DNA of 64,000 bases from Pseudomonas sp. 31-12 (GTDB taxonomy: Bacteria > Pseudomonadota > Gammaproteobacteria > Pseudomonadales > Pseudomonadaceae): positions 2,976,001 through 3,040,000 of the forward strand of contig NZ_CP029482.1 in NCBI RefSeq assembly GCF_003151075.1, in the 5' to 3' direction. Positions 1-64,000 of the stretch are shown piece after piece (the stretch's first letter is position 1; the number at the start of each line of letters is the position of its first letter). The translations under genes were made by a program, and so were the position numbers. The notes beneath the pieces were generated by a model. That model was not told the origin of the DNA. It saw nothing but the letters and a program-made list of their open reading frames with translations, and made no database searches.

Positions 1-789
1 ATCAGCTTTCAGGCCGCTGACGAGCAGGTCAACAACATGCTCGCTGGCTCGCGCAAGGCCTTCGCCCAGAAGCTTGCCATGGCACGGGCGGTGAAAGCCC
101 AGGGTTACCCGATGGTGCTGAATTTCGTCACCCACCGGCACAACATCGACCAGATCGCGCAGATCATCGACCTGTGTCTGGAACTGGAAGCGGACTTCGT
201 CGAACTGGCCACGTGTCAGTTCTACGGCTGGGCCGAACTCAACCGCGTCGGCCTGTTGCCGACCCGCGAGCAATTGCAGCGTGCCGAGCGCATCACCAAC
301 GAATACCGTGAACGTCTTGAGGCCGAGGGCCATCCCTGCAAACTGATCTTCGTCACCCCGGACTACTACGAAGAACGCCCCAAGACCTGCATGAACGGCT
401 GGGCCAACCTGTTTCTCGACATCACCCCGGACGGCACGGCGTTGCCTTGTCACAGTGCGCGGCAATTGCCGGTGGAGTTTCCCAACGTGCGCGAGCACAG
501 CATCGCGCACATCTGGACCGAGTCATTCGGCTTTAATCGCTTTCGTGGCGATGACTGGATGAAAGAACCGTGCCGCTCCTGCGATGAAAAGCACAAGGAC
601 CTGGGCGGCTGTCGCTGCCAGGCGTTCATGCTCACCGGCGATGCCGAGAATGCCGACCCGGTGTGCAGCAAGTCGGCACACCATGGGGTGATCCTCAAGG
701 CTCGCGATGAAGCGGATGCGCCGGGGCACGGGATGGAACACCTGACGTTGCGTAACGAGAAGGCTTCGCGGCTGATCTATCGCGGCTGA
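1..789 (+). CDS. pqqE: PqqE, PQQ biosynthesis radical SAM protein (5' end missing)
   Basis: This is the C-terminal 262 residues of PqqE, the radical SAM enzyme that cross-links Glu and Tyr of the PqqA peptide in pyrroloquinoline quinone synthesis. The frame is open from base 1, so the N-terminal part with the CxxxCxxC SAM cluster lies outside the window. The visible part has the partial TIM barrel ([22 protein letters not shown]) and the C-terminal SPASM cysteines ([34 protein letters not shown]) that bind auxiliary Fe-S clusters. The gene after it is ercA; no pqqH-like peptidase follows, as it does in P. aeruginosa. Identification is firm from the SPASM region and context. Confidence 0.95.
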
Positions 790-807
790 ATCAAGGACGA
801 CACAAAT

Positions 808-828
808 CCCCTGTGGGAGCGGGCTGCG
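808..828. repeat. Single REP core
   Basis: The bases CTGTGGGAGCGGGCT are a lone Pseudomonas REP half with no obvious inverted partner nearby. It lies between pqqE and ercA. Confidence 0.5.
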
Positions 829-926
829 GTGTTCAGGCGGGAAATGCTACCCATTGGTCTGATTGCATTCGCGGAGGGATGGGTTAGTGTGGTTCTACCT
901 TCAAAACAATAAAAACAGGCTTTCCA

Positions 927-2090
927 ATGAGCCAGAGTCTCAGCCAGCTGCGTAAATTCGTTTCGCCTGAAATCATTTTCGGTGCCGGTTGCCGGCACAA
1001 CGTCGGCAACTGCGCCAAGACCTTCGGTGCCCGCAAGGTATTGGTGGTCAGCGACCCCGGTGTGATTGCCGCCGGTTGGGTGGCCGATGTCGAAGCCAGT
1101 CTGCAAGCCCAGGGCATCGATTACTTTCTGTATAGCGACGTTTCGCCCAACCCGCGGGTCGAGGAAGTCATGCTCGGCGCCGAGCTGTACAAGGAAAACC
1201 ATTGCGATGTGATCGTCGCGGTCGGCGGTGGCAGCCCGATGGATTGCGGCAAAGGCATCGGCATCGTCGTCGCCCACGGACGCAGCATCCTTGAGTTCGA
1301 AGGCGTCGATACCATCCGCGTGCCCAGCCCGCCGCTGATCCTGATTCCGACCACCGCCGGCACCTCGGCGGATGTCTCGCAGTTCGTGATCATTTCCAAC
1401 CAGCAAGAACGCATGAAGTTCTCCATCGTCAGCAAGGCCGTGGTGCCGGATGTGTCGCTGATCGACCCGGAAACCACCTTGAGCATGGACCCGTTCCTGT
1501 CGGCCTGTACCGGCATTGATGCGCTGGTGCATGCCATCGAAGCGTTCGTCTCCACCGGCCACGGGCCGTTGACCGACCCGCACGCGCTGGAAGCCATGCG
1601 CCTGATCAACGGCAACCTGGTGCAGATGATCGCCAACCCGACCGACATCGCCCTTCGCGAGAAGATCATGCTCGGCAGCATGCAGGCCGGCCTGGCGTTC
1701 TCCAACGCGATCCTCGGCGCGGTGCACGCGATGTCCCACAGCCTCGGCGGCTTTCTCGATTTGCCCCATGGCTTGTGCAACGCGGTGCTGGTGGAGCACG
1801 TGGTGGCGTTCAACTATAGCTCGGCGCCGGATCGCTTCAAGGTGATCGCCGAGACCTTCGGCATCGATTGCCGTGGCCTCAATCACCGGCAGATCTGCGG
1901 GCGTCTGGTCGAGCACCTGATCGCCCTGAAACATGCGATCGGCTTCCATGAAACCCTCGGTTTGCACGGGGTCAGTACCGCCGACATTCCGTTCCTGTCG
2001 CAACACGCCATGCACGACCCGTGCATCCTCACCAACCCGCGTGAGTCCAGTCAGCGTGATGTCGAGGTCGTCTATGGCGAAGCCCTCTGA
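927..2090 (+). CDS. ercA: ErcA-type iron-containing alcohol dehydrogenase
   Basis: A 387-residue group III (iron-containing) alcohol dehydrogenase. The NAD-binding motif GGGSPMDCGKG and the usual metal-ligand segments (DALVHAIEAF, HAMSHSLGG, LPHG) are all present, so it looks catalytically intact. In P. aeruginosa the orthologue beside the pqq genes, ErcA, is part of the regulatory network for PQQ-dependent ethanol oxidation (with ErcS, EraSR, AgmR) rather than the main dehydrogenase. Its end overlaps the start of the next gene by 17 bases, indicating translational coupling with the kinase. Assignment as ErcA rests mostly on context between pqqE and the hybrid kinase. Confidence 0.85.
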   Translation: MSQSLSQLRKFVSPEIIFGAGCRHNVGNCAKTFGARKVLVVSDPGVIAAGWVADVEASLQAQGIDYFLYSDVSPNPRVEEVMLGAELYKENHCDVIVAVGGGSPMDCGKGIGIVVAHGRSILEFEGVDTIRVPSPPLILIPTTAGTSADVSQFVIISNQQERMKFSIVSKAVVPDVSLIDPETTLSMDPFLSACTGIDALVHAIEAFVSTGHGPLTDPHALEAMRLINGNLVQMIANPTDIALREKIMLGSMQAGLAFSNAILGAVHAMSHSLGGFLDLPHGLCNAVLVEHVVAFNYSSAPDRFKVIAETFGIDCRGLNHRQICGRLVEHLIALKHAIGFHETLGLHGVSTADIPFLSQHAMHDPCILTNPRESSQRDVEVVYGEAL

Positions 2091-3801
2091 CGAGCAGCAA
2101 CGCGCGCTCGCCGGGCTACTGGGATTAGGCAGCCACTCGGCGCGCAAGAGCCACTACCCGGAACTCGCCGCACGACTGGACGAGCTGGAAGCCGAGCGCA
2201 ATCGCTACAAGTGGCTGTTCGAAAACGCCGTCCACGGGATCTTCCAGGCCAGCCTCATGGAAGGCATGCGTGCCGCCAACCCGGCCCTGGCGCGGATGCT
2301 TGGCTATCAGGATCCGCAAGAGGTGCTGTTTTCGCTGGCCGACCTGGCGAGCAACCTGTTTGTCGGCGGCGCTCAAGAGCTGGAGAAAATCCGTGAAATG
2401 CTCCAGCGCGAGCGCAGCCTGCACGGCTATGAAACCCAGTTGCGACGCAAGGACGGCACCAGCCTCGACGTGCTGATGAACCTGCTGCTCAAACCCGACC
2501 AGGAGGGGCTGGTGGAGGGTTTTGTCGCCGACATCACCGAACGCAAATTCGCCCAGCAGCGCCTGCAACAACTCAACGACGAACTGGAGCAGCGGGTCAC
2601 CGCGCGCACCGACGAATTGCTGGAAGCCAACCGCAACCTGCAACAGCAGATCACCCAACGTAAACAGATTGCCCAAGACTTGCGCGATGCCCGGGACGCC
2701 GCCGAGGCCGCCAACCGCAGCAAGGACAAATACCTCGCTGCCGCCAGCCATGACTTGCTGCAACCCCTCAACGCCGCGCGTTTGCTGATCTCGACGTTGC
2801 GCGAGCGCAAGTTGCCGGATGTCGAGCAGGTACTGGTGGAGCGAACCCATCAGGCCCTGGAAGGCGCTGAAGATTTACTCACCGACTTGCTGGATATTTC
2901 CCGGCTCGATCAAGCAGCGGTCAAACCGGACGTCGCGTTGTACCGCCTCGACGAATTACTCGCGCCGCTGGTCTCGGAGTTCCAGTCGGTGGCCGAGGCC
3001 GCCGGGTTGAACCTGCGGGTGCACATGGGCGATTACGCCATTCATACCGACCTGCGCTTGATGACGCGGATCCTGCGCAACTTCCTCAGCAACGCCTGCC
3101 GTTATACAGATGAGGGCGCCATTCTGCTGGGGGCCAGGCGGCGCGGCGATATGCTGCGCCTGGAAGTGTGGGACACCGGGCGCGGGATCGCGGCGGACCG
3201 GCTCGACTCGATCTTCCTCGAATTCAATCAACTGGATGTCGGCCGCGCCGCCGACCGCAAGGGCGTGGGTCTGGGGCTGGCCATCGTTGAGCGCATCGCC
3301 AAGATCCTCAACTACCGGATTCAGGTTCATTCGCGGCCGGGACGTGGCTCGGTGTTCAGCATCGACGTGCCGATTTCCCATGAGATCCCGTTGCCGATCA
3401 GCCTGGCAGCACCGCAGCCGGGCACGGGCAATCCGTTGCCGGGCAGGCGCCTGCTGGTGCTGGACAACGAAGTGAGCATTCTGGACAGCATGAGCGCGCT
3501 GCTCGGGCAGTGGGGCTGCGAGGTGGTGATTGCCACGGATGAACACTCAGCGTTGGCCGCTTTGAAGGGGCGGGCGCCGGAACTGATTCTGGCGGATTAC
3601 CACCTCGATCACGGCGTCGTCGGCTGTGACGTGGTGCGGCATTTGCGCGAGCATTTCAGTCAGGCGATTCCGGCGGTGATCATCACTGCCGACCGCACCG
3701 ACCAGTGCCGGCGTTCGTTGCAGCGACTCGACGCGCCGCTGCTGAACAAACCGGTGAAACCCGGCAAGTTGCGTGCGGTACTGAGTCAGATGCTGGGCTG
3801 A
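2074..3801 (+). CDS. ercS: ErcS-like PAS hybrid sensor kinase
   Basis: A 575-residue soluble hybrid histidine kinase. From the N-terminus: a PAS domain (about 45-165), a coiled coil (about 165-225), a HisKA domain with the phospho-accepting His in AASHDLLQPL, an HATPase domain (NFLSNACRYT, DTGRGI, GVGLGLAI) and a C-terminal receiver domain with the Asp in LADYHLDH and Lys in NKPVKP. No membrane segment is seen, so it senses a cytoplasmic signal. The ATG at 2074 is chosen because GAGG sits about 7 bases upstream; an in-frame ATG at 2059 is the alternative. It overlaps ercA, like PA1991-PA1992 in P. aeruginosa, and probably controls PQQ-alcohol oxidation. Its end overlaps the convergent epimerase gene. 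Confidence 0.85.
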   Translation: MAKPSDEQQRALAGLLGLGSHSARKSHYPELAARLDELEAERNRYKWLFENAVHGIFQASLMEGMRAANPALARMLGYQDPQEVLFSLADLASNLFVGGAQELEKIREMLQRERSLHGYETQLRRKDGTSLDVLMNLLLKPDQEGLVEGFVADITERKFAQQRLQQLNDELEQRVTARTDELLEANRNLQQQITQRKQIAQDLRDARDAAEAANRSKDKYLAAASHDLLQPLNAARLLISTLRERKLPDVEQVLVERTHQALEGAEDLLTDLLDISRLDQAAVKPDVALYRLDELLAPLVSEFQSVAEAAGLNLRVHMGDYAIHTDLRLMTRILRNFLSNACRYTDEGAILLGARRRGDMLRLEVWDTGRGIAADRLDSIFLEFNQLDVGRAADRKGVGLGLAIVERIAKILNYRIQVHSRPGRGSVFSIDVPISHEIPLPISLAAPQPGTGNPLPGRRLLVLDNEVSILDSMSALLGQWGCEVVIATDEHSALAALKGRAPELILADYHLDHGVVGCDVVRHLREHFSQAIPAVIITADRTDQCRRSLQRLDAPLLNKPVKPGKLRAVLSQMLG

Positions 3802-4670
3802 TCAAGCTGGCGATAGTGCAGGCTGAAGCCGAGTTCGACGGATTGACCTTGCTCCAGCAAACGCAGCCCCGGCCGCCCGGGCAAGTGATGGGCGTTGACT
3901 GGGTGGCTGACCGGTTCGATGCAGAAAAATCCCATACCCACCGGGCAATAGAGTAGGTAGTAATCGCTGCCGCTGGCCTGGCATTCCAGCTCATAACCGA
4001 GCTCGGGTTGCTGGATCAGGCAATGACCGTCCCATTCGCAGAAACCATTGTCGACCAGTGTGTCGGGCAGCACTTTGAGCTGATAAAAGTCCCACTCCGC
4101 AGGCAGTGCCATGCGTTCAGTTGGCAGTTTCGATCCATCGCATAGCCAGGCTTTTTCAGCCTTGGCCTTTAGCCGGGTGTTGGCGGTGCGGGGAAAGTAC
4201 GGGTGCAGTCCGAGGCCATGCCACGCGGGGTGTTTGGCCAGGTGAGTGACGTGCAAATCGATGCTCAATCGGCCCTCGCTCAGATGAAACCGCTGCCGGG
4301 CGCGATAGGCGAAGGGGTTTTTGCTGTTGAGTTGCAAGACGACTTCGTCATGGGCCTGCGACACCACCTGCCACGGTTGTTGCCAGGCGCTGCCGTGAAT
4401 CGGCAGTGGATCGGTGAGGCTGTTGGGCTTCAAGGCGAGCCAGCCATCGGGACAGTCGAAGCCCCCTTCGGCGATTCGGTTCGACCACGGAATCAAGGGG
4501 TAGCAACCGAGTTTGCCTGGCAGGCCGGTGTTCAGCGCGTGGGCGTCGTTGTGGCGCAGCAGCGGCTGCCCGGTGCTGCGAACGGTCCAGTTGACGAGGC
4601 TGCCACCGAGTTCGGGGGCGAGGGTGAGGTGGGTGAGTTCGTCTGTGAGTTCGATGAGAGTCGTTTTCAT
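3786..4670 (-). CDS. Aldose 1-epimerase (GalM-like mutarotase)
   Basis: About 294 residues of the aldose 1-epimerase superfamily: N-terminal ELGGSLVNW, PLIPWSNRI with the substrate-binding Arg, the catalytic-type HPYF segment (GLGLHPYFPRT) and the C-terminal PVSHPVNAHH. The first codon of the frame is at 4682, but the ATG at 4670 (MKTTLIE) gives a more usual N-terminus. It follows the uronate TRAP operon on the same strand, separated by a REPIN. That suggests it interconverts alpha and beta anomers of a uronic acid or hexose for the dehydrogenase; the substrate is inferred. It converges on ercS with a 16-base overlap. Confidence 0.8.
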   Translation of the reverse strand: MKTTLIELTDELTHLTLAPELGGSLVNWTVRSTGQPLLRHNDAHALNTGLPGKLGCYPLIPWSNRIAEGGFDCPDGWLALKPNSLTDPLPIHGSAWQQPWQVVSQAHDEVVLQLNSKNPFAYRARQRFHLSEGRLSIDLHVTHLAKHPAWHGLGLHPYFPRTANTRLKAKAEKAWLCDGSKLPTERMALPAEWDFYQLKVLPDTLVDNGFCEWDGHCLIQQPELGYELECQASGSDYYLLYCPVGMGFFCIEPVSHPVNAHHLPGRPGLRLLEQGQSVELGFSLHYRQLDQPSI

Positions 4671-4701
4671 GGCGTTCTGCAAAGGAATGTGAAAGTGCTT
4701 T

Positions 4702-4823
4702 TGTGGCGAGGGAGCTTGCTCCCGCTCGGCTGCGCAGCAGTCGCAAAGTCAGGCAACTCGGTCTTCCTGAAAAATTGCAGGGGGCCGCTGCGCGACCCTG
4801 CGGGAGCAAGCTCCCTCGCCACA
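4702..4823. repeat. REPIN (inverted REP pair)
   Basis: Two arms based on TGTGGCGAGGGAGC (from 4702) and GCTCCCTCGCCACA (ending 4823) face each other around a GC-rich spacer. It separates dctM from the epimerase gene and may act as an mRNA-stabilising or terminating hairpin. Confidence 0.8.
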
Positions 4824-4847
4824 GGGAGTCTTGCTCACCAACCGGTT

Positions 4848-6128
4848 TTACAACACCAAATGCGGCAACCACAGCGACAGCGCCGGAATGTAGGTCACCC
4901 CCAACAGCACCAGGAACAGCACGGCGTAGAACGGCAGCAGCGCTTTCACGGTTTTTTCGATGCTGACTTTGCCCACGGCCGACCCCACAAACAATACCGC
5001 GCCCACCGGCGGCGTGATCAATCCGATCCCCAGGTTCACCAGCATGATCATGCCAAACTGCACCGGGTCCACGCCAATGCCCAGAATTACCGGCATCAGG
5101 ATCGGCGTCAGGATCAGGATCAGCGGCGCCATGTCCATCACGGTGCCGAGCAACAGCAGCATGACGTTGATGCACATCAGGATCACGTATCGGTTGTCCG
5201 ACAGGGTCAGGAACATCGTGGTGATCTTCGACGGAATCTGCATCAGGGTCATGATGTAGCCGAAGCTCGCGGCGAAGCCGATCAGGATCATCACGATCGA
5301 AATCGTCCGCACCGTGCGGTGCATCAGTTTTGGCAGCTCGCTCCACTTGTAGTCGCGGTAGATGAACATGGTCACGAAGAACGACCACAGCACCGCAATC
5401 GCCGCCGATTCAGTGGCGGTGAAAATACCCGAGAGAATCCCGCCGAGGATGATGACCATGGCCATCAGGCCCCACATCGCTTCGCCGCAGATTTTCAGCG
5501 CCTGCTTCAAGGGAATGACTTCGCCCTTGGGGTAGTTGCGCTTTTTCGCGAAGATCAGGCACAGCACCATCAGGCACGCGCTCATCAGCAAACCAGGGAC
5601 CACGCCGGCCATGAACAGCGACGCAATCGACACCGTGCCGCCCGCGGCCAGCGAGTAGAGCACCGAGTTGTGGCTGGGCGGCGTCAGCAGCGCTTGTACC
5701 GAGCCGCTGACCGTCACGGCCGTGGCGAATTCCCGCGGGTAACCACGGCGTTCCATTTCTGGAATCAGCACCGAACCGACAGAGGCCGTGTCGGCCACCG
5801 AAGAACCGGAGATCGCGCCGAAGAAGGTCGAGGCCATGATGTTGACCAGCGACAAGCCGCCACGGACAAACCCGACCAGCACACCGGCAAACGCCACCAG
5901 CCGCCGGGACATGCCGCCCTCGGCCATGATCGCGCCCGCCAGGACGAAGAACGGAATCGCCAGCAAGGAGAATTTGTTCACACCGCCGGCGACCTGAATC
6001 ATCAGCGCCTGGAACGGGATGTCGATCCACCACGCGCCGATCAGGGCGGAAAGCCCCAGTGCATAGGCGACCGGCATGCCGATCAGGATCAACGCAATAA
6101 AACTGCCCAACAGAATCAACGCGTCCAT
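4848..6128 (-). CDS. TRAP transporter large permease (DctM family)
   Basis: A 426-residue polytopic membrane protein of the DctM/SiaM family, the Na+-coupled translocating subunit of a tripartite ATP-independent periplasmic transporter. Features seen are repeated long hydrophobic segments, family motifs such as GTASVGSVLIPEM-like and LITPPVG near the C-terminus, and PPSHNSVLYS in the middle. It starts one base after the small-permease stop, in the order dctP-dctQ-dctM. The cluster with uronate dehydrogenase indicates uptake of glucuronate/galacturonate. Very confident of family, moderately of substrate. Confidence 0.93.
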   Translation of the reverse strand: MDALILLGSFIALILIGMPVAYALGLSALIGAWWIDIPFQALMIQVAGGVNKFSLLAIPFFVLAGAIMAEGGMSRRLVAFAGVLVGFVRGGLSLVNIMASTFFGAISGSSVADTASVGSVLIPEMERRGYPREFATAVTVSGSVQALLTPPSHNSVLYSLAAGGTVSIASLFMAGVVPGLLMSACLMVLCLIFAKKRNYPKGEVIPLKQALKICGEAMWGLMAMVIILGGILSGIFTATESAAIAVLWSFFVTMFIYRDYKWSELPKLMHRTVRTISIVMILIGFAASFGYIMTLMQIPSKITTMFLTLSDNRYVILMCINVMLLLLGTVMDMAPLILILTPILMPVILGIGVDPVQFGMIMLVNLGIGLITPPVGAVLFVGSAVGKVSIEKTVKALLPFYAVLFLVLLGVTYIPALSLWLPHLVL

Positions 6129-6656
6129 TCAGGCAGCCCCTTCGCTTTCTTCAACCAGGTCGAAACGCACGACCCGGCGGTTGCTCTGGTCACCGAGCAA
6201 GAGTTTTTCCAGGACAAAGATCAGCGTCAGCACACCGCCAATCGGGATCGGCATGTAGGTGATGCCCACGCGCAGCGTCGGCATGGCGCTCATGAACTGG
6301 TTCCAGGTCGACAGGCACAGCTTGGTGCCCCAGATGGTCATGAACAGGCAGATGGTCGCCATCAGCAATTGCGAGAAAATCGCCATCGCATTGCGCAGTC
6401 GGGGCGCCATGCGGTCAGTGAGCATCGCCACGGCCATGTGCGCGCCGGCGCGGTAACTCGCGGCGGCGCCGATGAAGGTGAAGACCATCATCAGCAAGAT
6501 GGCGGTGGGCTCCGGCCAGCTTGAGCCGGTGCCGAGCACGTAACGGGCGAAGACGCCCCAGGGAATGATCAGGGAAATCGCCAGGACCGACAGACCGGCG
6601 ACCCAGATGCAGGCCATGTAAATCCTGTCGTTGATGCGTAGCAGCAGATTCTTCAT
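6129..6656 (-). CDS. TRAP transporter small permease (DctQ family)
   Basis: About 175 residues with four hydrophobic segments and the family segment RYVLGTGSSWPEP between the second and third region, typical of DctQ subunits. The open frame begins at 6689, but the ATG at 6656 has GGTGGA about 6 bases upstream and gives the normal MKNLLLRINDRIY start. It abuts dctM (stop and next start adjacent), so the two are translated together. Confidence 0.9.
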   Translation of the reverse strand: MKNLLLRINDRIYMACIWVAGLSVLAISLIIPWGVFARYVLGTGSSWPEPTAILLMMVFTFIGAAASYRAGAHMAVAMLTDRMAPRLRNAMAIFSQLLMATICLFMTIWGTKLCLSTWNQFMSAMPTLRVGITYMPIPIGGVLTLIFVLEKLLLGDQSNRRVVRFDLVEESEGAA

Positions 6657-6734
6657 CGGGTTCCACCGTAACCGGGCGCGCGCTGACATACACCAACGTC
6701 AACGGCGCCGGGCCTTTCATGAGGGCAGGGAGGG

Positions 6735-7706
6735 TTACTGAACGGCTTCGATGCGCTTGATCAGGTCGACGTAAGGCGCGCCGTATTTCTCGCGGATCGA
6801 GGCGGTGGCCTCATAGAAAGGTTTTTTGTCTACGGTGATGAACTTGACCCCGGCGGCCTTGAGTTTTTCTTCACTGCTGGCCGTCTTCGCGTCCCACAAA
6901 ATGCGTTCTTGCGCCTGTGCGGCTTTGGCGGCTTTCTTCACCAGCGTCTGCTGCTCGGGGGTGAGTTTTTCCCAGGTGATTTTCGACATCACGATAGGCT
7001 CGGGCAGGATCAGGTGGCCGGTCAGGCTGTAGAACTTGGCGTTTTGATAGTGGTTGTGCTCAAGCAGCGTTGGCGGGTTGTTTTCCGCGCCATCTATCAC
7101 ACCGGTCTGCAGGGCACTGAAGATTTCGCCCGTGTCCATCGCGATACCGTTACCGCCCATGGCGTTGATGGTTTCGATGAACATGGGGTTGCCCATTACG
7201 CGGATCTTCATGCCTTTGAGATCCTCGGGGCTGTTTACCGGTTTTTTTGTGTAGATGTTGCGCGTACCGCCATCCATCCAGGCCAGGGCAACCAGGCCAA
7301 ACTCGGAATCGGTGATTTTGGCCAGGATTTCGTCGCCGACTTCACCGTCAATGACCTTGCGCATGTGCGCCTGATCGCGGAACACGAACGGCATGTTGAA
7401 CACGTTCACATCCGGCACCACCGGCCCGACGATGCCGAGGCTGACCCGGGCCATCTGGATGGCGCCGACCTGGGCTTGTTCAACCACTTCTTTTTCCGAG
7501 CCGAGCACACCGCCGGCGAACATCTTGAAAGTCAGCGTGCCGTTGCTGTCGGCCACCAGGGTTTTGCCCAGTTGTTCTTCGGCCACCACGGTCGGGTAGC
7601 CGGCCGGGTGGATGTCGGCGAATTTGATTTCCAGCGCCTGGGCGGCACTGCTGAGGGTGAAGGCCAAGGGGAGTGCAGCGGCGAGCAAGGTGCGTTTGAA
7701 GTCCAT
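6735..7706 (-). CDS. TRAP transporter solute-binding protein (DctP family), likely uronate
   Basis: A 323-residue periplasmic binding protein. It has a signal peptide (MDFKRTLLAAALPLAFTLSS, cleavage after AQA) and the DctP core with the conserved carboxylate-binding region LKGMKIRVMGNP and GVIDGAENNP. The Arg in KIRV is the usual ligand for the substrate carboxylate. It heads dctP-dctQ-dctM and follows the lactonase gene by 61 bases. Synteny with udh predicts D-glucuronate/D-galacturonate binding. Confidence 0.92.
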   Translation of the reverse strand: MDFKRTLLAAALPLAFTLSSAAQALEIKFADIHPAGYPTVVAEEQLGKTLVADSNGTLTFKMFAGGVLGSEKEVVEQAQVGAIQMARVSLGIVGPVVPDVNVFNMPFVFRDQAHMRKVIDGEVGDEILAKITDSEFGLVALAWMDGGTRNIYTKKPVNSPEDLKGMKIRVMGNPMFIETINAMGGNGIAMDTGEIFSALQTGVIDGAENNPPTLLEHNHYQNAKFYSLTGHLILPEPIVMSKITWEKLTPEQQTLVKKAAKAAQAQERILWDAKTASSEEKLKAAGVKFITVDKKPFYEATASIREKYGAPYVDLIKRIEAVQ

Positions 7707-7767
7707 GGGGGTGTCTCCAGTTTGTTATTTTTTTTGTATTCAAGGCGCAGCGGTGCAGCAGAATCGG

Positions 7768-8661
7768 TTAAAGCAGATCGTTGAACAGCGGTTCCGGTAA
7801 ACCTTTGATGCCGGGGTCGAGCGCGAACACGCCGCCGGCCAATGACTGAGGGTCATGGTCGTCACCGGGGCGGATCGAGGTCACGAACAGCGTGTCCAGT
7901 CGACTGCCACCGAAGGCGCACATGGTGGGTTTTTTCACGGGGACGGCGAGGGAACGGTCCAGTCGGCCGTCCGGGGTGAAGCGGTGAATCAGTCCGGCGT
8001 CGTTGGCGCAAATCCAGTAGCCGCCTTCGGCATCAACGGCGGCGCCGTCGGGGCGGCCGGGGAACTGGTTCATGTCGACGAACAGCCGCCGGTTGGACGG
8101 GGTGCCGCTGTCGATGTCGTAATCGAAGGCCCAGATCTGCTGGACCAAGGGATGGGAATCGGACAAGTACATCGTCCGGCCGTCCGGGCTGAAGCCCAAG
8201 CCGTTGGGCACGATGAAGCCATCAAACCGCGCTTCGAGCGGCCCACGCTGTCCGGCGCTGTAGCGATACAACGTGCCGTCGGCGGCGTTGGCGCCCATGT
8301 TCAACACCATGCTGCCGGCCCAGAAACGCCCCTGACGATCACAGCGACCGTCGTTCAGGCGCATGTCGACGCGGGCGTGATCGACATGCGCGAGCAGCTC
8401 GGCGTCGAGGCTGCCGTCGTTGTGCGGCTGCAAATGGAAGAAGCCGCTTTCCATCCCGGCCACCCAGCCGCCGTCGCTGTGACGGGCGATACAGGCGAGC
8501 ATTTCCGGGGCGGTCCAGGCATGGACATGCCCGCTGTCGGCGCTCCAGCGCTGCAGTCCACCGGCAGGAATATCCACCCAATACAGGGCGTTTTCCTCGG
8601 GGACCCAGACCGGGCTTTCACCGACCGCGTTTCGGGCATCGACAATCAATTCGGCTTGCAT
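7768..8661 (-). CDS. SMP-30/gluconolactonase family aldarolactonase
   Basis: A 297-residue six-bladed beta-propeller of the SMP-30/gluconolactonase/LRE family. Metal-ligand motifs are visible: GESPVW (first Glu), LNDGRCD, FIVPNGLGFSPDG (Asn) and RPDGAAVDAEGGYW (Asp). In pseudomonads such enzymes beside uronate dehydrogenase hydrolyse the galactaro- or glucarolactone it makes, giving galactarate or glucarate. Gene order udh-lactonase-TRAP supports that role. Lactone specificity cannot be read from the sequence. Confidence 0.88.
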   Translation of the reverse strand: MQAELIVDARNAVGESPVWVPEENALYWVDIPAGGLQRWSADSGHVHAWTAPEMLACIARHSDGGWVAGMESGFFHLQPHNDGSLDAELLAHVDHARVDMRLNDGRCDRQGRFWAGSMVLNMGANAADGTLYRYSAGQRGPLEARFDGFIVPNGLGFSPDGRTMYLSDSHPLVQQIWAFDYDIDSGTPSNRRLFVDMNQFPGRPDGAAVDAEGGYWICANDAGLIHRFTPDGRLDRSLAVPVKKPTMCAFGGSRLDTLFVTSIRPGDDHDPQSLAGGVFALDPGIKGLPEPLFNDLL

Positions 8662-8714
8662 GGCGACTCATTCCCTTGGGTTTTTGTTGTGGGGATCAAG
8701 TGAGGTCAGCGGGT

Positions 8715-9533
8715 TCAGTCACCGAAAGGGCCGGACGACACAAACGCGCCACCCTGGTAAACCATGGCCGGGTCATCAGCGGCGGGCATCGGCTGCGCTT
8801 CGACTTTTTCGCGGAACACTTCGGAGCTGTCCTGAGGAGCAAAGCCCAGCACGGTGGCGAAACGGTTGTCCCACCAGACGTTCTTGTTGTCGGACATGCC
8901 GTAGACCACGGTATGGCCGACGTTCGGCGCGTACAGCGCGCGTTCGAGCAAGTGGGTCAGGTCGCCGAAGCTCAGCCAGGTGCTCATCATTCGGCGGTTT
9001 TGCGGTTCCGGGAACGAGGAGCCGATGCGGATGCTGACGGTCTCGATGCCGTAGCGATCGAAGTAGAAACTGGCCATGTCTTCGCCGTAGGACTTGGACA
9101 AACCGTAATAGCTGTCCGGGCGGCGAGGGCAGTGGGCGTCGATGGTTTCGCCTTGTTTGTAGAAACCGATGACGTGGTTGGAACTGGCGAAAATCACCCG
9201 CTTCACGCCATGGCGGCGCGCGGCTTCGTATATATGGAAGACGCCGCAAATGTTGGCGCCGAGGATTTCTTCAAACGAGTGCTCCGTCGATACGCCACCG
9301 AAATGCAAGATCGCGTCCACGCCTTCGACCAGTTGGTGCACGGCCTGCTTGTCTGCCAGATCGCAGGTAACGACTTCTTCGCGGTCATCGACGGCCGATG
9401 CCATGTTGGCGATGTCCGACAGGCGAATGACGTTGGCATAAGGACGCAGGCTTTCGCGCAAGACTTTACCCAGGCCACCGGCGGCACCGGTCAGCAGCAG
9501 GCGATTGAAAGGGGCTGAAGGAGTGCTGGTCAT
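8715..9533 (-). CDS. udh: Uronate dehydrogenase
   Basis: A 272-residue extended short-chain dehydrogenase. It shows the NAD motif TGAAGGLGK, the acidic residue after beta-2 (RLSDI), FASSNHVIGFY and the catalytic Tyr-Lys pair in YYGLSKSYGED, all hallmarks of Udh of P. putida and P. syringae. It oxidises D-glucuronate or D-galacturonate with NAD+ to the aldaro-lactone. It is the first gene of the udh-lactonase-dctPQM block and has an operator candidate at 9566-9578. The downstream glucarate/galactarate dehydratase genes are not in this window. Confidence 0.92.
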   Translation of the reverse strand: MTSTPSAPFNRLLLTGAAGGLGKVLRESLRPYANVIRLSDIANMASAVDDREEVVTCDLADKQAVHQLVEGVDAILHFGGVSTEHSFEEILGANICGVFHIYEAARRHGVKRVIFASSNHVIGFYKQGETIDAHCPRRPDSYYGLSKSYGEDMASFYFDRYGIETVSIRIGSSFPEPQNRRMMSTWLSFGDLTHLLERALYAPNVGHTVVYGMSDNKNVWWDNRFATVLGFAPQDSSEVFREKVEAQPMPAADDPAMVYQGGAFVSSGPFGD

Positions 9534-9565
9534 GGAAGTCCCTGAGTACGCAATTATTGTTGTAG

Positions 9566-9578
9566 GTTGTCGTATGAC
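9566..9578. promoter_or_regulatory. GntR-type operator candidate upstream of udh
   Basis: GTTGTCGTATGAC lies 33-45 bases upstream of the udh start. Its reverse complement (GTCATACGACAAC) matches 11140-11152 (GTTATACGATGAC) closely and the double site at 11074-11093. The half-sites TTGT...GAC resemble FadR-subfamily GntR operators. Site identity is inferred from recurrence only. Confidence 0.55.
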
Positions 9579-9678
9579 TATGCCGAAGTATCGTTAGGCT
9601 TTCCGAGTCTTGTCAACGCGACTTTGGTTGAAAATGACGGAGGGTCATTTCACACATCTCTGTGGCAAGAAGGGCTTC

Positions 9679-9708
9679 TGTGGCGAGGGAGCAAGCTCCC
9701 TCGCCACA
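9679..9708. repeat. Perfect 30-base REP palindrome
   Basis: TGTGGCGAGGGAGC, AA, then GCTCCCTCGCCACA: a perfect 14-bp stem with a two-base centre between oprD and udh. There is no T-run on the minus strand, so it is more likely an mRNA 3'-end protector or weak attenuator than a classic terminator. Confidence 0.8.
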
Positions 9709-9740
9709 AAGTTAATGTGAGCATGCAAGGAGTGTCTGCT

Positions 9741-11036
9741 TTACAACAACGAAATCGGGTAGCTGATGAAAATCCGGTTTTCGTCGAACTCGTTGGTGCT
9801 GAAGCTCTTGCGGATGGTTGCGTTGCGCCATTTTACATTGAGGTTCTTCAGCGGGCCGCTTTGCACGGTGTAGGCCAGTTCCGATTCGCGGCCCCATTCC
9901 TTGCCGTCGGTGATCGCCCCGGTGTGCACGTTATCGCCGCTAATGTAGCGGTTCATCATTGTCAGGCCGGGAACGCCGAGGGCGACGAAGTTGTAGTCGT
10001 GGCGCAGTTGCCAGGATTTTTCCTTGGCGTTGTCGTAGCTGGAGTTGTAGCTGTCGTTGGCCAGGGTGCCGCCGCTGGTGCCGTTGACCCGCATCCAGAC
10101 ATCGTCGCCGCTGAGTTTTTGCAGGCCGACGTAGAAGGTGTTGCCGCCGTATTTGGCCGAGAGCATGGCGAACGCGGTTTTGTTGTCCAGGTCGCCGGCG
10201 AAGGCGCTGCCGTCTTCCTTGCCGATGAAGTAACCGAGGTTGGCGCCCAGGGTCCAGTCGCCGATGGGCTGGCTGTGGCTCAGGTTGAAATACTGCTGCT
10301 GATAAATGTCGCTGAGCTCTGAGTACCAGACGCCGACCTGGGTGCGCTTGTCATTGAAGGCGTATTCGCCGCCGCCGAAGTTGAAGCGGTCCGAGGTGAA
10401 CGCGGCTTTGGTGTTCATGGACATGTCTTCCATGCTCGCATCGTTGCGCGGGCTGTTCTGGCGGAACTGGCCGCCGTAGAGCGTCAGGCCGCTGATCTCG
10501 GTGGACGTCACCTGGCCGCCACGGAAGGTTTGCGGCAGCGAGCGGCCATCGTCGGAACGCAGGATCGGCAGCACCGGCATCCATTCCCCGACCTTCAATT
10601 CGGTCTTCGAGATTTTGCCTTTCAGCGCCACGCCCATGCGACCGAAATTGTCGGCAGGGCGGCCGTCGTCGTGGATCGGCAGTAGCTGTGTGCCGCCAGT
10701 GCCTTTGCCGCCATCGAGTTTTTGCGAGTACAAGCCCAGCACGTCCACGCCGAATCCGACGGGGCCCGGAGTGAACCCGGACTTGGCGTCGAGGATGAAG
10801 TTTTGCGTCCACTCTTCAGCTTTGCCCTGTGGGTAGGCCGGGTTGGTGTAGTTGCGATTGATGTAGGCGTTGCGCAGGTTCAGCGTGGCTTTGGCGTCAT
10901 CGACGAACCCTTCTGCATTGCTGGTCATGGGCAAGGCGAAGGCCAGGCTGCTGCAACCGATCAGGCTCAGGGTGTGGCGGCGTACGAAGGTCGGGCGAAG
11001 GGTGCTGGCGAAGGAGTTGCGGACGAGTTTGCTCAC
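9741..11036 (-). CDS. OprD-family outer-membrane porin, probably for uronates
   Basis: An OprD-type 18-stranded porin of about 431 residues. The start is most likely the GTG at 11036 (VSKLVRNSFAS), preceded by AGGGAG at about 7 bases; the ATG at 11078 would add a basic, implausible N-terminus. A signal peptide follows (hydrophobic LSLIGCSSLAFALP, cleavage near SNA-EGF). Typical OprD segments include EGFVDDAKATLNLRN, YWQL-like SWQLRHDYNF, and the C-terminal aromatic-poor FISYPISLL. It is transcribed towards udh and has a double operator candidate just upstream, so it probably admits glucuronate/galacturonate. Confidence 0.9.
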   Translation of the reverse strand: MSKLVRNSFASTLRPTFVRRHTLSLIGCSSLAFALPMTSNAEGFVDDAKATLNLRNAYINRNYTNPAYPQGKAEEWTQNFILDAKSGFTPGPVGFGVDVLGLYSQKLDGGKGTGGTQLLPIHDDGRPADNFGRMGVALKGKISKTELKVGEWMPVLPILRSDDGRSLPQTFRGGQVTSTEISGLTLYGGQFRQNSPRNDASMEDMSMNTKAAFTSDRFNFGGGEYAFNDKRTQVGVWYSELSDIYQQQYFNLSHSQPIGDWTLGANLGYFIGKEDGSAFAGDLDNKTAFAMLSAKYGGNTFYVGLQKLSGDDVWMRVNGTSGGTLANDSYNSSYDNAKEKSWQLRHDYNFVALGVPGLTMMNRYISGDNVHTGAITDGKEWGRESELAYTVQSGPLKNLNVKWRNATIRKSFSTNEFDENRIFISYPISLL

Positions 11037-11073
11037 AGTGACGCTCCCTTTTTTCTTGTTGTTTTTATTTTTT

Positions 11074-11093
11074 GTCATACGTCGTCGTACAAC
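11074..11093. promoter_or_regulatory. Overlapping double operator candidate upstream of oprD
   Basis: Two overlapping copies of the 13-base motif lie head to head: GTCATACGTCGTC (11074-11086) and the reverse of GTTGTACGACGAC (11081-11093), 38-57 bases before the GTG start. They match the udh-proximal site, suggesting one regulator controls both units. Confidence 0.55.
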
Positions 11094-11139
11094 ATCGGGG
11101 GCGATTATTTGCGAGGCTTTCAGGGGTTGTCAATCAGAA

Positions 11140-11152
11140 GTTATACGATGAC
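11140..11152. promoter_or_regulatory. Third copy of the uronate operator-like motif
   Basis: GTTATACGATGAC, about 60 bp beyond the oprD double site and between oprD and the divergent TetR gene. It could be an auxiliary site for looping or simply part of the oprD promoter. Confidence 0.45.
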
Positions 11153-11293
11153 TTAGACAGCTGCCGATATCTGAAGGGCGAACATCGGTTGCGCCAACGG
11201 CTGATACGGCGACGAGTCATGGCTCGGAAGCAGAGGTCGCCGCGAGGTAGAGCGGATGCTAGTCTTGGCCAACGCTGTTGCCAGGGAGCCCTC

Positions 11294-11914
11294 ATGGGCA
11301 ATCACAAGATCGAGATTCGTCGCAGTAACGTCGAGAAGATTTTGCTGGGGGCCGAAAAGGTCTTCGCCGAAAAAGGCTTCGGCGGCACCGCCATGGCTGA
11401 CATTGCTGCAGAAGTGCAACTGCCGCGCTCCAACCTGCATTACTACTTCAGCACCAAAAGCGAGCTGTACAGCGCCGTGCTGTTGGGTTTGCTGGAAGTG
11501 TGGAAGCAGGACGCGTTGTGCTTCGAGATGTTCGACGACCCGCGCGTGGTGCTCAGCAGCTACATCCGCGCCAAGATGAACCACTCCCGCAGCCGGCCTT
11601 ATGGCTCGAAAGTCTGGGCCAATGAAATCATCCACGGCGCCCCGACGCTGGGCGTGGCGCTGGACGCGAGCCTGTACGACTGGGCCAAGATGAAAGAAGC
11701 GAAAATCCGCCAGTGGGTGGACGACAAACGCATCCTGCCGGTGGAGCCTTCAAGCCTGCTGTACATGATCTGGGCTTCGACCCAGCATTACGCGGACTTT
11801 GATCATCAGGTGAATATCCTCAATGATCATCAGCCGCTGTCGGACATGCAGTTCGAGCGGGCGGTGCAGACGGTGACGAGTGTGATATTGCGGGGGATTG
11901 GGTTGGAGCCTTGA
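11294..11914 (+). CDS. TetR regulator, RutR-like (pyrimidine catabolism)
   Basis: A 206-residue TetR-family repressor. The N-terminal HTH reads AEKVFAEKGFGGTAMADIAAEVQLPRSNLHYYFSTKSELY, and the C-terminal domain resembles that of RutR, with WANEIIHGAP and LLYMIWASTQHYADF. The ATG at 11294 has GGAG about 7 bases upstream; an upstream extension of the frame has no support. It faces the preA-preT-hydA genes convergently. RutR-like proteins bind pyrimidines, so it probably regulates the neighbouring reductive pyrimidine pathway; the ligand is inferred. Confidence 0.8.
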   Translation: MGNHKIEIRRSNVEKILLGAEKVFAEKGFGGTAMADIAAEVQLPRSNLHYYFSTKSELYSAVLLGLLEVWKQDALCFEMFDDPRVVLSSYIRAKMNHSRSRPYGSKVWANEIIHGAPTLGVALDASLYDWAKMKEAKIRQWVDDKRILPVEPSSLLYMIWASTQHYADFDHQVNILNDHQPLSDMQFERAVQTVTSVILRGIGLEP

Positions 11915-11935
11915 GAATATCGGTGTTCTTTAGAG

Positions 11936-12104
11936 CCACCCCCTCACCCCAGCCCTCTCCCCAAAGGGGAGAAGGGGAAAGGGAGCTGATCTTCGTTGTA
12001 TTCAAACCTGAGTTCGACTCAGATTTCCCCGGTCGCAAACTATCTAAAAAACACCTCGGTCAGTCTCCTCGCCCCTTTGGGGAGAGGGTTAGGGTGAGGG
12101 GCGG
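11936..12104. repeat. Inverted CCCTCACCCC...GGGGTGAGGG-type repeat element
   Basis: Left arm 11936-11978 (CCCCTCACCCCAGCCCTCTC, then an internal CCCCAAAGGGG palindrome) is mirrored by right arm 12069-12104 (CCCCTTTGGGG, then GAGAGGGTTAGGGTGAGGGG). The arms flank about 90 bp between two convergent genes. This is a different family from the REP elements in the rest of the window. Confidence 0.7.
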
Positions 12105-12124
12105 ATTTCTGATCAATCAAACAT

Positions 12125-13399
12125 TCAAAGGGCGACATGGTACGGATTCCTCGGATCATGATTCCAATCCAGAAACGGCTTGCCGTTCTCCATCGGCACC
12201 ATCTCGATGCAATCCTCCACCGGGCAGGTAATCTGGCACAGGTTGCAGCCCACGCACTCGTCATCAATCACTTCGTACTTATGCGTCCCGTCCGCCTGCT
12301 TCAGGCTCGCCACCGCCTGGTGCGAAGTGTCTTCGCAAGCGATGTGGCAACGCCCGCAACCGATACACGCCTCCTGATCAATCTTCGCGATCACCTGATA
12401 GTTGATGTCCAGGTACTTCCAGTCCGTGGTGTTGCCCACCGCGCGGCCGGAAAATTCCGAAATGCTGGCGTAACCCTGACTGTCCATCCAGCGTGACAAC
12501 CCATCCTTCATTTCTTCGACAATCCGGAAGCCATGCAGCATCGCCGCCGTGCACACCTGCACCGAGCCGCTGCCCAGGGCGATGAATTCCGCGGCATCGC
12601 GCCAGCTGCCGATGCCGCCAATGCCGGAGATCGGCAGGCCTTGGGTCTGCGGGTCGCGGGCGATTTCGGCGACCATGTTCAGCGCAATCGGCTTCACCGC
12701 CGAGCCGCAATAACCGCCATGGGTACTTTGGTTGCCGACGGCGGGATTGGCGACCATGCGCTCCAGATTGACGCTGGTGATCGAGTTGATGGTGTTGATC
12801 AGCGATACCGCATCTGCTCCACCGCGATGGGCTGCTCGGGCGGCAACGCGGATGTCGGTGATGTTCGGCGTGAGCTTGACGATCACCGGCAGCGAGCAAT
12901 ACGTCTTGCACCAACGGGTGACCTGCTCGACGTACTCCGGCACCTGGCCGACCGCCGCGCCCATGCCGCGTTCCGGCATGCCGTGCGGACAACCGAAGTT
13001 CAGCTCGATGCCGTCGGCGCCGGTGGCTTCCACCAGCGGCAGGATGAATTTCCATGACTCTTCGACGCAGGGCACCATCAGCGAAACGATCAGCGCGCGG
13101 TCCGGCCAATCCTTTTTGACCTGGGTGATTTCCCGCAGGTTGATCTCCAGCGAGCGGTCGGTAATCAGCTCGATATTGTTGAAACCCACCACTTCACGGT
13201 TGGCGCCGAAGAGCGCGGAGTATCGCGAGGACACGTTGACCGCCGCCGGGTCTTCACCCAGGGTTTTCCAGACCACGCCGCCCCAGCCAGCCTCGAAGGC
13301 GCGAACCACGTTGTAAGCCTTGTCGGTCGGCGGCGCGGAGGCCAGCCAGAACGGATTCGGGGATTTGATGCCAGCGAAGACAATCGAAAGATCGGCCAT
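12125..13399 (-). CDS. preA: Dihydropyrimidine dehydrogenase, FMN/4Fe-4S subunit (PreA/PydA)
   Basis: 424 residues. The N-terminal part is a dihydroorotate-dehydrogenase-like FMN barrel (NPFWLASAPPTDK, ELNFGCPHGMPERGMG, VKLTPNITD, GIGGIGSWRDAAEFI). The C-terminus carries two 4Fe-4S motifs (CIGCGRCHIACED and CVGCNLCQITCPVEDC). It reduces uracil and thymine to their 5,6-dihydro forms using electrons from PreT. Its ATG immediately follows the preT stop (TAAATG), so the two are co-translated. Also called PydA in Pseudomonas. Confidence 0.93.
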   Translation of the reverse strand: MADLSIVFAGIKSPNPFWLASAPPTDKAYNVVRAFEAGWGGVVWKTLGEDPAAVNVSSRYSALFGANREVVGFNNIELITDRSLEINLREITQVKKDWPDRALIVSLMVPCVEESWKFILPLVEATGADGIELNFGCPHGMPERGMGAAVGQVPEYVEQVTRWCKTYCSLPVIVKLTPNITDIRVAARAAHRGGADAVSLINTINSITSVNLERMVANPAVGNQSTHGGYCGSAVKPIALNMVAEIARDPQTQGLPISGIGGIGSWRDAAEFIALGSGSVQVCTAAMLHGFRIVEEMKDGLSRWMDSQGYASISEFSGRAVGNTTDWKYLDINYQVIAKIDQEACIGCGRCHIACEDTSHQAVASLKQADGTHKYEVIDDECVGCNLCQITCPVEDCIEMVPMENGKPFLDWNHDPRNPYHVAL

Positions 13400-14767
13400 T
13401 TACGCAGCCTCCACGTTGAGCATCAGTTGAGCGTTGATGGCCTCGGCCGCCTGTTTGCCATGCTGCACGGCTTGCACGGTGAGGTCCTGGTCGAGGCTGG
13501 TGCAGTCGCCACCGGCATACACGCCGGGAATGCTGGTACGCAGCTGTTCATCGACCTGGATTCGATCGCCCTGACGCTTGAGTTCGCGTGCCAGTGGATC
13601 GGCTAGGGCGCTGGCATCGAAGGCCTGGCCGATGGCTTTGAAAATCGCGTCGGCCGCCAATTCGAAGGTTTCGCCGGTGGTTTGCAAGCGACCTTCTACC
13701 AGGTGCGTGCGGGCGAAACGCATGCCGCGCACGTTGCCTTGGTCATTGAGCAGCACTTCTTCGGGCTGCGCCCAGGTCAGCAAACGCACCTGATTGGCTT
13801 TGGCGATGTCCTGTTCGTGGCCGGTGGCGCCCATTTCCTCGACGCCGCGGCGGTACACCAGATTCACGTCGCGAGCCCCGAGGCGGGCCATTTGCACGGC
13901 CATGTCGATGGCCGTATTGCCGGCGCCGAGGACGATGCAATGATCCGCCAACGGCAGTTGACTCAGGTCATCCGCCTGACGCAGTTCGCGGATGTAGTCG
14001 GTGGCCGCGAGCAGGCCGGGCGCATCTTCGTGAGGCAAGCCGAGTTGTTTACTGGCGGCCAGACCGAGGCCGAGGAACACCGCGTCGAATTGCTGATGCA
14101 GTTCGCTGAGGCTCAGGTTTTCGCCGAGTTTCTGCCCGTGACGGATTTCGATGCCGCCAATCTGCAGCAGAAACTCAAGTTCCTTTTGCGCGTAGTCATC
14201 CACCAGTTTGTATTTGGCGATCCCGTACTCGTTGAGGCCGCCAGCCTTTTCCCGCGCCTCGAAAATCACCACGTCGTGGCCATGCATCGCACTGCGGTGA
14301 GCGCAGGACAAACCGGCCGGACCGGCACCGACTACGGCAATGCGTTTACCGGTGGCGGCGGCGCGCTGGAAGGGGTGTTCGCTGAAATGCGCGTTGTCGA
14401 CCGCGTAACGTTGCAACAGGCCGATCAGCACCGGTGCGCATTCGTGGTCGTTGTTACGCACGCAGGCTTGCTGGCAGAGGATTTCCGTCGGGCACACCCG
14501 GGCGCAACTGCCGCCGAGGATGTTCGCCGAGAGGATTTTCTGCGCGGCGCCCTGGACGTTTTCCTGATGGATATTGCGAATGAACGACGGAATATCGATC
14601 TCGCTCGGACAGGCGTTCACGCATGGCGCGTCGTAGCAATACAGGCAGCGCGAGGCTTCAAGATGGGCCTGGCGGTCGTTGAGTGGCGGCGCCAGGTCGG
14701 TGAAATGGCCGGCGAGGGTGGCCGCATTCTCATAGGGATGCGGGAGGTGGTTCAGGGTCTTGATCAC
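13400..14767 (-). CDS. preT: Dihydropyrimidine dehydrogenase, NAD(P)H/FAD subunit (PreT/PydX)
   Basis: 455 residues, glutamate-synthase-beta-like. N-terminal Fe-S cysteines are CYDAPCVNACP and CARVCPTEILCQQAC. The FAD motif is VVGAGPAGLSCAHR and the NAD(P)H motif GAGNTAIDMAVQMAR; the C-terminal FAD signature is PGVYAGGDCT. It passes electrons from NAD(P)H to PreA. It precedes preA with no gap and follows hydA on the same strand, a REPIN lying between. Confidence 0.93.
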   Translation of the reverse strand: MIKTLNHLPHPYENAATLAGHFTDLAPPLNDRQAHLEASRCLYCYDAPCVNACPSEIDIPSFIRNIHQENVQGAAQKILSANILGGSCARVCPTEILCQQACVRNNDHECAPVLIGLLQRYAVDNAHFSEHPFQRAAATGKRIAVVGAGPAGLSCAHRSAMHGHDVVIFEAREKAGGLNEYGIAKYKLVDDYAQKELEFLLQIGGIEIRHGQKLGENLSLSELHQQFDAVFLGLGLAASKQLGLPHEDAPGLLAATDYIRELRQADDLSQLPLADHCIVLGAGNTAIDMAVQMARLGARDVNLVYRRGVEEMGATGHEQDIAKANQVRLLTWAQPEEVLLNDQGNVRGMRFARTHLVEGRLQTTGETFELAADAIFKAIGQAFDASALADPLARELKRQGDRIQVDEQLRTSIPGVYAGGDCTSLDQDLTVQAVQHGKQAAEAINAQLMLNVEAA

Positions 14768-14836
14768 GGTGTTGGCCTCACGGTTATTGAGGTGATGCCT
14801 CTGATGGGCATTGATTTTTGTGGCGCTTGTACTGGC

Positions 14837-14907
14837 GCCATCGCGAGCAGGCTCGCTCCCACAGGGGAGCGCATTTCAAATGTGGGAGCGAGCCTGCTCG
14901 CGATGGC
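14837..14907. repeat. REPIN with perfect 27-base arms
   Basis: Arms 14837-14863 and 14881-14907 are exact reverse complements (core CGAGCAGGCTCGCTCCCACA) with a 17-base loop. It lies in the hydA-preT gap and could tune relative expression of the two cistrons. Confidence 0.9.
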
Positions 14908-14921
14908 CGAAGGCCTCGATT

Positions 14922-16914
<1,993 letters not shown>

Positions 16915-18399
16915 ATGCAACAGATCAGATCGCAAGTGACCGAGCGCGACGGCTTGTTTGAGCTCGAAGCCGGCAGCGACGTCCTCGACAGTCCCCGTTA
17001 CAACCACGACATGGCACCGACCAAGGTGCACGAGCGAACCTGGAACAAATGGCACATCACAGCGTTGTGGGTTGGCATGGCGATTTGCGTGCCGACCTAC
17101 ACCCTCGGCGGCGTACTCACCGCCTATTTCGGCTTGAGTGTCGGTGAAGCGCTGCTGGCGATTCTGTTCGCCAACATCATCGTGCTGATCCCGCTGACCC
17201 TGAACGCCTTTCCCGGTACCAAGTACGGCATTCCGTTTCCGGTGCTGTTGCGCTCGTCCTTCGGCATTCTTGGCTCCAACGTTCCGTGTCTGATCCGAGC
17301 GCTGGTGGCGTGCGGCTGGTTCGGCGTTCAGACGATGTTCGGCGGGCTGGCCATTCACCTGTTTCTCGGTTCGGTGTTCGACGGTTGGAAAGCCCTCGGC
17401 GGGACCGGTGAAGTGATCGGCTTCATGGTGTTCTGGGCCTTGAACCTGTGGGTGGTGATTCGCGGTGCGGACTCGATCAAATGGCTCGAAACCCTTTCCG
17501 CGCCTTTATTGGTGCTGGTGGGCGTGGGGCTGCTGGTGTGGGCGATGCCGAACGTGTCGATGACCGAATTGATGGCGATCCCACCCAAGCGTCCGGAAGG
17601 GGCCAGCGTGGTCAGTTACTTTGCCGCCGGGTTGACCGCGATGGTCGGGTTCTGGGCCACTTTGTCGCTGAACATCCCGGACTTCAGCCGCTATGCGAAA
17701 AGCCAGAAAGACCAGATCGTTGGACAGATTATCGGCTTGCCCCTGACCATGTTCCTGTTCGCCTCGCTGGGCGTGGTGATGACTGCCGCCTCGGTCAAAC
17801 TGGTGGGCGTCACCGTCTCCGATCCGGTCACCCTGATCGGCCACATCCAGAGCCCGGTCTGGGTCGCATTGGCCATGGCACTGATCATCATCGCGACATT
17901 GTCGACCAACACCGCGGCCAATATCGTTTCGCCGACCAACGACTTCCAGAACGTCGCGCCCAAGCTCATCAACCGCACCAAAGCGGTGATCCTCACCGGC
18001 CTGGTCGGCCTGGCGCTGATGGCCCATGAACTGCTGAAGAAGCTCGGGTTGATCGTCTCGGATGTGAGCCTGGAGACCGTGTATTCCAACTGGCTGTTGG
18101 GCTATTCGAGCCTGTTGGGCCCGATCGCCGGGATCATGGTGGTGGACTATTTCCTGATCAAGAAACAGCAACTGGACCTGGCCGGGTTGTATCGCGATGA
18201 CGTGTACCCGGCGTGGAACTGGTTCGGCTTTATCGCGTTTGGCGTGCCAGTGGCGTTGACGCTGCTGTCGCTGGGCAGCGATGCATTCAGCTGGTTCTAC
18301 AGCTATGGCTGGTTCACCGGCTCGGCGCTGGGTGGGCTGATTTATTACGGGTTGTGCTCGATGCGGCCTAATCCGACTGTCGTGAAATCGGCGGTGTGA
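16915..18399 (+). CDS. NCS1-family nucleobase/allantoin-type permease
   Basis: 494 residues with about 12 hydrophobic segments, of the nucleobase:cation symporter-1 family. Family features include the N-terminal RTWNKWHITALWVGM, FGVQTMFGGLAIH, ATLSLNIPDFSRYAKS and the TNTAANIVSPTNDF loop that lines the substrate site. Start ATG with GGAG 5 bases upstream. Between hydA and the carbamoyl-amidase gene it most probably imports uracil, dihydropyrimidines or hydantoins. The exact substrate cannot be read. Confidence 0.9.
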   Translation: MQQIRSQVTERDGLFELEAGSDVLDSPRYNHDMAPTKVHERTWNKWHITALWVGMAICVPTYTLGGVLTAYFGLSVGEALLAILFANIIVLIPLTLNAFPGTKYGIPFPVLLRSSFGILGSNVPCLIRALVACGWFGVQTMFGGLAIHLFLGSVFDGWKALGGTGEVIGFMVFWALNLWVVIRGADSIKWLETLSAPLLVLVGVGLLVWAMPNVSMTELMAIPPKRPEGASVVSYFAAGLTAMVGFWATLSLNIPDFSRYAKSQKDQIVGQIIGLPLTMFLFASLGVVMTAASVKLVGVTVSDPVTLIGHIQSPVWVALAMALIIIATLSTNTAANIVSPTNDFQNVAPKLINRTKAVILTGLVGLALMAHELLKKLGLIVSDVSLETVYSNWLLGYSSLLGPIAGIMVVDYFLIKKQQLDLAGLYRDDVYPAWNWFGFIAFGVPVALTLLSLGSDAFSWFYSYGWFTGSALGGLIYYGLCSMRPNPTVVKSAV

Positions 18400-18404
18400 A
18401 CACT

Positions 18405-18507
18405 GGCCTCTTCGCGGGCAAGCCCGCTCCCACAGGGATTGAGGTCGTACACAAATGCTGTGTACACCCGATTCACTGTGGGAGCGGGCTTGCTCGCGAA
18501 GACGGCC
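18405..18507. repeat. REPIN (inverted REP pair)
   Basis: Left arm begins at 18405 (TTCGCGGGCAAGCCCGCTCC core) and the right arm ends at 18507 (GGAGCGGGCTTGCTCGCGAA core), between the permease and amidase genes. Confidence 0.85.
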
Positions 18508-18566
18508 TTCCAGACGCCCAAGAAAATCCCTGAAGAAATCCATAAGAACTGCCTGAGGAGATCATC

Positions 18567-19850
18567 ATGAACGCTGCTGTAGACGTTCTGCAGTCCACCC
18601 ATCAGCACATCAACCGCGACCGCTTGTGGCAGTCGCTCATGGACCTGGCCAGACTCGGCGCCACGGTCAAGGGGGGCGTCTGCCGCCTGGCCCTGACCGA
18701 TCTGGACCGTCAGGCCCGGGACATCTTCGTCAACTGGTGCGAAGAGGCCGGTTGCACCGTCAGCATCGACGCCGTCGGCAACATCTTCGCCCGCCGCCCC
18801 GGGCGCAATCCGAACCTGCCTCCCGTCATGACCGGCAGCCACATAGACACCCAACCCACTGGCGGCAAGTTCGACGGCTGCTTCGGCGTTCTGGCCGGCG
18901 TTGAAGTGCTGCGTACCCTCAACGACCTCGGCGTGGAAACCGAGGCGCCGCTGGAAGTGGTGGTCTGGACCAACGAAGAAGGCTCGCGCTTCGCTCCGTG
19001 CATGATGGGCTCCGGCGTGTTCGCGGAAAAATTCACCCTCGAAGAAACCCTGGCCAAGGTCGATGCCGAGGGCGTCACCGTTGGCGAAGCCCTCAACGCT
19101 ATCGGCTACGCCGGCCCACGCAAGGTCAGCGGCCACGCCGTCGGTGCTTATTTCGAGGCGCACATCGAACAAGGCCCGATCCTCGAGGACGAACACAAAA
19201 CCATCGGTGTGGTGATGGGCGCTCTCGGCCAGAAATGGTTCGACCTGAAACTGCGCGGCGTCGAAGCTCACGCGGGCCCGACGCCTATGCACCTGCGCAA
19301 GGATGCCCTGGTCGGCGCCGCCGTGATTGTCGGCGCAGTGAACCGCGCCGCCCTCGGCCATCAGCCGCATGCTTGCGGCACCGTCGGTTGCCTGCAAGCC
19401 TATCCGGGCTCACGCAATGTCATTCCTGGTGAAGTGCGCATGACCCTGGATTTTCGTCATCTGGAACCGGCGCGCCTGGACTCGATGATTGCTGAAGTCC
19501 GCGAAGTCATCGAAACCACCTGCGAAGAACACGGCCTGACCTTCGAACTCACGCCCACTGCCGACTTCCCGCCGCTGTACTTCGACAAGGCTTGCGTCGA
19601 AGCGGTACGCGGCGCGGCGCAAGGCTTGGGGTTGTCGCACATGGACATCGTCAGCGGAGCAGGGCACGACGCGATCTTCCTCGCCGAACTCGGCCCGGCC
19701 GGGATGATCTTCGTGCCGTGCGAAGGCGGCATCAGCCACAACGAAATCGAAAACGCCGCGCCGGATGATCTGGCGGCCGGGTGTGCGGTGTTGTTGCGGG
19801 CAATGCTGGCGGCGTCGGCGGCGATTGCCAGCGGCCAATTGGCGGCCTGA
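18567..19850 (+). CDS. N-carbamoyl-beta-alanine/L-amino acid amidohydrolase
   Basis: 427 residues of the M20/M28 Zn-dependent hydrolase family (beta-ureidopropionase/HyuC type). Metal and substrate motifs are present: TGSHIDTQPTGGKFDGCFGV (His, Asp), TNEEGSRF (Glu pair), the dimerisation-domain VEAHAGPTPMHLRKDA and SGAGHDAIFLAEL. It hydrolyses N-carbamoyl-beta-alanine or the thymine-derived analogue to the beta-amino acid, CO2 and ammonia, the last step of reductive pyrimidine breakdown (PydC/HyuC-like). GAGGAG 6 bases before the ATG. Confidence 0.92.
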   Translation: MNAAVDVLQSTHQHINRDRLWQSLMDLARLGATVKGGVCRLALTDLDRQARDIFVNWCEEAGCTVSIDAVGNIFARRPGRNPNLPPVMTGSHIDTQPTGGKFDGCFGVLAGVEVLRTLNDLGVETEAPLEVVVWTNEEGSRFAPCMMGSGVFAEKFTLEETLAKVDAEGVTVGEALNAIGYAGPRKVSGHAVGAYFEAHIEQGPILEDEHKTIGVVMGALGQKWFDLKLRGVEAHAGPTPMHLRKDALVGAAVIVGAVNRAALGHQPHACGTVGCLQAYPGSRNVIPGEVRMTLDFRHLEPARLDSMIAEVREVIETTCEEHGLTFELTPTADFPPLYFDKACVEAVRGAAQGLGLSHMDIVSGAGHDAIFLAELGPAGMIFVPCEGGISHNEIENAAPDDLAAGCAVLLRAMLAASAAIASGQLAA

Positions 19851-19914
19851 AGCGCGAACACGGTCGTAGGCTTTGGCAGCGCATGCGCCGCCCAAACCTG
19901 CGATCGACCGTGAC

Positions 19915-20328
19915 TCAGTGGCGCGCTTGCTTCGCTTTGAAGATCAGCATCCCCGCGAGCATCGCCATGAAAAACACCCAGGCCTGCCAATGCCCCGTTG
20001 GCAATAACACCAGCGCGGGCCCAGGGCAGATGCCCGCAATGCCCCAGCCGACTCCGAACAACAGGCTGCCAGCGATCAGGCGTCGATCCAACTCGCGACT
20101 GACCGGCAGTTGCATCGGCGCCCCCAGCAAAGACGTGGCGTGTTTCACCGCCCAATGAAACGGCGCCCAGGCCACCGCAATGGCAGCGATCATCACCAGT
20201 GCCAGGGAGGGATCCCATCGCCCGGTGATATCGAGAAACCCCAGCACCTTGGCCGGGTTGGCCATGCCGGCCAACAGCAGGCCGATGCCGAACACCAGGC
20301 CGGCGAGGAAAGCGGTCAGCTTTTTCAT
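19915..20328 (-). CDS. YeeE/YedE-type transporter, second half (DUF6691-like)
   Basis: A 137-residue membrane protein with four hydrophobic segments: GLVFGIGLLLAGMANPAKV near the start and the conserved Cys motif GVGWGIAGICPGPALV. It is the C-terminal half of the two-gene form of the YeeE/YedE (TsuA-like) sulfur-compound transporters. The ATG at 20328 (MKKLTAF) is preferred over an in-frame upstream start inside the partner gene. It begins two bases after the partner's stop codon. Confidence 0.87.
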   Translation of the reverse strand: MKKLTAFLAGLVFGIGLLLAGMANPAKVLGFLDITGRWDPSLALVMIAAIAVAWAPFHWAVKHATSLLGAPMQLPVSRELDRRLIAGSLLFGVGWGIAGICPGPALVLLPTGHWQAWVFFMAMLAGMLIFKAKQARH

Positions 20329-20330
20329 GC

Positions 20331-20765
20331 TCAAACCCCCAACAGATGACGCACCACAAACACGGTCACAAAGCCTGTGAACATAAAACACAACGTCGCA
20401 ACGATGGAGCGTGGTGACAGGCGCGAGATGCCGCACACCCCGTGGCCGCTGGTGCATCCCGAGCCATATCGGGTGCCGATCCCGACGCACAATCCAGCGA
20501 TGATCAGTCCCACGGCGCCCGTCTTGAATTCAATGGTCGGCCACGCCTGAAACAGCGCCCAAAGCAGGGGGGCGGCCAGCAGTCCGAGGATGAACACGGC
20601 TTTCTCACCTCGACCGGAATCGCCGGATGACATCAGGCTGCCCAGCAATCCACTGATCCCGGCAATCCGTCCATTGGCCACGATCATCACGCTGGCCGCC
20701 AAGCCGATCAGAGCACCTCCGGCCAACGCGGGCCACGGGGTGAAGTTAATCGTATCGAGCATCAT
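20331..20765 (-). CDS. YeeE/YedE-type transporter, first half
   Basis: About 144 residues with four hydrophobic segments and the signature [26 protein letters not shown], whose cysteine is on the thiosulfate path in TsuA. The ATG at 20765 has GGAG 7 bases upstream; the ATG at 20771 is the longer alternative. Together with the next gene it should form one transporter for thiosulfate or a related sulfur compound. No BigR-type repressor or sulfur dioxygenase is adjacent. Confidence 0.87.
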
Positions 20766-21056
20766 CGCCATTCTCCGGTCCGGTAAAAATCAGCATGCAG
20801 GCACGCGTTAGCTTGAGCTTAGAGCAGCACCTGCAAGAAAACCCTACGACCAAAGATCCCAATGTCTGCCGACGCGTCACAAACCTAATCCGGATAAGTT
20901 GACGAGGCTGGAAGCGTCTTTGCTGGTGCAGTAATTAACATCCTCCTCACACGGTCTGTAGCAGCGGCTGCACCTGCTTTGCACTATCCCACCCCCTCGC
21001 GGTCGTAATCTTCACAGGGCGGCGCGTCGCTGCGCCGCTGCACCCGTGGAGATCCA

Positions 21057-22553
21057 ATGAGCCAGGACGTCCTGACCACCGAAACCAATCGCCGCCAGTT
21101 GCAGCAGATCATCGCCGGTTTGTCCGACGGGGTGATTCTGCTGGAGCTCGACCAGACCATCCTGTGGGCCAATGAAGCCGCGCTGGCCATGCACGGCGTC
21201 AGTCGGATCGGCGAATTGGGCGTGAATGCCAAGGAATACGCCAGGCGCTTTGCCTTGCGCTATCGCAATAATCACCCGGTGGCGCCGGAGAACTACCCGA
21301 TCAGCCGCGTCGCCAAGGGCGAGACGTTCGCCGATGTGCTGGTTGAGGTGACACCGACCGACGACGAAGAACGTACCTGGGTGCATAACGTGCGCAGCAT
21401 GGTGCTGGCCGACAGCGCAGGCGAGCCGGAGTCGCTGGTGTTGATCATGGACGACGTCACGGAGTGGGCCAGCGCCGAGCAGCGATTCGAGAAGACTTTC
21501 AACGCCAACCCGGCGCCGGCGGTGATCTGTCGCCTCAGCGATTTGCGTTACATCAAGGTCAATGCGGGCTTTCTGGAAATGACCGGCTATGCCCGCGACC
21601 AAGTGATCGGGGCGTCGACCTATGAGCTGGACATCCTGGACGGGGTAGAAAACAGAGACCTGGCGATCGAGCGTCTGCGCGATCACGCCACGATCCCGCA
21701 GATGCAGGCCGAACTGAAACTGCCCGAAGGCGGCAGCAAACAGGTGATCGTCGCCGGCCAACCGCTGGAGTTCAACGAGGAAGACTGCATGCTCTTTTCC
21801 TTCGTCGACATGGAGCCGCGTCACAAGGCCGAGGTGGCCTTGCGTCAGAGCGAGGAACGATTTGCCAAGGCGTTTCGCCTGACGCCAGTGCCGACATTGG
21901 TCTGCGATGCGCAGGACCAGGTGGTGATCGACGTGAATGAGGCCTTCCTGGACACCCTCGCGTACCCCAGTGAAGAAGTGCTTGGCAAGACCGTTGCCGA
22001 ACTCGACTTTATCGATGACAAGAGCGCGCGCACCCGGCTGTTTGCGGCGCTGGAGAAGGCCGGAAGCCTGGATAGGGTCGATGTCAGAATCCGCCGGAAA
22101 GACTCGACCTTGATCGAATGCACGGTGTCGGCCGACACCGTGAACATTCAGGACAATCCTTGCTACCTGCTGGTGCTGATGAACATCACCGAACGCAAAC
22201 GCACCGAGCTGGAGCTGGTGGCGGCGATCGAGGAGGTGATGAAAGACGCCTCCTGGTTCACCCGCACGCTCATCGAAAAGCTCGCCAACGTGAAGAACAT
22301 CAACTCGCCGCAGTTGCCCAGCGTGTCCTTCACCGACCTGACTGCCCGAGAGCGCGATGTACTCGGGCTGATCTGCGAAGGCCTTGCGGACAAGGAAATC
22401 GCAGCGCGCCTGAAACTGGCGCCAAACACCGTACGCAACCACGTATCGACGGTTTATTCCAAGCTGGATGTGCACAGCCGCAGCGAGGCGATTGTGTGGG
22501 CGCGAGAGCGCGGTCTGTTCTCCAGCGAGTGGCGGCCCAAAGGTCAGCGTTAA
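21057..22553 (+). CDS. PAS-PAS-PAS-LuxR transcriptional regulator
   Basis: 498 residues. Three PAS-like modules span roughly 10-135, 140-260 and 275-395 (ITERKRTELE ends the last). A short linker follows, then a C-terminal LuxR/NarL HTH (LTARERDVLGLICEGLADKEIAARL, NHVSTVYSKLDVHSRSEA). There is no receiver or kinase domain and no membrane segment, so it is a one-component cytoplasmic sensor-regulator. No cognate partner is obvious next door. Function and ligand unknown. Confidence 0.85.
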   Translation: MSQDVLTTETNRRQLQQIIAGLSDGVILLELDQTILWANEAALAMHGVSRIGELGVNAKEYARRFALRYRNNHPVAPENYPISRVAKGETFADVLVEVTPTDDEERTWVHNVRSMVLADSAGEPESLVLIMDDVTEWASAEQRFEKTFNANPAPAVICRLSDLRYIKVNAGFLEMTGYARDQVIGASTYELDILDGVENRDLAIERLRDHATIPQMQAELKLPEGGSKQVIVAGQPLEFNEEDCMLFSFVDMEPRHKAEVALRQSEERFAKAFRLTPVPTLVCDAQDQVVIDVNEAFLDTLAYPSEEVLGKTVAELDFIDDKSARTRLFAALEKAGSLDRVDVRIRRKDSTLIECTVSADTVNIQDNPCYLLVLMNITERKRTELELVAAIEEVMKDASWFTRTLIEKLANVKNINSPQLPSVSFTDLTARERDVLGLICEGLADKEIAARLKLAPNTVRNHVSTVYSKLDVHSRSEAIVWARERGLFSSEWRPKGQR

Positions 22554-22748
22554 GGTGCAAATGCACTAGGCCGGGCAGTGCAAATGGATGTTCTGGCGGG
22601 TCGTGGCAGTTCTTAATCTGTAAGGGTGCGAAACGGGCTTTTGGTCGGTATCGCGTCCTCTACGAAACAGCTTAAGGAACAGTCGCATGCTCGGCCAATT
22701 CAACAGGTTTTCAGTCGACGGGGTCAGCCGGCCCATGGGTGAATCGCA

Positions 22749-23003
22749 ATGATTTATCTGACGCAATTGCGTGCGCAACTGGAACAGCACTTTTCCCCTC
22801 TTGCTTGTGATTGCAGCGTGTCGGGTGACAACTCGGTGACGGTGAAGCTGTATCACCCGGTGTCGGGGCAGGTGGATCTGGTGGTCAGTGGCCTGAGTGT
22901 CACTCAGCTCAGAACCCCGGAGGCGGTCGCCTCATTGATTGAGGAGCTGCGTTACGAGCTCGAGAGCAACAACTTGCATCAGCGGCAGGACTCGGTTTCG
23001 TAG
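22749..23003 (+). CDS. DUF1652 family small protein
   Basis: 84 residues matching the small pseudomonad DUF1652 family (N-terminal MIYLTQLRAQLEQHFSPL; GLSVTQLRTPEAVASLIEELRYEL near the end). It is acidic and soluble with no signal peptide. Function unknown. Confidence 0.8.
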   Translation: MIYLTQLRAQLEQHFSPLACDCSVSGDNSVTVKLYHPVSGQVDLVVSGLSVTQLRTPEAVASLIEELRYELESNNLHQRQDSVS

Positions 23004-23169
23004 CTGTCGTTTTTCGCGTTGAAAAGGGGCTAAGGGCCTCATTTGCTGGAATTGGCGGCTGGCTAGGCTATAAGAAATGCGAGGGTATTATTTTCTGTGA
23101 CCAATCCGCGGCTTCGCGGTAAGGGCGTCGGGTCGCGGAAAGTGTCGATGACTTATCGCGGGACAGCCT

Positions 23170-23391
23170 ATGAACAGTCTTGGGAAACGTGCTTTTTCGT
23201 CTCTGTCGCTCGCCTTTTGCGTAGCGATTCTCAGTGGTTGCGCCAGTCCGCCACCACCAGCACCCGTCGCACCGCCGCCCGCGCCTCAACGCACGTGTGA
23301 AACCACTGAACAGAAAGAAGTGATGGGCGACGCCCGAGTGACCGAAGAGGTGACCCGGGAGACGACGATCACCCGTTGCGTCACTCAGTAA
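23170..23391 (+). CDS. Small proline-rich lipoprotein
   Basis: 73 residues with a lipoprotein signal peptide ending in the lipobox LSGC (Cys about 25). A proline-rich segment (PPPPAPVAPPPAP) and a short Thr/Glu-rich tail with two Cys follow. Ser/Ala after the lipid-modified Cys suggest outer-membrane sorting. No known domain. Confidence 0.75.
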   Translation: MNSLGKRAFSSLSLAFCVAILSGCASPPPPAPVAPPPAPQRTCETTEQKEVMGDARVTEEVTRETTITRCVTQ

Positions 23392-23441
23392 TCCTGAGCG
23401 GCTGCGTCGTTGCCTTCTTCGTTGCGTTGAGTGCGACTGAC

Positions 23442-23463
23442 CCGGCACCCTCACGGGTGCCGG
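23442..23463. terminator. Strong hairpin between convergent genes
   Basis: CCGGCACCC, loop TCAC, GGGTGCCGG: a perfect 9-bp stem midway between the lipoprotein gene (plus) and the Gfo/Idh gene (minus). It has no T-run, so it may be a bidirectional 3'-end hairpin rather than a full intrinsic terminator. Confidence 0.6.
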
Positions 23464-23483
23464 AAGCCGTGGGCGTCTGAACC

Positions 23484-24599
23484 TCAGATGTCCTCGATCC
23501 TGATCCAGCGTGATTCGTCTGCCGCCAGCCGGATTGCCGTCGCCAGGCGTTCGACTTCCCACGCTTGCTCAAAGTCAGTGCCACTCTGGGACAGGCCGGC
23601 CAGCGCCAGTACCAGGTCGTGCACTTCCAGCGTCTTGAGTTCGTTGTACCCCAACTGATGCCCCGCCGCCGGGCTGAACGCGGCGTAACCCGGCAGGTTC
23701 GGCCCAGCGAGCAAACGCTGGAAACCGTCCTGACCGACGCGATACAACCGCAGCTCGTTCAAGCGTTCCTGGTCGAACGCCAGCGTGCCTTGCGTGCAGC
23801 TGATCTCGAAGCTCAGGTGATTCTTGTAGCCATGCTTGAGCCAACTGCTGCTGAACGTACCTCGTGCGCCGTTGGCAAACCGCAGCAGCGCGTGGACCTG
23901 ATCGTCGACCGCAATATGCCGCTGTTCCTGGCTGCCCGCCGTCGCAGGACGCTGGAGATGCACGGTCTGAGTGTCGGCGCACACCGATTCGACATCGCCC
24001 ACCAGGTAGCGCGCCATCGCCAGCAAATGGCTGCCCAGATCCGCCAGCGCACCGCCGGCGTGATCAGCATCGCAACGCCACGACCACGGTGAAGCAGGAT
24101 CGGCCATGAAGTCTTCGCTGAACTCACCCTGAAAACTGATGATCTGCCCCAGCTTGCCGCTGTCGATCAGCTCCCGCGCGAGCCCGATCATCGGGTTGTG
24201 CTGATAGTTGTAACCCACCCGCGTCACTACTCCCGCGGCTTTTGCGGCCTGACGCATGGCGTTGGCTTGCTGCAGATTCACCGCCAAAGGCTTCTCGCAA
24301 TACACCGGTTTGCCGGCGGCAAGGGCGGCCATGGCCATGGGGAAGTGGAGGTGATTGGGGGTGGTGATGGCGATCAGATTGACCTTCGGGTCATCGATCA
24401 GCTGTTGCCAGTCGGTGTGCGCGGTTTCAAAACCCCAGGCATCGGCACAGTGCCGGGCGCGGTTTGGATCGGCGTCGGCGAGGGCGGCTAGTCTGAGCTT
24501 AAGCGGAAGCTCGAACACCGCGCTGACGTTGCGAAACGCCAGGGCGTGGGCGCGGCCCATGAAACCTGTGCCGATGAGTCCTATACCGAGTTCGCGCAT
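23484..24599 (-). CDS. Gfo/Idh/MocA family oxidoreductase
   Basis: 371 residues with the N-terminal Rossmann motif GLIGTGFMGRAHALAF and the family EKP motif in YCEKPLAVN, plus the helix DLGSHLLAMARYLVGD that supplies the active-site His. Members oxidise sugars or inositols with NAD(P). It stands alone, without a sugar transporter or regulator next to it, so the substrate is not predicted. Confidence 0.88.
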   Translation of the reverse strand: MRELGIGLIGTGFMGRAHALAFRNVSAVFELPLKLRLAALADADPNRARHCADAWGFETAHTDWQQLIDDPKVNLIAITTPNHLHFPMAMAALAAGKPVYCEKPLAVNLQQANAMRQAAKAAGVVTRVGYNYQHNPMIGLARELIDSGKLGQIISFQGEFSEDFMADPASPWSWRCDADHAGGALADLGSHLLAMARYLVGDVESVCADTQTVHLQRPATAGSQEQRHIAVDDQVHALLRFANGARGTFSSSWLKHGYKNHLSFEISCTQGTLAFDQERLNELRLYRVGQDGFQRLLAGPNLPGYAAFSPAAGHQLGYNELKTLEVHDLVLALAGLSQSGTDFEQAWEVERLATAIRLAADESRWIRIEDI

Positions 24600-24734
24600 G
24601 ATGGAAGGCCTTTAGATTTTTATTTTCAGAAGGCACTTTATGGAATAAAAATTCTGTTAATGCAATATGCGGAATAAATATTCATCAGGTTGATGGCTTG
24701 ATCATTCCCACGCGTGGGGGCGAACGGAGCGAAC

Positions 24735-24760
24735 AAAAAAGGCAGCCCCAAGGCTGCCTT
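24735..24760 (-). terminator. Intrinsic terminator for the SDR gene
   Basis: On the minus strand a GGCAGCC stem and its complement close a 4-base loop (stem 24741-24747/24752-24758) followed by six T (A-run 24735-24740 on the plus strand). It lies just past the SDR stop. Confidence 0.85.
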
Positions 24761-24781
24761 TCGTTCATCCGGAGAAATGAA

Positions 24782-25549
24782 TCAGGACAAGAACCCGCCA
24801 TCCACGTTCAACGAAACCCCGGTGGTGTAGCTCGACGCATCACTCGCCAGATACAGCACCGCACCCGCCATCTCACTCGGATCAGCCACACGCTTGAGCG
24901 GGATCTGTTGCAACGCGGTGTTCAAGATCGCCTCGTTCTTCACCAGTGCCGATGCAAACTTGGTGTCGGTCAGGCCAGGCAACAGGGCGTTGCAGCGGAT
25001 GCCGAACTGCGCGCATTCCTTGGCGAACACCTTGGTCATGTTGATCACGGCGGCCTTGGTCACCGAGTAGATGCCCTGGAAGATGCCGGGCGAGATGCCA
25101 TTGATCGACGCGACGTTGATGATGCTGCCGCCGCCGTTTTCGCGCATCAGTTTGCCGGCTTCGACCGACATGAAGAAGTAGCCGCGGATGTTGACGTCGA
25201 CGGTTTTCTGAAAGGCGCTGAGGTCGGTGTCCAGCACGTTGCAGAACTGTGGGTTGGTCGCGGCGTTGTTGACCAGGATGTCCAGGCGTCCGAACTGTTC
25301 CTTGATACCGGCGAAGACCTGGCTGATCTGTTCCATTTCACCGATATGGCAAGCAACAGCGGTGGCTTTGCCGCCGGCGGCGATGATCGCATCGGCCACG
25401 TGCTGGCAGCCGTCGAGCTTGCGGCTCGAAACGATGACGTGGGCGCCTTGCTGGGCCAGCAGTTTGGCGATGGCCTCACCAATGCCACGGCTGGCGCCGG
25501 AAACGAATGCGATTTTGCCGTCGAGGTCGAACAACTGAGTCTTGGACAT
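24782..25549 (-). CDS. Short-chain dehydrogenase/reductase
   Basis: 255 residues of the classical SDR family: TGxxxGIG as SGASRGIGEAI, NNAA in LVNNAATNP, catalytic Ser (INVASINGI), Tyr-Lys in YSVTKAA, and the C-terminal TGVSLNVDGGFLS. It probably forms an operon with the phosphotransferase-family gene upstream (58-base gap). In pseudomonads such pairs occur with acyl-CoA degradation genes. Substrate unknown. Confidence 0.88.
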   Translation of the reverse strand: MSKTQLFDLDGKIAFVSGASRGIGEAIAKLLAQQGAHVIVSSRKLDGCQHVADAIIAAGGKATAVACHIGEMEQISQVFAGIKEQFGRLDILVNNAATNPQFCNVLDTDLSAFQKTVDVNIRGYFFMSVEAGKLMRENGGGSIINVASINGISPGIFQGIYSVTKAAVINMTKVFAKECAQFGIRCNALLPGLTDTKFASALVKNEAILNTALQQIPLKRVADPSEMAGAVLYLASDASSYTTGVSLNVDGGFLS

Positions 25550-25607
25550 GGGATTCTCTTGTAAAAAGTCTTGTTATTGGGGCCAGGGGGGGCAATCAGC
25601 GCCGCGA

Positions 25608-26675
25608 TCAGAGCGTAGATTTCTGGATGACTTGCAGGCTCATCTGCTCCAGCAGTTTGTTCATGTGAATGAACTGCGCGAAGCGTTTGTCCTGGGTTTG
25701 ACCGTGGAAGAAGCGGTAGTAGATCTGCTGCACGATGCCGGCCAGGCGGAACAGGCCGTAGGTGTAGTAGAAGTCGAAATTGTCGATCTGGATGCCTGAG
25801 CGCTCGGCGTAGTAGTCGACGAATTCGCGGCGGGTCAGCATGCCCGGGGCGTGGCTCGGTTGGCGACGCATCAGTTGCACCGGCGCCGGGTCGGCGGCCT
25901 CGATCCAGTAGGCGAGGGTGTTGCCGAGGTCCATCAGCGGGTCGCCGAGGGTGGTGAGTTCCCAATCGAGTACGCCGATGATTTGCATCGGGTTGCTCGG
26001 GTCGAGGATCACGTTGTCGAAGCGGTAGTCGTTGTGGACGATGCTGGAAGTCGGGTGATCGGCCGGCATCTTGTCGTTAAGCCAGGCCTTGACCGCTTCC
26101 CACTTCGGCGCGTCCGGGGTCAGGGCTTTGTCGTAGCGATCACTCCAGCCTTTGATCTGCCGCGCCACATAACCTTCGGGCTTGCCAAGGTCGCCCAGGC
26201 CGTAGGCTTTATAGTCGACCCGATGCAGCTCAACGAACTTGTCGATGAAGCTCTTGCACAAGGTTTCGGTTTGCGCCGAGTCCAGGCCCAGTTCCGGCGG
26301 CAGTTCGGAGCGCAGGATAATCCCGTTGACCCGTTCCATCACATAGAACTCGGCGCCGATCACCGACTCGTCGGTGCAGTGCACATAGGCTTTGGGGCAA
26401 TACGGGAAACCGTCGCGCAACTGATTGAGGATGCGAAATTCGCGGCCCATGTCGTGTGCGGACTTGGCTTTGTGGCCAAACGGCGGGCGACGCAGGACAA
26501 ATTCCTGCTCCGGGTATTCCAGCAGGTAGGTCAGGTTTGACGCGCCGCCGGGAAACTGGCTGATCACAGGCAAGCCACTCAAGCCCGGAATGTGAGCCTT
26601 GAGGTATGGATCGATCAGGCTGGCATCGAGTTCTTCGCCGGTACGGATACGGGTGGACTGGTCAGTAAGCGCCAT
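25608..26675 (-). CDS. Phosphotransferase-family protein (APH/ACAD10-like)
   Basis: 355 residues of the APH/choline kinase fold, of the subgroup that resembles the N-terminal part of ACAD10/11. Motifs seen: the nucleotide-binding GGASNLTYLLEY, RRPPFG, the catalytic loop IVHNDYRFDNVILD and the Mg-binding GVLDWELTTLGDPLMDLG. It may phosphorylate 4-hydroxyacyl-CoA-type substrates; that is family knowledge, not shown here. Confidence 0.83.
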   Translation of the reverse strand: MALTDQSTRIRTGEELDASLIDPYLKAHIPGLSGLPVISQFPGGASNLTYLLEYPEQEFVLRRPPFGHKAKSAHDMGREFRILNQLRDGFPYCPKAYVHCTDESVIGAEFYVMERVNGIILRSELPPELGLDSAQTETLCKSFIDKFVELHRVDYKAYGLGDLGKPEGYVARQIKGWSDRYDKALTPDAPKWEAVKAWLNDKMPADHPTSSIVHNDYRFDNVILDPSNPMQIIGVLDWELTTLGDPLMDLGNTLAYWIEAADPAPVQLMRRQPSHAPGMLTRREFVDYYAERSGIQIDNFDFYYTYGLFRLAGIVQQIYYRFFHGQTQDKRFAQFIHMNKLLEQMSLQVIQKSTL

Positions 26676-26878
26676 GCTTATCCCTTCTGCTTATTTTGGA
26701 GGCCAGACATCATTGGCTAATCTAATGGTGCGCCGGGGCAGCCACAAGCGTGGCACGGTCTTATAGGTTAGCGTGTTGCTGGATAATCAGCCTTCCTGAT
26801 GTGCGGGAACGGGCGCGGGGTGGGGCAGGGCTCACGGGGCGAACAGCGCCCCGGCTCTGGACGCTGTCGAGCGTCCCT

Positions 26879-27850
26879 TCAGTCAGCGAACGAGAACGGC
26901 GGAACCGGTGCGGGTAATTCAATGGGGGTCAACACCGGTTGACCGGAAAAGAACGCCACCAGGTTTTTTCCTACCAGCTCAACGGTGCCTTGGGTCGCTT
27001 CCGGGGACAAGCCCGCGACATGCGGCGTCAGGATCACGTTGGTCAGCGCCTTGAGTGCCTCCGGCACGTGGGGCTCTGCATCGAACACATCCAGCGCGGC
27101 ACCGGCAATGCGTCGCTGTTCAAGCGCGCTCACCAGGTCTGCGGTGGCGATCACTGAGGCTCGGGCAATGTTCACGACGAACCCCTTTGGCCCCAAGGCC
27201 TCGAGCACTTGTCTGTTGATCAGGTGTTTGGTGCCCAGGCCGCCGGGCGTGGCGACGACCAGAAAGTCCGAAGCGCGTGCCAGTTCGGTCGGCGTCGAGC
27301 AGAAGGTATAAGGGACGTCGCTGCGATGCTGGCGGTTGTGGTAACTCACGGTCATGTCGAAACCGGCGGCGGCGCGTTTGGCGATGGCCATGCCGACCGC
27401 GCCGAGGCCGAGAATTCCCAGGCGCTTGCCGGCCAGGGAAGGGCGCATGATCTTCGGCCATTCGCCGCGGCGTACGGCGGCATCGCAACGGGGAATGTCG
27501 CGCACCAGTGCCAGCAGCATGGCCATGGCATGGTCGGCGACTGAAGAGGCATTGACCCCGGCGCCATTGGTGACGGTGATGTCGCGGTTGGCCGCGGCTT
27601 GCAGGTCGACGTGTTCGTAACCGGCACCGATTACGCAAATGATCTTGAGGTTGGGCAAGGCGGCGATTTCATCGGCGTACAAACCCAGGGGGCCGCGGGT
27701 CAGCACGGCATCGATCTGGGCGCCATGTCGTGCGATGGCGTCGGCGCGCTCGGCCGGTGTCGGAGCCAGAATCAGGTGAAAGCCCTGATGTTCGAGAATC
27801 GGCAAGTAATCATTAATGGTTTCAACCAGTACCAGAACGGTTGCAGGCAT
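26879..27850 (-). CDS. D-2-hydroxyacid dehydrogenase (NAD-dependent)
   Basis: 323 residues from the ATG at 27850 (MPATVLVLVE). NAD motif LGILGLGAVGMAIAKRA, catalytic Arg in VNIARASV, Glu in DVFDAEPHVPEAL and His in ILTPHVAGLS are all present. The GHPR/2-ketogluconate-reductase-like subgroup is likely. It follows the TetR gene on the same strand by about 100 bases, suggesting local control. Confidence 0.87.
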   Translation of the reverse strand: MPATVLVLVETINDYLPILEHQGFHLILAPTPAERADAIARHGAQIDAVLTRGPLGLYADEIAALPNLKIICVIGAGYEHVDLQAAANRDITVTNGAGVNASSVADHAMAMLLALVRDIPRCDAAVRRGEWPKIMRPSLAGKRLGILGLGAVGMAIAKRAAAGFDMTVSYHNRQHRSDVPYTFCSTPTELARASDFLVVATPGGLGTKHLINRQVLEALGPKGFVVNIARASVIATADLVSALEQRRIAGAALDVFDAEPHVPEALKALTNVILTPHVAGLSPEATQGTVELVGKNLVAFFSGQPVLTPIELPAPVPPFSFAD

Positions 27851-27951
27851 GCTGGGCTCCTGTGGGTATTGAATGTCGGATCTCGAATGTTGCTTCAGAC
27901 TGCTGATTCCAGAGGAGTTTAGCAACGCCCGGGGATTGCACACGCCGTTGA

Positions 27952-28548
27952 TCAGACTGATTGACCTGGTGAGGTCAGAAAATTCCGGGCGGCGTCGAGA
28001 ATCTCATCGGACAACCCGTCCCCGCGTGTGGCACGCGCCAGCGTCAGCGCACCGACCATCAAGGAATAATCGACCAAGGCTTGCTGGCGATTGGCTTCGG
28101 GCTGGTCCGCACCCATCAAGGGCGTAAGTATCTGCAGAAAGGCTTCCAGGCCATGGGTGTAGGTCTGGTACAAACCGCTTTCGGCGGTTACATGGCACAT
28201 GTCACCGGCAAACGCCGCGACCGGGCAGCTTTCGCCCGGGTTGTCACGATTGGCCGCCGACAGGTAAGGCGCGATGATGCTGGCGCGGGCGGAGACGTTG
28301 TCGTCGCTGGCGTCGATTTTCTGCTTCCAGCGTTCCATCGACTGCGTGAACGCCCGGGTGCAAGCCTCTTTCGCCAGCGCTTCCTTGGAGTCGAAGTGAC
28401 CATAGAACCCGCCATGGGTCAGCCCGGCCGCGCCCATCACATCGACGACGCTGATCCCGTGCAGGCCGCGCTCGCGAAGCAGCCGTGAGGCGGCTTCGAC
28501 GATGATCTCGCGGTTGAGGTCAGCTTGTTTGCGGGAGACTCGGGGCAT
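27952..28548 (-). CDS. TetR-family transcriptional regulator
   Basis: 198 residues with an N-terminal HTH (IIVEAASRLLRERGLHGISVVDVMGAAGLTHGGFYGHFDSKEAL). The ligand domain contains GESCPVAAFAGD, a feature of the NemR/AcrR-like group with a reactive-looking cysteine. It may control the 2-hydroxyacid dehydrogenase gene downstream or the tautomerase gene upstream. Confidence 0.85.
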   Translation of the reverse strand: MPRVSRKQADLNREIIVEAASRLLRERGLHGISVVDVMGAAGLTHGGFYGHFDSKEALAKEACTRAFTQSMERWKQKIDASDDNVSARASIIAPYLSAANRDNPGESCPVAAFAGDMCHVTAESGLYQTYTHGLEAFLQILTPLMGADQPEANRQQALVDYSLMVGALTLARATRGDGLSDEILDAARNFLTSPGQSV

Positions 28549-28645
28549 GGCGGCTCACAGGTAGGGAAGGTTGATAGATGACGGGCATCATAGCGAACGG
28601 TGGGGCGCGCGTCTGGCCGTCACTTCGGCACTGCTGTTAGACCGC

Positions 28646-29029
28646 TCAAAGCGCGTATTGAGCGATGCCATTGCCAAACGACCAGTTCTCTTTTTTCACT
28701 TCCACCAGATTGATAAAGACGTCTTCCAGGCGCACCGCCAGTTCCGTGTTAAGGCTATCGGCGATGGTTTTGTAGAGGAGTTTTTTCTGCTCGATGGTTC
28801 GGCCTTCGCTCAGGGTGATCTGAATCACCACCAGGCTGTCGGTACGGCTGATGCCCAGGTAGCCGGGATCAAAGATGAAATGCTGCTCATCGTGCTCGGA
28901 AAGAATCTGGAAATTATCGTTTTCCGGCACGCCAATCGAGCTGTGCATGGCAGCGTAGATCAACTGCCCGACACGTTTTGCGAAAGTAGGGTCTTGATGC
29001 TTTTTGATGTCGACGCGAACGAGTGGCAT
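28646..29029 (-). CDS. Tautomerase family protein
   Basis: 127 residues starting MPLVRVDI, giving the N-terminal catalytic proline after Met removal that defines the 4-oxalocrotonate tautomerase/MIF superfamily. The length fits the Tautomerase_2 group (two fused short beta-alpha-beta units). AAGGAG sits 6 bases upstream of the ATG. It is the first full-sized gene downstream of the sigma-54 promoter candidate at 29417-29432 and the microprotein ORF at 29187-29282. Confidence 0.82.
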   Translation of the reverse strand: MPLVRVDIKKHQDPTFAKRVGQLIYAAMHSSIGVPENDNFQILSEHDEQHFIFDPGYLGISRTDSLVVIQITLSEGRTIEQKKLLYKTIADSLNTELAVRLEDVFINLVEVKKENWSFGNGIAQYAL

Positions 29030-29186
29030 GAGAGGCTCCTTAATCAGGGCTGCCGATCAGCAGTCAGGGTTGAAATTACCTGACGCTCATCCTTTATCAA
29101 ATAGATTTTTTGGAACCATCGTCTTCCAATATATATAGGCATGTTGGGAACGGCGGTAGGTGAACTATAAAAGTTGCCGTTTACTC

Positions 29187-29282
29187 TTAATCGAATAACA
29201 AGCCGATTAGATTCCAGCCTACCCCTATAGTAAAAATGAGAAGAATCAGTATAGATGTAAGCGTTATCGACTCATGGGGCAT
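29187..29282 (-). CDS. Putative 31-residue single-TM microprotein
   Basis: An ATG with GGAG 8 bases upstream opens a 31-codon frame ending TAA. The product starts MPHESITLTS and continues with a hydrophobic stretch of about 19 residues (ILILLIFTIGVGWNLIGLLF), so it would be a small inner-membrane protein. It lies about 120 bases downstream of a strong sigma-54 promoter match and upstream of the tautomerase gene on the same strand. The region is AT-rich and otherwise empty. No family recognised; coding status is inferred from the ribosome site, TM character and promoter. Confidence 0.45.
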   Translation of the reverse strand: MPHESITLTSILILLIFTIGVGWNLIGLLFD

Positions 29283-29416
29283 GATGGTAGCTCCCTAATA
29301 TAGCAACGTACTATGAGCGGCGAACTTCGGCGTGGGTATTTCATTACCTGCTGAGTGCAGATGCCTTGGAAGTGCCGCTTACCCCGATCTCTTGATTAAT
29401 ATCATAATTAAGATTC

Positions 29417-29432
29417 AGCAAGCTCTATGCCA
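29417..29432 (-). promoter_or_regulatory. Sigma-54 (-24/-12) promoter candidate
   Basis: On the minus strand TGGCATAGAGCTTGCT matches the sigma-54 consensus TGGCAYR-N4-TTGCW with GG and GC at exact spacing. Transcription would run left through the 31-codon ORF towards the tautomerase gene. Two enhancer-like sites lie 75-130 bp upstream (29509-29545). Confidence 0.65.
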
Positions 29433-29508
29433 CACTTATAGAGCCTGAAGTCTTGCCGGTTTAACCAGTTTTATGGGGCTCTTTCGATATAGGGTTGGGG
29501 TAAATAAA

Positions 29509-29545
29509 GCCCGTTTATGGGGGTGTTTCCTCTGAAATGGGGAGG
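29509..29545. promoter_or_regulatory. Paired CCCC/GGGG enhancer-like sites, copy 1
   Basis: Two palindrome-like sites, GCCCGTTTATGGGGGTG (29509-29525) and CCTCTGAAATGGGGAGG (29529-29545), are about 20 bp centre to centre. They closely resemble the pair at 33106-33144 and lie upstream of a sigma-54 promoter in the same orientation, as expected of enhancer-binding-protein sites. Confidence 0.55.
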
Positions 29546-29767
29546 CATTTTCAAGTTGGTTTCGGAGGAGGCGTTGGGCGGATATCAGCCGGTTTGGCGA
29601 AGCCCTGTAGCAACTGGAAGAGTGAATGTTTTAGAGGCTTTGGACAGAATGTTGCCGATCGCGTTTGGATGAAATCGATAGCTGCCCCATGAAAGGCAGC
29701 TATCGATCCATTGAGATTTTTCGCCCAAGAACACATCACAAACACAACACAACCTGCCACGCTGCGA

Positions 29768-29800
29768 GCAGCCCTTCAGGCAATTCCTGAGCAGGGCTGC
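29768..29800 (-). terminator. Possible 3' hairpin of the multicopper oxidase gene
   Basis: GCAGCCCT (29768-29775) pairs with AGGGCTGC (29793-29800), with a further short internal stem. It is 24-56 bases past the stop of the oxidase gene. No T-run, so only a weak terminator call. Confidence 0.4.
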
Positions 29801-29823
29801 GGCGTTGCTGTCATGTCAGCGTG

Positions 29824-32800
29824 TTACCGGGGTGCCGAGACCGCCACGGTCACCGTCGCCGGTGTCGATAACGCGCCCTTGGTATCGCTGGCCTGATAGG
29901 TAAAGCTGGCGACGAACGACGCTGCGATTGTGGCTGGTGGTGTGTAGATCACACGTGCGCCGTCGGTGCTGACCGCGACCGTGCCCTTGCCGGCGCTCGG
30001 TTGCGTTAACCCCACTACTTTAAGTGGCACATGACCGTCTGGATCGGAGTCGTTCGCCAGGACATTGATGGTCAGCGGTTTGCCGTCTCTGCTGCTGGCG
30101 CTGTCGGGTTTGGCGACAGGTTTTTTGTTTTCGCCTTCGCCCGTGCGGAAGGTCGGCAGCGCCGCGGAGTTTACATAGGTGACGCCGTCCCAGCCGGGCA
30201 GGGGCGTTGGCATCAACTGAAACTGGCCGGGCCTCTCGATGTCCCAGCGCAGCAGCATCGAAGTGTCCTCATGCTGGGTGTTGTGGCAGTGCTCCATGTA
30301 GGTCCCGGCGAACTCGCGGAAGCGGATGGCTATTTCCACGTCCACCGAACTGTCGATGCCCTCGCCAATGCGATAAACGTCCTTGCGCGCCCCTTTCTCC
30401 CATTCCGGCGGCGCCTTGCCGTCGCGGTTGAGGACGATGCCTTCTTCGAAATGCACGTGCACCGGGTGGCTCCAGCCGTTGCCGCCGTTCTTGATTTTCC
30501 ACACCTCGAGGGTGCCGTCGCCGGAGAACCCGGCATCGGTCGGACCGTTGGCCAGTTGCGGGGCGGCGCTGATTTGCCGTGAGTCCATCTGGTAGCCAAA
30601 ACCACCGTCGGTCTTGATGGTCCAGGGTTCTTCGTCGGTGCCATCGGAGCGGCCGAAGATGAACTCGCGATGCCGCGCCAGTTTGAGTTTGGCCTGCACC
30701 GTCGGATCGTCACGGTTGAGGGTCAGCGGAATCATGATTTTACCCTCCGGCTTGCCCGGTTTGGCCGGCTCGTACTCGGCAGGGTTCATGCTCACATCCG
30801 TGCCGCTGTAAGGCTGAACCACCAATTGCAGGAATTTGCCCACCACCGGGTCGCCGTTGTCCCATTCCAGTCCTTTGCTACCCAGCTTGAGTACTGCTTT
30901 GTACTTCCCGGACAGTACATCGGCCAGGCTCACCGGCTCTATCTCCGGCCCCCTGCCGCCCTGGTGCACCATCAGGTTGACGAAGTACAGCTTGTCGCCG
31001 GTCTTGATCCCGTTTTTCGCGAAGTTGACGATGATGTCGTAACGCTCGGCGATGCCCTGGGTCGGCAGGATAGCGTTGTGGTCCTGCAGGTCGCCGTCGG
31101 CGTCGAGGTCCATGCTGCCGTCGAATGGCACGGCGTGTTCCATGATGTTTCCGTCGTTGCCGATCATGTGGAACGGCACGCGCGCAAAAGACACGTTGGA
31201 ACCTGCCGGTCCGGGGAATTCACCGCCGGTGCCGGCGATTTCACGCACCAGCGCAATCCTGAAGTAGCGTGATATCGAGCCGTTGAGTATGCGGAAACGA
31301 TAGCTGCGAGCGCGCACATTCAGGCGCGGCTGGTACTGCCAGTTGACCAGGATCTGATCGCCGAGGAAGCCGTCGGTGTTGAACGGGTTGAACCACAACT
31401 GGCCGTTCTTATCCCAGGCTTTGTCGGCCACCATGAGGTTGACGTCATAGTCGCGGTTGCCCCAAGGCAGCGCCGAACCGCTCGGCAGACGCAGGTTGAC
31501 GCCGTCCTCGACCGCCTCGTTGCCGCGATCCAGGGCGCTGTAGTAATTCATCATCACTGCGTTGCCCTTGTAGACGTTCTGCGCGGTGAAATCGAGCATG
31601 TGGTCGTGAAACCAGTGAGTGCTCATGGTTTCGCGCCAGTCGCCGCGGATCTTGATGGTGCCGTTGTTGCAGGTCTTCAGGCCCGGGGTGGCGTCGTTGA
31701 CGAACAGGGTTTCGCCCGGCGCGCAGGGGAACGCCGCGCGAGGATCTTCAGCCTTGGTGTTGATGGTGTCGTAGCCGGCCAGTTGCATTGGCCAGCGATA
31801 GTCGTAGTACTGCCCCGGAAAGAAAAACGCATTGGTATAGCCGTCGCTTTCGGCCGGGTTGTGGCCGTTGTGTTCGTGGGTGCTGAGGGTGTGCAGGCCG
31901 AAACCCATGTTTGCGGCAGGGTCTATCGGCAGGGCGTTGTAGTGACGCATCAGCACCGGTTGGCCGTAGCGCACCATCAGCAGTTTTACCGGAAAGGTGC
32001 CGTCGAAGGTCCATAGCGCCTTGTGGTTCTGAATCGGCATTTTGGGGTGAAAACGGGTGTCGATGCCTTTGGTGGTGCCCGTGGTGGTCGGGATGTCCGA
32101 GGTCTTGTAGTAGAGCCCGCCAGGCCCGAACTCACCGGCGGCGTAGTTGTGCAGTTGTCGGCGGTCGCGCATGCCGCCGTTGAGTTTGGCGCCGACTTGC
32201 ACGGTTTTGAAGGCGACCTGCGGGTAGAACTCGTTCCAGCGTTGATGGGACCAGCCTTTTCCTGGCGGACGACCTTCGGCTGGCGAACCGACCGGATGGC
32301 GGTTGAGGAAGGCTTCAATCTGCGATTTCCAGGGGTTGCGATCCAGCACGTTGGAGTACTGCGACGGAAACGGGTAAAGCCCGGGTTGGCGCATGAAGGC
32401 TTCCAGTGCCGCACTCGACGGGCCGCTGCGAGCGATGCTGTTCGGGTCCTGCTGTGGTGCCGGGCCGGCAAGGGGCACAGGGAAGGTCAGTGTCGGTGCG
32501 GGCAGGGTCGGGTCGAGTTTTTCCGTGCCGAATTCCTCCATCAGCAGCAGTTGCTGGGTGAAGGGCTGCGCCCCGAACAACGGGCTGGGTTTGCCGTTGG
32601 TGGGGACTTTGAACGAGGTTTGCAGGCTCGGCGGCAGTGCGTTACCAGCGAGTGGGGTGTAGCGGTCACCGTACGCGCCGTTGGGCAGGGCAATTGCGCC
32701 CTGGTTGGTCGGCGGCATTGTTTTCAAGGCTTCCAGCGCTGCCGCAGGGTCGGCGGGTGGATTGGTGTACGCCGAGGGGTCCGTCGGTGACGGCTGGCTG

Positions 32801-32913
32801 ACATCGTCGAGCGGCACGGCATTGGCAGTGTTGAGAGTAAGGAGCATCGCACAGGGCAGGCTTGACCTGCACAGCAAGTGGATGGAATTGCATGGTGGTT
32901 TTGCGCGTTTCAT
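29824..32913 (-). CDS. Large exported multicopper oxidase with C-terminal Ig-like domain
   Basis: 1,029 residues with an N-terminal export signal (MKRAKPP..., hydrophobic LPCAMLLTLNTANA, AxA cleavage site). All four copper motifs are present: HEH at 346-348, HWFHDH at 433-438, HPVHVH at 816-821 and HCHNTQH at 875-881 with axial Met 886, so type 1 and the trinuclear centre should be functional. About 440-800 is an unusually long insert compared with 500-residue laccases. Residues about 935-1029 form a cadherin/Ig-like tandem (VLANDSDPDG, FTYQASDTKGALS), which suggests a surface or extracellular location. It has its own sigma-54 promoter candidate. Manganese oxidation is possible by analogy with Pseudomonas McoA/MnxG and Leptothrix MofA, but not shown. 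Confidence 0.88.
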   Translation of the reverse strand: MKRAKPPCNSIHLLCRSSLPCAMLLTLNTANAVPLDDVSQPSPTDPSAYTNPPADPAAALEALKTMPPTNQGAIALPNGAYGDRYTPLAGNALPPSLQTSFKVPTNGKPSPLFGAQPFTQQLLLMEEFGTEKLDPTLPAPTLTFPVPLAGPAPQQDPNSIARSGPSSAALEAFMRQPGLYPFPSQYSNVLDRNPWKSQIEAFLNRHPVGSPAEGRPPGKGWSHQRWNEFYPQVAFKTVQVGAKLNGGMRDRRQLHNYAAGEFGPGGLYYKTSDIPTTTGTTKGIDTRFHPKMPIQNHKALWTFDGTFPVKLLMVRYGQPVLMRHYNALPIDPAANMGFGLHTLSTHEHNGHNPAESDGYTNAFFFPGQYYDYRWPMQLAGYDTINTKAEDPRAAFPCAPGETLFVNDATPGLKTCNNGTIKIRGDWRETMSTHWFHDHMLDFTAQNVYKGNAVMMNYYSALDRGNEAVEDGVNLRLPSGSALPWGNRDYDVNLMVADKAWDKNGQLWFNPFNTDGFLGDQILVNWQYQPRLNVRARSYRFRILNGSISRYFRIALVREIAGTGGEFPGPAGSNVSFARVPFHMIGNDGNIMEHAVPFDGSMDLDADGDLQDHNAILPTQGIAERYDIIVNFAKNGIKTGDKLYFVNLMVHQGGRGPEIEPVSLADVLSGKYKAVLKLGSKGLEWDNGDPVVGKFLQLVVQPYSGTDVSMNPAEYEPAKPGKPEGKIMIPLTLNRDDPTVQAKLKLARHREFIFGRSDGTDEEPWTIKTDGGFGYQMDSRQISAAPQLANGPTDAGFSGDGTLEVWKIKNGGNGWSHPVHVHFEEGIVLNRDGKAPPEWEKGARKDVYRIGEGIDSSVDVEIAIRFREFAGTYMEHCHNTQHEDTSMLLRWDIERPGQFQLMPTPLPGWDGVTYVNSAALPTFRTGEGENKKPVAKPDSASSRDGKPLTINVLANDSDPDGHVPLKVVGLTQPSAGKGTVAVSTDGARVIYTPPATIAASFVASFTYQASDTKGALSTPATVTVAVSAPR

Positions 32914-32984
32914 TTTTCACCCCTCGCGTGATGCCCCGCCGTCTCCATGCTCGGGACGACAGCTAATGCGGGTACAAGGAGTGG

Positions 32985-33000
32985 AGCAACAATTGAGCCA
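32985..33000 (-). promoter_or_regulatory. Sigma-54 (-24/-12) promoter of the multicopper oxidase gene
   Basis: On the minus strand TGGCTCAATTGTTGCT has the invariant GG and GC at correct spacing and a full TTGCT -12 box. Transcription would begin about 60 bases upstream of the ATG at 32913. Enhancer-like sites lie about 105-160 bp further upstream. Confidence 0.65.
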
Positions 33001-33105
33001 TTACAGCAGCGCGAAGAAAAAGTTCAGTTTTATTGACCGGCGGCTTTGAGTGTGACAAGTGATCGAAAAACAGGGTGGGTGACATTCCTCAAATACGGTG
33101 GAAAG

Positions 33106-33144
33106 TCCCCGTTTATGGTGGGTGTAGTGCCCCATTTCTGGGAG
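33106..33144. promoter_or_regulatory. Paired CCCC/GGGG enhancer-like sites, copy 2
   Basis: TCCCCGTTTATGGTGGG (33106-33122) and GCCCCATTTCTGGGAG (33129-33144), about 23 bp centre to centre. The first shares CCCGTTTATGG with the site at 29509 and the second matches the reverse complement of the 29529 site. The rest of the 32914-33336 gap holds a G10 run (33287-33296) and a 7-bp hairpin (33299-33327) past the tolC-like stop, and no gene. Confidence 0.55.
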
Positions 33145-33336
33145 TGGTAATTGCCCGTTTTCGACAGTGAAAAATCAGGCCGTCAACAACTGCGAATGCG
33201 ATTTCATCAGTGCCAGAGCGTTGAGAGTGGTTCAGAGAGGCGGTGATGAATGGCGGGTATTTGATTGATCAAAGTTACCCGGAAGTGGGGGGGGGGCGGT
33301 CGGCCCTCATTGGCTCAACCGGCCGACAGGCGAACG

Positions 33337-34665
33337 TCAGTTGGTGACCAGCAGTTCCGGGCCAAGGTAGTTGTTGATCTGGTCGATATCATCGTCACCC
33401 AGGCTGCCCACCGAAGAGGCCAGGCGCAGGCGTGACATCAAATAACGCAACTTGGCCTCGAACAGATCGTGTTGCGCAACGAAGAGCAGTTCTTGGGCGT
33501 TGAGGACATCCGAATTGGTACTGGTGCCGCCTTCCTTGAAACCCTTGCGTGTCGAAGTCAGTGAGCGTTCGTTGGACTCCACGGCCCGCTCCAGCGCTTG
33601 AATTCGTTTGGCGCCGCTGTGTATGCCGGCATACTCGCGGGTGGTTCCGGAGATGACTTCCTGTCGCGTGGCGTCGAGCTCGTCCAGGGCCTTGAAACTG
33701 TTGGCGCTGGCTTGGCGTGTCAGTGCGCTGGTACCGCCACCGTTGTACAGCGGGAAATTGACTTCCAGCCCGATTGAACCGTAGCGGTTGCGTTGATTGA
33801 GCTCGGAGATTGATTGGCTATCGCCCGCCGTGTAGCCGGCAACGAAATCCAGTGTCGGCCAGTGGCCTGCCCTGGCGCGCTTCACTTCTTCTTCAGCGAG
33901 GTTGCTGCTATGGCGGCGTGCATGGATCAGCGGGCTATCGGTCTGAGCCTTGACCAGCCAGTCTTGCAGGTTGCTCGGTTGTAGCGGTGGCGTATCGAAG
34001 GTCGGACGCAAGGTGGTCAGCGATTCGGGCGTTTCTCCGATGAATTCCTCAAGCTTGCGGCGCGCATTGATCAGGTTGTCCTGAGCTTCGATCAGCTCGG
34101 CTTCGGCGAGGTCGCGGCGAGCGACCGATTCGTCGATGTCGGTGACCGTACCGGCCCCCAGCTCCATGCGCCGTTTCGCCGAGGCGAGCTGCTCATCGAA
34201 GGCACTCAGTTTTGCCTTGGCGAGAATGATGGTTTCGCTGGCCAGGAGCACGTCGAAATAGCTTTCGGCCAGGCGCACTGCGGCGTCCTGACTCTTGGCA
34301 TCGAACACCGCGACGCTGTAGTCGGCACGCTGTTGACCTTGGCGGTATTCGGCCATTTTCTGTTTGTTGAACAGTGGCTGGCGCAAGCGCACATTGGCGC
34401 CCTTGGAGTCGTAGTCCAGATCCCTTTCGATGCCGCTCTGGCGCTGGGTGCCATTGACCTTGTTGTCGTAGGCCGAGGCACTGATCTGCGGTAGCAGGCC
34501 GGCCTGGCCAATGGCGCGGTTTTCCAGGCCGGCCTCTTTTTCATGCACGGCGGCGCGGTAGACGGGGCCTTGGTACTGCAGCAGATCCCAGGCTTGTTTG
34601 AGGTCCATGGCGCTGGCCGGGAGAGACAGCCCCAGCAGGCAGAAGATCAGGCAATGACGGTCCAT
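33337..34665 (-). CDS. Type I secretion outer-membrane protein (TolC family)
   Basis: About 442 residues with a signal peptide (MDRHCLIFCLLGLSLPASA). The two-repeat TolC fold follows, with long helical segments (DAAVRLAESYFDVLLASETI, AKRRMELGAGTVTDIDESVARRDLAEAELI) typical of AprF/PrtF-type channels. The ATG at 34665 has AGGAG 7 bases upstream; it starts one base after the hlyD-like stop. It should form the outer-membrane exit duct of the dedicated exporter for the RTX peroxidase. Confidence 0.9.
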   Translation of the reverse strand: MDRHCLIFCLLGLSLPASAMDLKQAWDLLQYQGPVYRAAVHEKEAGLENRAIGQAGLLPQISASAYDNKVNGTQRQSGIERDLDYDSKGANVRLRQPLFNKQKMAEYRQGQQRADYSVAVFDAKSQDAAVRLAESYFDVLLASETIILAKAKLSAFDEQLASAKRRMELGAGTVTDIDESVARRDLAEAELIEAQDNLINARRKLEEFIGETPESLTTLRPTFDTPPLQPSNLQDWLVKAQTDSPLIHARRHSSNLAEEEVKRARAGHWPTLDFVAGYTAGDSQSISELNQRNRYGSIGLEVNFPLYNGGGTSALTRQASANSFKALDELDATRQEVISGTTREYAGIHSGAKRIQALERAVESNERSLTSTRKGFKEGGTSTNSDVLNAQELLFVAQHDLFEAKLRYLMSRLRLASSVGSLGDDDIDQINNYLGPELLVTN

Positions 34666-34666
34666 T

Positions 34667-36007
34667 TCATTGCTCCTTGAACGAGCTGTCGACACGCTCG
34701 AGCATGGGTTTGAGAAGGTAGCTCATCAAGTTGCGCTCGCCGGTCTTGATGGTGACGCTGGCGGGCATACCGGGACGAATGTGATTGCTGCCAAGCAGGC
34801 TCATGCCTTCGGGTGTGACTTCTACCTGAGCCAGGTAGAACGGTTGCTTGCTTTCCTCGTCGAGCAGGCGGTCGGCGGAAACGGTCTTCACGCGGCCAGG
34901 GATGTTCGGCGTCTGGGCATGGTTGAAGGCCGGAAAGGCAATGTCCACGGCCAGGCCGGGGGCCATCTTGTCGATGGCCTGTACGGGAATCATCGCGTCG
35001 ACCTGCAGCGGTTCGTTGTCCGGAACGATTTCCATGATTTTGAAGCCGGGCTGAATGATCCCGCCGATGGTCGCAATGCTCAGTGACTGGACCATGCCAT
35101 CGATGGGCGAGCGAATCACCGTGTGGGTCACTTCATAGTCCAGCGCACGCAAGCGGTCGGCCAGGGTGGTGTTTTCCTTGGCGGTGTCGGTGAGCTGCGA
35201 TTCGACTTCCTTCTGGTAATCGTGCTGGCGCTGCAGGATGCGCAGCTTGATTTCGGTGGTCTGGCTCCGTATGCGAGCAATGTTGTTGAGGTTTTCGGCC
35301 TGGCCTGCGGAGAGGTCGGCGTTGCTGCGTTCCAGCTCAAGCAACCGGTTGCGCGGCACGTAACCTTCGGCTGCCAGCACGCGGGTGCCTTGTAGTTCCT
35401 GGTTGAGGAAGTTGATCTGCGAGGCGCGGGCGCCATAGACCTGCTGCAGACCCTTGAGCTGCACCGCCGACGCTGCGAGGTTTTCCTGCAGGATGCTGAT
35501 TTCGCCAGCGAGGCCGGCGCGCCGGGTATCGAGCAAACGTTGTTGCAGATTCATGGCGGCCACCAGGCGGTGGTCATGACTGAAGCGCTTGAGCAATTCG
35601 GGGTCGTAGTTCACTACATCGCGGCCGTCGCGTTCCGCTTCCAGGCGGTTTTCCACGGTCTTGCTGACGATGTACTGGGCGCTGACCGCACCTTGTTCGG
35701 CAACGGCACGCAGTGAGTCGAGGCGGACCAGCTCCTGGCCTTTTTTCACTGCATCGCCTTCGCGTACAAGAATGGCCTCCACGGTGCCGCCGCTCAGATG
35801 TTGCACGGCTTTGCGATTGCTGGTGACTTTTACCGTGCCTGTCGCTACCACGCCGGCATCGAGTGGCGCCAGCCAGGACCACAGGAGAAAGCCGCCGAAG
35901 CCGGCGAGCACCAGCCAAATGCCCCTGCGCATGGGTTTGCCGACGTCCAGATCCACCACGTTTCTGGGGTCGGTGTGAATCATCTCAATGTGTTGGTTCA
36001 TTTGCAT
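34667..36007 (-). CDS. Type I secretion membrane fusion protein (HlyD/PrtE family)
   Basis: 446 residues. A short cytoplasmic N-terminus and one TM segment (GIWLVLAGFGGFLLWSWLAPLDAG) come first. Lipoyl-like halves (VKVTSNRKAVQHLSGGTVEAILVREGDAVKKGQ) then flank a long coiled coil, followed by the HlyD C-terminal signature region (PEGMSLLGSNHIRPGMPASVTIKTGERNLMSYLLKPM). It lies 6 bases after the ABC gene and before the TolC gene, the standard PrtDEF order. Confidence 0.92.
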   Translation of the reverse strand: MQMNQHIEMIHTDPRNVVDLDVGKPMRRGIWLVLAGFGGFLLWSWLAPLDAGVVATGTVKVTSNRKAVQHLSGGTVEAILVREGDAVKKGQELVRLDSLRAVAEQGAVSAQYIVSKTVENRLEAERDGRDVVNYDPELLKRFSHDHRLVAAMNLQQRLLDTRRAGLAGEISILQENLAASAVQLKGLQQVYGARASQINFLNQELQGTRVLAAEGYVPRNRLLELERSNADLSAGQAENLNNIARIRSQTTEIKLRILQRQHDYQKEVESQLTDTAKENTTLADRLRALDYEVTHTVIRSPIDGMVQSLSIATIGGIIQPGFKIMEIVPDNEPLQVDAMIPVQAIDKMAPGLAVDIAFPAFNHAQTPNIPGRVKTVSADRLLDEESKQPFYLAQVEVTPEGMSLLGSNHIRPGMPASVTIKTGERNLMSYLLKPMLERVDSSFKEQ

Positions 36008-36013
36008 GATCGG

Positions 36014-37750
36014 TCACTCCCGTGCTTTGACGGAGGCCAGCGGAGTCGACGCGCCTGCAGGCATCACATTGGACTTGCGCAGCGCTGCGAATACTTCGTC
36101 ACGTGTGCCAAGCATCTGAACGCCGCCGTCGCGCAGCATCAGCACTTTGTCGACGGCGCAGAGCACGTTGGGACGGTGGGAAATCAGAATGACGGTGGCG
36201 CCACGGCCCTTGAGTTGGGCCAGCGCATCGACCAGGGCTTTTTCACCGACGTCGTCGAGGTTGGCGTTCGGCTCATCCAGCACAATCAGATTGGGCTCTC
36301 CGTACAGCGCGCGGGCCAAGGCGATGCGTTGCTTCTGGCCACCGGAAAGCGGGCTGCCATCGGTGCCCAGACGGGTCTCATAACCCTGCGCAAAACGCAG
36401 GATCATCTCGTGCACTCCCGTCGCTCTTGCGGCGCGGATGACTGCGTCGCTGTCCACTTCACCAAAGCGCGCAATGTTATCGGCGATGGTGCCCTCGAAC
36501 AGCTCCACATCCTGTGGCAGGTAACCGAGCCAGGGGCCAAGTTCGCCCTTGTTCCAGGTGAATATGTCCGCGCCGTCCAGGCGCACCTTGCCGGCCTGCG
36601 CCGGCCAGACGCCGACCAACAGGCGGGCGAGGGTGGATTTGCCCGAGGCGGATGGGCCGATAATGCCAAGGCTTTCGCCGGGCGAGAGGTTGAAGCTCAC
36701 CCCGCGCAGAATCGTGTTGCCGGTGCCGGGGGCGCCGGCATACACATTCTCCACTGACAGCATGCCAAGCGGCCGCTGCAGCGACATGCTGGGTGGCCGG
36801 CGCGGATAGTCTTCAAGCATCTCGTTGAGCCGGCCCCAGGCCGAACGGCAACCGAGCAGTTGTTTCCACGACGCGATGACTTGTTCCACCGGGGCCAGCG
36901 CTCGGCCGGTGAGGATCGAGCAAGCAATCATCATCCCGGGGGTGATCTTGCCTTCGATCGCCAGCAGTGCGCCGGCGCCGAGGATCAGCGACTGCAACGT
37001 GATACGCACGAAGCGCCCGGTGCTGCTGATCAGGGCGGCACGGTCGGAGGCCAGGGTCTGCATTTCCAGGATGCGCAAATGGCTTTGGTACCAGCGCTTG
37101 CCAATCGACGGCAGCATGCCCATGGCTTCGATCACCTCGGCGTTGCGCAGGTTGTTGTTGGCGTAGCAGGCGGAGGAGAGAGCGGCCTGATTGGCTTCGG
37201 CCAGCGGCTTCTGCGTGGCCTTTTCGGTGAGATAAGCCAGGAACACCAGAATCAGCGAGCCGATCAGGGTGATCAGTCCGAGCAGCGGGTGGATCAGGTA
37301 GGCGACCAGCAGGTACAGCGGCGTCCAGGGCGCATCGAAAAAAGCGAACAGGGCATTGCCGGTGAGGAACTGACGAACTTGCGCGAGATCTTGCAGGGCC
37401 TGGGCCGGATTGCCTCCGGCGCGGCTCAGGTTGCGCTCGAATGCGGCCGTGAAAATGCGTCGGTTCAGGTCCATGTCGAGGCAATTGCCGACCCGGATCA
37501 ACACGCGGGTGCGGACCAGTTCCAGGGTGGACATCAGCAAGAACAGGCCTATCACCAGCAAGGTCAACATCGTCAATGTCGTGACGTTGCGACTGACCAA
37601 GGCCCGGTCGTAGACCTGCAGCATGTACACGGCTGGCGTCAACATCATGACGTTGATGACGCCACTAAACCCTGCCAGCGAATAAAAACTGCGGCGCAGG
37701 CGAAAAATCGCGTCGGCCAGTTCGGATCGGGTGCTTGAGAGCTTGTGCAT
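36014..37750 (-). CDS. Type I secretion ABC exporter (PrtD/AprD family)
   Basis: 578 residues from the ATG at 37750 (GAGGG 8 bases upstream). The N-terminal ABC-1 membrane domain has about six TM helices and no C39 peptidase or CLD domain. The ATPase has Walker A GPSASGKST, signature LSGGQKQRIALARAL, Walker B LIVLDEPNANLD and the H-loop ISHRP. PrtD-type exporters move RTX proteins bearing an uncleaved C-terminal signal. Divergent from the giant RTX peroxidase gene, its evident substrate. Confidence 0.93.
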   Translation of the reverse strand: MHKLSSTRSELADAIFRLRRSFYSLAGFSGVINVMMLTPAVYMLQVYDRALVSRNVTTLTMLTLLVIGLFLLMSTLELVRTRVLIRVGNCLDMDLNRRIFTAAFERNLSRAGGNPAQALQDLAQVRQFLTGNALFAFFDAPWTPLYLLVAYLIHPLLGLITLIGSLILVFLAYLTEKATQKPLAEANQAALSSACYANNNLRNAEVIEAMGMLPSIGKRWYQSHLRILEMQTLASDRAALISSTGRFVRITLQSLILGAGALLAIEGKITPGMMIACSILTGRALAPVEQVIASWKQLLGCRSAWGRLNEMLEDYPRRPPSMSLQRPLGMLSVENVYAGAPGTGNTILRGVSFNLSPGESLGIIGPSASGKSTLARLLVGVWPAQAGKVRLDGADIFTWNKGELGPWLGYLPQDVELFEGTIADNIARFGEVDSDAVIRAARATGVHEMILRFAQGYETRLGTDGSPLSGGQKQRIALARALYGEPNLIVLDEPNANLDDVGEKALVDALAQLKGRGATVILISHRPNVLCAVDKVLMLRDGGVQMLGTRDEVFAALRKSNVMPAGASTPLASVKARE

Positions 37751-38443
37751 TTGATAGTCCCTCACCGAAAAAGCCGGTAGTGCTTGCGGCAAAACCGCAT
37801 CAGCAAATGTTGTGGCAAACCATAGATGTAGTTGCGAATGCTTATCGTGGACACAAGCGATAGCGTTCTTTGAAAAGTTCCATAAATTTTTATATTCACA
37901 AGCAGCAGCGTAGGTGGCGTTTGTCTCTCTAGCGATACAGTTTGAAATAACATTTCGCTCTATTGGTTCATCTGAATATCTATATCTCGTTTAAGAACAG
38001 TAAGTTGGCGGGTCAGATGCCAATCGTCTTTTTTTACGTCGTAATATTGACAGCGCATGTCTATAGAACTTTAGTCATGTGCAAGGGCGCCCGTCTGAAG
38101 CTTGCCATCGCTTCGAAAGTGCAAGGCACGGTGGTCCTGAAGGAGCACCGCATGTCGATCATTTCGTTCTGTAACACCGTGACGGAGCTGTTCAGGAAGT
38201 TCGCTTCGACTTCCCGATTCCATGGCCCACCAGTGGCTCGGAATCGCTCTGCCTAATCGCTCAGCGAGCAATTCCTCCAGCGAATTCCAGGCGCGCATTC
38301 ACCGGCGCAGGGGACGGCTTTGCCTGCCCCACGCCTGCTCTCGCCAAACACTGAACCAACGAACTGCGCAAGCCAGCACGTGACTTGGCGCGGGAGGATT
38401 TATTCGTCCCGAGCCTTTCCCATATAGATCGAGGGCAATCGAA
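37751..38443. promoter_or_regulatory. Divergent control region, secretion operon / RTX peroxidase
   Basis: 693 bases, AT-rich between about 37850 and 38060. It must carry the promoters for both divergent units. A match to the sigma-54 spacing (TGGCGGGTCAGATGCC, 38006-38021, plus strand) exists but lacks the TTG of the -12 box and lies over 400 bases from the start. The CCCC/GGGG enhancer-like sites found at the oxidase gene are not seen here. A short ORF at 38152-38256 is listed separately. Confidence 0.5.
38152..38256 (+). CDS. Possible 34-residue leader/small ORF
   Basis: ATG with GGAG 6 bases upstream opens a 34-codon frame (MSIISFCNTVTELF..., basic C-terminal half) ending TAA, on the same strand as and 188 bases before the RTX peroxidase gene. 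No family recognised. It could be a chance frame; the ribosome site is its only support. Confidence 0.25.
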   Translation: MSIISFCNTVTELFRKFASTSRFHGPPVARNRSA

Positions 38444-41400
38444 ATGGCCAATTTCAACAAGTCGGACCTGGAATTCATCCTCAAGCAAATCTTCATCGCA
38501 GAAGCGCATGCCAACGGAACCAGCCTTGGTGATTTATTACCCAACAGTCAGGTGCCATTCGGCCTGCGAACCGTCGATGGCAGCTTCAACAACCTGGTCG
38601 CCGGGCAAAGCGAGTTTGGCGCTGCGGACAATTCCTTCCTGCGCCTGCTTGATGCTTCGTATCGTGCGTCGTACGCCGGGACAGGGACGGTGGTCGACCC
38701 GCAGCCACGGATTATCAGTAACCTGATTAACGACCAGACCGCCAACAACCCGGCCGCGGTTGCGGCGAACGGCGGTGCCACCCCGATCATCAGTCCCGGT
38801 CTGGATGGCGTGTTCGGCACGGACGACGACAAGGAAGTGTTCTTTATCCCCAACGAGTCGCCGGACGTGGGTCTGACCGCCGGCTTCAACTCGTGGATGA
38901 CTTTCTTCGGCCAGTTCTTCGACCATGGCCTCGACCTGGTCAGCAAGAGCAGTACCGACATCGTATTTATTCCGCTGATGCCGGACGATCCGTTGTTCAC
39001 ACCGGGCAGCCCGACCAATTTCATGGTGCTGTCACGAGCAGTGCGTACGGCCGGCGCGGACGGAATAGTCGGCACTTCCGATGATGGCCAGCCCAATACC
39101 ACCTCGCCATTCGTAGACCAGAGCCAGACCTACAGCTCCCACCCATCGCATCAGGTGTTCCTGCGCGAGTACGTCCTGAACGCAGCAGGTGACCCTGTTG
39201 CAACGGGGCGCTTGATTACCAACCGCGATCTCGGCGCTGATGGCAAATTCGGCACGGCCGATGATGGCGACGGCGAAAGCGGCGGCATGGCGACCTGGGC
39301 AGTGGTAAAAGCCCAAGCCCGTGACATTCTCGGCATCAACCTGACCGACCTCGATGTGCACAACGTGCCGCTGCTGGCAACGGATGCCTATGGCAGCTTC
39401 ATCCGGGGGCCGAACGGCATGCCTCAGGTGGTGATGCGCACCAGTAATGGTGCCGACGGTATTGCCGGGACGGCTGATGACGTCACGCAACTGGTCGAAG
39501 GCAACCGGGATGCTCCGATCAGTCTGGCAAGCGCCGTAAGCACCGGGCATGGTTTCCTCGACGACATCGCCCACAATGCCGCGCCGGTAGTCGTCGGAGG
39601 GGTTCTGCAGGCGGATGCCGACGCCGATGTCGGCAATGCGCAGCCCGTTGGTGCGGGCGGCAATAACCTGACCTATGACAACGAACTGCTCGACGCCCAC
39701 TACATTGCCGGCGACGGCCGGGCGAACGAAAACATTGGCCTGACCGCCGTGCACCATGTGTTCCACTCCGAGCACAACCGCCTGGTCCAGCAGTCCAAGC
39801 AAACCATCCTGGCCGCCGGAGATCTGGCGTTTCTCAATGAGTGGCTGGTGGACGATGTCGCCGCAATGCCGACGACGCTCGCCGAAATCTCAGCCTTGGT
39901 GTGGGACGGTGAACGCCTGTTCCAGGCCGCCAAGTTTGGCACCGAGATGCAGTACCAGCACCTGGTGTTCGAGGAGTTCGGGCGTTCCATTCAGCCGCAG
40001 ATCGATGCATTCCTTGCACCCAACGGGTATGACACCTCGATCAACCCGGCCATCCTCGCCGAGTTCGCCCACGTGGTGTATCGCTTCGGTCACTCGATGT
40101 TGACCGAGACCGTCGATCGTTTCGACCCTGAATTCAATCCGCTGCTCACTGACCCGAACAACCCGGACTCGCAAATGGGTTTGATCGCGGCCTTCCTCAA
40201 CCCGCTGGCGTTCGCCGGCAGCGGGGCCACTGCTGACGAAGCGGCAGGGGCGATCATTCGCGGTGTGACCCGCCAGCTCGGCAACGAGATCGACGAGTTC
40301 GTCACCGAAGCGTTGCGCAACAACCTGCTCGGTCTGCCGCTCGATTTGCCGGCGCTGAACCTGGCGCGTGGTCGCGACACGGGCATCCCCACGCTGAATG
40401 AGGCGCGCCGTGAGTTCTACGCATCGACCGGCGACAGCCAACTCAAGCCGTATATCAGTTGGGCTGACCTGGCAGACAACCTCAAGCACCCCGAGTCGCT
40501 GGTTAACTTCATCGCCGCCTACGGCACGCATGACACGATTACCTCGGCGACCACGCTGGCCGACAAACGCGATGCAGCCTTGGCGCTGGTATTCGGTGGT
40601 CCGGGTGCACCGGCTGACCGCCTGGACTTCCTCAATGGCAGCGGTACCTGGGCCAACGTGACGAAGGCCGGCAAGGATGGGGTGCTGGGCACTGCAGATG
40701 ACCTGACGGGTGTAACGATCACGGGTGTCGACGACATCGATTTCTGGGTCGGTGGCCTCGCCGAGCAGAAAATGCCGTTCGGCGGCATGCTCGGCTCTAC
40801 GTTCAACTTCGTATTTGAAACCCAGATGGAAGCGTTGCAGGACGGCGATCGCTTCTACTACCTGTCACGCACCGCTGGCCTGAACTTCGGCACCGAGCTG
40901 GAAAACAACTCCTTTGCCAAGCTGATCATGCTCAACACCGATGTGACCCACCTGTCGAACACCGTGTTCTTGACGCCTACGTACACCCTGGAAGTGAATC
41001 AGGCCAATCAGTTCACCGGCCTTGGCGCCAACGGCGGCGCCGACCCGACTGGCGGCCTGATGATCAACGGCGTGGAAATCGTGCCACTGGTGATCCGAAA
41101 CAATCCCGACACCGTTGGTGCGGACAGTAATTATCTGCAATACACCGGCGAAGACCATGTCGTCCTCGGCGGCACCGCCGGCAATGACATTCTCATCTCC
41201 GGTGACGGCGATGACACCCTTTACGGCGACGGCGGCAACGACCGTCTCGAAGGTGGCGCCGGGAACGATGCGGTACTGGGTGGCGCGGGCGATGACATCA
41301 TTACTGACTCCTTCGGCGACAACCGTCTGGAAGGCAATGCCGGCAACGATGTAATCGTGGCCGGTAGCATGCTGGCTGGAGGTAACCTGATCCTGGGCGG

Positions 41401-44400
41401 CGATGGGCAGGACTTTATCGTCACCACAGAAGACATCAGCACCACTTTTGGCGGTCAGGGCGACGATTTCATCCTGGGTGCCAAGACCAACCTGCCAGCC
41501 ACCGGCAACGAAGGCGATGACTGGATCGAAAAGGGCACCCAGGACGGTGCGCCTGGCGATAACGCCTCGCCCTTGCTCAACGATGATGTGATCGGCAACG
41601 ACATCTTCATAGGGGGCGCTGGCTTCGACGAAATGATCGGCGAGGGTGGCGATGACATCTTTGTCGGCAGCGATGCCCAGGACAATATGGACGGCATGTC
41701 CGGTTTCGACTGGGTGACCCACAAAAATGACCGGATCGGCGTCACTGTTGATCTGACCATGGCCGCGCTGGCTCAGCCACACGGCAACGCGCCAAACCAG
41801 AACAACGGGCCGTTCAATCCAGTCGGCGCATCGCCGGCCTCGATCCTCGACCGGTTTGCCGAGGTCGAAGGCTTGTCCGGTTCGAAATTCGGCGATGTGC
41901 TCAAGGGCGATAATATCGATGCAGTCACTATCGTCGACCACGGTGGTACCACCGGCAGTGCGCTGACCAACGTGGCGTTGATCCGGGGGCTGGAGCAGCT
42001 TCTGGCGGATGCCGGTTTGCCGACCACCGGCTTTGCCACGGGTAACATCATCCTGGGTGGCGACGGCAGTGACCTGATCGAAGGACGCGGGGGTGATGAC
42101 CTGATCGACGGCGACAAATGGCTCAACGTCAGGATTGCGGTTTATGACGCCGGCGATGTCAATCATACCGGTCCGGAGATCGCCAGTTTCGACAGCATGG
42201 TCGACATGATCCCTTTCATGCTGGACGGTACCTATAACCCGGGCCAGCTCAAGGCAGTGCGGGAAATCCTGCCCGGTACCTCGACGGGCGGGGCGGCTTT
42301 CGATACCGCCTTTTTCTCCGGCGTCCAGTCCGAGTATGTGGTGACACGGGACGACCGCGGCACGGCCAGCCTGGCGGACGATGTCTGGACGGTGGCCGAT
42401 ACCGTGGCGGGTCGCGACGGCGTCGATACCCTGTTGCATATCGAGCGCCTGCAGTTCGCCGATACCCAGCAAGTGCTGGTGCCGGGGCTTAATGCGCAAC
42501 CCGTTGGCAGACCGACCATTGCCGATGGAAACGGCGGGGCGATTACGGTGGGCGACATGCTGACCGTCAGTGTGGCCGGGGTGACCGATGCCAACAACGT
42601 CGGGGGTACTCTGAACAATTCTTCGGTGTCCTACTATTGGCAGTTCGAGGCCGATCCAGGCACTGGCGTGTTCGAGGACATCATCCTGCTACCTGCCGGT
42701 GACCTGGCGTTCCAGAGTGCCGACGGCACCTCGTTCAAGGTCTCTCCAGATCTCGCCGGGTTGTCGTTGCGGGTCAAGGCGATCTACCAGGATGGTCATG
42801 GCACGACAGAAGTGGTGTTCTCGCAACCGACTGCCGTGGTCGCTCCCGGCGCCCCGGTTGTGCCGGTGGCGCAGGCACCTGTCGTCGATGCGACCGCGGG
42901 CGGCGAGGGCCTCAACATGGTCCGCTCCGACCTCAACTTCATTCTTGATCAGATCAAGATTGCCGAGGCTGATGCGGCCGGTCAGGACATGCTCTCATTG
43001 ATCCCGAATATCCGCGCACCCTTGGGCTTGCGTGCGGTCGATGGATCGAACAACAACCTGTTGAACCTCAATGGCATCAACAACACCCAGTATGGTGCTG
43101 CCGATAACGTCTTTCCGCGGCTGACCGATCCGGTGTTCAATCCGGCCGAAGGTGCTCCTGCCGGATTCTTTGGCCCCGGCTCGCCGGCCATCCCGGGATC
43201 GTCCTATCAGCAAACCAGCGGGGCTGTGTTTGACTCGCAGCCGCGCACCATCAGTAATCTGATCGTCGACCAGACGTCGAACAACCCGGCGGCCTATGCC
43301 ACGGCGTACGACGCGGGGGCGGACGGTGTGCTCAATTACGGCGTGCCGGACAATGATGACGTGCTCAAGGAGGGTGTGCGGATCGTCGCCAGCCCCGGCA
43401 TGGATGGCCAGTTCGGTACGGGCGACGACCACGATGTTTACCTGTTCGAGAACACCACCGCGGATGCGGGATTGTCCGCGCCGTTCAATGCCTGGATGAC
43501 TTTCTTCGGGCAGTTCTTCGACCATGGTCTGGACCTGCTTACCAAGGGCGGTTCGGGCACCGTCTACATTCCGCTGCAACCGGATGATCCGCTGTATGTA
43601 CCCGGCGGCCACACCAACTTTATGGTGCTGACCCGCGCGACCAACCAGCCAGGGGCGGATGGCGTGCTCGGCACGGCCGACGATGTCCGTGAGCACACCA
43701 ACACCACCACACCGTTCGTGGACCAGAACCAGACCTACAGCTCGCACCCCTCGCATCAGGTTTTCCTGCGCGGTTATGAGCTGACTGACAATGGCCCCAT
43801 CGCGACCGGCCGACTGATCACTAACCGTGACCTGGGGGCGGACGGCAAGTTCGGGACTTCAGACGACACCGAAATCGGTGGCATGGCCACCTGGAAGGTG
43901 GTCAAGGCGCAGGCCAATGACATTCTGGGTATCCGCCTCACCGATGCCGATGTCGATAACTCTCCGTTGTTGGCAACCGACGCCTATGGCAACTTCATCA
44001 AGGGGCCAAACGGCTTCCCGATGGTTGTGATGAAAGGGGCTGACGGTCTTGGCGGCACGGCGGATGACGTTCTGGTCGAAGGCAATCCGCTTGCTCCCGT
44101 CGACCTGACCAATGCGGTGCGCACCGGTCACCAGTTCCTCGCCGACATTGCCCACAATGCAGCGCCGGTGTTCAGCGGTGGCGTGCTCGTGCCTGATGCG
44201 GATTCCAACATCGGCAACGCAGTGCCGGTCAATCCGCAGACCGGGGCTAACCTGGCCTACGACAACGAGTTGCTGGATGCTCACTACATCGCCGGCGACG
44301 GCCGGGTCAACGAGAACATCGGTCTGACCGCCGTGCATGCGATCTTCCACGCCGAGCACAACCGGCTGGTTGCGCAGACGATGGACACCGTCCTCGATTC

Positions 44401-47400
44401 GGCTGACCTGACCTTCCTCAACGAGTGGCTGCTGGCTCCGGTGAGCGCGTTGCCCGTCAACCAGGCCGAGATCGATGCGCTGGTGTGGAATGGCGAGCGC
44501 TTGTTCCAGGCGGCCAAATTCGGCACCGAGATGCAGTATCAGCACCTGGTGTTCGAGGAGTTTGCACGGACCATTCAGCCCCGAGTTGACCTGTTCTTTG
44601 CACCGACCCAGGTCTATGACGTCGACCTCGATGCCTCGATCGTCGCCGAGTTCGCCCACACCGTTTACCGGTTTGGCCACTCGATGCTGACCGAAACCGT
44701 CGATCGCTACGATGTCGATTTCAACGTGGTGGGCGATCCGAACAGCGCTGATCCCGATCAGCAACTTGGCTTGATCGCGGCGTTCCTCAACCCGTTGGCG
44801 TACGCCGCCAGTGGCGTGACGCCTGAGGATGCGACCAGTGCGATCATCCGTGGGGTGACTCGGCAAGCCGGTAACGAAATCGACGAGTTCGTGACCGAGG
44901 CGCTGCGCAATAACCTGCTCGGCCTGCCGCTCGACCTGCCGGCGATCAACATCGCCCGTGGCCGCGACGTGGGGATTCCCTCACTCAACGAGATCCGCCG
45001 CGACATCTACAGCCAGACCGGTGATACCCAACTCAAGCCTTACACCAGCTGGGTCGACCTGGTCCAACACCTCAAACATCCGGAGTCGTTGATCAACTTC
45101 ATCGCCGCCTATGGCACGCATGACACGATCACGGCCGCGACCACCCTGGAAGCCAAACGCGCTGCTGCCATGGCGCTGGTATTTGGCGGTACGGATGCGC
45201 CGGCTGACCGCATGGACTTCCTCAACAGTACTGGCACTTGGGCCAACGTGACGCGTGCCGGCAAGGACGGGTTGCTGGGGACTGCCGACGATCTGAAGGG
45301 TGTGACCGTTACGGGCGTCGATGCCATCGACCTCTGGATCGGTGGCCTGGCCGAAGAGAAAACGCCGTTCGGCGGCATGCTCGGCTCGACCTTCAACTTC
45401 GTGTTCGAGAACCAGATGGAAAAACTGCAGGACGGCGACCGCTTCTATTATCTGGAGCGTACCTCCGGCCTGTCGATGAATGCCGAGCTGGAAAGCAACT
45501 CGTTTGCCAAGCTGATCATGGCCAACACCTCGGCCACGCACTTGCCAGGCCTGGTGTTCTCGGACCCGGGGTTCTATCTGGAAAGGGACCAGAGCAAGCA
45601 GTTCAACGATGGCCTGGGCAACGCCGATCCACTGGGCGAGAACGGCGAGCAGGTGGTCTTCCGCGACAACCCGCTGACCGCGGGGCCGGACACCAACTAC
45701 ATCAGGTACACCGGTGATCAGCACATCGTACTGGGTGGCACCAACAACGCAGACATCCTCATCGCCAGTGAAGGCGATGACACGGTCTGGGGTGACGGCG
45801 GCAACGATCGCATCGAAGGGGGTGACGGTAATGACCAACTGCGCGGTGGTGCCGGCGACGACATCATCAGCGACCGCGGTGGCGACGATAACATTCAGGG
45901 TGGCGACGGCAACGACGTGCTGCACGGTGGCAACGGCGTCAACCTGATCATTGGCGGTTTTGGTAATGACTTCATCGTCACCGGCGAGGACGCGTCCGAG
46001 GCCATTGGTGGCCAGGGCAACGACTTCATCCTGGGCAGCAAAGCCAACGAACAGGACATGGGTAACGAAGGCGACGACTGGATCGAGAAGGGCACCTCGG
46101 ACGGTGCACCTGGCGACAACTTCGACCCGCTCGGCAACGACCCTGTCATCGGCCACGATGTGTTCATCGGCGCCAGCGAAAACGACAAGTTCAACGGTGA
46201 GGGCGGCGACGACATCATGGTTGGCAGTCTCGGCTTTGGTGACCGCTATATCGGTGGTTCCGGCTATGACTGGGCGACTTTCAAGGACCTTGCCCAAGGC
46301 GTGTCCATCGATTTCACCGACCGCTTTTTCGATGTACCTCCGGTGCCGGGATCGGGTGCCTCGGCGCTCGTGCGTTTCGACATCATGGAGGGTCTGTCGG
46401 GGTCGGCGCACGGTGACTTCCTGCGCGGTAATAGCGAAGACGCAACCTCGCTACCCACCGCCGGCGCGACCGGCAGTGTGTTGACCAACATCAACCTGAT
46501 CGACGGCCTGGCTGATCTGTTGCCCGCCGGAGCGACATTCTTCGACGGCGGCAACATCATCCTCGGTGGCAGCGGCAGCGACCTTATCGAAGGTCGCGGT
46601 GGTGACGACATCATCGATGGTGACAAGTGGTTGAACGTACGCATCAGCGTACGGGCAAACATTGATGGCACTGGCCCGGAAATCGCCACGTTCGACAGCA
46701 TGGAACCGATGGTGCCGCTGATGCTCAACGGTACTTACAACCCGGGCCAGTTGGTCATCGTGCGGGAGATTCTGACCGGCAATGATCGCTACGACACTGC
46801 GGTGTTCTCTGGTAATTCCTCGGAATACCTTGTCGAAGTCCAGGGCGACACCGTTATTGTGACCGACCTGGTGGCGGGGCGTGATGGCGTCGATCGACTG
46901 ACGGGCATCGAGCGTCTGCAGTTCTCTGACCTGGCGCAAGAGTCCGGAGTGGGCACCGCCTTGAACGAAGGCCCATCGGGTCATCTGGCGATCCTCGACG
47001 ATGCTACCGGTCTGCGTGACGACACGCCGGTCGCCGGCCAGTTGCTGCGCGTCAGCAATCGGGCGGTACACGACGCGGACAACCAAACCCTGGCCAATCC
47101 GACCGGCGCAGTGACCGGTGCGGTGGCTTACTACTGGCAGGTCGAAAACATTCCTGGCACGGGCATCTATGAAGACATCACCGTGGTTGCTGCCGGCGAA
47201 GCTACGCGAGCAACCGGCACCACCTACCGGGTGGCGGATGATATAGCGGGCCTGAACATCCGCGTCAGGGCGGTGTATCAGGATACCAAGGGCACACTGG
47301 AGATCATCGACTCTTCGGGGAACAGCACGCCGACCGTAGGGCCGACCGTCAACGGGCTTTTGGTGCAAAACCAACTGTTGACCGCTGACCCGTCGAGCAT

Positions 47401-50212
47401 CATTGACCTTGATGGCCTCAGCAATCCGCAGTTCACCTACCAATGGCAGGCGACCAATGGAGTCAGCTTCGTCGACATCGCCGGCGCCACCGGGAGCACG
47501 TTCACGCTTGGCCAGGACCAGGTCGGCGATCAAGTGCGCGTGGTGGTCAGTTACGTGGATGACTTCGGTGTGGCCGAAAGCGTGGCGTCCGACCCTTCGG
47601 ACCCGGTGGCCAACGTCAATGACGCACCGACAGGCGCGTTGCTGATCAGCGACACGACGCCTGAACAAGGCCAGGAGCTGACCGCGCTGACGGCCGGGAT
47701 TGCCGATGCGGATGGGTTGGGCACCTTCAGCTTCCAATGGCAGCAAGGTATCGGCACTTCCTTCACCAACATCACCGGAGCGACCGCTGCGACGTTCACC
47801 CCGGGTCTGTTGCAGAGCAATCTGCAACTGCGGGTGATCGTGCGTTATACCGATGGCTTCGGCACGCTGGAGACGGTGACCTCTGCGGCAACCGCAGCCG
47901 TTACGCTACCGCCTGGCGTGGTGCTAGTGGGTACCGCTTTGGCCGACACCCTCACCGGTGGCGCGGGTGCCGATGTGCTGCTTGGCCTGGGCGGGAACGA
48001 TACGCTCAATGGTCTGGCCGGCATTGACCAGTTGTTTGGCGGCACTGGCAACGACATTCTCAACGGCGGAGACGGCAACGACGTCCTCAATGGCGAGGAC
48101 GGCAACGACACCCTCAACGGTGGGCTCGGCGCGGATGCCATGAACGGCGGTGCCGGCAACGACACCTTTGTGGTGGACAACGTCGGTGACACCGTCATCG
48201 AGGCACTGAATGGCGGTACCGATCTGGTGCAAACCAGCCTGGCCAGCTATGTGCTCGGCGCCAACGTCGAAAACCTGACCTATACCGGTGCCGGTAACTT
48301 CACTGGTACCGGTAATGCGCTGGCCAACACCCTCACTGGTGGGGTCGGTAACGACGCCCTCAATGGCGGGGACGGCAACGACATCCTCAACGGCGGGCTC
48401 GGCGCAGATGCCATGAACGGTGGTGCCGGCAACGACACCTTTGTGGTCGACAACGTCGGTGACAGCGTCATCGAGGCACTGGGCGGTGGTACCGATCTGG
48501 TGCAAACCAGTCTGGCCAGCTACGTGCTCGGCGCCAACGTCGAAAACCTGACCTATACCGGAGCCGGTAACTTCACCGGTACCGGTAACGCGCTGGCCAA
48601 CACTATCACCGGCGGGGTCGGTAACGACGCCCTCAGTGGCGGGGACGGCAACGATATCCTCAACGGTGGGCTCGGCGCGGATGCCATGAACGGTGGTACC
48701 GGCAACGACACCTTTGTGGTCGACAATGTGGGTGACACTGTTGTCGAGGCGCTGGGTGGCGGTGCCGATCTGGTGCAAACCAGTCTGGCCAACTACGTAC
48801 TGGCTGCCAACGTCGAGAACCTGACCTTTACTGGAGCCGGTAACTTCACCGGTACCGGTAATGCGCTGGCCAACACCCTCACGGGCGGTGCCGGTAACGA
48901 CGTGCTTAATGGCGGTGCGGGTGCAGACCAGATGGTTGGGGGAACCGGCAACGATACCTACGTCGTCGATGTTGCAGCGGACGTGGTGGTTGAATTGGCG
49001 GGTGGCGGTACGGATACCGTGCAGACGTCGCTGGCCAGTTACACGCTGGGTGCCAACCTCGAAAACCTGACCTTTACCGGAGCCGGAAACTTCACCGGTA
49101 CCGGTAACGCGCTGGCCAACACCCTCACCGGCGGTGCAGGTAATGACACCCTCAATGGTGATAGCGGCAACGACACGCTCAACGGTGGGCTCGGCGCGGA
49201 TGTCATGAACGGCGGTGTCGGCAACGACACCTTTGTGGTCGACAACGTCGGTGATACCGTCAACGAGGCGCTGGGCGGTGGTACCGATCTGGTGCAAACC
49301 AGTCTGGCCGCCTACTTGCTGGGTGCCAACGTCGAGAACCTGGCCTTCACCGGAGCCGGCAACTTCACCGGCACCGGTAATGCGCTGGCCAACACCCTGA
49401 CCGGCGGGGTCGGGAACGACGTCCTCAATGGCGGCGCGGGCGCTGACCGGTTGGTTGGGGGCGCCGGCAACGATACCTACATCGTCGATACAACCGCAGA
49501 CGCGGTGGTAGAAGTGGCGGGTGGTGGTACGGATACCGTGCAGGCGTCGCAGGCCAGCTACACGCTCAGCGCCAACGTCGAGAACCTGACCTACACCGGC
49601 GTCGGCAACTTCGTTGGCAACGGCAACGTGTCGGACAACGTCATCACCGCCGGGGCAGGTAATGACACCCTCAATGGTGGCAGCGGCGACGACATCCTCA
49701 CCGGCAACGGTGGTAACGACACGCTCAATGGTGACCTCGGCAACGACACGCTGCTCGGCGGGCTGGGTGACGACCGCCTGGATGGCAGTACCGGCAACGA
49801 TCTGCTCCAGGGTGGCGATGGCAACGACACGCTGCTCGGCGGTATCGGTAACGACACGTTGTTGGGTGGCAACGGCAATGACTTGATCGATGGCGGTGCT
49901 GGCAACGATACGGTCACGGGTGGTGCCGGCAACGACCTCATGGATGCCGGCAATGGGAACGATATCTTCCTGTTCGCAGCGGGCTTCGGGGCCGATCAGA
50001 TCTTCAACTTCGATGCCAACGCGGCGGGAGGCCAGGACCTGCTCGATATTTCCTCGTTCGGCGTCACAGCTGCGACCTTTGCCGCCACCGTCATCATCAC
50101 CGATGTCGGTGCGGATACCTTGATCAGCTCCGCAGGCGCTGAGTCCATCCGCCTGATAGGGGTGGCCGACGCAACGACAGTCACTGCTTCGGACTTCATT
50201 TTGGCTACTTGA
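38444..50212 (+). CDS. Giant RTX protein with two animal-type haem peroxidase domains
   Basis: 3,922 residues, no N-terminal signal. Peroxidase domain 1 (about 1-870) has the distal motif [11 protein letters not shown] (Asp160, His161), EHNRL, proximal His550 in YRFGHSML and NLARGRD. RTX-like Gly/Asp repeats (about 900-1140) and an Ig-like module (about 1350-1480) follow. Domain 2 (about 1492-2380) repeats the whole unit with His1694 and His2079. More RTX repeats, three Ig-like modules (about 2830-3160) and a C-terminal RTX array (about 3160-3900) end in a hydrophobic tail (DFILAT) typical of type I secretion signals. Ten GxDGxxGTxDD motifs lie inside the peroxidase domains. GAGGG precedes the ATG by 8 bases. 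Related to P. putida PehA (PP_2561) and MopA-type manganese-oxidising peroxidases. Secretion through the divergent ABC-HlyD-TolC operon is very likely; the substrate is inferred. Confidence 0.93.
48113..49950 (+). repeat. Tandem RTX-coding repeat array
   Basis: Units beginning at the codons for LNGG(L/A)GAD start at 48113, 48386, 48659, 48905, 49178, 49424 and 49670, giving periods of 273, 273, 246, 273, 246 and 246 bases. The longer form encodes [24 protein letters not shown], the shorter one ending in a GADQMVGG or GADRLVGG start. Each unit pairs two or more GGxGxDxx calcium turns with an [19 protein letters not shown] block. The DNA identity is high enough for recombination-driven copy-number change. 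Confidence 0.9.
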
Positions 50213-50252
50213 GGTTCTAATCGGTATTGCTGCAGGGAGCGTGTACAGAGGA

Positions 50253-50283
50253 GGGAGGGCAATGGATGCCCTCCCTTTTTTTA
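50253..50283 (+). terminator. Intrinsic terminator of the RTX peroxidase gene
   Basis: GGGAGGGC (50253-50260), a 7-base loop, GCCCTCCC (50268-50275), then a run of eight T. The rest of the 50213-50536 gap shows no gene or other element. Confidence 0.92.
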
Positions 50284-50536
50284 TCATCTGTGAAGCACTC
50301 CAGTAGCCGTTCAACCAGCGTGAAACAAGTCCAGATAATGTTGAAAACCTATGGAAACGTCTATTGGAGGGGGCGCCAGAAAATCTGATCCGCACAACCA
50401 CTCCTCAGCTAAGTCTTTGCTTCCGTTCATTAATCCCGGACAATCGCGCCCCTGTTTCGGCCAGGGCGCTGCCCGTCGGATTTTCCGACTCGTCCTGACC
50501 GGGTAGCAAATGACCGGAATGCGGAGATCCCACCGG

Positions 50537-51817
50537 ATGAATGATCAGGCCAATAGCGTCGACGAACGCTATGTAGCGGCGGCACCAGCGACTCTCACTA
50601 GCTGGAATCGCCATGACACCACCTGGATGCTGGGCCTGTTTGGCACGGCCATCGGGGCCGGTACCCTGTTTTTGCCAATCAATGCGGGGCTGGGCGGTTT
50701 CTGGCCGTTGCTGATCCTGGCGGTGCTGGCGTTCCCCATGACCTTTTACGCACACCGTGGCCTGACCCGCTTTGTGTTGTCCGGCCGCGAAGGCGCGGAC
50801 ATCACCGAAGTGGTGGAAGAGCACTTCGGCATCAAGGCCGGTGCGTTGATCACCTTGCTGTACTTCTTCGCGATCTTCCCGATCCTGCTGATCTACAGCG
50901 TGGCCCTGACCAATACCGTGGGCAGTTTCCTCGAGCATCAACTGCACATCATGCCGCCACCGCGCGCCGTGCTGTCACTGGTGCTGATCCTCGGCCTGCT
51001 GGCGGTGGTGCGTTGCGGCGAGCAGGTGATCGTCAAGGCCATGAGCCTGATGGTCTATCCGTTCATCGTGGCGCTGCTGTTCCTCGCGGTGTTCCTGATC
51101 CCGCACTGGAACGGCGGCATCCTGGCCACGGCGTCAACCCTGCCTGAGCCGTCGGCGCTGCTGCACACGCTGTGGCTGGCGATTCCGGTGATGGTGTTCT
51201 CGTTCAACCATTCGCCGATCATCTCGGCGTTCGCAGTGGACCAGAAGCGTCGCTACGGCGAACACGCTGAAGAACGCAGCTCGCAGATCCTGTCCCGCGC
51301 CCACGCCTTGATGGTGGTGATGGTGCTGTTCTTCGTCTTTAGCTGCGTGCTGACCTTGTCTCCAGCGCAACTGGCCGAAGCCAAGGCGCAGAACCTGTCG
51401 ATCCTGTCGTACCTGGCCAACCACTTTAGCAACCCGACCATCGCCTTCGCAGCACCGTTGATTGCCTTTGTGGCGATTTCCAAGTCGTTCCTGGGCCACT
51501 ACATCGGCGCCAGTGAAGGGCTCAAAGGCCTGATCGTCAAAAGCGGTAAACGCCCGGCGCCGAAAACGCTGGACCGTATGACCGCCGCGTTCATGCTGGT
51601 GGTGTGCTGGATTGTCGCGACCCTGAACCCAAGCATTCTCGGCATGATCGAAACCCTCGGCGGTCCGGTCATCGCGGCGATCCTGTTCCTGATGCCGATG
51701 TACGCGATCCGCAAAGTGCCGGCAATGGCGCGTTATCGCGGTCAGGCGTCCAACGTCTTCGTGACGGCGGTGGGTTTGGTGGCTATCTCCGCGTTGATTT
51801 ATTCGCTGAGTGCCTGA
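50537..51817 (+). CDS. Amino-acid permease of the SdaC/HAAAP (serine/threonine) type
   Basis: 426 residues from the ATG at 50537 (MNDQANS; GGAG 10 bases upstream). About 11 hydrophobic segments; the first contains GTAIGAGTLFLPINAGLGGFWP, and FSFNHSPIISAFAVDQK in the middle is a hallmark of the hydroxy/aromatic amino-acid permease (HAAAP) family, SdaC/TdcC branch. Proton-coupled import of serine or threonine is the best guess. No serine dehydratase gene is adjacent. Confidence 0.88.
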   Translation: MNDQANSVDERYVAAAPATLTSWNRHDTTWMLGLFGTAIGAGTLFLPINAGLGGFWPLLILAVLAFPMTFYAHRGLTRFVLSGREGADITEVVEEHFGIKAGALITLLYFFAIFPILLIYSVALTNTVGSFLEHQLHIMPPPRAVLSLVLILGLLAVVRCGEQVIVKAMSLMVYPFIVALLFLAVFLIPHWNGGILATASTLPEPSALLHTLWLAIPVMVFSFNHSPIISAFAVDQKRRYGEHAEERSSQILSRAHALMVVMVLFFVFSCVLTLSPAQLAEAKAQNLSILSYLANHFSNPTIAFAAPLIAFVAISKSFLGHYIGASEGLKGLIVKSGKRPAPKTLDRMTAAFMLVVCWIVATLNPSILGMIETLGGPVIAAILFLMPMYAIRKVPAMARYRGQASNVFVTAVGLVAISALIYSLSA

Positions 51818-51857
51818 TCAGTGCAGCTCGTTTGATTTGATTTGCTGGAATGAATGA

Positions 51858-51891
51858 CGGCTGATCCGCTTTGCGGGTTGGCCGTTTTTTT
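51858..51891 (+). terminator. Intrinsic terminator of the permease gene
   Basis: CGGC...CCGC, loop TTT, GCGG...GCCG with an internal mismatch, followed by seven T. Confidence 0.75.
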
Positions 51892-51931
51892 GGGGGGTGA
51901 GTGTCGGTTCTTGCAGATGTACCCGGAACCC

Positions 51932-52033
51932 CTGTGGGAGCTAGCCTGCTAGCGATGGACACCCAGACACCGCGTTCAGTCAGACCACACGCGTAATCGT
52001 TGACGTCCATCGCTAGCAGGCTAGCTCCCACAG
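51932..52033. repeat. REPIN with a covarying variant core
   Basis: Left arm 51932-51959 (CTGTGGGAGCTAGCCTGCTA...) and right arm 52006-52033 are exact inverses. Both carry GCTAGC where the other copies in this window have GCGAGC or GCGGGC, so both arms changed together. Confidence 0.85.
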
Positions 52034-52068
52034 GGAGAATGCGTGCGCTTACACAAAAAACCAGGCAT

Positions 52069-52103
52069 AAAAAAACGCCGCTCATCTCACGATGGGCGGC
52101 GTT
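52069..52103 (-). terminator. Intrinsic terminator of acnB
   Basis: On the minus strand AACGCCGC, a 14-base loop, GCGGCGTT and a T-run (A-run at 52069-52075 on the plus strand), just after the acnB stop. Confidence 0.88.
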
Positions 52104-52121
52104 TGTTATTGCGTTGCGGCG

Positions 52122-54731
52122 TTAGGCTTGAACGACCGGGATGTTGGCGTTCGCAGCAGCTTCACGGAACTCGGCGATCTGGTCGAAGGACAGGTAGCGG
52201 TAAACATCAGCCGCCATGCTGTCGATCTTGCCAGCGTATTCCATGTACTCCTCGACGGTCGGCAGGCGACCCAGGATGGAAGCAACAGACGCCAGCTCGG
52301 CCGAAGCCAGGTAGACGTTCGCGCCGTCACCCAGGCGGTTCGGGAAGTTACGGGTCGACGTCGACACCACGGTGGAGTTCGGCTCTACACGTGCCTGGTT
52401 ACCCATGCACAGCGAGCAGCCTGGCATTTCCATGCGTGCGCCGGCCTTGCCGTAGATACCGTAGTAGCCTTCTTCGGTCAGCTGGTGAGCGTCCATTTTG
52501 GTCGGCGGCGACAGCCACAGACGGGTTGGAAGCTGACCCTTGACCTGATCCAGCAACTTGCCGGCAGCGCGGAAGTGACCGATGTTGGTCATGCACGAAC
52601 CGATGAACACTTCGTCGATCTTCTCGCCAGCAACGCTGGACAGCAGACGGGCGTCATCCGGATCGTTTGGCGCGCAGAGCACAGGCTCTTTGATGTCAGC
52701 CAGGTCGATTTCGATGATTTCAGCGTATTCGGCGTCAGCATCGGCAACCATCAGCTCAGGGTTGGCAACCCAGGCTTCCATCGCTTGGGCGCGACGTTCC
52801 AGGGTACGCGCATCGCCGTAGCCTTCGCCGATCATCCAGCGCAGCAGGGTGATGTTGGAGTTCAGGTACTCGGTGATCGATTCTTTCGACAGCTTGATGG
52901 TGCAACCGGCAGCCGAACGTTCAGCCGATGCGTCGGACAGCTCGAAAGCTTGTTCGATGCTCAGGTTGTCCAGGCCTTCGATTTCCAGGATGCGGCCGGA
53001 GAAGGCGTTCTTCTTGCCTTTCTTCTCAACGGTCAACAGGCCAGCCTGAATCGCGAAGTAAGGAATGGCGTGAACCAGGTCACGCAGGGTGACGCCCGGT
53101 TGCATTTTGCCTTTGAAGCGCACAAGGATCGATTCCGGCATGTCCAGCGGCATAACGCCAGTGGCGGCGGCGAACGCTACCAGGCCAGAACCGGCCGGGA
53201 ACGAAATGCCCATCGGGAAACGGGTGTGCGAGTCACCACCGGTGCCGACGGTGTCCGGCAGCAGCATACGGTTCAGCCAGCTGTGGATGATGCCGTCGCC
53301 CGGACGCAGGGAAACGCCGCCGCGGGTCATGATGAAGTCTGGCAGGGTGTGGTGGGTGGTCACGTCGATCGGCTTAGGGTAAGCCGCGGTGTGGCAGAAG
53401 GACTGCATCACCAGATCGGTCGAGAAGCCCAGGCACGCCAGGTCTTTCAGTTCGTCACGGGTCATAGGACCGGTGGTGTCCTGAGAGCCGACGGTGGTCA
53501 TTTTCGGTTCGCAGTAGGTGCCAGGACGAACGCCTTTGCCTTCTGGCAGACCGCACGCCTTGCCAACCATTTTCTGTGCCAGGGTGAAGCCTTTGCCGGT
53601 GTCGACAGGTGCTTCAGGCAGCTTGAACAGGTCGGTAGGGCCCAAGCCCAGTTCGGCACGGGCCTTGTCGGTCAGGCCGCGACCGATGATCAACGGGATA
53701 CGGCCGCCGGCACGTACTTCGTCCAACAGTACCGGAGTCTTCATTTCGAAGGTGGTCAGGACTTCGTCAGTGCCGTGTCTGCAGACTTTGCCAGCATGCG
53801 GATACAGGTCGATCACGTCGCCCATGTTCATGTTGGTAACGTCGAATTCGATTGGCAGTGCGCCGGCATCTTCCATGGTGTTGTAGAAGATCGGAGCGAT
53901 CTTGCTGCCGAAGCAGAAACCGCCGGCACGCTTGTTCGGTACGAACGGAACGTCGTCGCCGAAGAACCACAGCACCGAGTTGGTGGCGGATTTACGCGAA
54001 GAACCGGTACCGACCACGTCACCGACGTAGGCGATAGGGAAGCCTTGACCGCGCATTTCTTCAATCTGCTTCATCGGACCGGTGACGCCCTGGACGTCAG
54101 GCACGATGCCTTCACGAGCCATTTTCAACATGGCGAGGGCGTGCAGCGGGATGTCCGGGCGGGACCAGGCGTCCGGAGCAGGGGACAGGTCGTCGGTGTT
54201 GGTTTCGCCGGTGACCTTGAACACGCGCAGGCTGATCTTGTCGGCCAGCACAGGGCGGTTTTTGAACCACTCGCCGTCAGCCCAGGATTGCAGCACGCCT
54301 TTAGCGTGAACGTTACCGTTCTTGGCTTTTTCAGCAACATCGTGGAACGCGTCGAACATCAGCAGGGTGTGCTTGAGTTCTTCGGCAGCGACTGGCGCCA
54401 GTTCGGCGTCGTCCAGCAGATTGACCAGGGTCACGATGTTGTAGCCGCCTTGCATGGTGCCAAGCAGTTCAACAGCGCGTTTCTTGTCGATCAGAGGGGA
54501 TTTTGCTTCGCCTTTGGCGAGTGCAGACAGGAAACCGGCCTTTACATAGGCTGCTTCGTCCACACCTGGCGGAATGCGATTGGTGATCAGGTCAACGAGG
54601 AAAGCTTCTTCGCCAGCCGGGGGATTCTTCAGCAGCTCGACCAGGCCTGCAGTTTGTTCGGCGTTTAGCGGCTGGGGAACGATACCCAGTGCTGCACGCT
54701 CTTCGATATGTTTGCGGTAGGCTTCAAGCAC
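52122..54731 (-). CDS. acnB: Aconitate hydratase B / 2-methylisocitrate dehydratase
   Basis: 869 residues, the usual AcnB length, when the start is the GTG at 54731 ([12 protein letters not shown]) with GAGGG 8 bases upstream. The ATG at 54779 would add 16 non-conserved residues. N-terminal HEAT-like helices lead into the swivel domain ([16 protein letters not shown]) and the Fe-S domain with cluster ligands in [10 protein letters not shown] and GCSLCMGNQ. It interconverts citrate and isocitrate in the TCA and glyoxylate cycles and doubles as an iron-responsive mRNA binder in some bacteria. Followed by a clear terminator. Confidence 0.97.
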
Positions 54732-55139
54732 AGTTATTACCCTCATCAGTGGTCCCAAATGGGTGTCCGGGACGCTCATCCCGAAATTGCCGTACTCATG
54801 CGCTGCGTGGCGTTGTGGGCCACTTAGCCAGAATTACCGACAATTCCTTACAGAAGCTGCTTTCAAAGTTTTACGCCTGCAGAACGGGGAGCTGATGAGG
54901 GTTGGCGTAGCGCTTTTCCCCGCTGGAAAAACCCTTCGCCAACTCCGCTCTGAAGGAACGACTGTGCTCGTGACGCTTTGAAAACAGCTTCTAACGGACA
55001 TTGGCGCCTTAAAAGGCTGGCTGATTCTACGGCAAAAAAAAATTAAAGGTAAGTTAGCCCCTCAAGATTGAGGGGTGATCAATGTTAGACAAAGGGCTAA
55101 CATGCCGGCCTGTTCTGCTTTCCCGTGTTTTGCCTACCT
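54732..55139. promoter_or_regulatory. acnB / DUF1289 divergent region with overlapping hairpins
   Basis: 408 bases. At 55053-55101 an outer pair GTTAGCCC/GGGCTAAC (55053-55060 and 55094-55101) overlaps by three bases an inner perfect hairpin CCCCTCAA/TTGAGGGG (55058-55065 and 55068-55075). The two pairings therefore compete. The remaining bases hold the divergent promoters; no gene seen. Confidence 0.5.
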
Positions 55140-55610
55140 ATGCCCAATCAGACCATCAAGACCCCCTGCGTCGGCCTCTGTTCCACTGTTTACGGTGATC
55201 TGGTGTGCCGTGGTTGCAAGCGTTTCCACCATGAAGTGATCAACTGGAATGGTTACAACGAGGAGGAGAAGCGCGCGGTGTGGCTGCGTCTTGAGCAGCT
55301 GCTATCCCAGGTGATGGCCAGCAAACTGGAAGTTTTCGACCCCCAGCGCCTGCGCCTGCAGCTGGAGCAGCGCAAGATTCGCTTTGTGCCGCATCAGTCG
55401 GAATATTGCTGGGCGTATCAGCTGATTGCCCGGGGGGCGCGGGTGATCAACAACCTGGAAGCCTACGGGATGGTGCTGATGCCGGAGTTTCGCGACTGGA
55501 ACCTGCCGGAACTGCGCGATGCCATTGATCGGGAATTCTTTTTGCTGTCGGAGGCGCATTACCAGCGCTACATCGCCCCCGGTTTCCTCCGGGATGCGTT
55601 CGGCGGCTGA
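55140..55610 (+). CDS. DUF1289 domain protein
   Basis: 156 residues from MPNQTIK. The N-terminal DUF1289 Cys cluster is TPCVGLCSTVYGDLVCRGCKRFHHEV. A longer C-terminal part (VFDPQRLRLQLEQRKIRFVPHQ...) is present in pseudomonad versions. Possibly Fe-S or Zn binding through the four cysteines; function unknown. The gene order acnB-DUF1289-usp matches PA1787-PA1789 of P. aeruginosa. Confidence 0.85.
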   Translation: MPNQTIKTPCVGLCSTVYGDLVCRGCKRFHHEVINWNGYNEEEKRAVWLRLEQLLSQVMASKLEVFDPQRLRLQLEQRKIRFVPHQSEYCWAYQLIARGARVINNLEAYGMVLMPEFRDWNLPELRDAIDREFFLLSEAHYQRYIAPGFLRDAFGG

Positions 55611-55618
55611 ACACATAA

Positions 55619-55756
55619 CCTGTGGTGAGGGGATTTATCCCCGTTGGGTTGCGAAGCAACCCCAAAATCAGGCACCCGGATGGATCAGACATACCGTGTG
55701 CGTCGGTTTTGCGGCGACTGCATCGCCGAACGGGGATAAATCCCCTCGCCACAGGG
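55619..55756. repeat. REPIN, GGGGATTTATCCCC subtype
   Basis: Arms based on TGTGGTGAGGGGATTTATCC (left, from 55619) and GGATAAATCCCCTCGCCACA (right, ending 55756) face each other between two convergent genes. Confidence 0.85.
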
Positions 55757-55768
55757 GCACCGCCTGTC

Positions 55769-56632
55769 TCAATGCTGAGTCACAATCTCCTCCAGATGGT
55801 CCATGATCGTATCCGGCTTCAGCACCAGCACATCGCTCTCCACCGCATCCAGCACCACCTCCGCCGTATTCCCGATCAACGCTCCGGACAACCCTGACCG
55901 CGCGACCGTCCCAATCACCGTCACCGCCGCCTGAAGCTTGTGGACCATGTACGGAATCAACACATCCGCCGGACCTTCCTCGATGTGCAGGTGTTCGTCG
56001 TCGATATCAAACTCGGCCTGGAACGATTTGCACTGTTCGCGATAACGCGCCTCGATGGTTTCGCTGAGCTGTAACGTCGGGTCCGCCGCCGACAGCATCG
56101 GTGACGGATGGGCGCTGACCACATGCAGATGGGCCTTGGCCAGGCTGGCGATGTCGTAACCGTGATCGACGATGGTGGCGTGCAAGGTGCGGTGCTCGCC
56201 ATCGGTATTGCCGACATCAATGGCCGCCAGAATCACGCCGCCGGTCCACGGTTTCGAGGTTTTCACCAGCAGCACCGGGGTCGGGCAATAACGCAGCAAT
56301 TTCCAGTCCGCCGGGGTCAGCAGGGCTTTTTTCAGCGGGCTGTCGGGGTAGTGCTGTTTGACCACCAGTCCGCAGCCTTCCGCCTGCTGCACATCGACGA
56401 TGGTTTCGTGCAGGCTCTCATTCCAGGCCTGCTCGGTGGTGACGCTATAACCGTCCTCGATCAAGGCTGCCTTGAGCACGCCCAGCATGCCGCTATGGTC
56501 ATGCTTGCGATCGCACACCAGCAAGTGCAGATGCGCCTGGGTCACGCCGGCAATCAGTTTGGCCCGTTTGAGCGCCAGGCTTTCCGAGTGTTCGGGTTCG
56601 ATGACCACCAGGATGCTGCGAATGGCTTGCAT
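55769..56632 (-). CDS. Tandem universal stress protein (UspE-like)
   Basis: 287 residues from MQAIRSILVV (GGAG 9 bases upstream). Two UspA domains in tandem: residues about 1-140 and 150-285, the second ending with TVIGTVARSGLSGALIGNTAE, the ATP-binding glycine loop. Such double-Usp proteins respond to starvation or oxygen limitation. Conserved next to acnB and DUF1289 in Pseudomonas. Confidence 0.9.
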   Translation of the reverse strand: MQAIRSILVVIEPEHSESLALKRAKLIAGVTQAHLHLLVCDRKHDHSGMLGVLKAALIEDGYSVTTEQAWNESLHETIVDVQQAEGCGLVVKQHYPDSPLKKALLTPADWKLLRYCPTPVLLVKTSKPWTGGVILAAIDVGNTDGEHRTLHATIVDHGYDIASLAKAHLHVVSAHPSPMLSAADPTLQLSETIEARYREQCKSFQAEFDIDDEHLHIEEGPADVLIPYMVHKLQAAVTVIGTVARSGLSGALIGNTAEVVLDAVESDVLVLKPDTIMDHLEEIVTQH

Positions 56633-56795
56633 GATCGGGATCTCCAGGAAGGTAAAAAAATACTGCGTTGGACAACTATAGTTCTTCGCCGCCAAACCGG
56701 TACTTGATGCATATCAACGGTGGCGACTGGTGGTCTTGCGGCAGGCCGGTATAATCGGCGCCCTTCGATTTATACCTTTTTATTCCGTGAGCCCC

Positions 56796-57404
56796 ATGAT
56801 CCTTCCCGAAATTCACGAGTTCCTCGGCTGCCGCACCCCCGATGGCTGGGTCCAGGCCGCGCTTGCCGATCAGGAAACCCTGCTGATCGACCACAAGAAC
56901 TGTGAGTTCAAGGCGGCCAGCACGGCGTTGAGCCTGATCGCCAAGTATCACTCCCACGTCGACCTGATCAACCTGATGTCGCGCCTGGCCCGGGAAGAGC
57001 TGGTGCACCACGAGCAGGTCATGCGCCTGATGAAAAAGCGCAAGATCGAGTTGCGTCAACTGTCCGCCGGGCGTTACGCCTCGGGCCTGCGCAAAGTGGT
57101 GCGCAGCCACGAGCCGGTCAAACTGGTGGACACGCTGGTGGTTGGCGCTTTCATCGAGGCCCGCAGTTGTGAGCGTTTCGAGGCGCTGGTGCCGCATCTG
57201 GACGAAGAACTGGGCAAGTTCTATTTCGGCTTGTTGAAAAGCGAAGCGCGGCATTTCCAGGGTTATCTGAAACTGGCTTACCAGTACGGTGATGCCAAGG
57301 ACATTGCCCAGGTGATCGACAAGGTCCGCGCTGCCGAGCAGGAACTGATCGAGTCACCGGACGTGGAGTTTCGCTTTCACAGTGGTGTCCCGGCCGCAGC
57401 GTAG
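56796..57404 (+). CDS. miaE: tRNA 2-methylthio-N6-isopentenyladenosine hydroxylase MiaE
   Basis: 202 residues from MILPEIHEFLGC. A ferritin-like di-iron four-helix bundle: ligand motifs include LARE-ELVHHEQV (ExxH), EARSCERFE and KSEARHFQGY (ExxH). MiaE hydroxylates ms2i6A37 of tRNA to ms2io6A. Length and motifs match the family. It ends at a clear terminator. Confidence 0.92.
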   Translation: MILPEIHEFLGCRTPDGWVQAALADQETLLIDHKNCEFKAASTALSLIAKYHSHVDLINLMSRLAREELVHHEQVMRLMKKRKIELRQLSAGRYASGLRKVVRSHEPVKLVDTLVVGAFIEARSCERFEALVPHLDEELGKFYFGLLKSEARHFQGYLKLAYQYGDAKDIAQVIDKVRAAEQELIESPDVEFRFHSGVPAAA

Positions 57405-57455
57405 TTATAAGATCTTACAAACTGTTAAAAACTCTTAAGAGTATGAAACATCGCC

Positions 57456-57483
57456 AAAAACCGGCCCTTGAGGCCGGTTTTTG
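57456..57483 (+). terminator. Intrinsic terminator of miaE
   Basis: ACCGGCC, loop CTTGA, GGCCGGT followed by five T, with a matching A-run before the stem. Confidence 0.9.
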
Positions 57484-57561
57484 CTGCCCGTCATCACCGT
57501 CCTGTCACCGATTGGCGCCATAATGCCGCCCACTTCACACAAGGGGCAGCAGACGGTCGTT

Positions 57562-58269
57562 ATGGATAACCTGGGTTTTGGCAAAGTATTGCTGGTGGAA
57601 GACGATGAGAAGCTCGCCGGGTTGATCGCGCATTTTCTGTCCCAACATGGCTTTGAGGTCCGCCAAGTGCACCGCGGTGACCTCGCGCTGGCCGCCTTCC
57701 TCGAATTCAAACCGAAAGTTGTCGTGCTCGACCTGATGCTGCCGGGGCAGAGCGGGCTGCACGTGTGCCGCGCGATCCGCAGCGTGTCCGATACGCCGAT
57801 CGTCATTCTAACGGCCAAGGAAGACGATCTCGATCACATCCTCGGCCTTGAGTCTGGCGCCGACGACTATGTGATCAAACCGATCAAGCCGCCGGTGCTG
57901 CTGGCCCGCCTGCGTGCCTTGCAACGCCGTCAGACCCCGGACAGCAACGTGTGCAATGCCCTGGAGTTCGGCAACCTGAACATCGACCGCAGCTGCCGCG
58001 AAGTGCGGCTGGCGGGCGAGGTCATTGACATGACCACCATGGAATTCGAACTGCTGTGGTTGCTGGCCAGCGCAGCCGGCAAGACACTGTCTCGCGATGA
58101 CATCCTCAACCGCATGCGCGGGATTGCCTTCGACGGTCTCAACCGCAGTGTCGACGTCTACATCAGCAAATTGCGCGGCAAGCTCAAGGACAACCCGCGC
58201 GAACCAGTGTGCATCAAGACCATCTGGGGCAAGGGTTACCTGTTCAATCCGTTTGCGTGGGAGCTGTAA
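57562..58269 (+). CDS. OmpR-family response regulator, RstA-like
   Basis: 235 residues. The receiver domain has the acidic pair (VEDDEKLAG), phospho-Asp in VLDLMLPG, Thr in LTAKE and Lys in VIKPIKPP. The C-terminal winged helix (RGIAFDGLNRSVDVYISKLRGKLKDNP, IKTIWGKGYLFNPFAWE) is very close in style to E. coli RstA. ParR of P. aeruginosa is an alternative relation, supported by the position near acnB/usp. It is coupled to the kinase gene with no gap. Confidence 0.88.
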   Translation: MDNLGFGKVLLVEDDEKLAGLIAHFLSQHGFEVRQVHRGDLALAAFLEFKPKVVVLDLMLPGQSGLHVCRAIRSVSDTPIVILTAKEDDLDHILGLESGADDYVIKPIKPPVLLARLRALQRRQTPDSNVCNALEFGNLNIDRSCREVRLAGEVIDMTTMEFELLWLLASAAGKTLSRDDILNRMRGIAFDGLNRSVDVYISKLRGKLKDNPREPVCIKTIWGKGYLFNPFAWEL

Positions 58270-59556
58270 ATGCTGCGGTTATTTCTTGGGCTGTTTCTGG
58301 TGATGACCGTTGGCCTGGTCCTGGGGCTGCAAACCGTCGAGCGCACGTTCGATGCGCTGCTCGACGGTCAGATGCAGAGCTACAACCGCGAGGCGGTGCG
58401 TGGCCAGGCCTGGTCGCTGGCCGAGCAGTTGCGCGATCTGGACGGTTCGGACCGGGAGCAACAACTGGAAGCGGTGCGCCCCCACTATGGCTTGGGCCTG
58501 ACGTTGGTCGAGAGCAGTCAACTGGCCCTGACCGATCAGGAGAAAGCCGAGTTGGCCCTGGGGCTGCTGGTGATTCGCGACAAGTACACGCAGTTCATCT
58601 CGCGCATTGACGAAGGTTCTCAGTTGCTCAGCATCAAGCTGCCGGCCGAGCCCAGCCTGATGCCGTTCTACATTGCCGCGGCGTACCTGATGATCGCGGT
58701 GATGATCGGTTTTGTGTTGATGTTCTGGGTTCGTCCGCACTGGCTCGACCTGGAGAAACTGCGCCTGGCGGCCGAACGTTTTGGTGATAACGACCTGTCG
58801 TCGCGGATTCAGCTGTCCAAGCGCTCGAACATTCGTGACCTCTCCGAGCACTTCAACCTGATGGCGGCGCGCATCGAAGGCTTGATCGCCAACCAGCGCG
58901 AGCTGACCAACGCGGTGTCCCATGAATTGCGTACGCCGATTGCCCGGTTGTCGTTTGAACTGGACCAACTCAAACAACAACCCGATCCAACCCAGAACCG
59001 CGAACTGATTGCCGACATGTACGCCGACCTTGGTGAGCTGGAAGAAATGGTCTCCGAGCTGCTGACCTATGCCAGCCTTGAACGCGGTGCCACGGTCATC
59101 ACCCGGGAAAACATCCAGGCCAACAGTTGGCTGGACAGCGTGGTCGGCAGTGTGGCCCTGGAGGCCGAGGCCGCCGGGGTTCAGTTGTTGATCGTCGAGT
59201 GTCAGGTCGATGAGGTGCGCATCGAGCCGCGTTTCATGGCCCGCGCGGTGATCAACCTGCTGCGCAATGCCATTCGTTACGCCGATGAGCGAGTTGAAGT
59301 GTCGTTGGTCCGTACCGGTGATCACTACGAAGTGCGGGTCAACGATGATGGCCCCGGCGTGCCGGTGGACGGACGCGAGAAAATCTTCGAACCGTTCTCC
59401 CGCCTGGACGCCAGCCGTGATCGCCGCACGGGCGGGTTTGGTTTGGGGTTGGCATTGGTGCGGCGGGTGTCGCAATCCCATGGCGGGCAAGTGGAAGTGG
59501 CGGATTCACCGTGGGGCGGGGCGTCGTTTCGCATGACCTGGGCGCATCTGGATTAA
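58270..59556 (+). CDS. Sensor histidine kinase, RstB-like
   Basis: 428 residues. TM1 at 1-20, a periplasmic domain to about 135, TM2 (FYIAAAYLMIAVMIGFVLMFWV), HAMP, a HisKA domain with the phospho-His in AVSHELRTPIARL, and HATPase boxes NLLRNAIRYADE, DDGPGVP and GGFGLGLALV. It starts on the base after the regulator's stop. The likely input is envelope or ionic stress, by analogy with RstB/ParS. The MipA-like gene nearby may be a target or accessory. Confidence 0.9.
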   Translation: MLRLFLGLFLVMTVGLVLGLQTVERTFDALLDGQMQSYNREAVRGQAWSLAEQLRDLDGSDREQQLEAVRPHYGLGLTLVESSQLALTDQEKAELALGLLVIRDKYTQFISRIDEGSQLLSIKLPAEPSLMPFYIAAAYLMIAVMIGFVLMFWVRPHWLDLEKLRLAAERFGDNDLSSRIQLSKRSNIRDLSEHFNLMAARIEGLIANQRELTNAVSHELRTPIARLSFELDQLKQQPDPTQNRELIADMYADLGELEEMVSELLTYASLERGATVITRENIQANSWLDSVVGSVALEAEAAGVQLLIVECQVDEVRIEPRFMARAVINLLRNAIRYADERVEVSLVRTGDHYEVRVNDDGPGVPVDGREKIFEPFSRLDASRDRRTGGFGLGLALVRRVSQSHGGQVEVADSPWGGASFRMTWAHLD

Positions 59557-59580
59557 TGATGTGGTTCTTGCGGGCCCTAT

Positions 59581-59664
59581 CGCGGGCAAGCCACGCTCCC
59601 ACAGGATCGAGTCGTCCACAAATTATGCGAACGACTCGGTCCTGTGGGAGCGGGCTTGCCCGCG
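59581..59664. repeat. REPIN (inverted REP pair)
   Basis: Arms CGCGGGCAAGCCACGCTCCC (59581) and GGAGCGGGCTTGCCCGCG (ending 59664), with one extra base pair mismatch, between convergent rstB-like and mipA-like genes. Confidence 0.82.
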
Positions 59665-59690
59665 AAGAGGTCATCAGCAACACCGCATTA

Positions 59691-60479
59691 TCAGAAGGTG
59701 TACACAAACTGCCCAGCCAAAGAGGTCTGCAGCCTGCGCTCAACAATCGGACTGTCCGCCGCATCACCCGCCAGATACTGCACCGCCAGCACCGTCGAAA
59801 CACTCCACTGATCATCGATCGGCAATGACCAGCTCAACTCCGCCCCGCGACTCACCAGCCCACCATGAGTGTCATGCGCCCTGAACTGACTGCGTGAAGC
59901 CTGCGCCGCACTGACGCCATACCAGGTGCGCACGTAATTACCATCACCAAACTGACTGTTCAGGCTGCCCACGACCTTGCCATAGTCGCCCTCATAAAAC
60001 GGCGCGCTGATGCTCAGCTTCAGGCGATTCCAGGACGAGCCGGTGTCGTGATCGTCATCGTCCTTTTCCAGCGCATGTTCAAAACTGGCACCGAGAATGA
60101 TCGGGCCCATATTGTAAGTCCCGTCCAGCCCCAGCGCCGGCCGCGACTTGATCGAGCCCATGCCGTTAAGCTCATCCGAGCCTTTGAATCCGGTCTTGCG
60201 ATCCTTGCGCACATCGCTCGCGCCGATGTACACGCTCAGACCGAAGTCTTCTTCATCAAACACCCAGCCCAATCCCTTTTCCGTGCCCAGAAAGACTCCA
60301 TACGGGCTGACCACCTTGGCGCCCAGCAGCGGCGCCACCACGCGCTCATCGCTGCCGCTGTAACGCGGCACGCTGGCGGCACCGGCGCGCAAGGTGTAGC
60401 GCCAGTCTTCGGCGTGTAATGAATCGGCGGGAAACAGCAGGCAAAGCGAAGGCAACGACAGACACAGCGAACGTAGCAT
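59691..60479 (-). CDS. MipA/OmpV family outer-membrane protein
   Basis: About 262 residues from the ATG at 60479, with a signal peptide (LRSLCLSLPSLCLLFPADSLHA) and a beta-barrel of amphipathic strands. Family features are VAPLLGAKVVSPYGVFLG near the N-terminus and the C-terminal ERRLQTSLAGQFVYTF ending in Phe. In P. aeruginosa a MipA-type protein influences polymyxin-induced ParRS signalling. Proximity to the two-component pair suggests a similar link; inference only. Confidence 0.85.
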   Translation of the reverse strand: MLRSLCLSLPSLCLLFPADSLHAEDWRYTLRAGAASVPRYSGSDERVVAPLLGAKVVSPYGVFLGTEKGLGWVFDEEDFGLSVYIGASDVRKDRKTGFKGSDELNGMGSIKSRPALGLDGTYNMGPIILGASFEHALEKDDDDHDTGSSWNRLKLSISAPFYEGDYGKVVGSLNSQFGDGNYVRTWYGVSAAQASRSQFRAHDTHGGLVSRGAELSWSLPIDDQWSVSTVLAVQYLAGDAADSPIVERRLQTSLAGQFVYTF

Positions 60480-60581
60480 GGGAACACCCGAGGGGAGGTT
60501 GGATGCGCCCATGCTAGGCGGCTGCCGGCCGGCAATCTTTGAGAGCTTTGTCGGGAAACTGTCAAAGACTGTGAAGCAGCT

Positions 60582-61070
60582 TCAGCGGCTCAAACCCAGG
60601 CGTTCATGCCAGTCGGCAATGGACTCTTCGGGATAGACGTCGAACTGCTTGTCCCCGGGACGCATGCTGACTTCCACCCACGGCGCCTTTGAGTCGAGCA
60701 ACAAGTGCGTGTGTTCCGGCGGCACCGGCAGCGGGGTGTCGATGGCCGATGCAAACGGGTGAATCAGCTCCGGCCATTCGGGGCTATACACCCACAGGCA
60801 CGAGCCGCAGACCGAGCAGAAATGCCGGCCGAGGTTGCTGCGGTGAGCGCGCTTGTCGCCTTCGTTTTTCAGTTGCGCATGGTAGACCGCGACGTGCTTG
60901 CGTCCGCGAACCTTCAGGCTGGCGGCATCACCGGCAATATTGATCGAGTAACCGCCACCGCCCTGGGTCTTGCGGCAGATCGAGCAGTAGCAACGCTGAT
61001 ACGGGTAGGGGTGGGCGCTGGTCAAACGGAACGACACAGCGCCGCAATGGCAGGAACCTTCGAGCTGCAT
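60582..61070 (-). CDS. GFA-family zinc protein
   Basis: 162 residues of the glutathione-dependent formaldehyde-activating enzyme (GFA) family. Zn-binding cysteines are in GSCHCGAVSF, CYCSICRKTQGG and FCSVCGSCLW. GGTTCC-type upstream context is unremarkable. Most GFA paralogues have no proven formaldehyde activity, so the biochemical role is open. Confidence 0.88.
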   Translation of the reverse strand: MQLEGSCHCGAVSFRLTSAHPYPYQRCYCSICRKTQGGGGYSINIAGDAASLKVRGRKHVAVYHAQLKNEGDKRAHRSNLGRHFCSVCGSCLWVYSPEWPELIHPFASAIDTPLPVPPEHTHLLLDSKAPWVEVSMRPGDKQFDVYPEESIADWHERLGLSR

Positions 61071-61116
61071 GGGAACCTCCGACGAGGGTTGGGTTTACCC
61101 AAGACAGCCTAGACCG

Positions 61117-61521
61117 TCAGCGAGCTTCGACCGGCACCAGAATCGCATCGCCGGTCGCCACCAGTTTCAACTGGTCACCGGTTTGCGCGAACAGCTCGGC
61201 GCGGGCGAACACCTGCTTCTTGCCGGCCTTCACCACGCGGCCCCTAGCGATGAACACTTCACCGACGGCGGGTGCCAGGCAGTTGACCGAAAAGTGCGAG
61301 GCCAGCACGTTGCCGGCGACCGTCCCGGCGGCGAATCCGCAGGCCGTGTCGAGCAGCGCGCCGATCAGCCCGGCGTGCAGGAAACCGGCGTATTGCGCCA
61401 TGTCGGCTTCGCGAAAGGCCAGGGTCAGTTCGGCTTCGCCGCTTGCGGCTGCGGTCACTTCGAAGCCGGCCCAGCGGTTGAAGGCTGAGGTTGAGTTAAT
61501 CTGTTTGAGTGCGTTGAGCAT
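61117..61521 (-). CDS. PaaI-type hotdog-fold thioesterase
   Basis: 134 residues from the ATG at 61521, which has GGAGGG 7 bases upstream. The hotdog motif AQYAGFLHAGLIGALLDTACGFAAG includes the catalytic-type Asp, and the HFSVNCLAPAVGE strand follows. Members cleave acyl- or aryl-CoA thioesters. The neighbours give no substrate hint. Confidence 0.86.
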   Translation of the reverse strand: MLNALKQINSTSAFNRWAGFEVTAAASGEAELTLAFREADMAQYAGFLHAGLIGALLDTACGFAAGTVAGNVLASHFSVNCLAPAVGEVFIARGRVVKAGKKQVFARAELFAQTGDQLKLVATGDAILVPVEAR

Positions 61522-61628
61522 GACGAATCCCTCCGGTTGAGACACCAACATGCGCCGGGTTTTGGGGGATGTCATGGTGGATAAGGGTGGGTGATGAGCT
61601 GTTGGATTTGTGGTGAATGTGCCGGCCC

Positions 61629-61705
61629 CATCGCGAGCAGGCTCGCTCCCACAGTTGATCTGTGTCGTTCACAAATCCCCTGTGGGAGCGGGCTTGCCCG
61701 CGATG
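61629..61705. repeat. REPIN (inverted REP pair)
   Basis: Arms CATCGCGAGCAGGCTCGCTC (from 61629) and GAGCGGGCTTGCCCGCGATG (ending 61705) face each other between divergent genes. The two halves belong to slightly different core variants, so the stem contains mismatches. Confidence 0.8.
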
Positions 61706-61781
61706 AACGATAACGCGGTCCCGCTGGACGGCCACCCATGGCCAAGGCAGCATGGTCGCCTTCATCACCGGGGCTGAATTC

Positions 61782-62666
61782 ATGCGACGACTGCCTTCCT
61801 TAGCAGCACTCAGAACCTTCGAATGCGCCGCCCGTCACGCCCATTTCGGCCGGGCCGCCGCCGAGTTGTGCGTCACCGACAGTGCCGTCAGCCATCAGAT
61901 CCGCCAGCTCGAAGAGCACCTGGGCGTTTCGCTGTTCATCCGCGAGGGCCGACAAATACGCCCGACCATGGCCGCGGGCCGGTTGATGCAAAGCCTGCAG
62001 CAAGCTTTCGAACTGATCGGCGAAGCCTGCGATGAATTGCGTGACCCGTCATCGCTGGCGGTATTGCGCCTGGCGGTCACCGCCGAGCTCGCGCAAAAGT
62101 GGCTGATGAGTCGCCTCACGGACTTCTACGCGCGCTACCCGCACATCACGCTGCACCTTTACGAACAACCGATCGACGCCACGGCGCCGGGGGAAGACAT
62201 CGACCTGGCGATCACCTACGGCACGGGCCCGGTCGACAGCAGCGCGTACTTCGTCCGGCCTTTACCGGCGCTGCAATTCTTCCCGGTGTGCAGCCCCGGC
62301 CTGTTCAACCAGGGCACGTTGAAAACCCCAAAGGACCTGGCGCGCCACTGCTTGCTCCACGACGATCAGGACGGCAAGACCTGGACCGCATGGCTCACCA
62401 GCCATGCCGGTGATCAGCGGCCCCAGCGGCAACTGTATTTCGCCCATGCCGGCCTGGCACTGGAAGCGGCGGTGCAAGGGCAGGGCGTGGCCATGGGCGA
62501 CAATCTGACGGCTCAGGAAGACCTGCTCAGCGGTCGGCTGGTCCGGCCCTTCACCGCCAGCATGACCGCGCTCGGACAATACGCGCTGGTGTGTGAGCGG
62601 GTGCGCCTGGAGCGTCCGGCCGTGGCGCAGATGCTGGAATGGTTCAACGATCAGCTGATCGATTGA
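61782..62666 (+). CDS. LysR-family regulator, GcvA-like
   Basis: 294 residues from MRRLPSLAALRTFECAARH, the typical GcvA-type start. HTH: FGRAAAELCVTDSAVSHQIRQLEEHLG. The C-terminal substrate-binding domain includes IDLAITYGTGP and QGQGVAMGDNLTAQEDL. It lies on the same strand 100 bases before aguA, so it may regulate the agmatine/polyamine genes. P. aeruginosa uses a TetR (AguR) instead. Confidence 0.87.
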   Translation: MRRLPSLAALRTFECAARHAHFGRAAAELCVTDSAVSHQIRQLEEHLGVSLFIREGRQIRPTMAAGRLMQSLQQAFELIGEACDELRDPSSLAVLRLAVTAELAQKWLMSRLTDFYARYPHITLHLYEQPIDATAPGEDIDLAITYGTGPVDSSAYFVRPLPALQFFPVCSPGLFNQGTLKTPKDLARHCLLHDDQDGKTWTAWLTSHAGDQRPQRQLYFAHAGLALEAAVQGQGVAMGDNLTAQEDLLSGRLVRPFTASMTALGQYALVCERVRLERPAVAQMLEWFNDQLID

Positions 62667-62766
62667 TGAGTTGAATTCAAGTATTCCGAAATAATCATCG
62701 TTGGCGAGGAGGGCGCCGACGACCTTAGCCTGTGGTCATTCCAATTCCCGCTGATGAGGTCTGACC

Positions 62767-63891
62767 ATGGCACGTTTGCTCGATTCCACCCCGAAACTCG
62801 ACGGCTTCCGCCTGCCTGGCGAATTCGAAACCAAGGCTGGTTGCTGGCTCGGCTGGCCGGAGCGCACCGACGTCTGGCGCAACGGCGCCAAGCCTGCTCA
62901 GAAAGTCTGGGTGCAAATCGTCACCGCCATTGCCCAGAGCGAACCGGTGACGGTGTGTGCTTCCGCCGCACAATTCGCCACCGCTCGCCGCCAGTTGCCG
63001 CCTCAGGTTCGCGTGGTGGAAATGACCTGCAATGACACCTGGTTCCGCGACAGTGGCCCGTGTTTTGTGGTCAACGACGACAGCGGTGAAGTGCGTGGCG
63101 TCGACTTCGAGTTCAACGCCTATGGCGGTCTCGACGGTGGCTTGTACTACCCGTGGGACAAGGACGATCAGATCGCCAGCAAAATCCTCGAAATCGAACG
63201 CTTCGACCGTTACCGCGCACCGTTGATTGCCGAATTGGGCGGGATCCAGAGTGACGGCCAGGGCAGCATTCTCACCACCGAACAGTGCCTGCTCAACCGC
63301 AATCGCAACCAGCATCTGGGCAAGGAAGAAGTCACCCGCCGCCTGACCGATTACCTCGGCGCCGAGCAAATCATCTGGCTGCCACGAGGTTGCAAGTTCG
63401 ACGAAACCGACGGCCACGTCGACGACCTCGCGTGCTTCGTGCGTCCCGGTGAAGTGGTGCTGCAATGGACCGATAATTGCGATGACCCGCAGTGGGAAAT
63501 CTACCAAGAGGCCTACGACATTCTGCGCAGCACCCGCGACAGCCGTGGCCGCGAGTTGACCGTGCACAAATTGCCGCAACCGGATGTGCTGGAATGGACC
63601 GCTGAAGAGGCCGAAGGCCTGGACCAGCAGGACAGCACCCATACCCGTCAGGCCGGGACCCAGATCTGTGCGTCGTACATCAATTACTACGCCGGCAACA
63701 CTTCAATCGTGGTGCCGCTGTTTGGTGATCGCCACGATCAGGCGGCGCAAGCGACGCTGGCTGAGTTGTTCCCGAAACACAAAATTGTCGGCATCGAAAA
63801 CTCTCGGGAAATCCTCCTCGGCGGTGGCAATGTCGCGTGCATCACCATGCCGCAGTACGCGGCGCCTGCCCGCAACAAACAGGGAGCGTAA
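62767..63891 (+). CDS. aguA: Agmatine deiminase
   Basis: 374 residues, close to the usual 368. Guanidino-modifying enzyme fold with NDTWFRDSGPCF, KFDETDGHVDDLACFV (catalytic Asp/His) and the nucleophile Cys in LLGGGNVACITMPQ. It converts agmatine to N-carbamoylputrescine and ammonia in arginine decarboxylase-route catabolism. The aguB gene is not in view. It is followed after 2 bases by a polyamine-binding protein gene, forming an operon. Confidence 0.95.
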   Translation: MARLLDSTPKLDGFRLPGEFETKAGCWLGWPERTDVWRNGAKPAQKVWVQIVTAIAQSEPVTVCASAAQFATARRQLPPQVRVVEMTCNDTWFRDSGPCFVVNDDSGEVRGVDFEFNAYGGLDGGLYYPWDKDDQIASKILEIERFDRYRAPLIAELGGIQSDGQGSILTTEQCLLNRNRNQHLGKEEVTRRLTDYLGAEQIIWLPRGCKFDETDGHVDDLACFVRPGEVVLQWTDNCDDPQWEIYQEAYDILRSTRDSRGRELTVHKLPQPDVLEWTAEEAEGLDQQDSTHTRQAGTQICASYINYYAGNTSIVVPLFGDRHDQAAQATLAELFPKHKIVGIENSREILLGGGNVACITMPQYAAPARNKQGA

Positions 63892-63893
63892 TC

Positions 63894-64000
63894 ATGGGCC
63901 TGCACAAACTGACTCAAGCGTTACTGCTGGTGCTTGCACCCTGGTGTGTGCAGGCCGCCGACACCGCGAAACCGGTGGTGAACCTGTACATCTGGGGCGA
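63894..64000 (+). CDS. Polyamine ABC transporter substrate-binding protein (3' end missing)
   Basis: Only the first 35 codons are in the window. A signal peptide (MGLHKLTQALLLVLAPWCVQAA) and the mature start VVNLYIWG match PotF/SpuD-type periplasmic putrescine/spermidine-binding proteins. ATG with AGGGAG 7 bases upstream. The coding region continues beyond 64000. Confidence 0.75.
   Translation, partial: MGLHKLTQALLLVLAPWCVQAADTAKPVVNLYIWG

Follow-up and report, generated by a model that had tools for sequence, protein, structure and literature searches.

A Conserved 31-Codon Gene Encoding a Predicted Membrane Microprotein, a Probable Member of the MnxR/Sigma-54 Manganese-Oxidation Regulon in Pseudomonas

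Gene Content of the Manganese-Oxidation Locus

The window, by which we mean the whole 64,000-nucleotide stretch analyzed here (positions 2,976,001-3,040,000 of a 6.73-Mb Pseudomonas genome), contains a manganese-oxidation locus. Its relevant features, in window coordinates, are as follows.

28646-29029, minus strand: tautomerase gene, a neighbor judged not to be part of the unit
29187-29282, minus strand: 31-aa single-TM microprotein MPHESITLTSILILLIFTIGVGWNLIGLLFD, called from an indel-free family alignment, purifying selection and hydropathy
29283-29404, minus strand: predicted 5' leader, with a putative start about 12 bp past the -12 element, including the ribosome site AGGGAG at 29291-29296
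29417-29432, minus strand: -24/-12 sigma-54 promoter TGGCATAGAGCTTGCT, the sole exact match to TGGCAYNNNNNTTGCW in the 64 kb
29497-29513, minus strand: enhancer site B CGGGCTTTATTTACCCC, weak (score at most 1.8, one extra base), 64 bp upstream of the -24/-12 element
29518-29533, minus strand: enhancer site A AGAGGAAACACCCCCA, 16 bp, TGGGG-N6-CCCCA type, 85 bp upstream of the -24/-12 element
29824-32913, minus strand: McoA-type multicopper oxidase, 1029 aa (Pfam Cu-oxidase_2), candidate co-regulated partner of the microprotein
32985-33000, minus strand: mcoA -24/-12 sigma-54 promoter TGGCTCAATTGTTGCT, score 18.5 of 19.5
33076-33091, minus strand: mcoA promoter-proximal enhancer site TGAGGAATGTCACCCA, score 18.5
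33119-33134, minus strand: mcoA promoter-distal enhancer site TGGGGCACTACACCCA, score 15.2
33337-37792: type I secretion set OEP/HlyD/ABC
38444-50212, plus strand: MopA-type giant haem peroxidase, 3922 aa (An_peroxidase and RTX repeats), whose gene accompanies the microprotein family in genomes

By sequence, the window oxidase and giant peroxidase resemble McoA and MopA, which the available text of PMC5906577 lists as two of the three manganese oxidases of P. putida GB-1. The window McoA is 73-74% identical to the products of mcoA genes that lie between mnxS1 and mnxS2, adjoining mnxR, in four relatives, and the accessible part of PMC11409713 describes the same arrangement for strains MS-1 and DSV-1. 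MnxG is encoded elsewhere in the window genome (76% identical to the copy of genome G150), as is an MnxR orthologue (96% identical to a relative's copy, L091).

The 31-Codon Gene and Its Product

The original prediction had placed a 31-codon ORF with a good ribosome site and a TM helix downstream of a sigma-54 promoter. This ORF proved to belong to a conserved family. A search of 398 Pseudomonas genomes using a two-sequence profile matched 107 of them at E ≤ 1, of which 13 were counted as carriers (11 at E < 1e-6, a weaker member in G099 and a frameshifted member in G136) and the other 94 were set aside. A 12-sequence profile returned the same 13 of 398 genomes, 12 of the 13 being themselves in the profile; at E ≤ 0.05 this profile matched 24 of 398, and 11 with E values of 0.0016-0.046 were set aside en bloc, being regarded as incomplete hits that mostly sat inside longer frames. 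When 199 genomes were searched at the DNA level, G057 proved to hold a diverged version of both promoter and ORF. Additionally, named genomes were scanned with a single peptide pattern; nine of 103 stretches were accepted, all from Pseudomonas, and of these nine loci the ones in P. putida ASAD, P. serbica IT-P366 and Pseudomonas sp. BGI-2 were new. P. umsongensis DSM 16611 and P. migulae NBRC 103157 are also carriers. Altogether the family comprises 16 loci with 15 intact copies, each of exactly 31 codons. No plasmid-borne copy was matched using one family member as the query.

The reading frame is conserved in relatives, as 12 intact members align at 31 residues without indels and the ASAD, serbica and BGI-2 copies likewise have 31. 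The overall pN/pS across the family was 0.50. In three phylogenetically separate pairs, selected after the table had been seen and with synonymous sites fixed at 22 of 93, synonymous and nonsynonymous changes were 4:1, 8:4 and 7:5 (combined p = 3e-5). Within the tightest cluster, two pairs gave dN/dS values of 0.96 and 1.27 from four and five changes, and three pairs showed one or two nonsynonymous and zero synonymous changes. From these sequence comparisons, the 31-codon ORF is taken to be a genuine conserved gene that is overall under purifying selection. An overlapping upstream ORF of 26 codons (29264-29344) was dropped because its frame is lost in umsongensis on alignment.

All 13 peptides scanned for hydropathy hold a 19-residue stretch with a mean of 2.1-2.8, and the product is predicted to be a single-pass protein, most likely of the inner membrane. 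Residues T9, L12, I16 and G20 are invariant in the TM helix, which faintly suggests packing against another membrane helix; the helix-face periodicity gave p = 0.10 at 100 degrees, 0.015 over 80-120 degrees and 0.06 over 60-180 degrees. The family has no conserved cysteine or histidine. None of 12 members matched a Pfam or NCBIfam profile at E < 0.01, the best E values being 0.015 in Pfam (COX14, one member) and 0.38 in NCBIfam.

As a separate observation, G150 harbors an extra hydrophobic ORF (L078:9400-9840; 59 or 73 codons depending on the start, MTNSIAATNQLNILWWFF...) between the sigma-54 promoter and the microprotein gene, and a stretch similar to it is present in G136 (L081).

Promoter and Enhancer Sites

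The predicted -24/-12 element at 29417-29432 was verified as the only exact match in the 64 kb. Allowing one mismatch, TGGCAYNNNNNTTGCW had five matches in the window compared with a shuffle mean of 5.63, a number not above chance; it is the position of the single exact match that counts. By weighted consensus score, the element shared the top rank in the window with the mcoA promoter and one site within the peroxidase gene.

A site matrix for the enhancer sites was built from the mcoA promoters of other genomes, the window genome's own promoter (L010) being excluded from training and a locus at a contig end (L029) being omitted from the promoter set. A palindrome-constrained EM motif drifted to 9.9 bits with window matches not above shuffles, and it was replaced by sites gathered with a TGRGG-N6-CCC-type pattern. 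In total, 32 G[GA]GG-N6-nCCC sites were gathered from 24 of 28 foreign mcoA promoters, seven of which carry two sites exactly 42 bp apart. The best -24/-12 match scored at least 17.5 of 19.5 in all 29 mcoA upstream regions. The claim that a site pair and a sigma-54 promoter stand before the window oxidase was borne out, both mcoA sites and TGGCTCAATTGTTGCT lying at the positions given above.

Both of the sites expected upstream of the microprotein gene were recovered, at 29518-29533 (site A) and, weaker, at 29497-29513 (site B). Site A scored 12.0 (shuffle p = 0.003 with the model trained only on other genomes' mcoA promoters), ranked seventh among window positions and aligned, with variation, in 11 compared family promoters. 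Site B reads CGGGC/TGGGC-TGTATT-ACCCG in most relatives, and the 20 bp separating the two sites in the window also separate them in most relatives. Across the family, a -24/-12 promoter of TGGCAYAGAGnnTGC type is preceded by TGGGG-N6-CCCCA-type sites at 15 of the 16 loci. The foreign mcoA model detected an enhancer site in all 14 family promoters scanned (shuffle p ≤ 0.05), matches that are not independent because the promoters are related to one another; the BGI-2 site, outside the 14 scored, is identical to that of the window. The G099 member showed no promoter (score of at least 16) and no site (at least 8) within 1.3 kb upstream.

The 11-mer CCATAAACGGG occurs twice in the 6.73-Mb genome, in the microprotein and mcoA promoters, compared with 11 occurrences in the backward control. 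It was rejected as the regulator motif on inspection by eye, as it is not conserved in the relatives' mcoA promoters; what these conserve is the TGGGG-N6-CCCCA-type site. A composite pattern of sigma-54 element and site gave two matches in the genome, both at these promoters (backward control, one); since it was derived from those two promoters, only the absence of further matches is informative.

The promoter of the genome's own mnxG, which lay outside the training set, also carries a site. Here TGGGGAATATCCCCCG, with a score of 17.2, stands 49 bp before the sigma-54 element TGGCATGCGGATTGCT, and a genome search with this site-promoter spacing yielded two places, one of them mnxG (control, 0). 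GB-1 mnxG and mcoA promoters are predicted to depend on IHF and sigma-54 and require manganese, as given in the available text of PMC11930936. No upstream site with a score of at least 8 was found for mopA and the type I secretion genes, and a weak -24/-12 match near them (37802-37817) was discarded, the key GG being absent.

Single sites as strong as site A or better occur elsewhere in the window (54673, 13122, 55628 and 55731); the 25 best -24/-12 matches are all more than 1 kb away from these four. Two of the four, 55628-55643 (AGGGGATTTATCCCCG) and 55731-55746 (CGGGGATAAATCCCCT), are near-perfect, enhancer-site-like palindromes that lie between genes at a distance of about 100 bp from each other. 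Upstream of the genome's own mnxG, strong TGGGG...CCCCA sites (L129:8647-8663 and 7990-8006) flank an ORF that by eye appears lytic-transglycosylase-like and is perhaps another target of the same regulator. The mcoA leaders (window 32914-32984 and L011-L019) contain, by eye, an apparently conserved inverted repeat CGTC...GACGG with GGA near the loop, which we take to recall Rsm-type post-transcriptional sites.

MnxR as the Probable Common Regulator

MnxR is a sigma-54 response regulator required for manganese oxidation in P. putida GB-1. Among the 398 genomes, MnxR was found in 132 and McoA in 119, with 116 harboring both. MnxR was present in 12 of the 13 microprotein carriers compared with 120 of the 385 non-carriers (p = 1e-5). 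The sole carrier without MnxR, OWC5 (G134), has kept both gene and promoter and gave no MnxR, McoA, MnxG or MopA match at the thresholds used; this copy may be a relic. That 13 of 398 genomes carry the microprotein compared with 132 carrying MnxR indicates that manganese oxidation does not require the microprotein. The available text of PMC11409713 describes MnxR as a predicted sigma-54-dependent factor and reports that an rpoN insertion in strain MS-1 abolishes manganese oxidation.

The suggestion that one enhancer-binding protein controls both the oxidase and the microprotein gene is supported as probable by the site model that the two promoters share. MnxR is a strong candidate for this protein, probably binding at both promoters, and we hold with good confidence that the microprotein belongs to an MnxR-type regulon. 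In the mechanism we propose, MnxS1 and MnxS2 would activate MnxR, which would bind the tandem TGGGG-N6-CCCCA-type sites. Sigma-54 polymerase would then be driven from the -24/-12 promoters of mcoA, mnxG and the 31-codon gene, yielding the predicted transcripts, and the microprotein would be expressed in stationary phase under manganese induction.

Genomic Neighborhood and the MopA Branch

In 12 of the 16 loci mopA is no more than about 10 kb away, and in ten the microprotein gene is convergent with mopA at 0.1-2.3 kb from its 3' end. Among these ten, the gene is placed between mcoA and mopA in umsongensis, ASAD and serbica and is separated from mopA by a PMT-type gene in G046 and H24. In the other two, the window and BGI-2, it stands behind mcoA in an mcoA/secretion/mopA cluster, about 9 kb from mopA. 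OWC5 retains TrmK/PMT surroundings as in other strains, but without mopA. In G150 the gene and its promoter are divergent from a second mnxG copy; two of the flanking genes of G150 are also present in G136, and the G099 locus is elsewhere.

MopA and MnxG were counted in 80 genomes hand-picked from 133, where other peroxidases, about 2000 aa long and matching at 38-47% identity, were not scored as MopA (which affects G038, G220 and G227). On this basis, MopA was present in 11 of 13 carriers compared with 20 of 67 other MnxR genomes (p = 3e-4). MnxG was found in 12 of 13 and 61 of 67, respectively, and these nearly equal proportions make its presence uninformative.

Two further observations concern the neighborhood. 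A lone receiver-domain-like protein (about 137 aa, recognized by eye; 57% identity) is encoded near the microprotein gene in G150 (L078:10228-10641) and G099 (L080:9790-10200). The second mnxG copy of G150 (C132) belongs to a separate lineage with representatives in G166 (C113), G263 (C1:2222176) and G339 (C326); these three copies are 86-87% identical to that of G150, compared with about 73-76% for the common type, and all four genomes also hold a common-type mnxG.

We consider it likely that the region 29187-29545 on the minus strand forms a unit with just one gene within the manganese-oxidation regulon, driven by MnxR and sigma-54, with a membrane product probably serving the MopA branch. 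A role in this branch is proposed because the gene lies mostly beside mopA and in mopA-bearing genomes. The microprotein would probably assist or adjust the branch, for example in type I export or in its balance with the multicopper oxidases. Least secure in this reading is what the peptide does, which is put forward tentatively. It is conceivable, and we suggest it with similar reserve, that a new family of MnxR-controlled microproteins links both manganese-oxidation branches by acting at the inner membrane on MopA export or activity, with promoter and 31 codons travelling together as a mobile cassette found next to mopA, mcoA or an mnxG paralogue. A fleQ deletion in GB-1 raised MopA and lowered MnxG and McoA activities, according to the available text of PMC9765421. 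This opposite response of MopA and the multicopper oxidases makes a microprotein link between the branches plausible.

The most serious competing explanation, which we nevertheless regard as rather unlikely, also assumes MnxR and sigma-54 control but assigns the peptide a general partner in manganese stress, such as a respiratory oxidase, a cytochrome or a metal transporter, with mopA adjacency reflecting shared horizontal movement. Such targets are tuned by small subunits of the CydX and CcoM type. The gene occurs beside mcoA and mopA, beside mopA alone or beside an mnxG paralogue, and these varied oxidase neighbors indicate that no single oxidase is obligatory for the microprotein. One member weakly resembles COX14 (E 0.015) and one CoxIIa (E 0.066), as a general partner would suggest. 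However, the enrichment of MopA in carriers over other MnxR genomes (11/13 vs 20/67) speaks against it.

Extent of the Unit

The tautomerase gene predicted downstream is present at 28646-29029, but its assignment to the same unit was not supported. In BGI-2, the nearest relative (McoA 96% identical), the alignment spans promoter, leader and ORF and ends just past the stop codon of the microprotein gene; the 20-kb locus yielded no tautomerase. Five other genomes harbor tautomerase orthologues (80-94% identical) with the same upstream leader, and the family searches found no microprotein gene at these five loci. As judged from these alignments, linkage of the two genes is not a conserved feature. 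Of the proposed small-protein accessory branch, the part supported is a microprotein as a probable branch of the manganese-oxidation regulon, none having been found described in the literature searched, and the part not supported is the tautomerase. A transcript running on into the tautomerase as a two-gene operon is improbable, given the BGI-2 locus and the five loci with tautomerase and leader alone. The two genes do share a strand at a distance of 157 bp; as neither a minus-strand terminator-like site nor a sigma-70-like promoter was detected between them, read-through is possible in the window strain.

Conservation is not confined to the coding part, since the leader block before the ribosome site and the promoter region are conserved too, as would be expected if an MnxR-driven regulatory RNA or leader were the main conserved unit and the peptide secondary. 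We think this quite improbable, as the constant length of 31 codons, the ribosome site and purifying selection point to the peptide, and the leader has long indels, a consensus fold of just -0.15 kcal/mol and no Rfam match. A riboswitch or hairpin in the leader was rejected, Rfam giving no match and no consensus structure being obtained. Finally, a type I toxin-like hydrophobic peptide would fit in size and hydrophobicity but is very unlikely for a gene with a regulated promoter and enhancers at loci tied to manganese oxidases.

Comparison with Known Systems

The single-gene, MnxR-driven unit proposed here touches on the question of why pseudomonads hold three manganese oxidases and how these are balanced. 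A small membrane protein under an MnxR-type switch, mostly beside mopA, would connect the branches in a tangible way and be simple to delete, and with the enhancer motif candidate MnxR targets can be listed for mnxR-bearing genomes. In the open literature, seen in part and mostly without subscription papers, no microprotein in Pseudomonas manganese oxidation and no MnxR motif was found; it is possible that either has already been described in earlier literature.

Among the closest known systems is the MnxS1/MnxS2/MnxR regulon of GB-1, comprising mnxG and mcoA, which has the same regulator family, promoter type and manganese-oxidase genes as the system described here. It differs in that neither a microprotein gene nor a binding motif for MnxR was found described for it in the text available. 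The Bacillus proteins MnxE and MnxF are likewise small proteins accompanying a manganese-oxidizing multicopper oxidase; however, in the available text of PMC5622069 they are copper-binding proteins of about 12 kDa that form an MnxE3F3 hexamer bound to MnxG. In contrast, the microprotein has 31 residues, one TM helix and its own promoter and is not in an oxidase operon. The small single-pass membrane proteins CydX, CcoM, KdpF, AcrZ and MntS act as modulators of larger complexes, and the microprotein is like them in its size, its one TM helix and its condition-specific promoter. It has no clear sequence family match and is set apart from them by its predicted sigma-54 control and its link to manganese oxidases.
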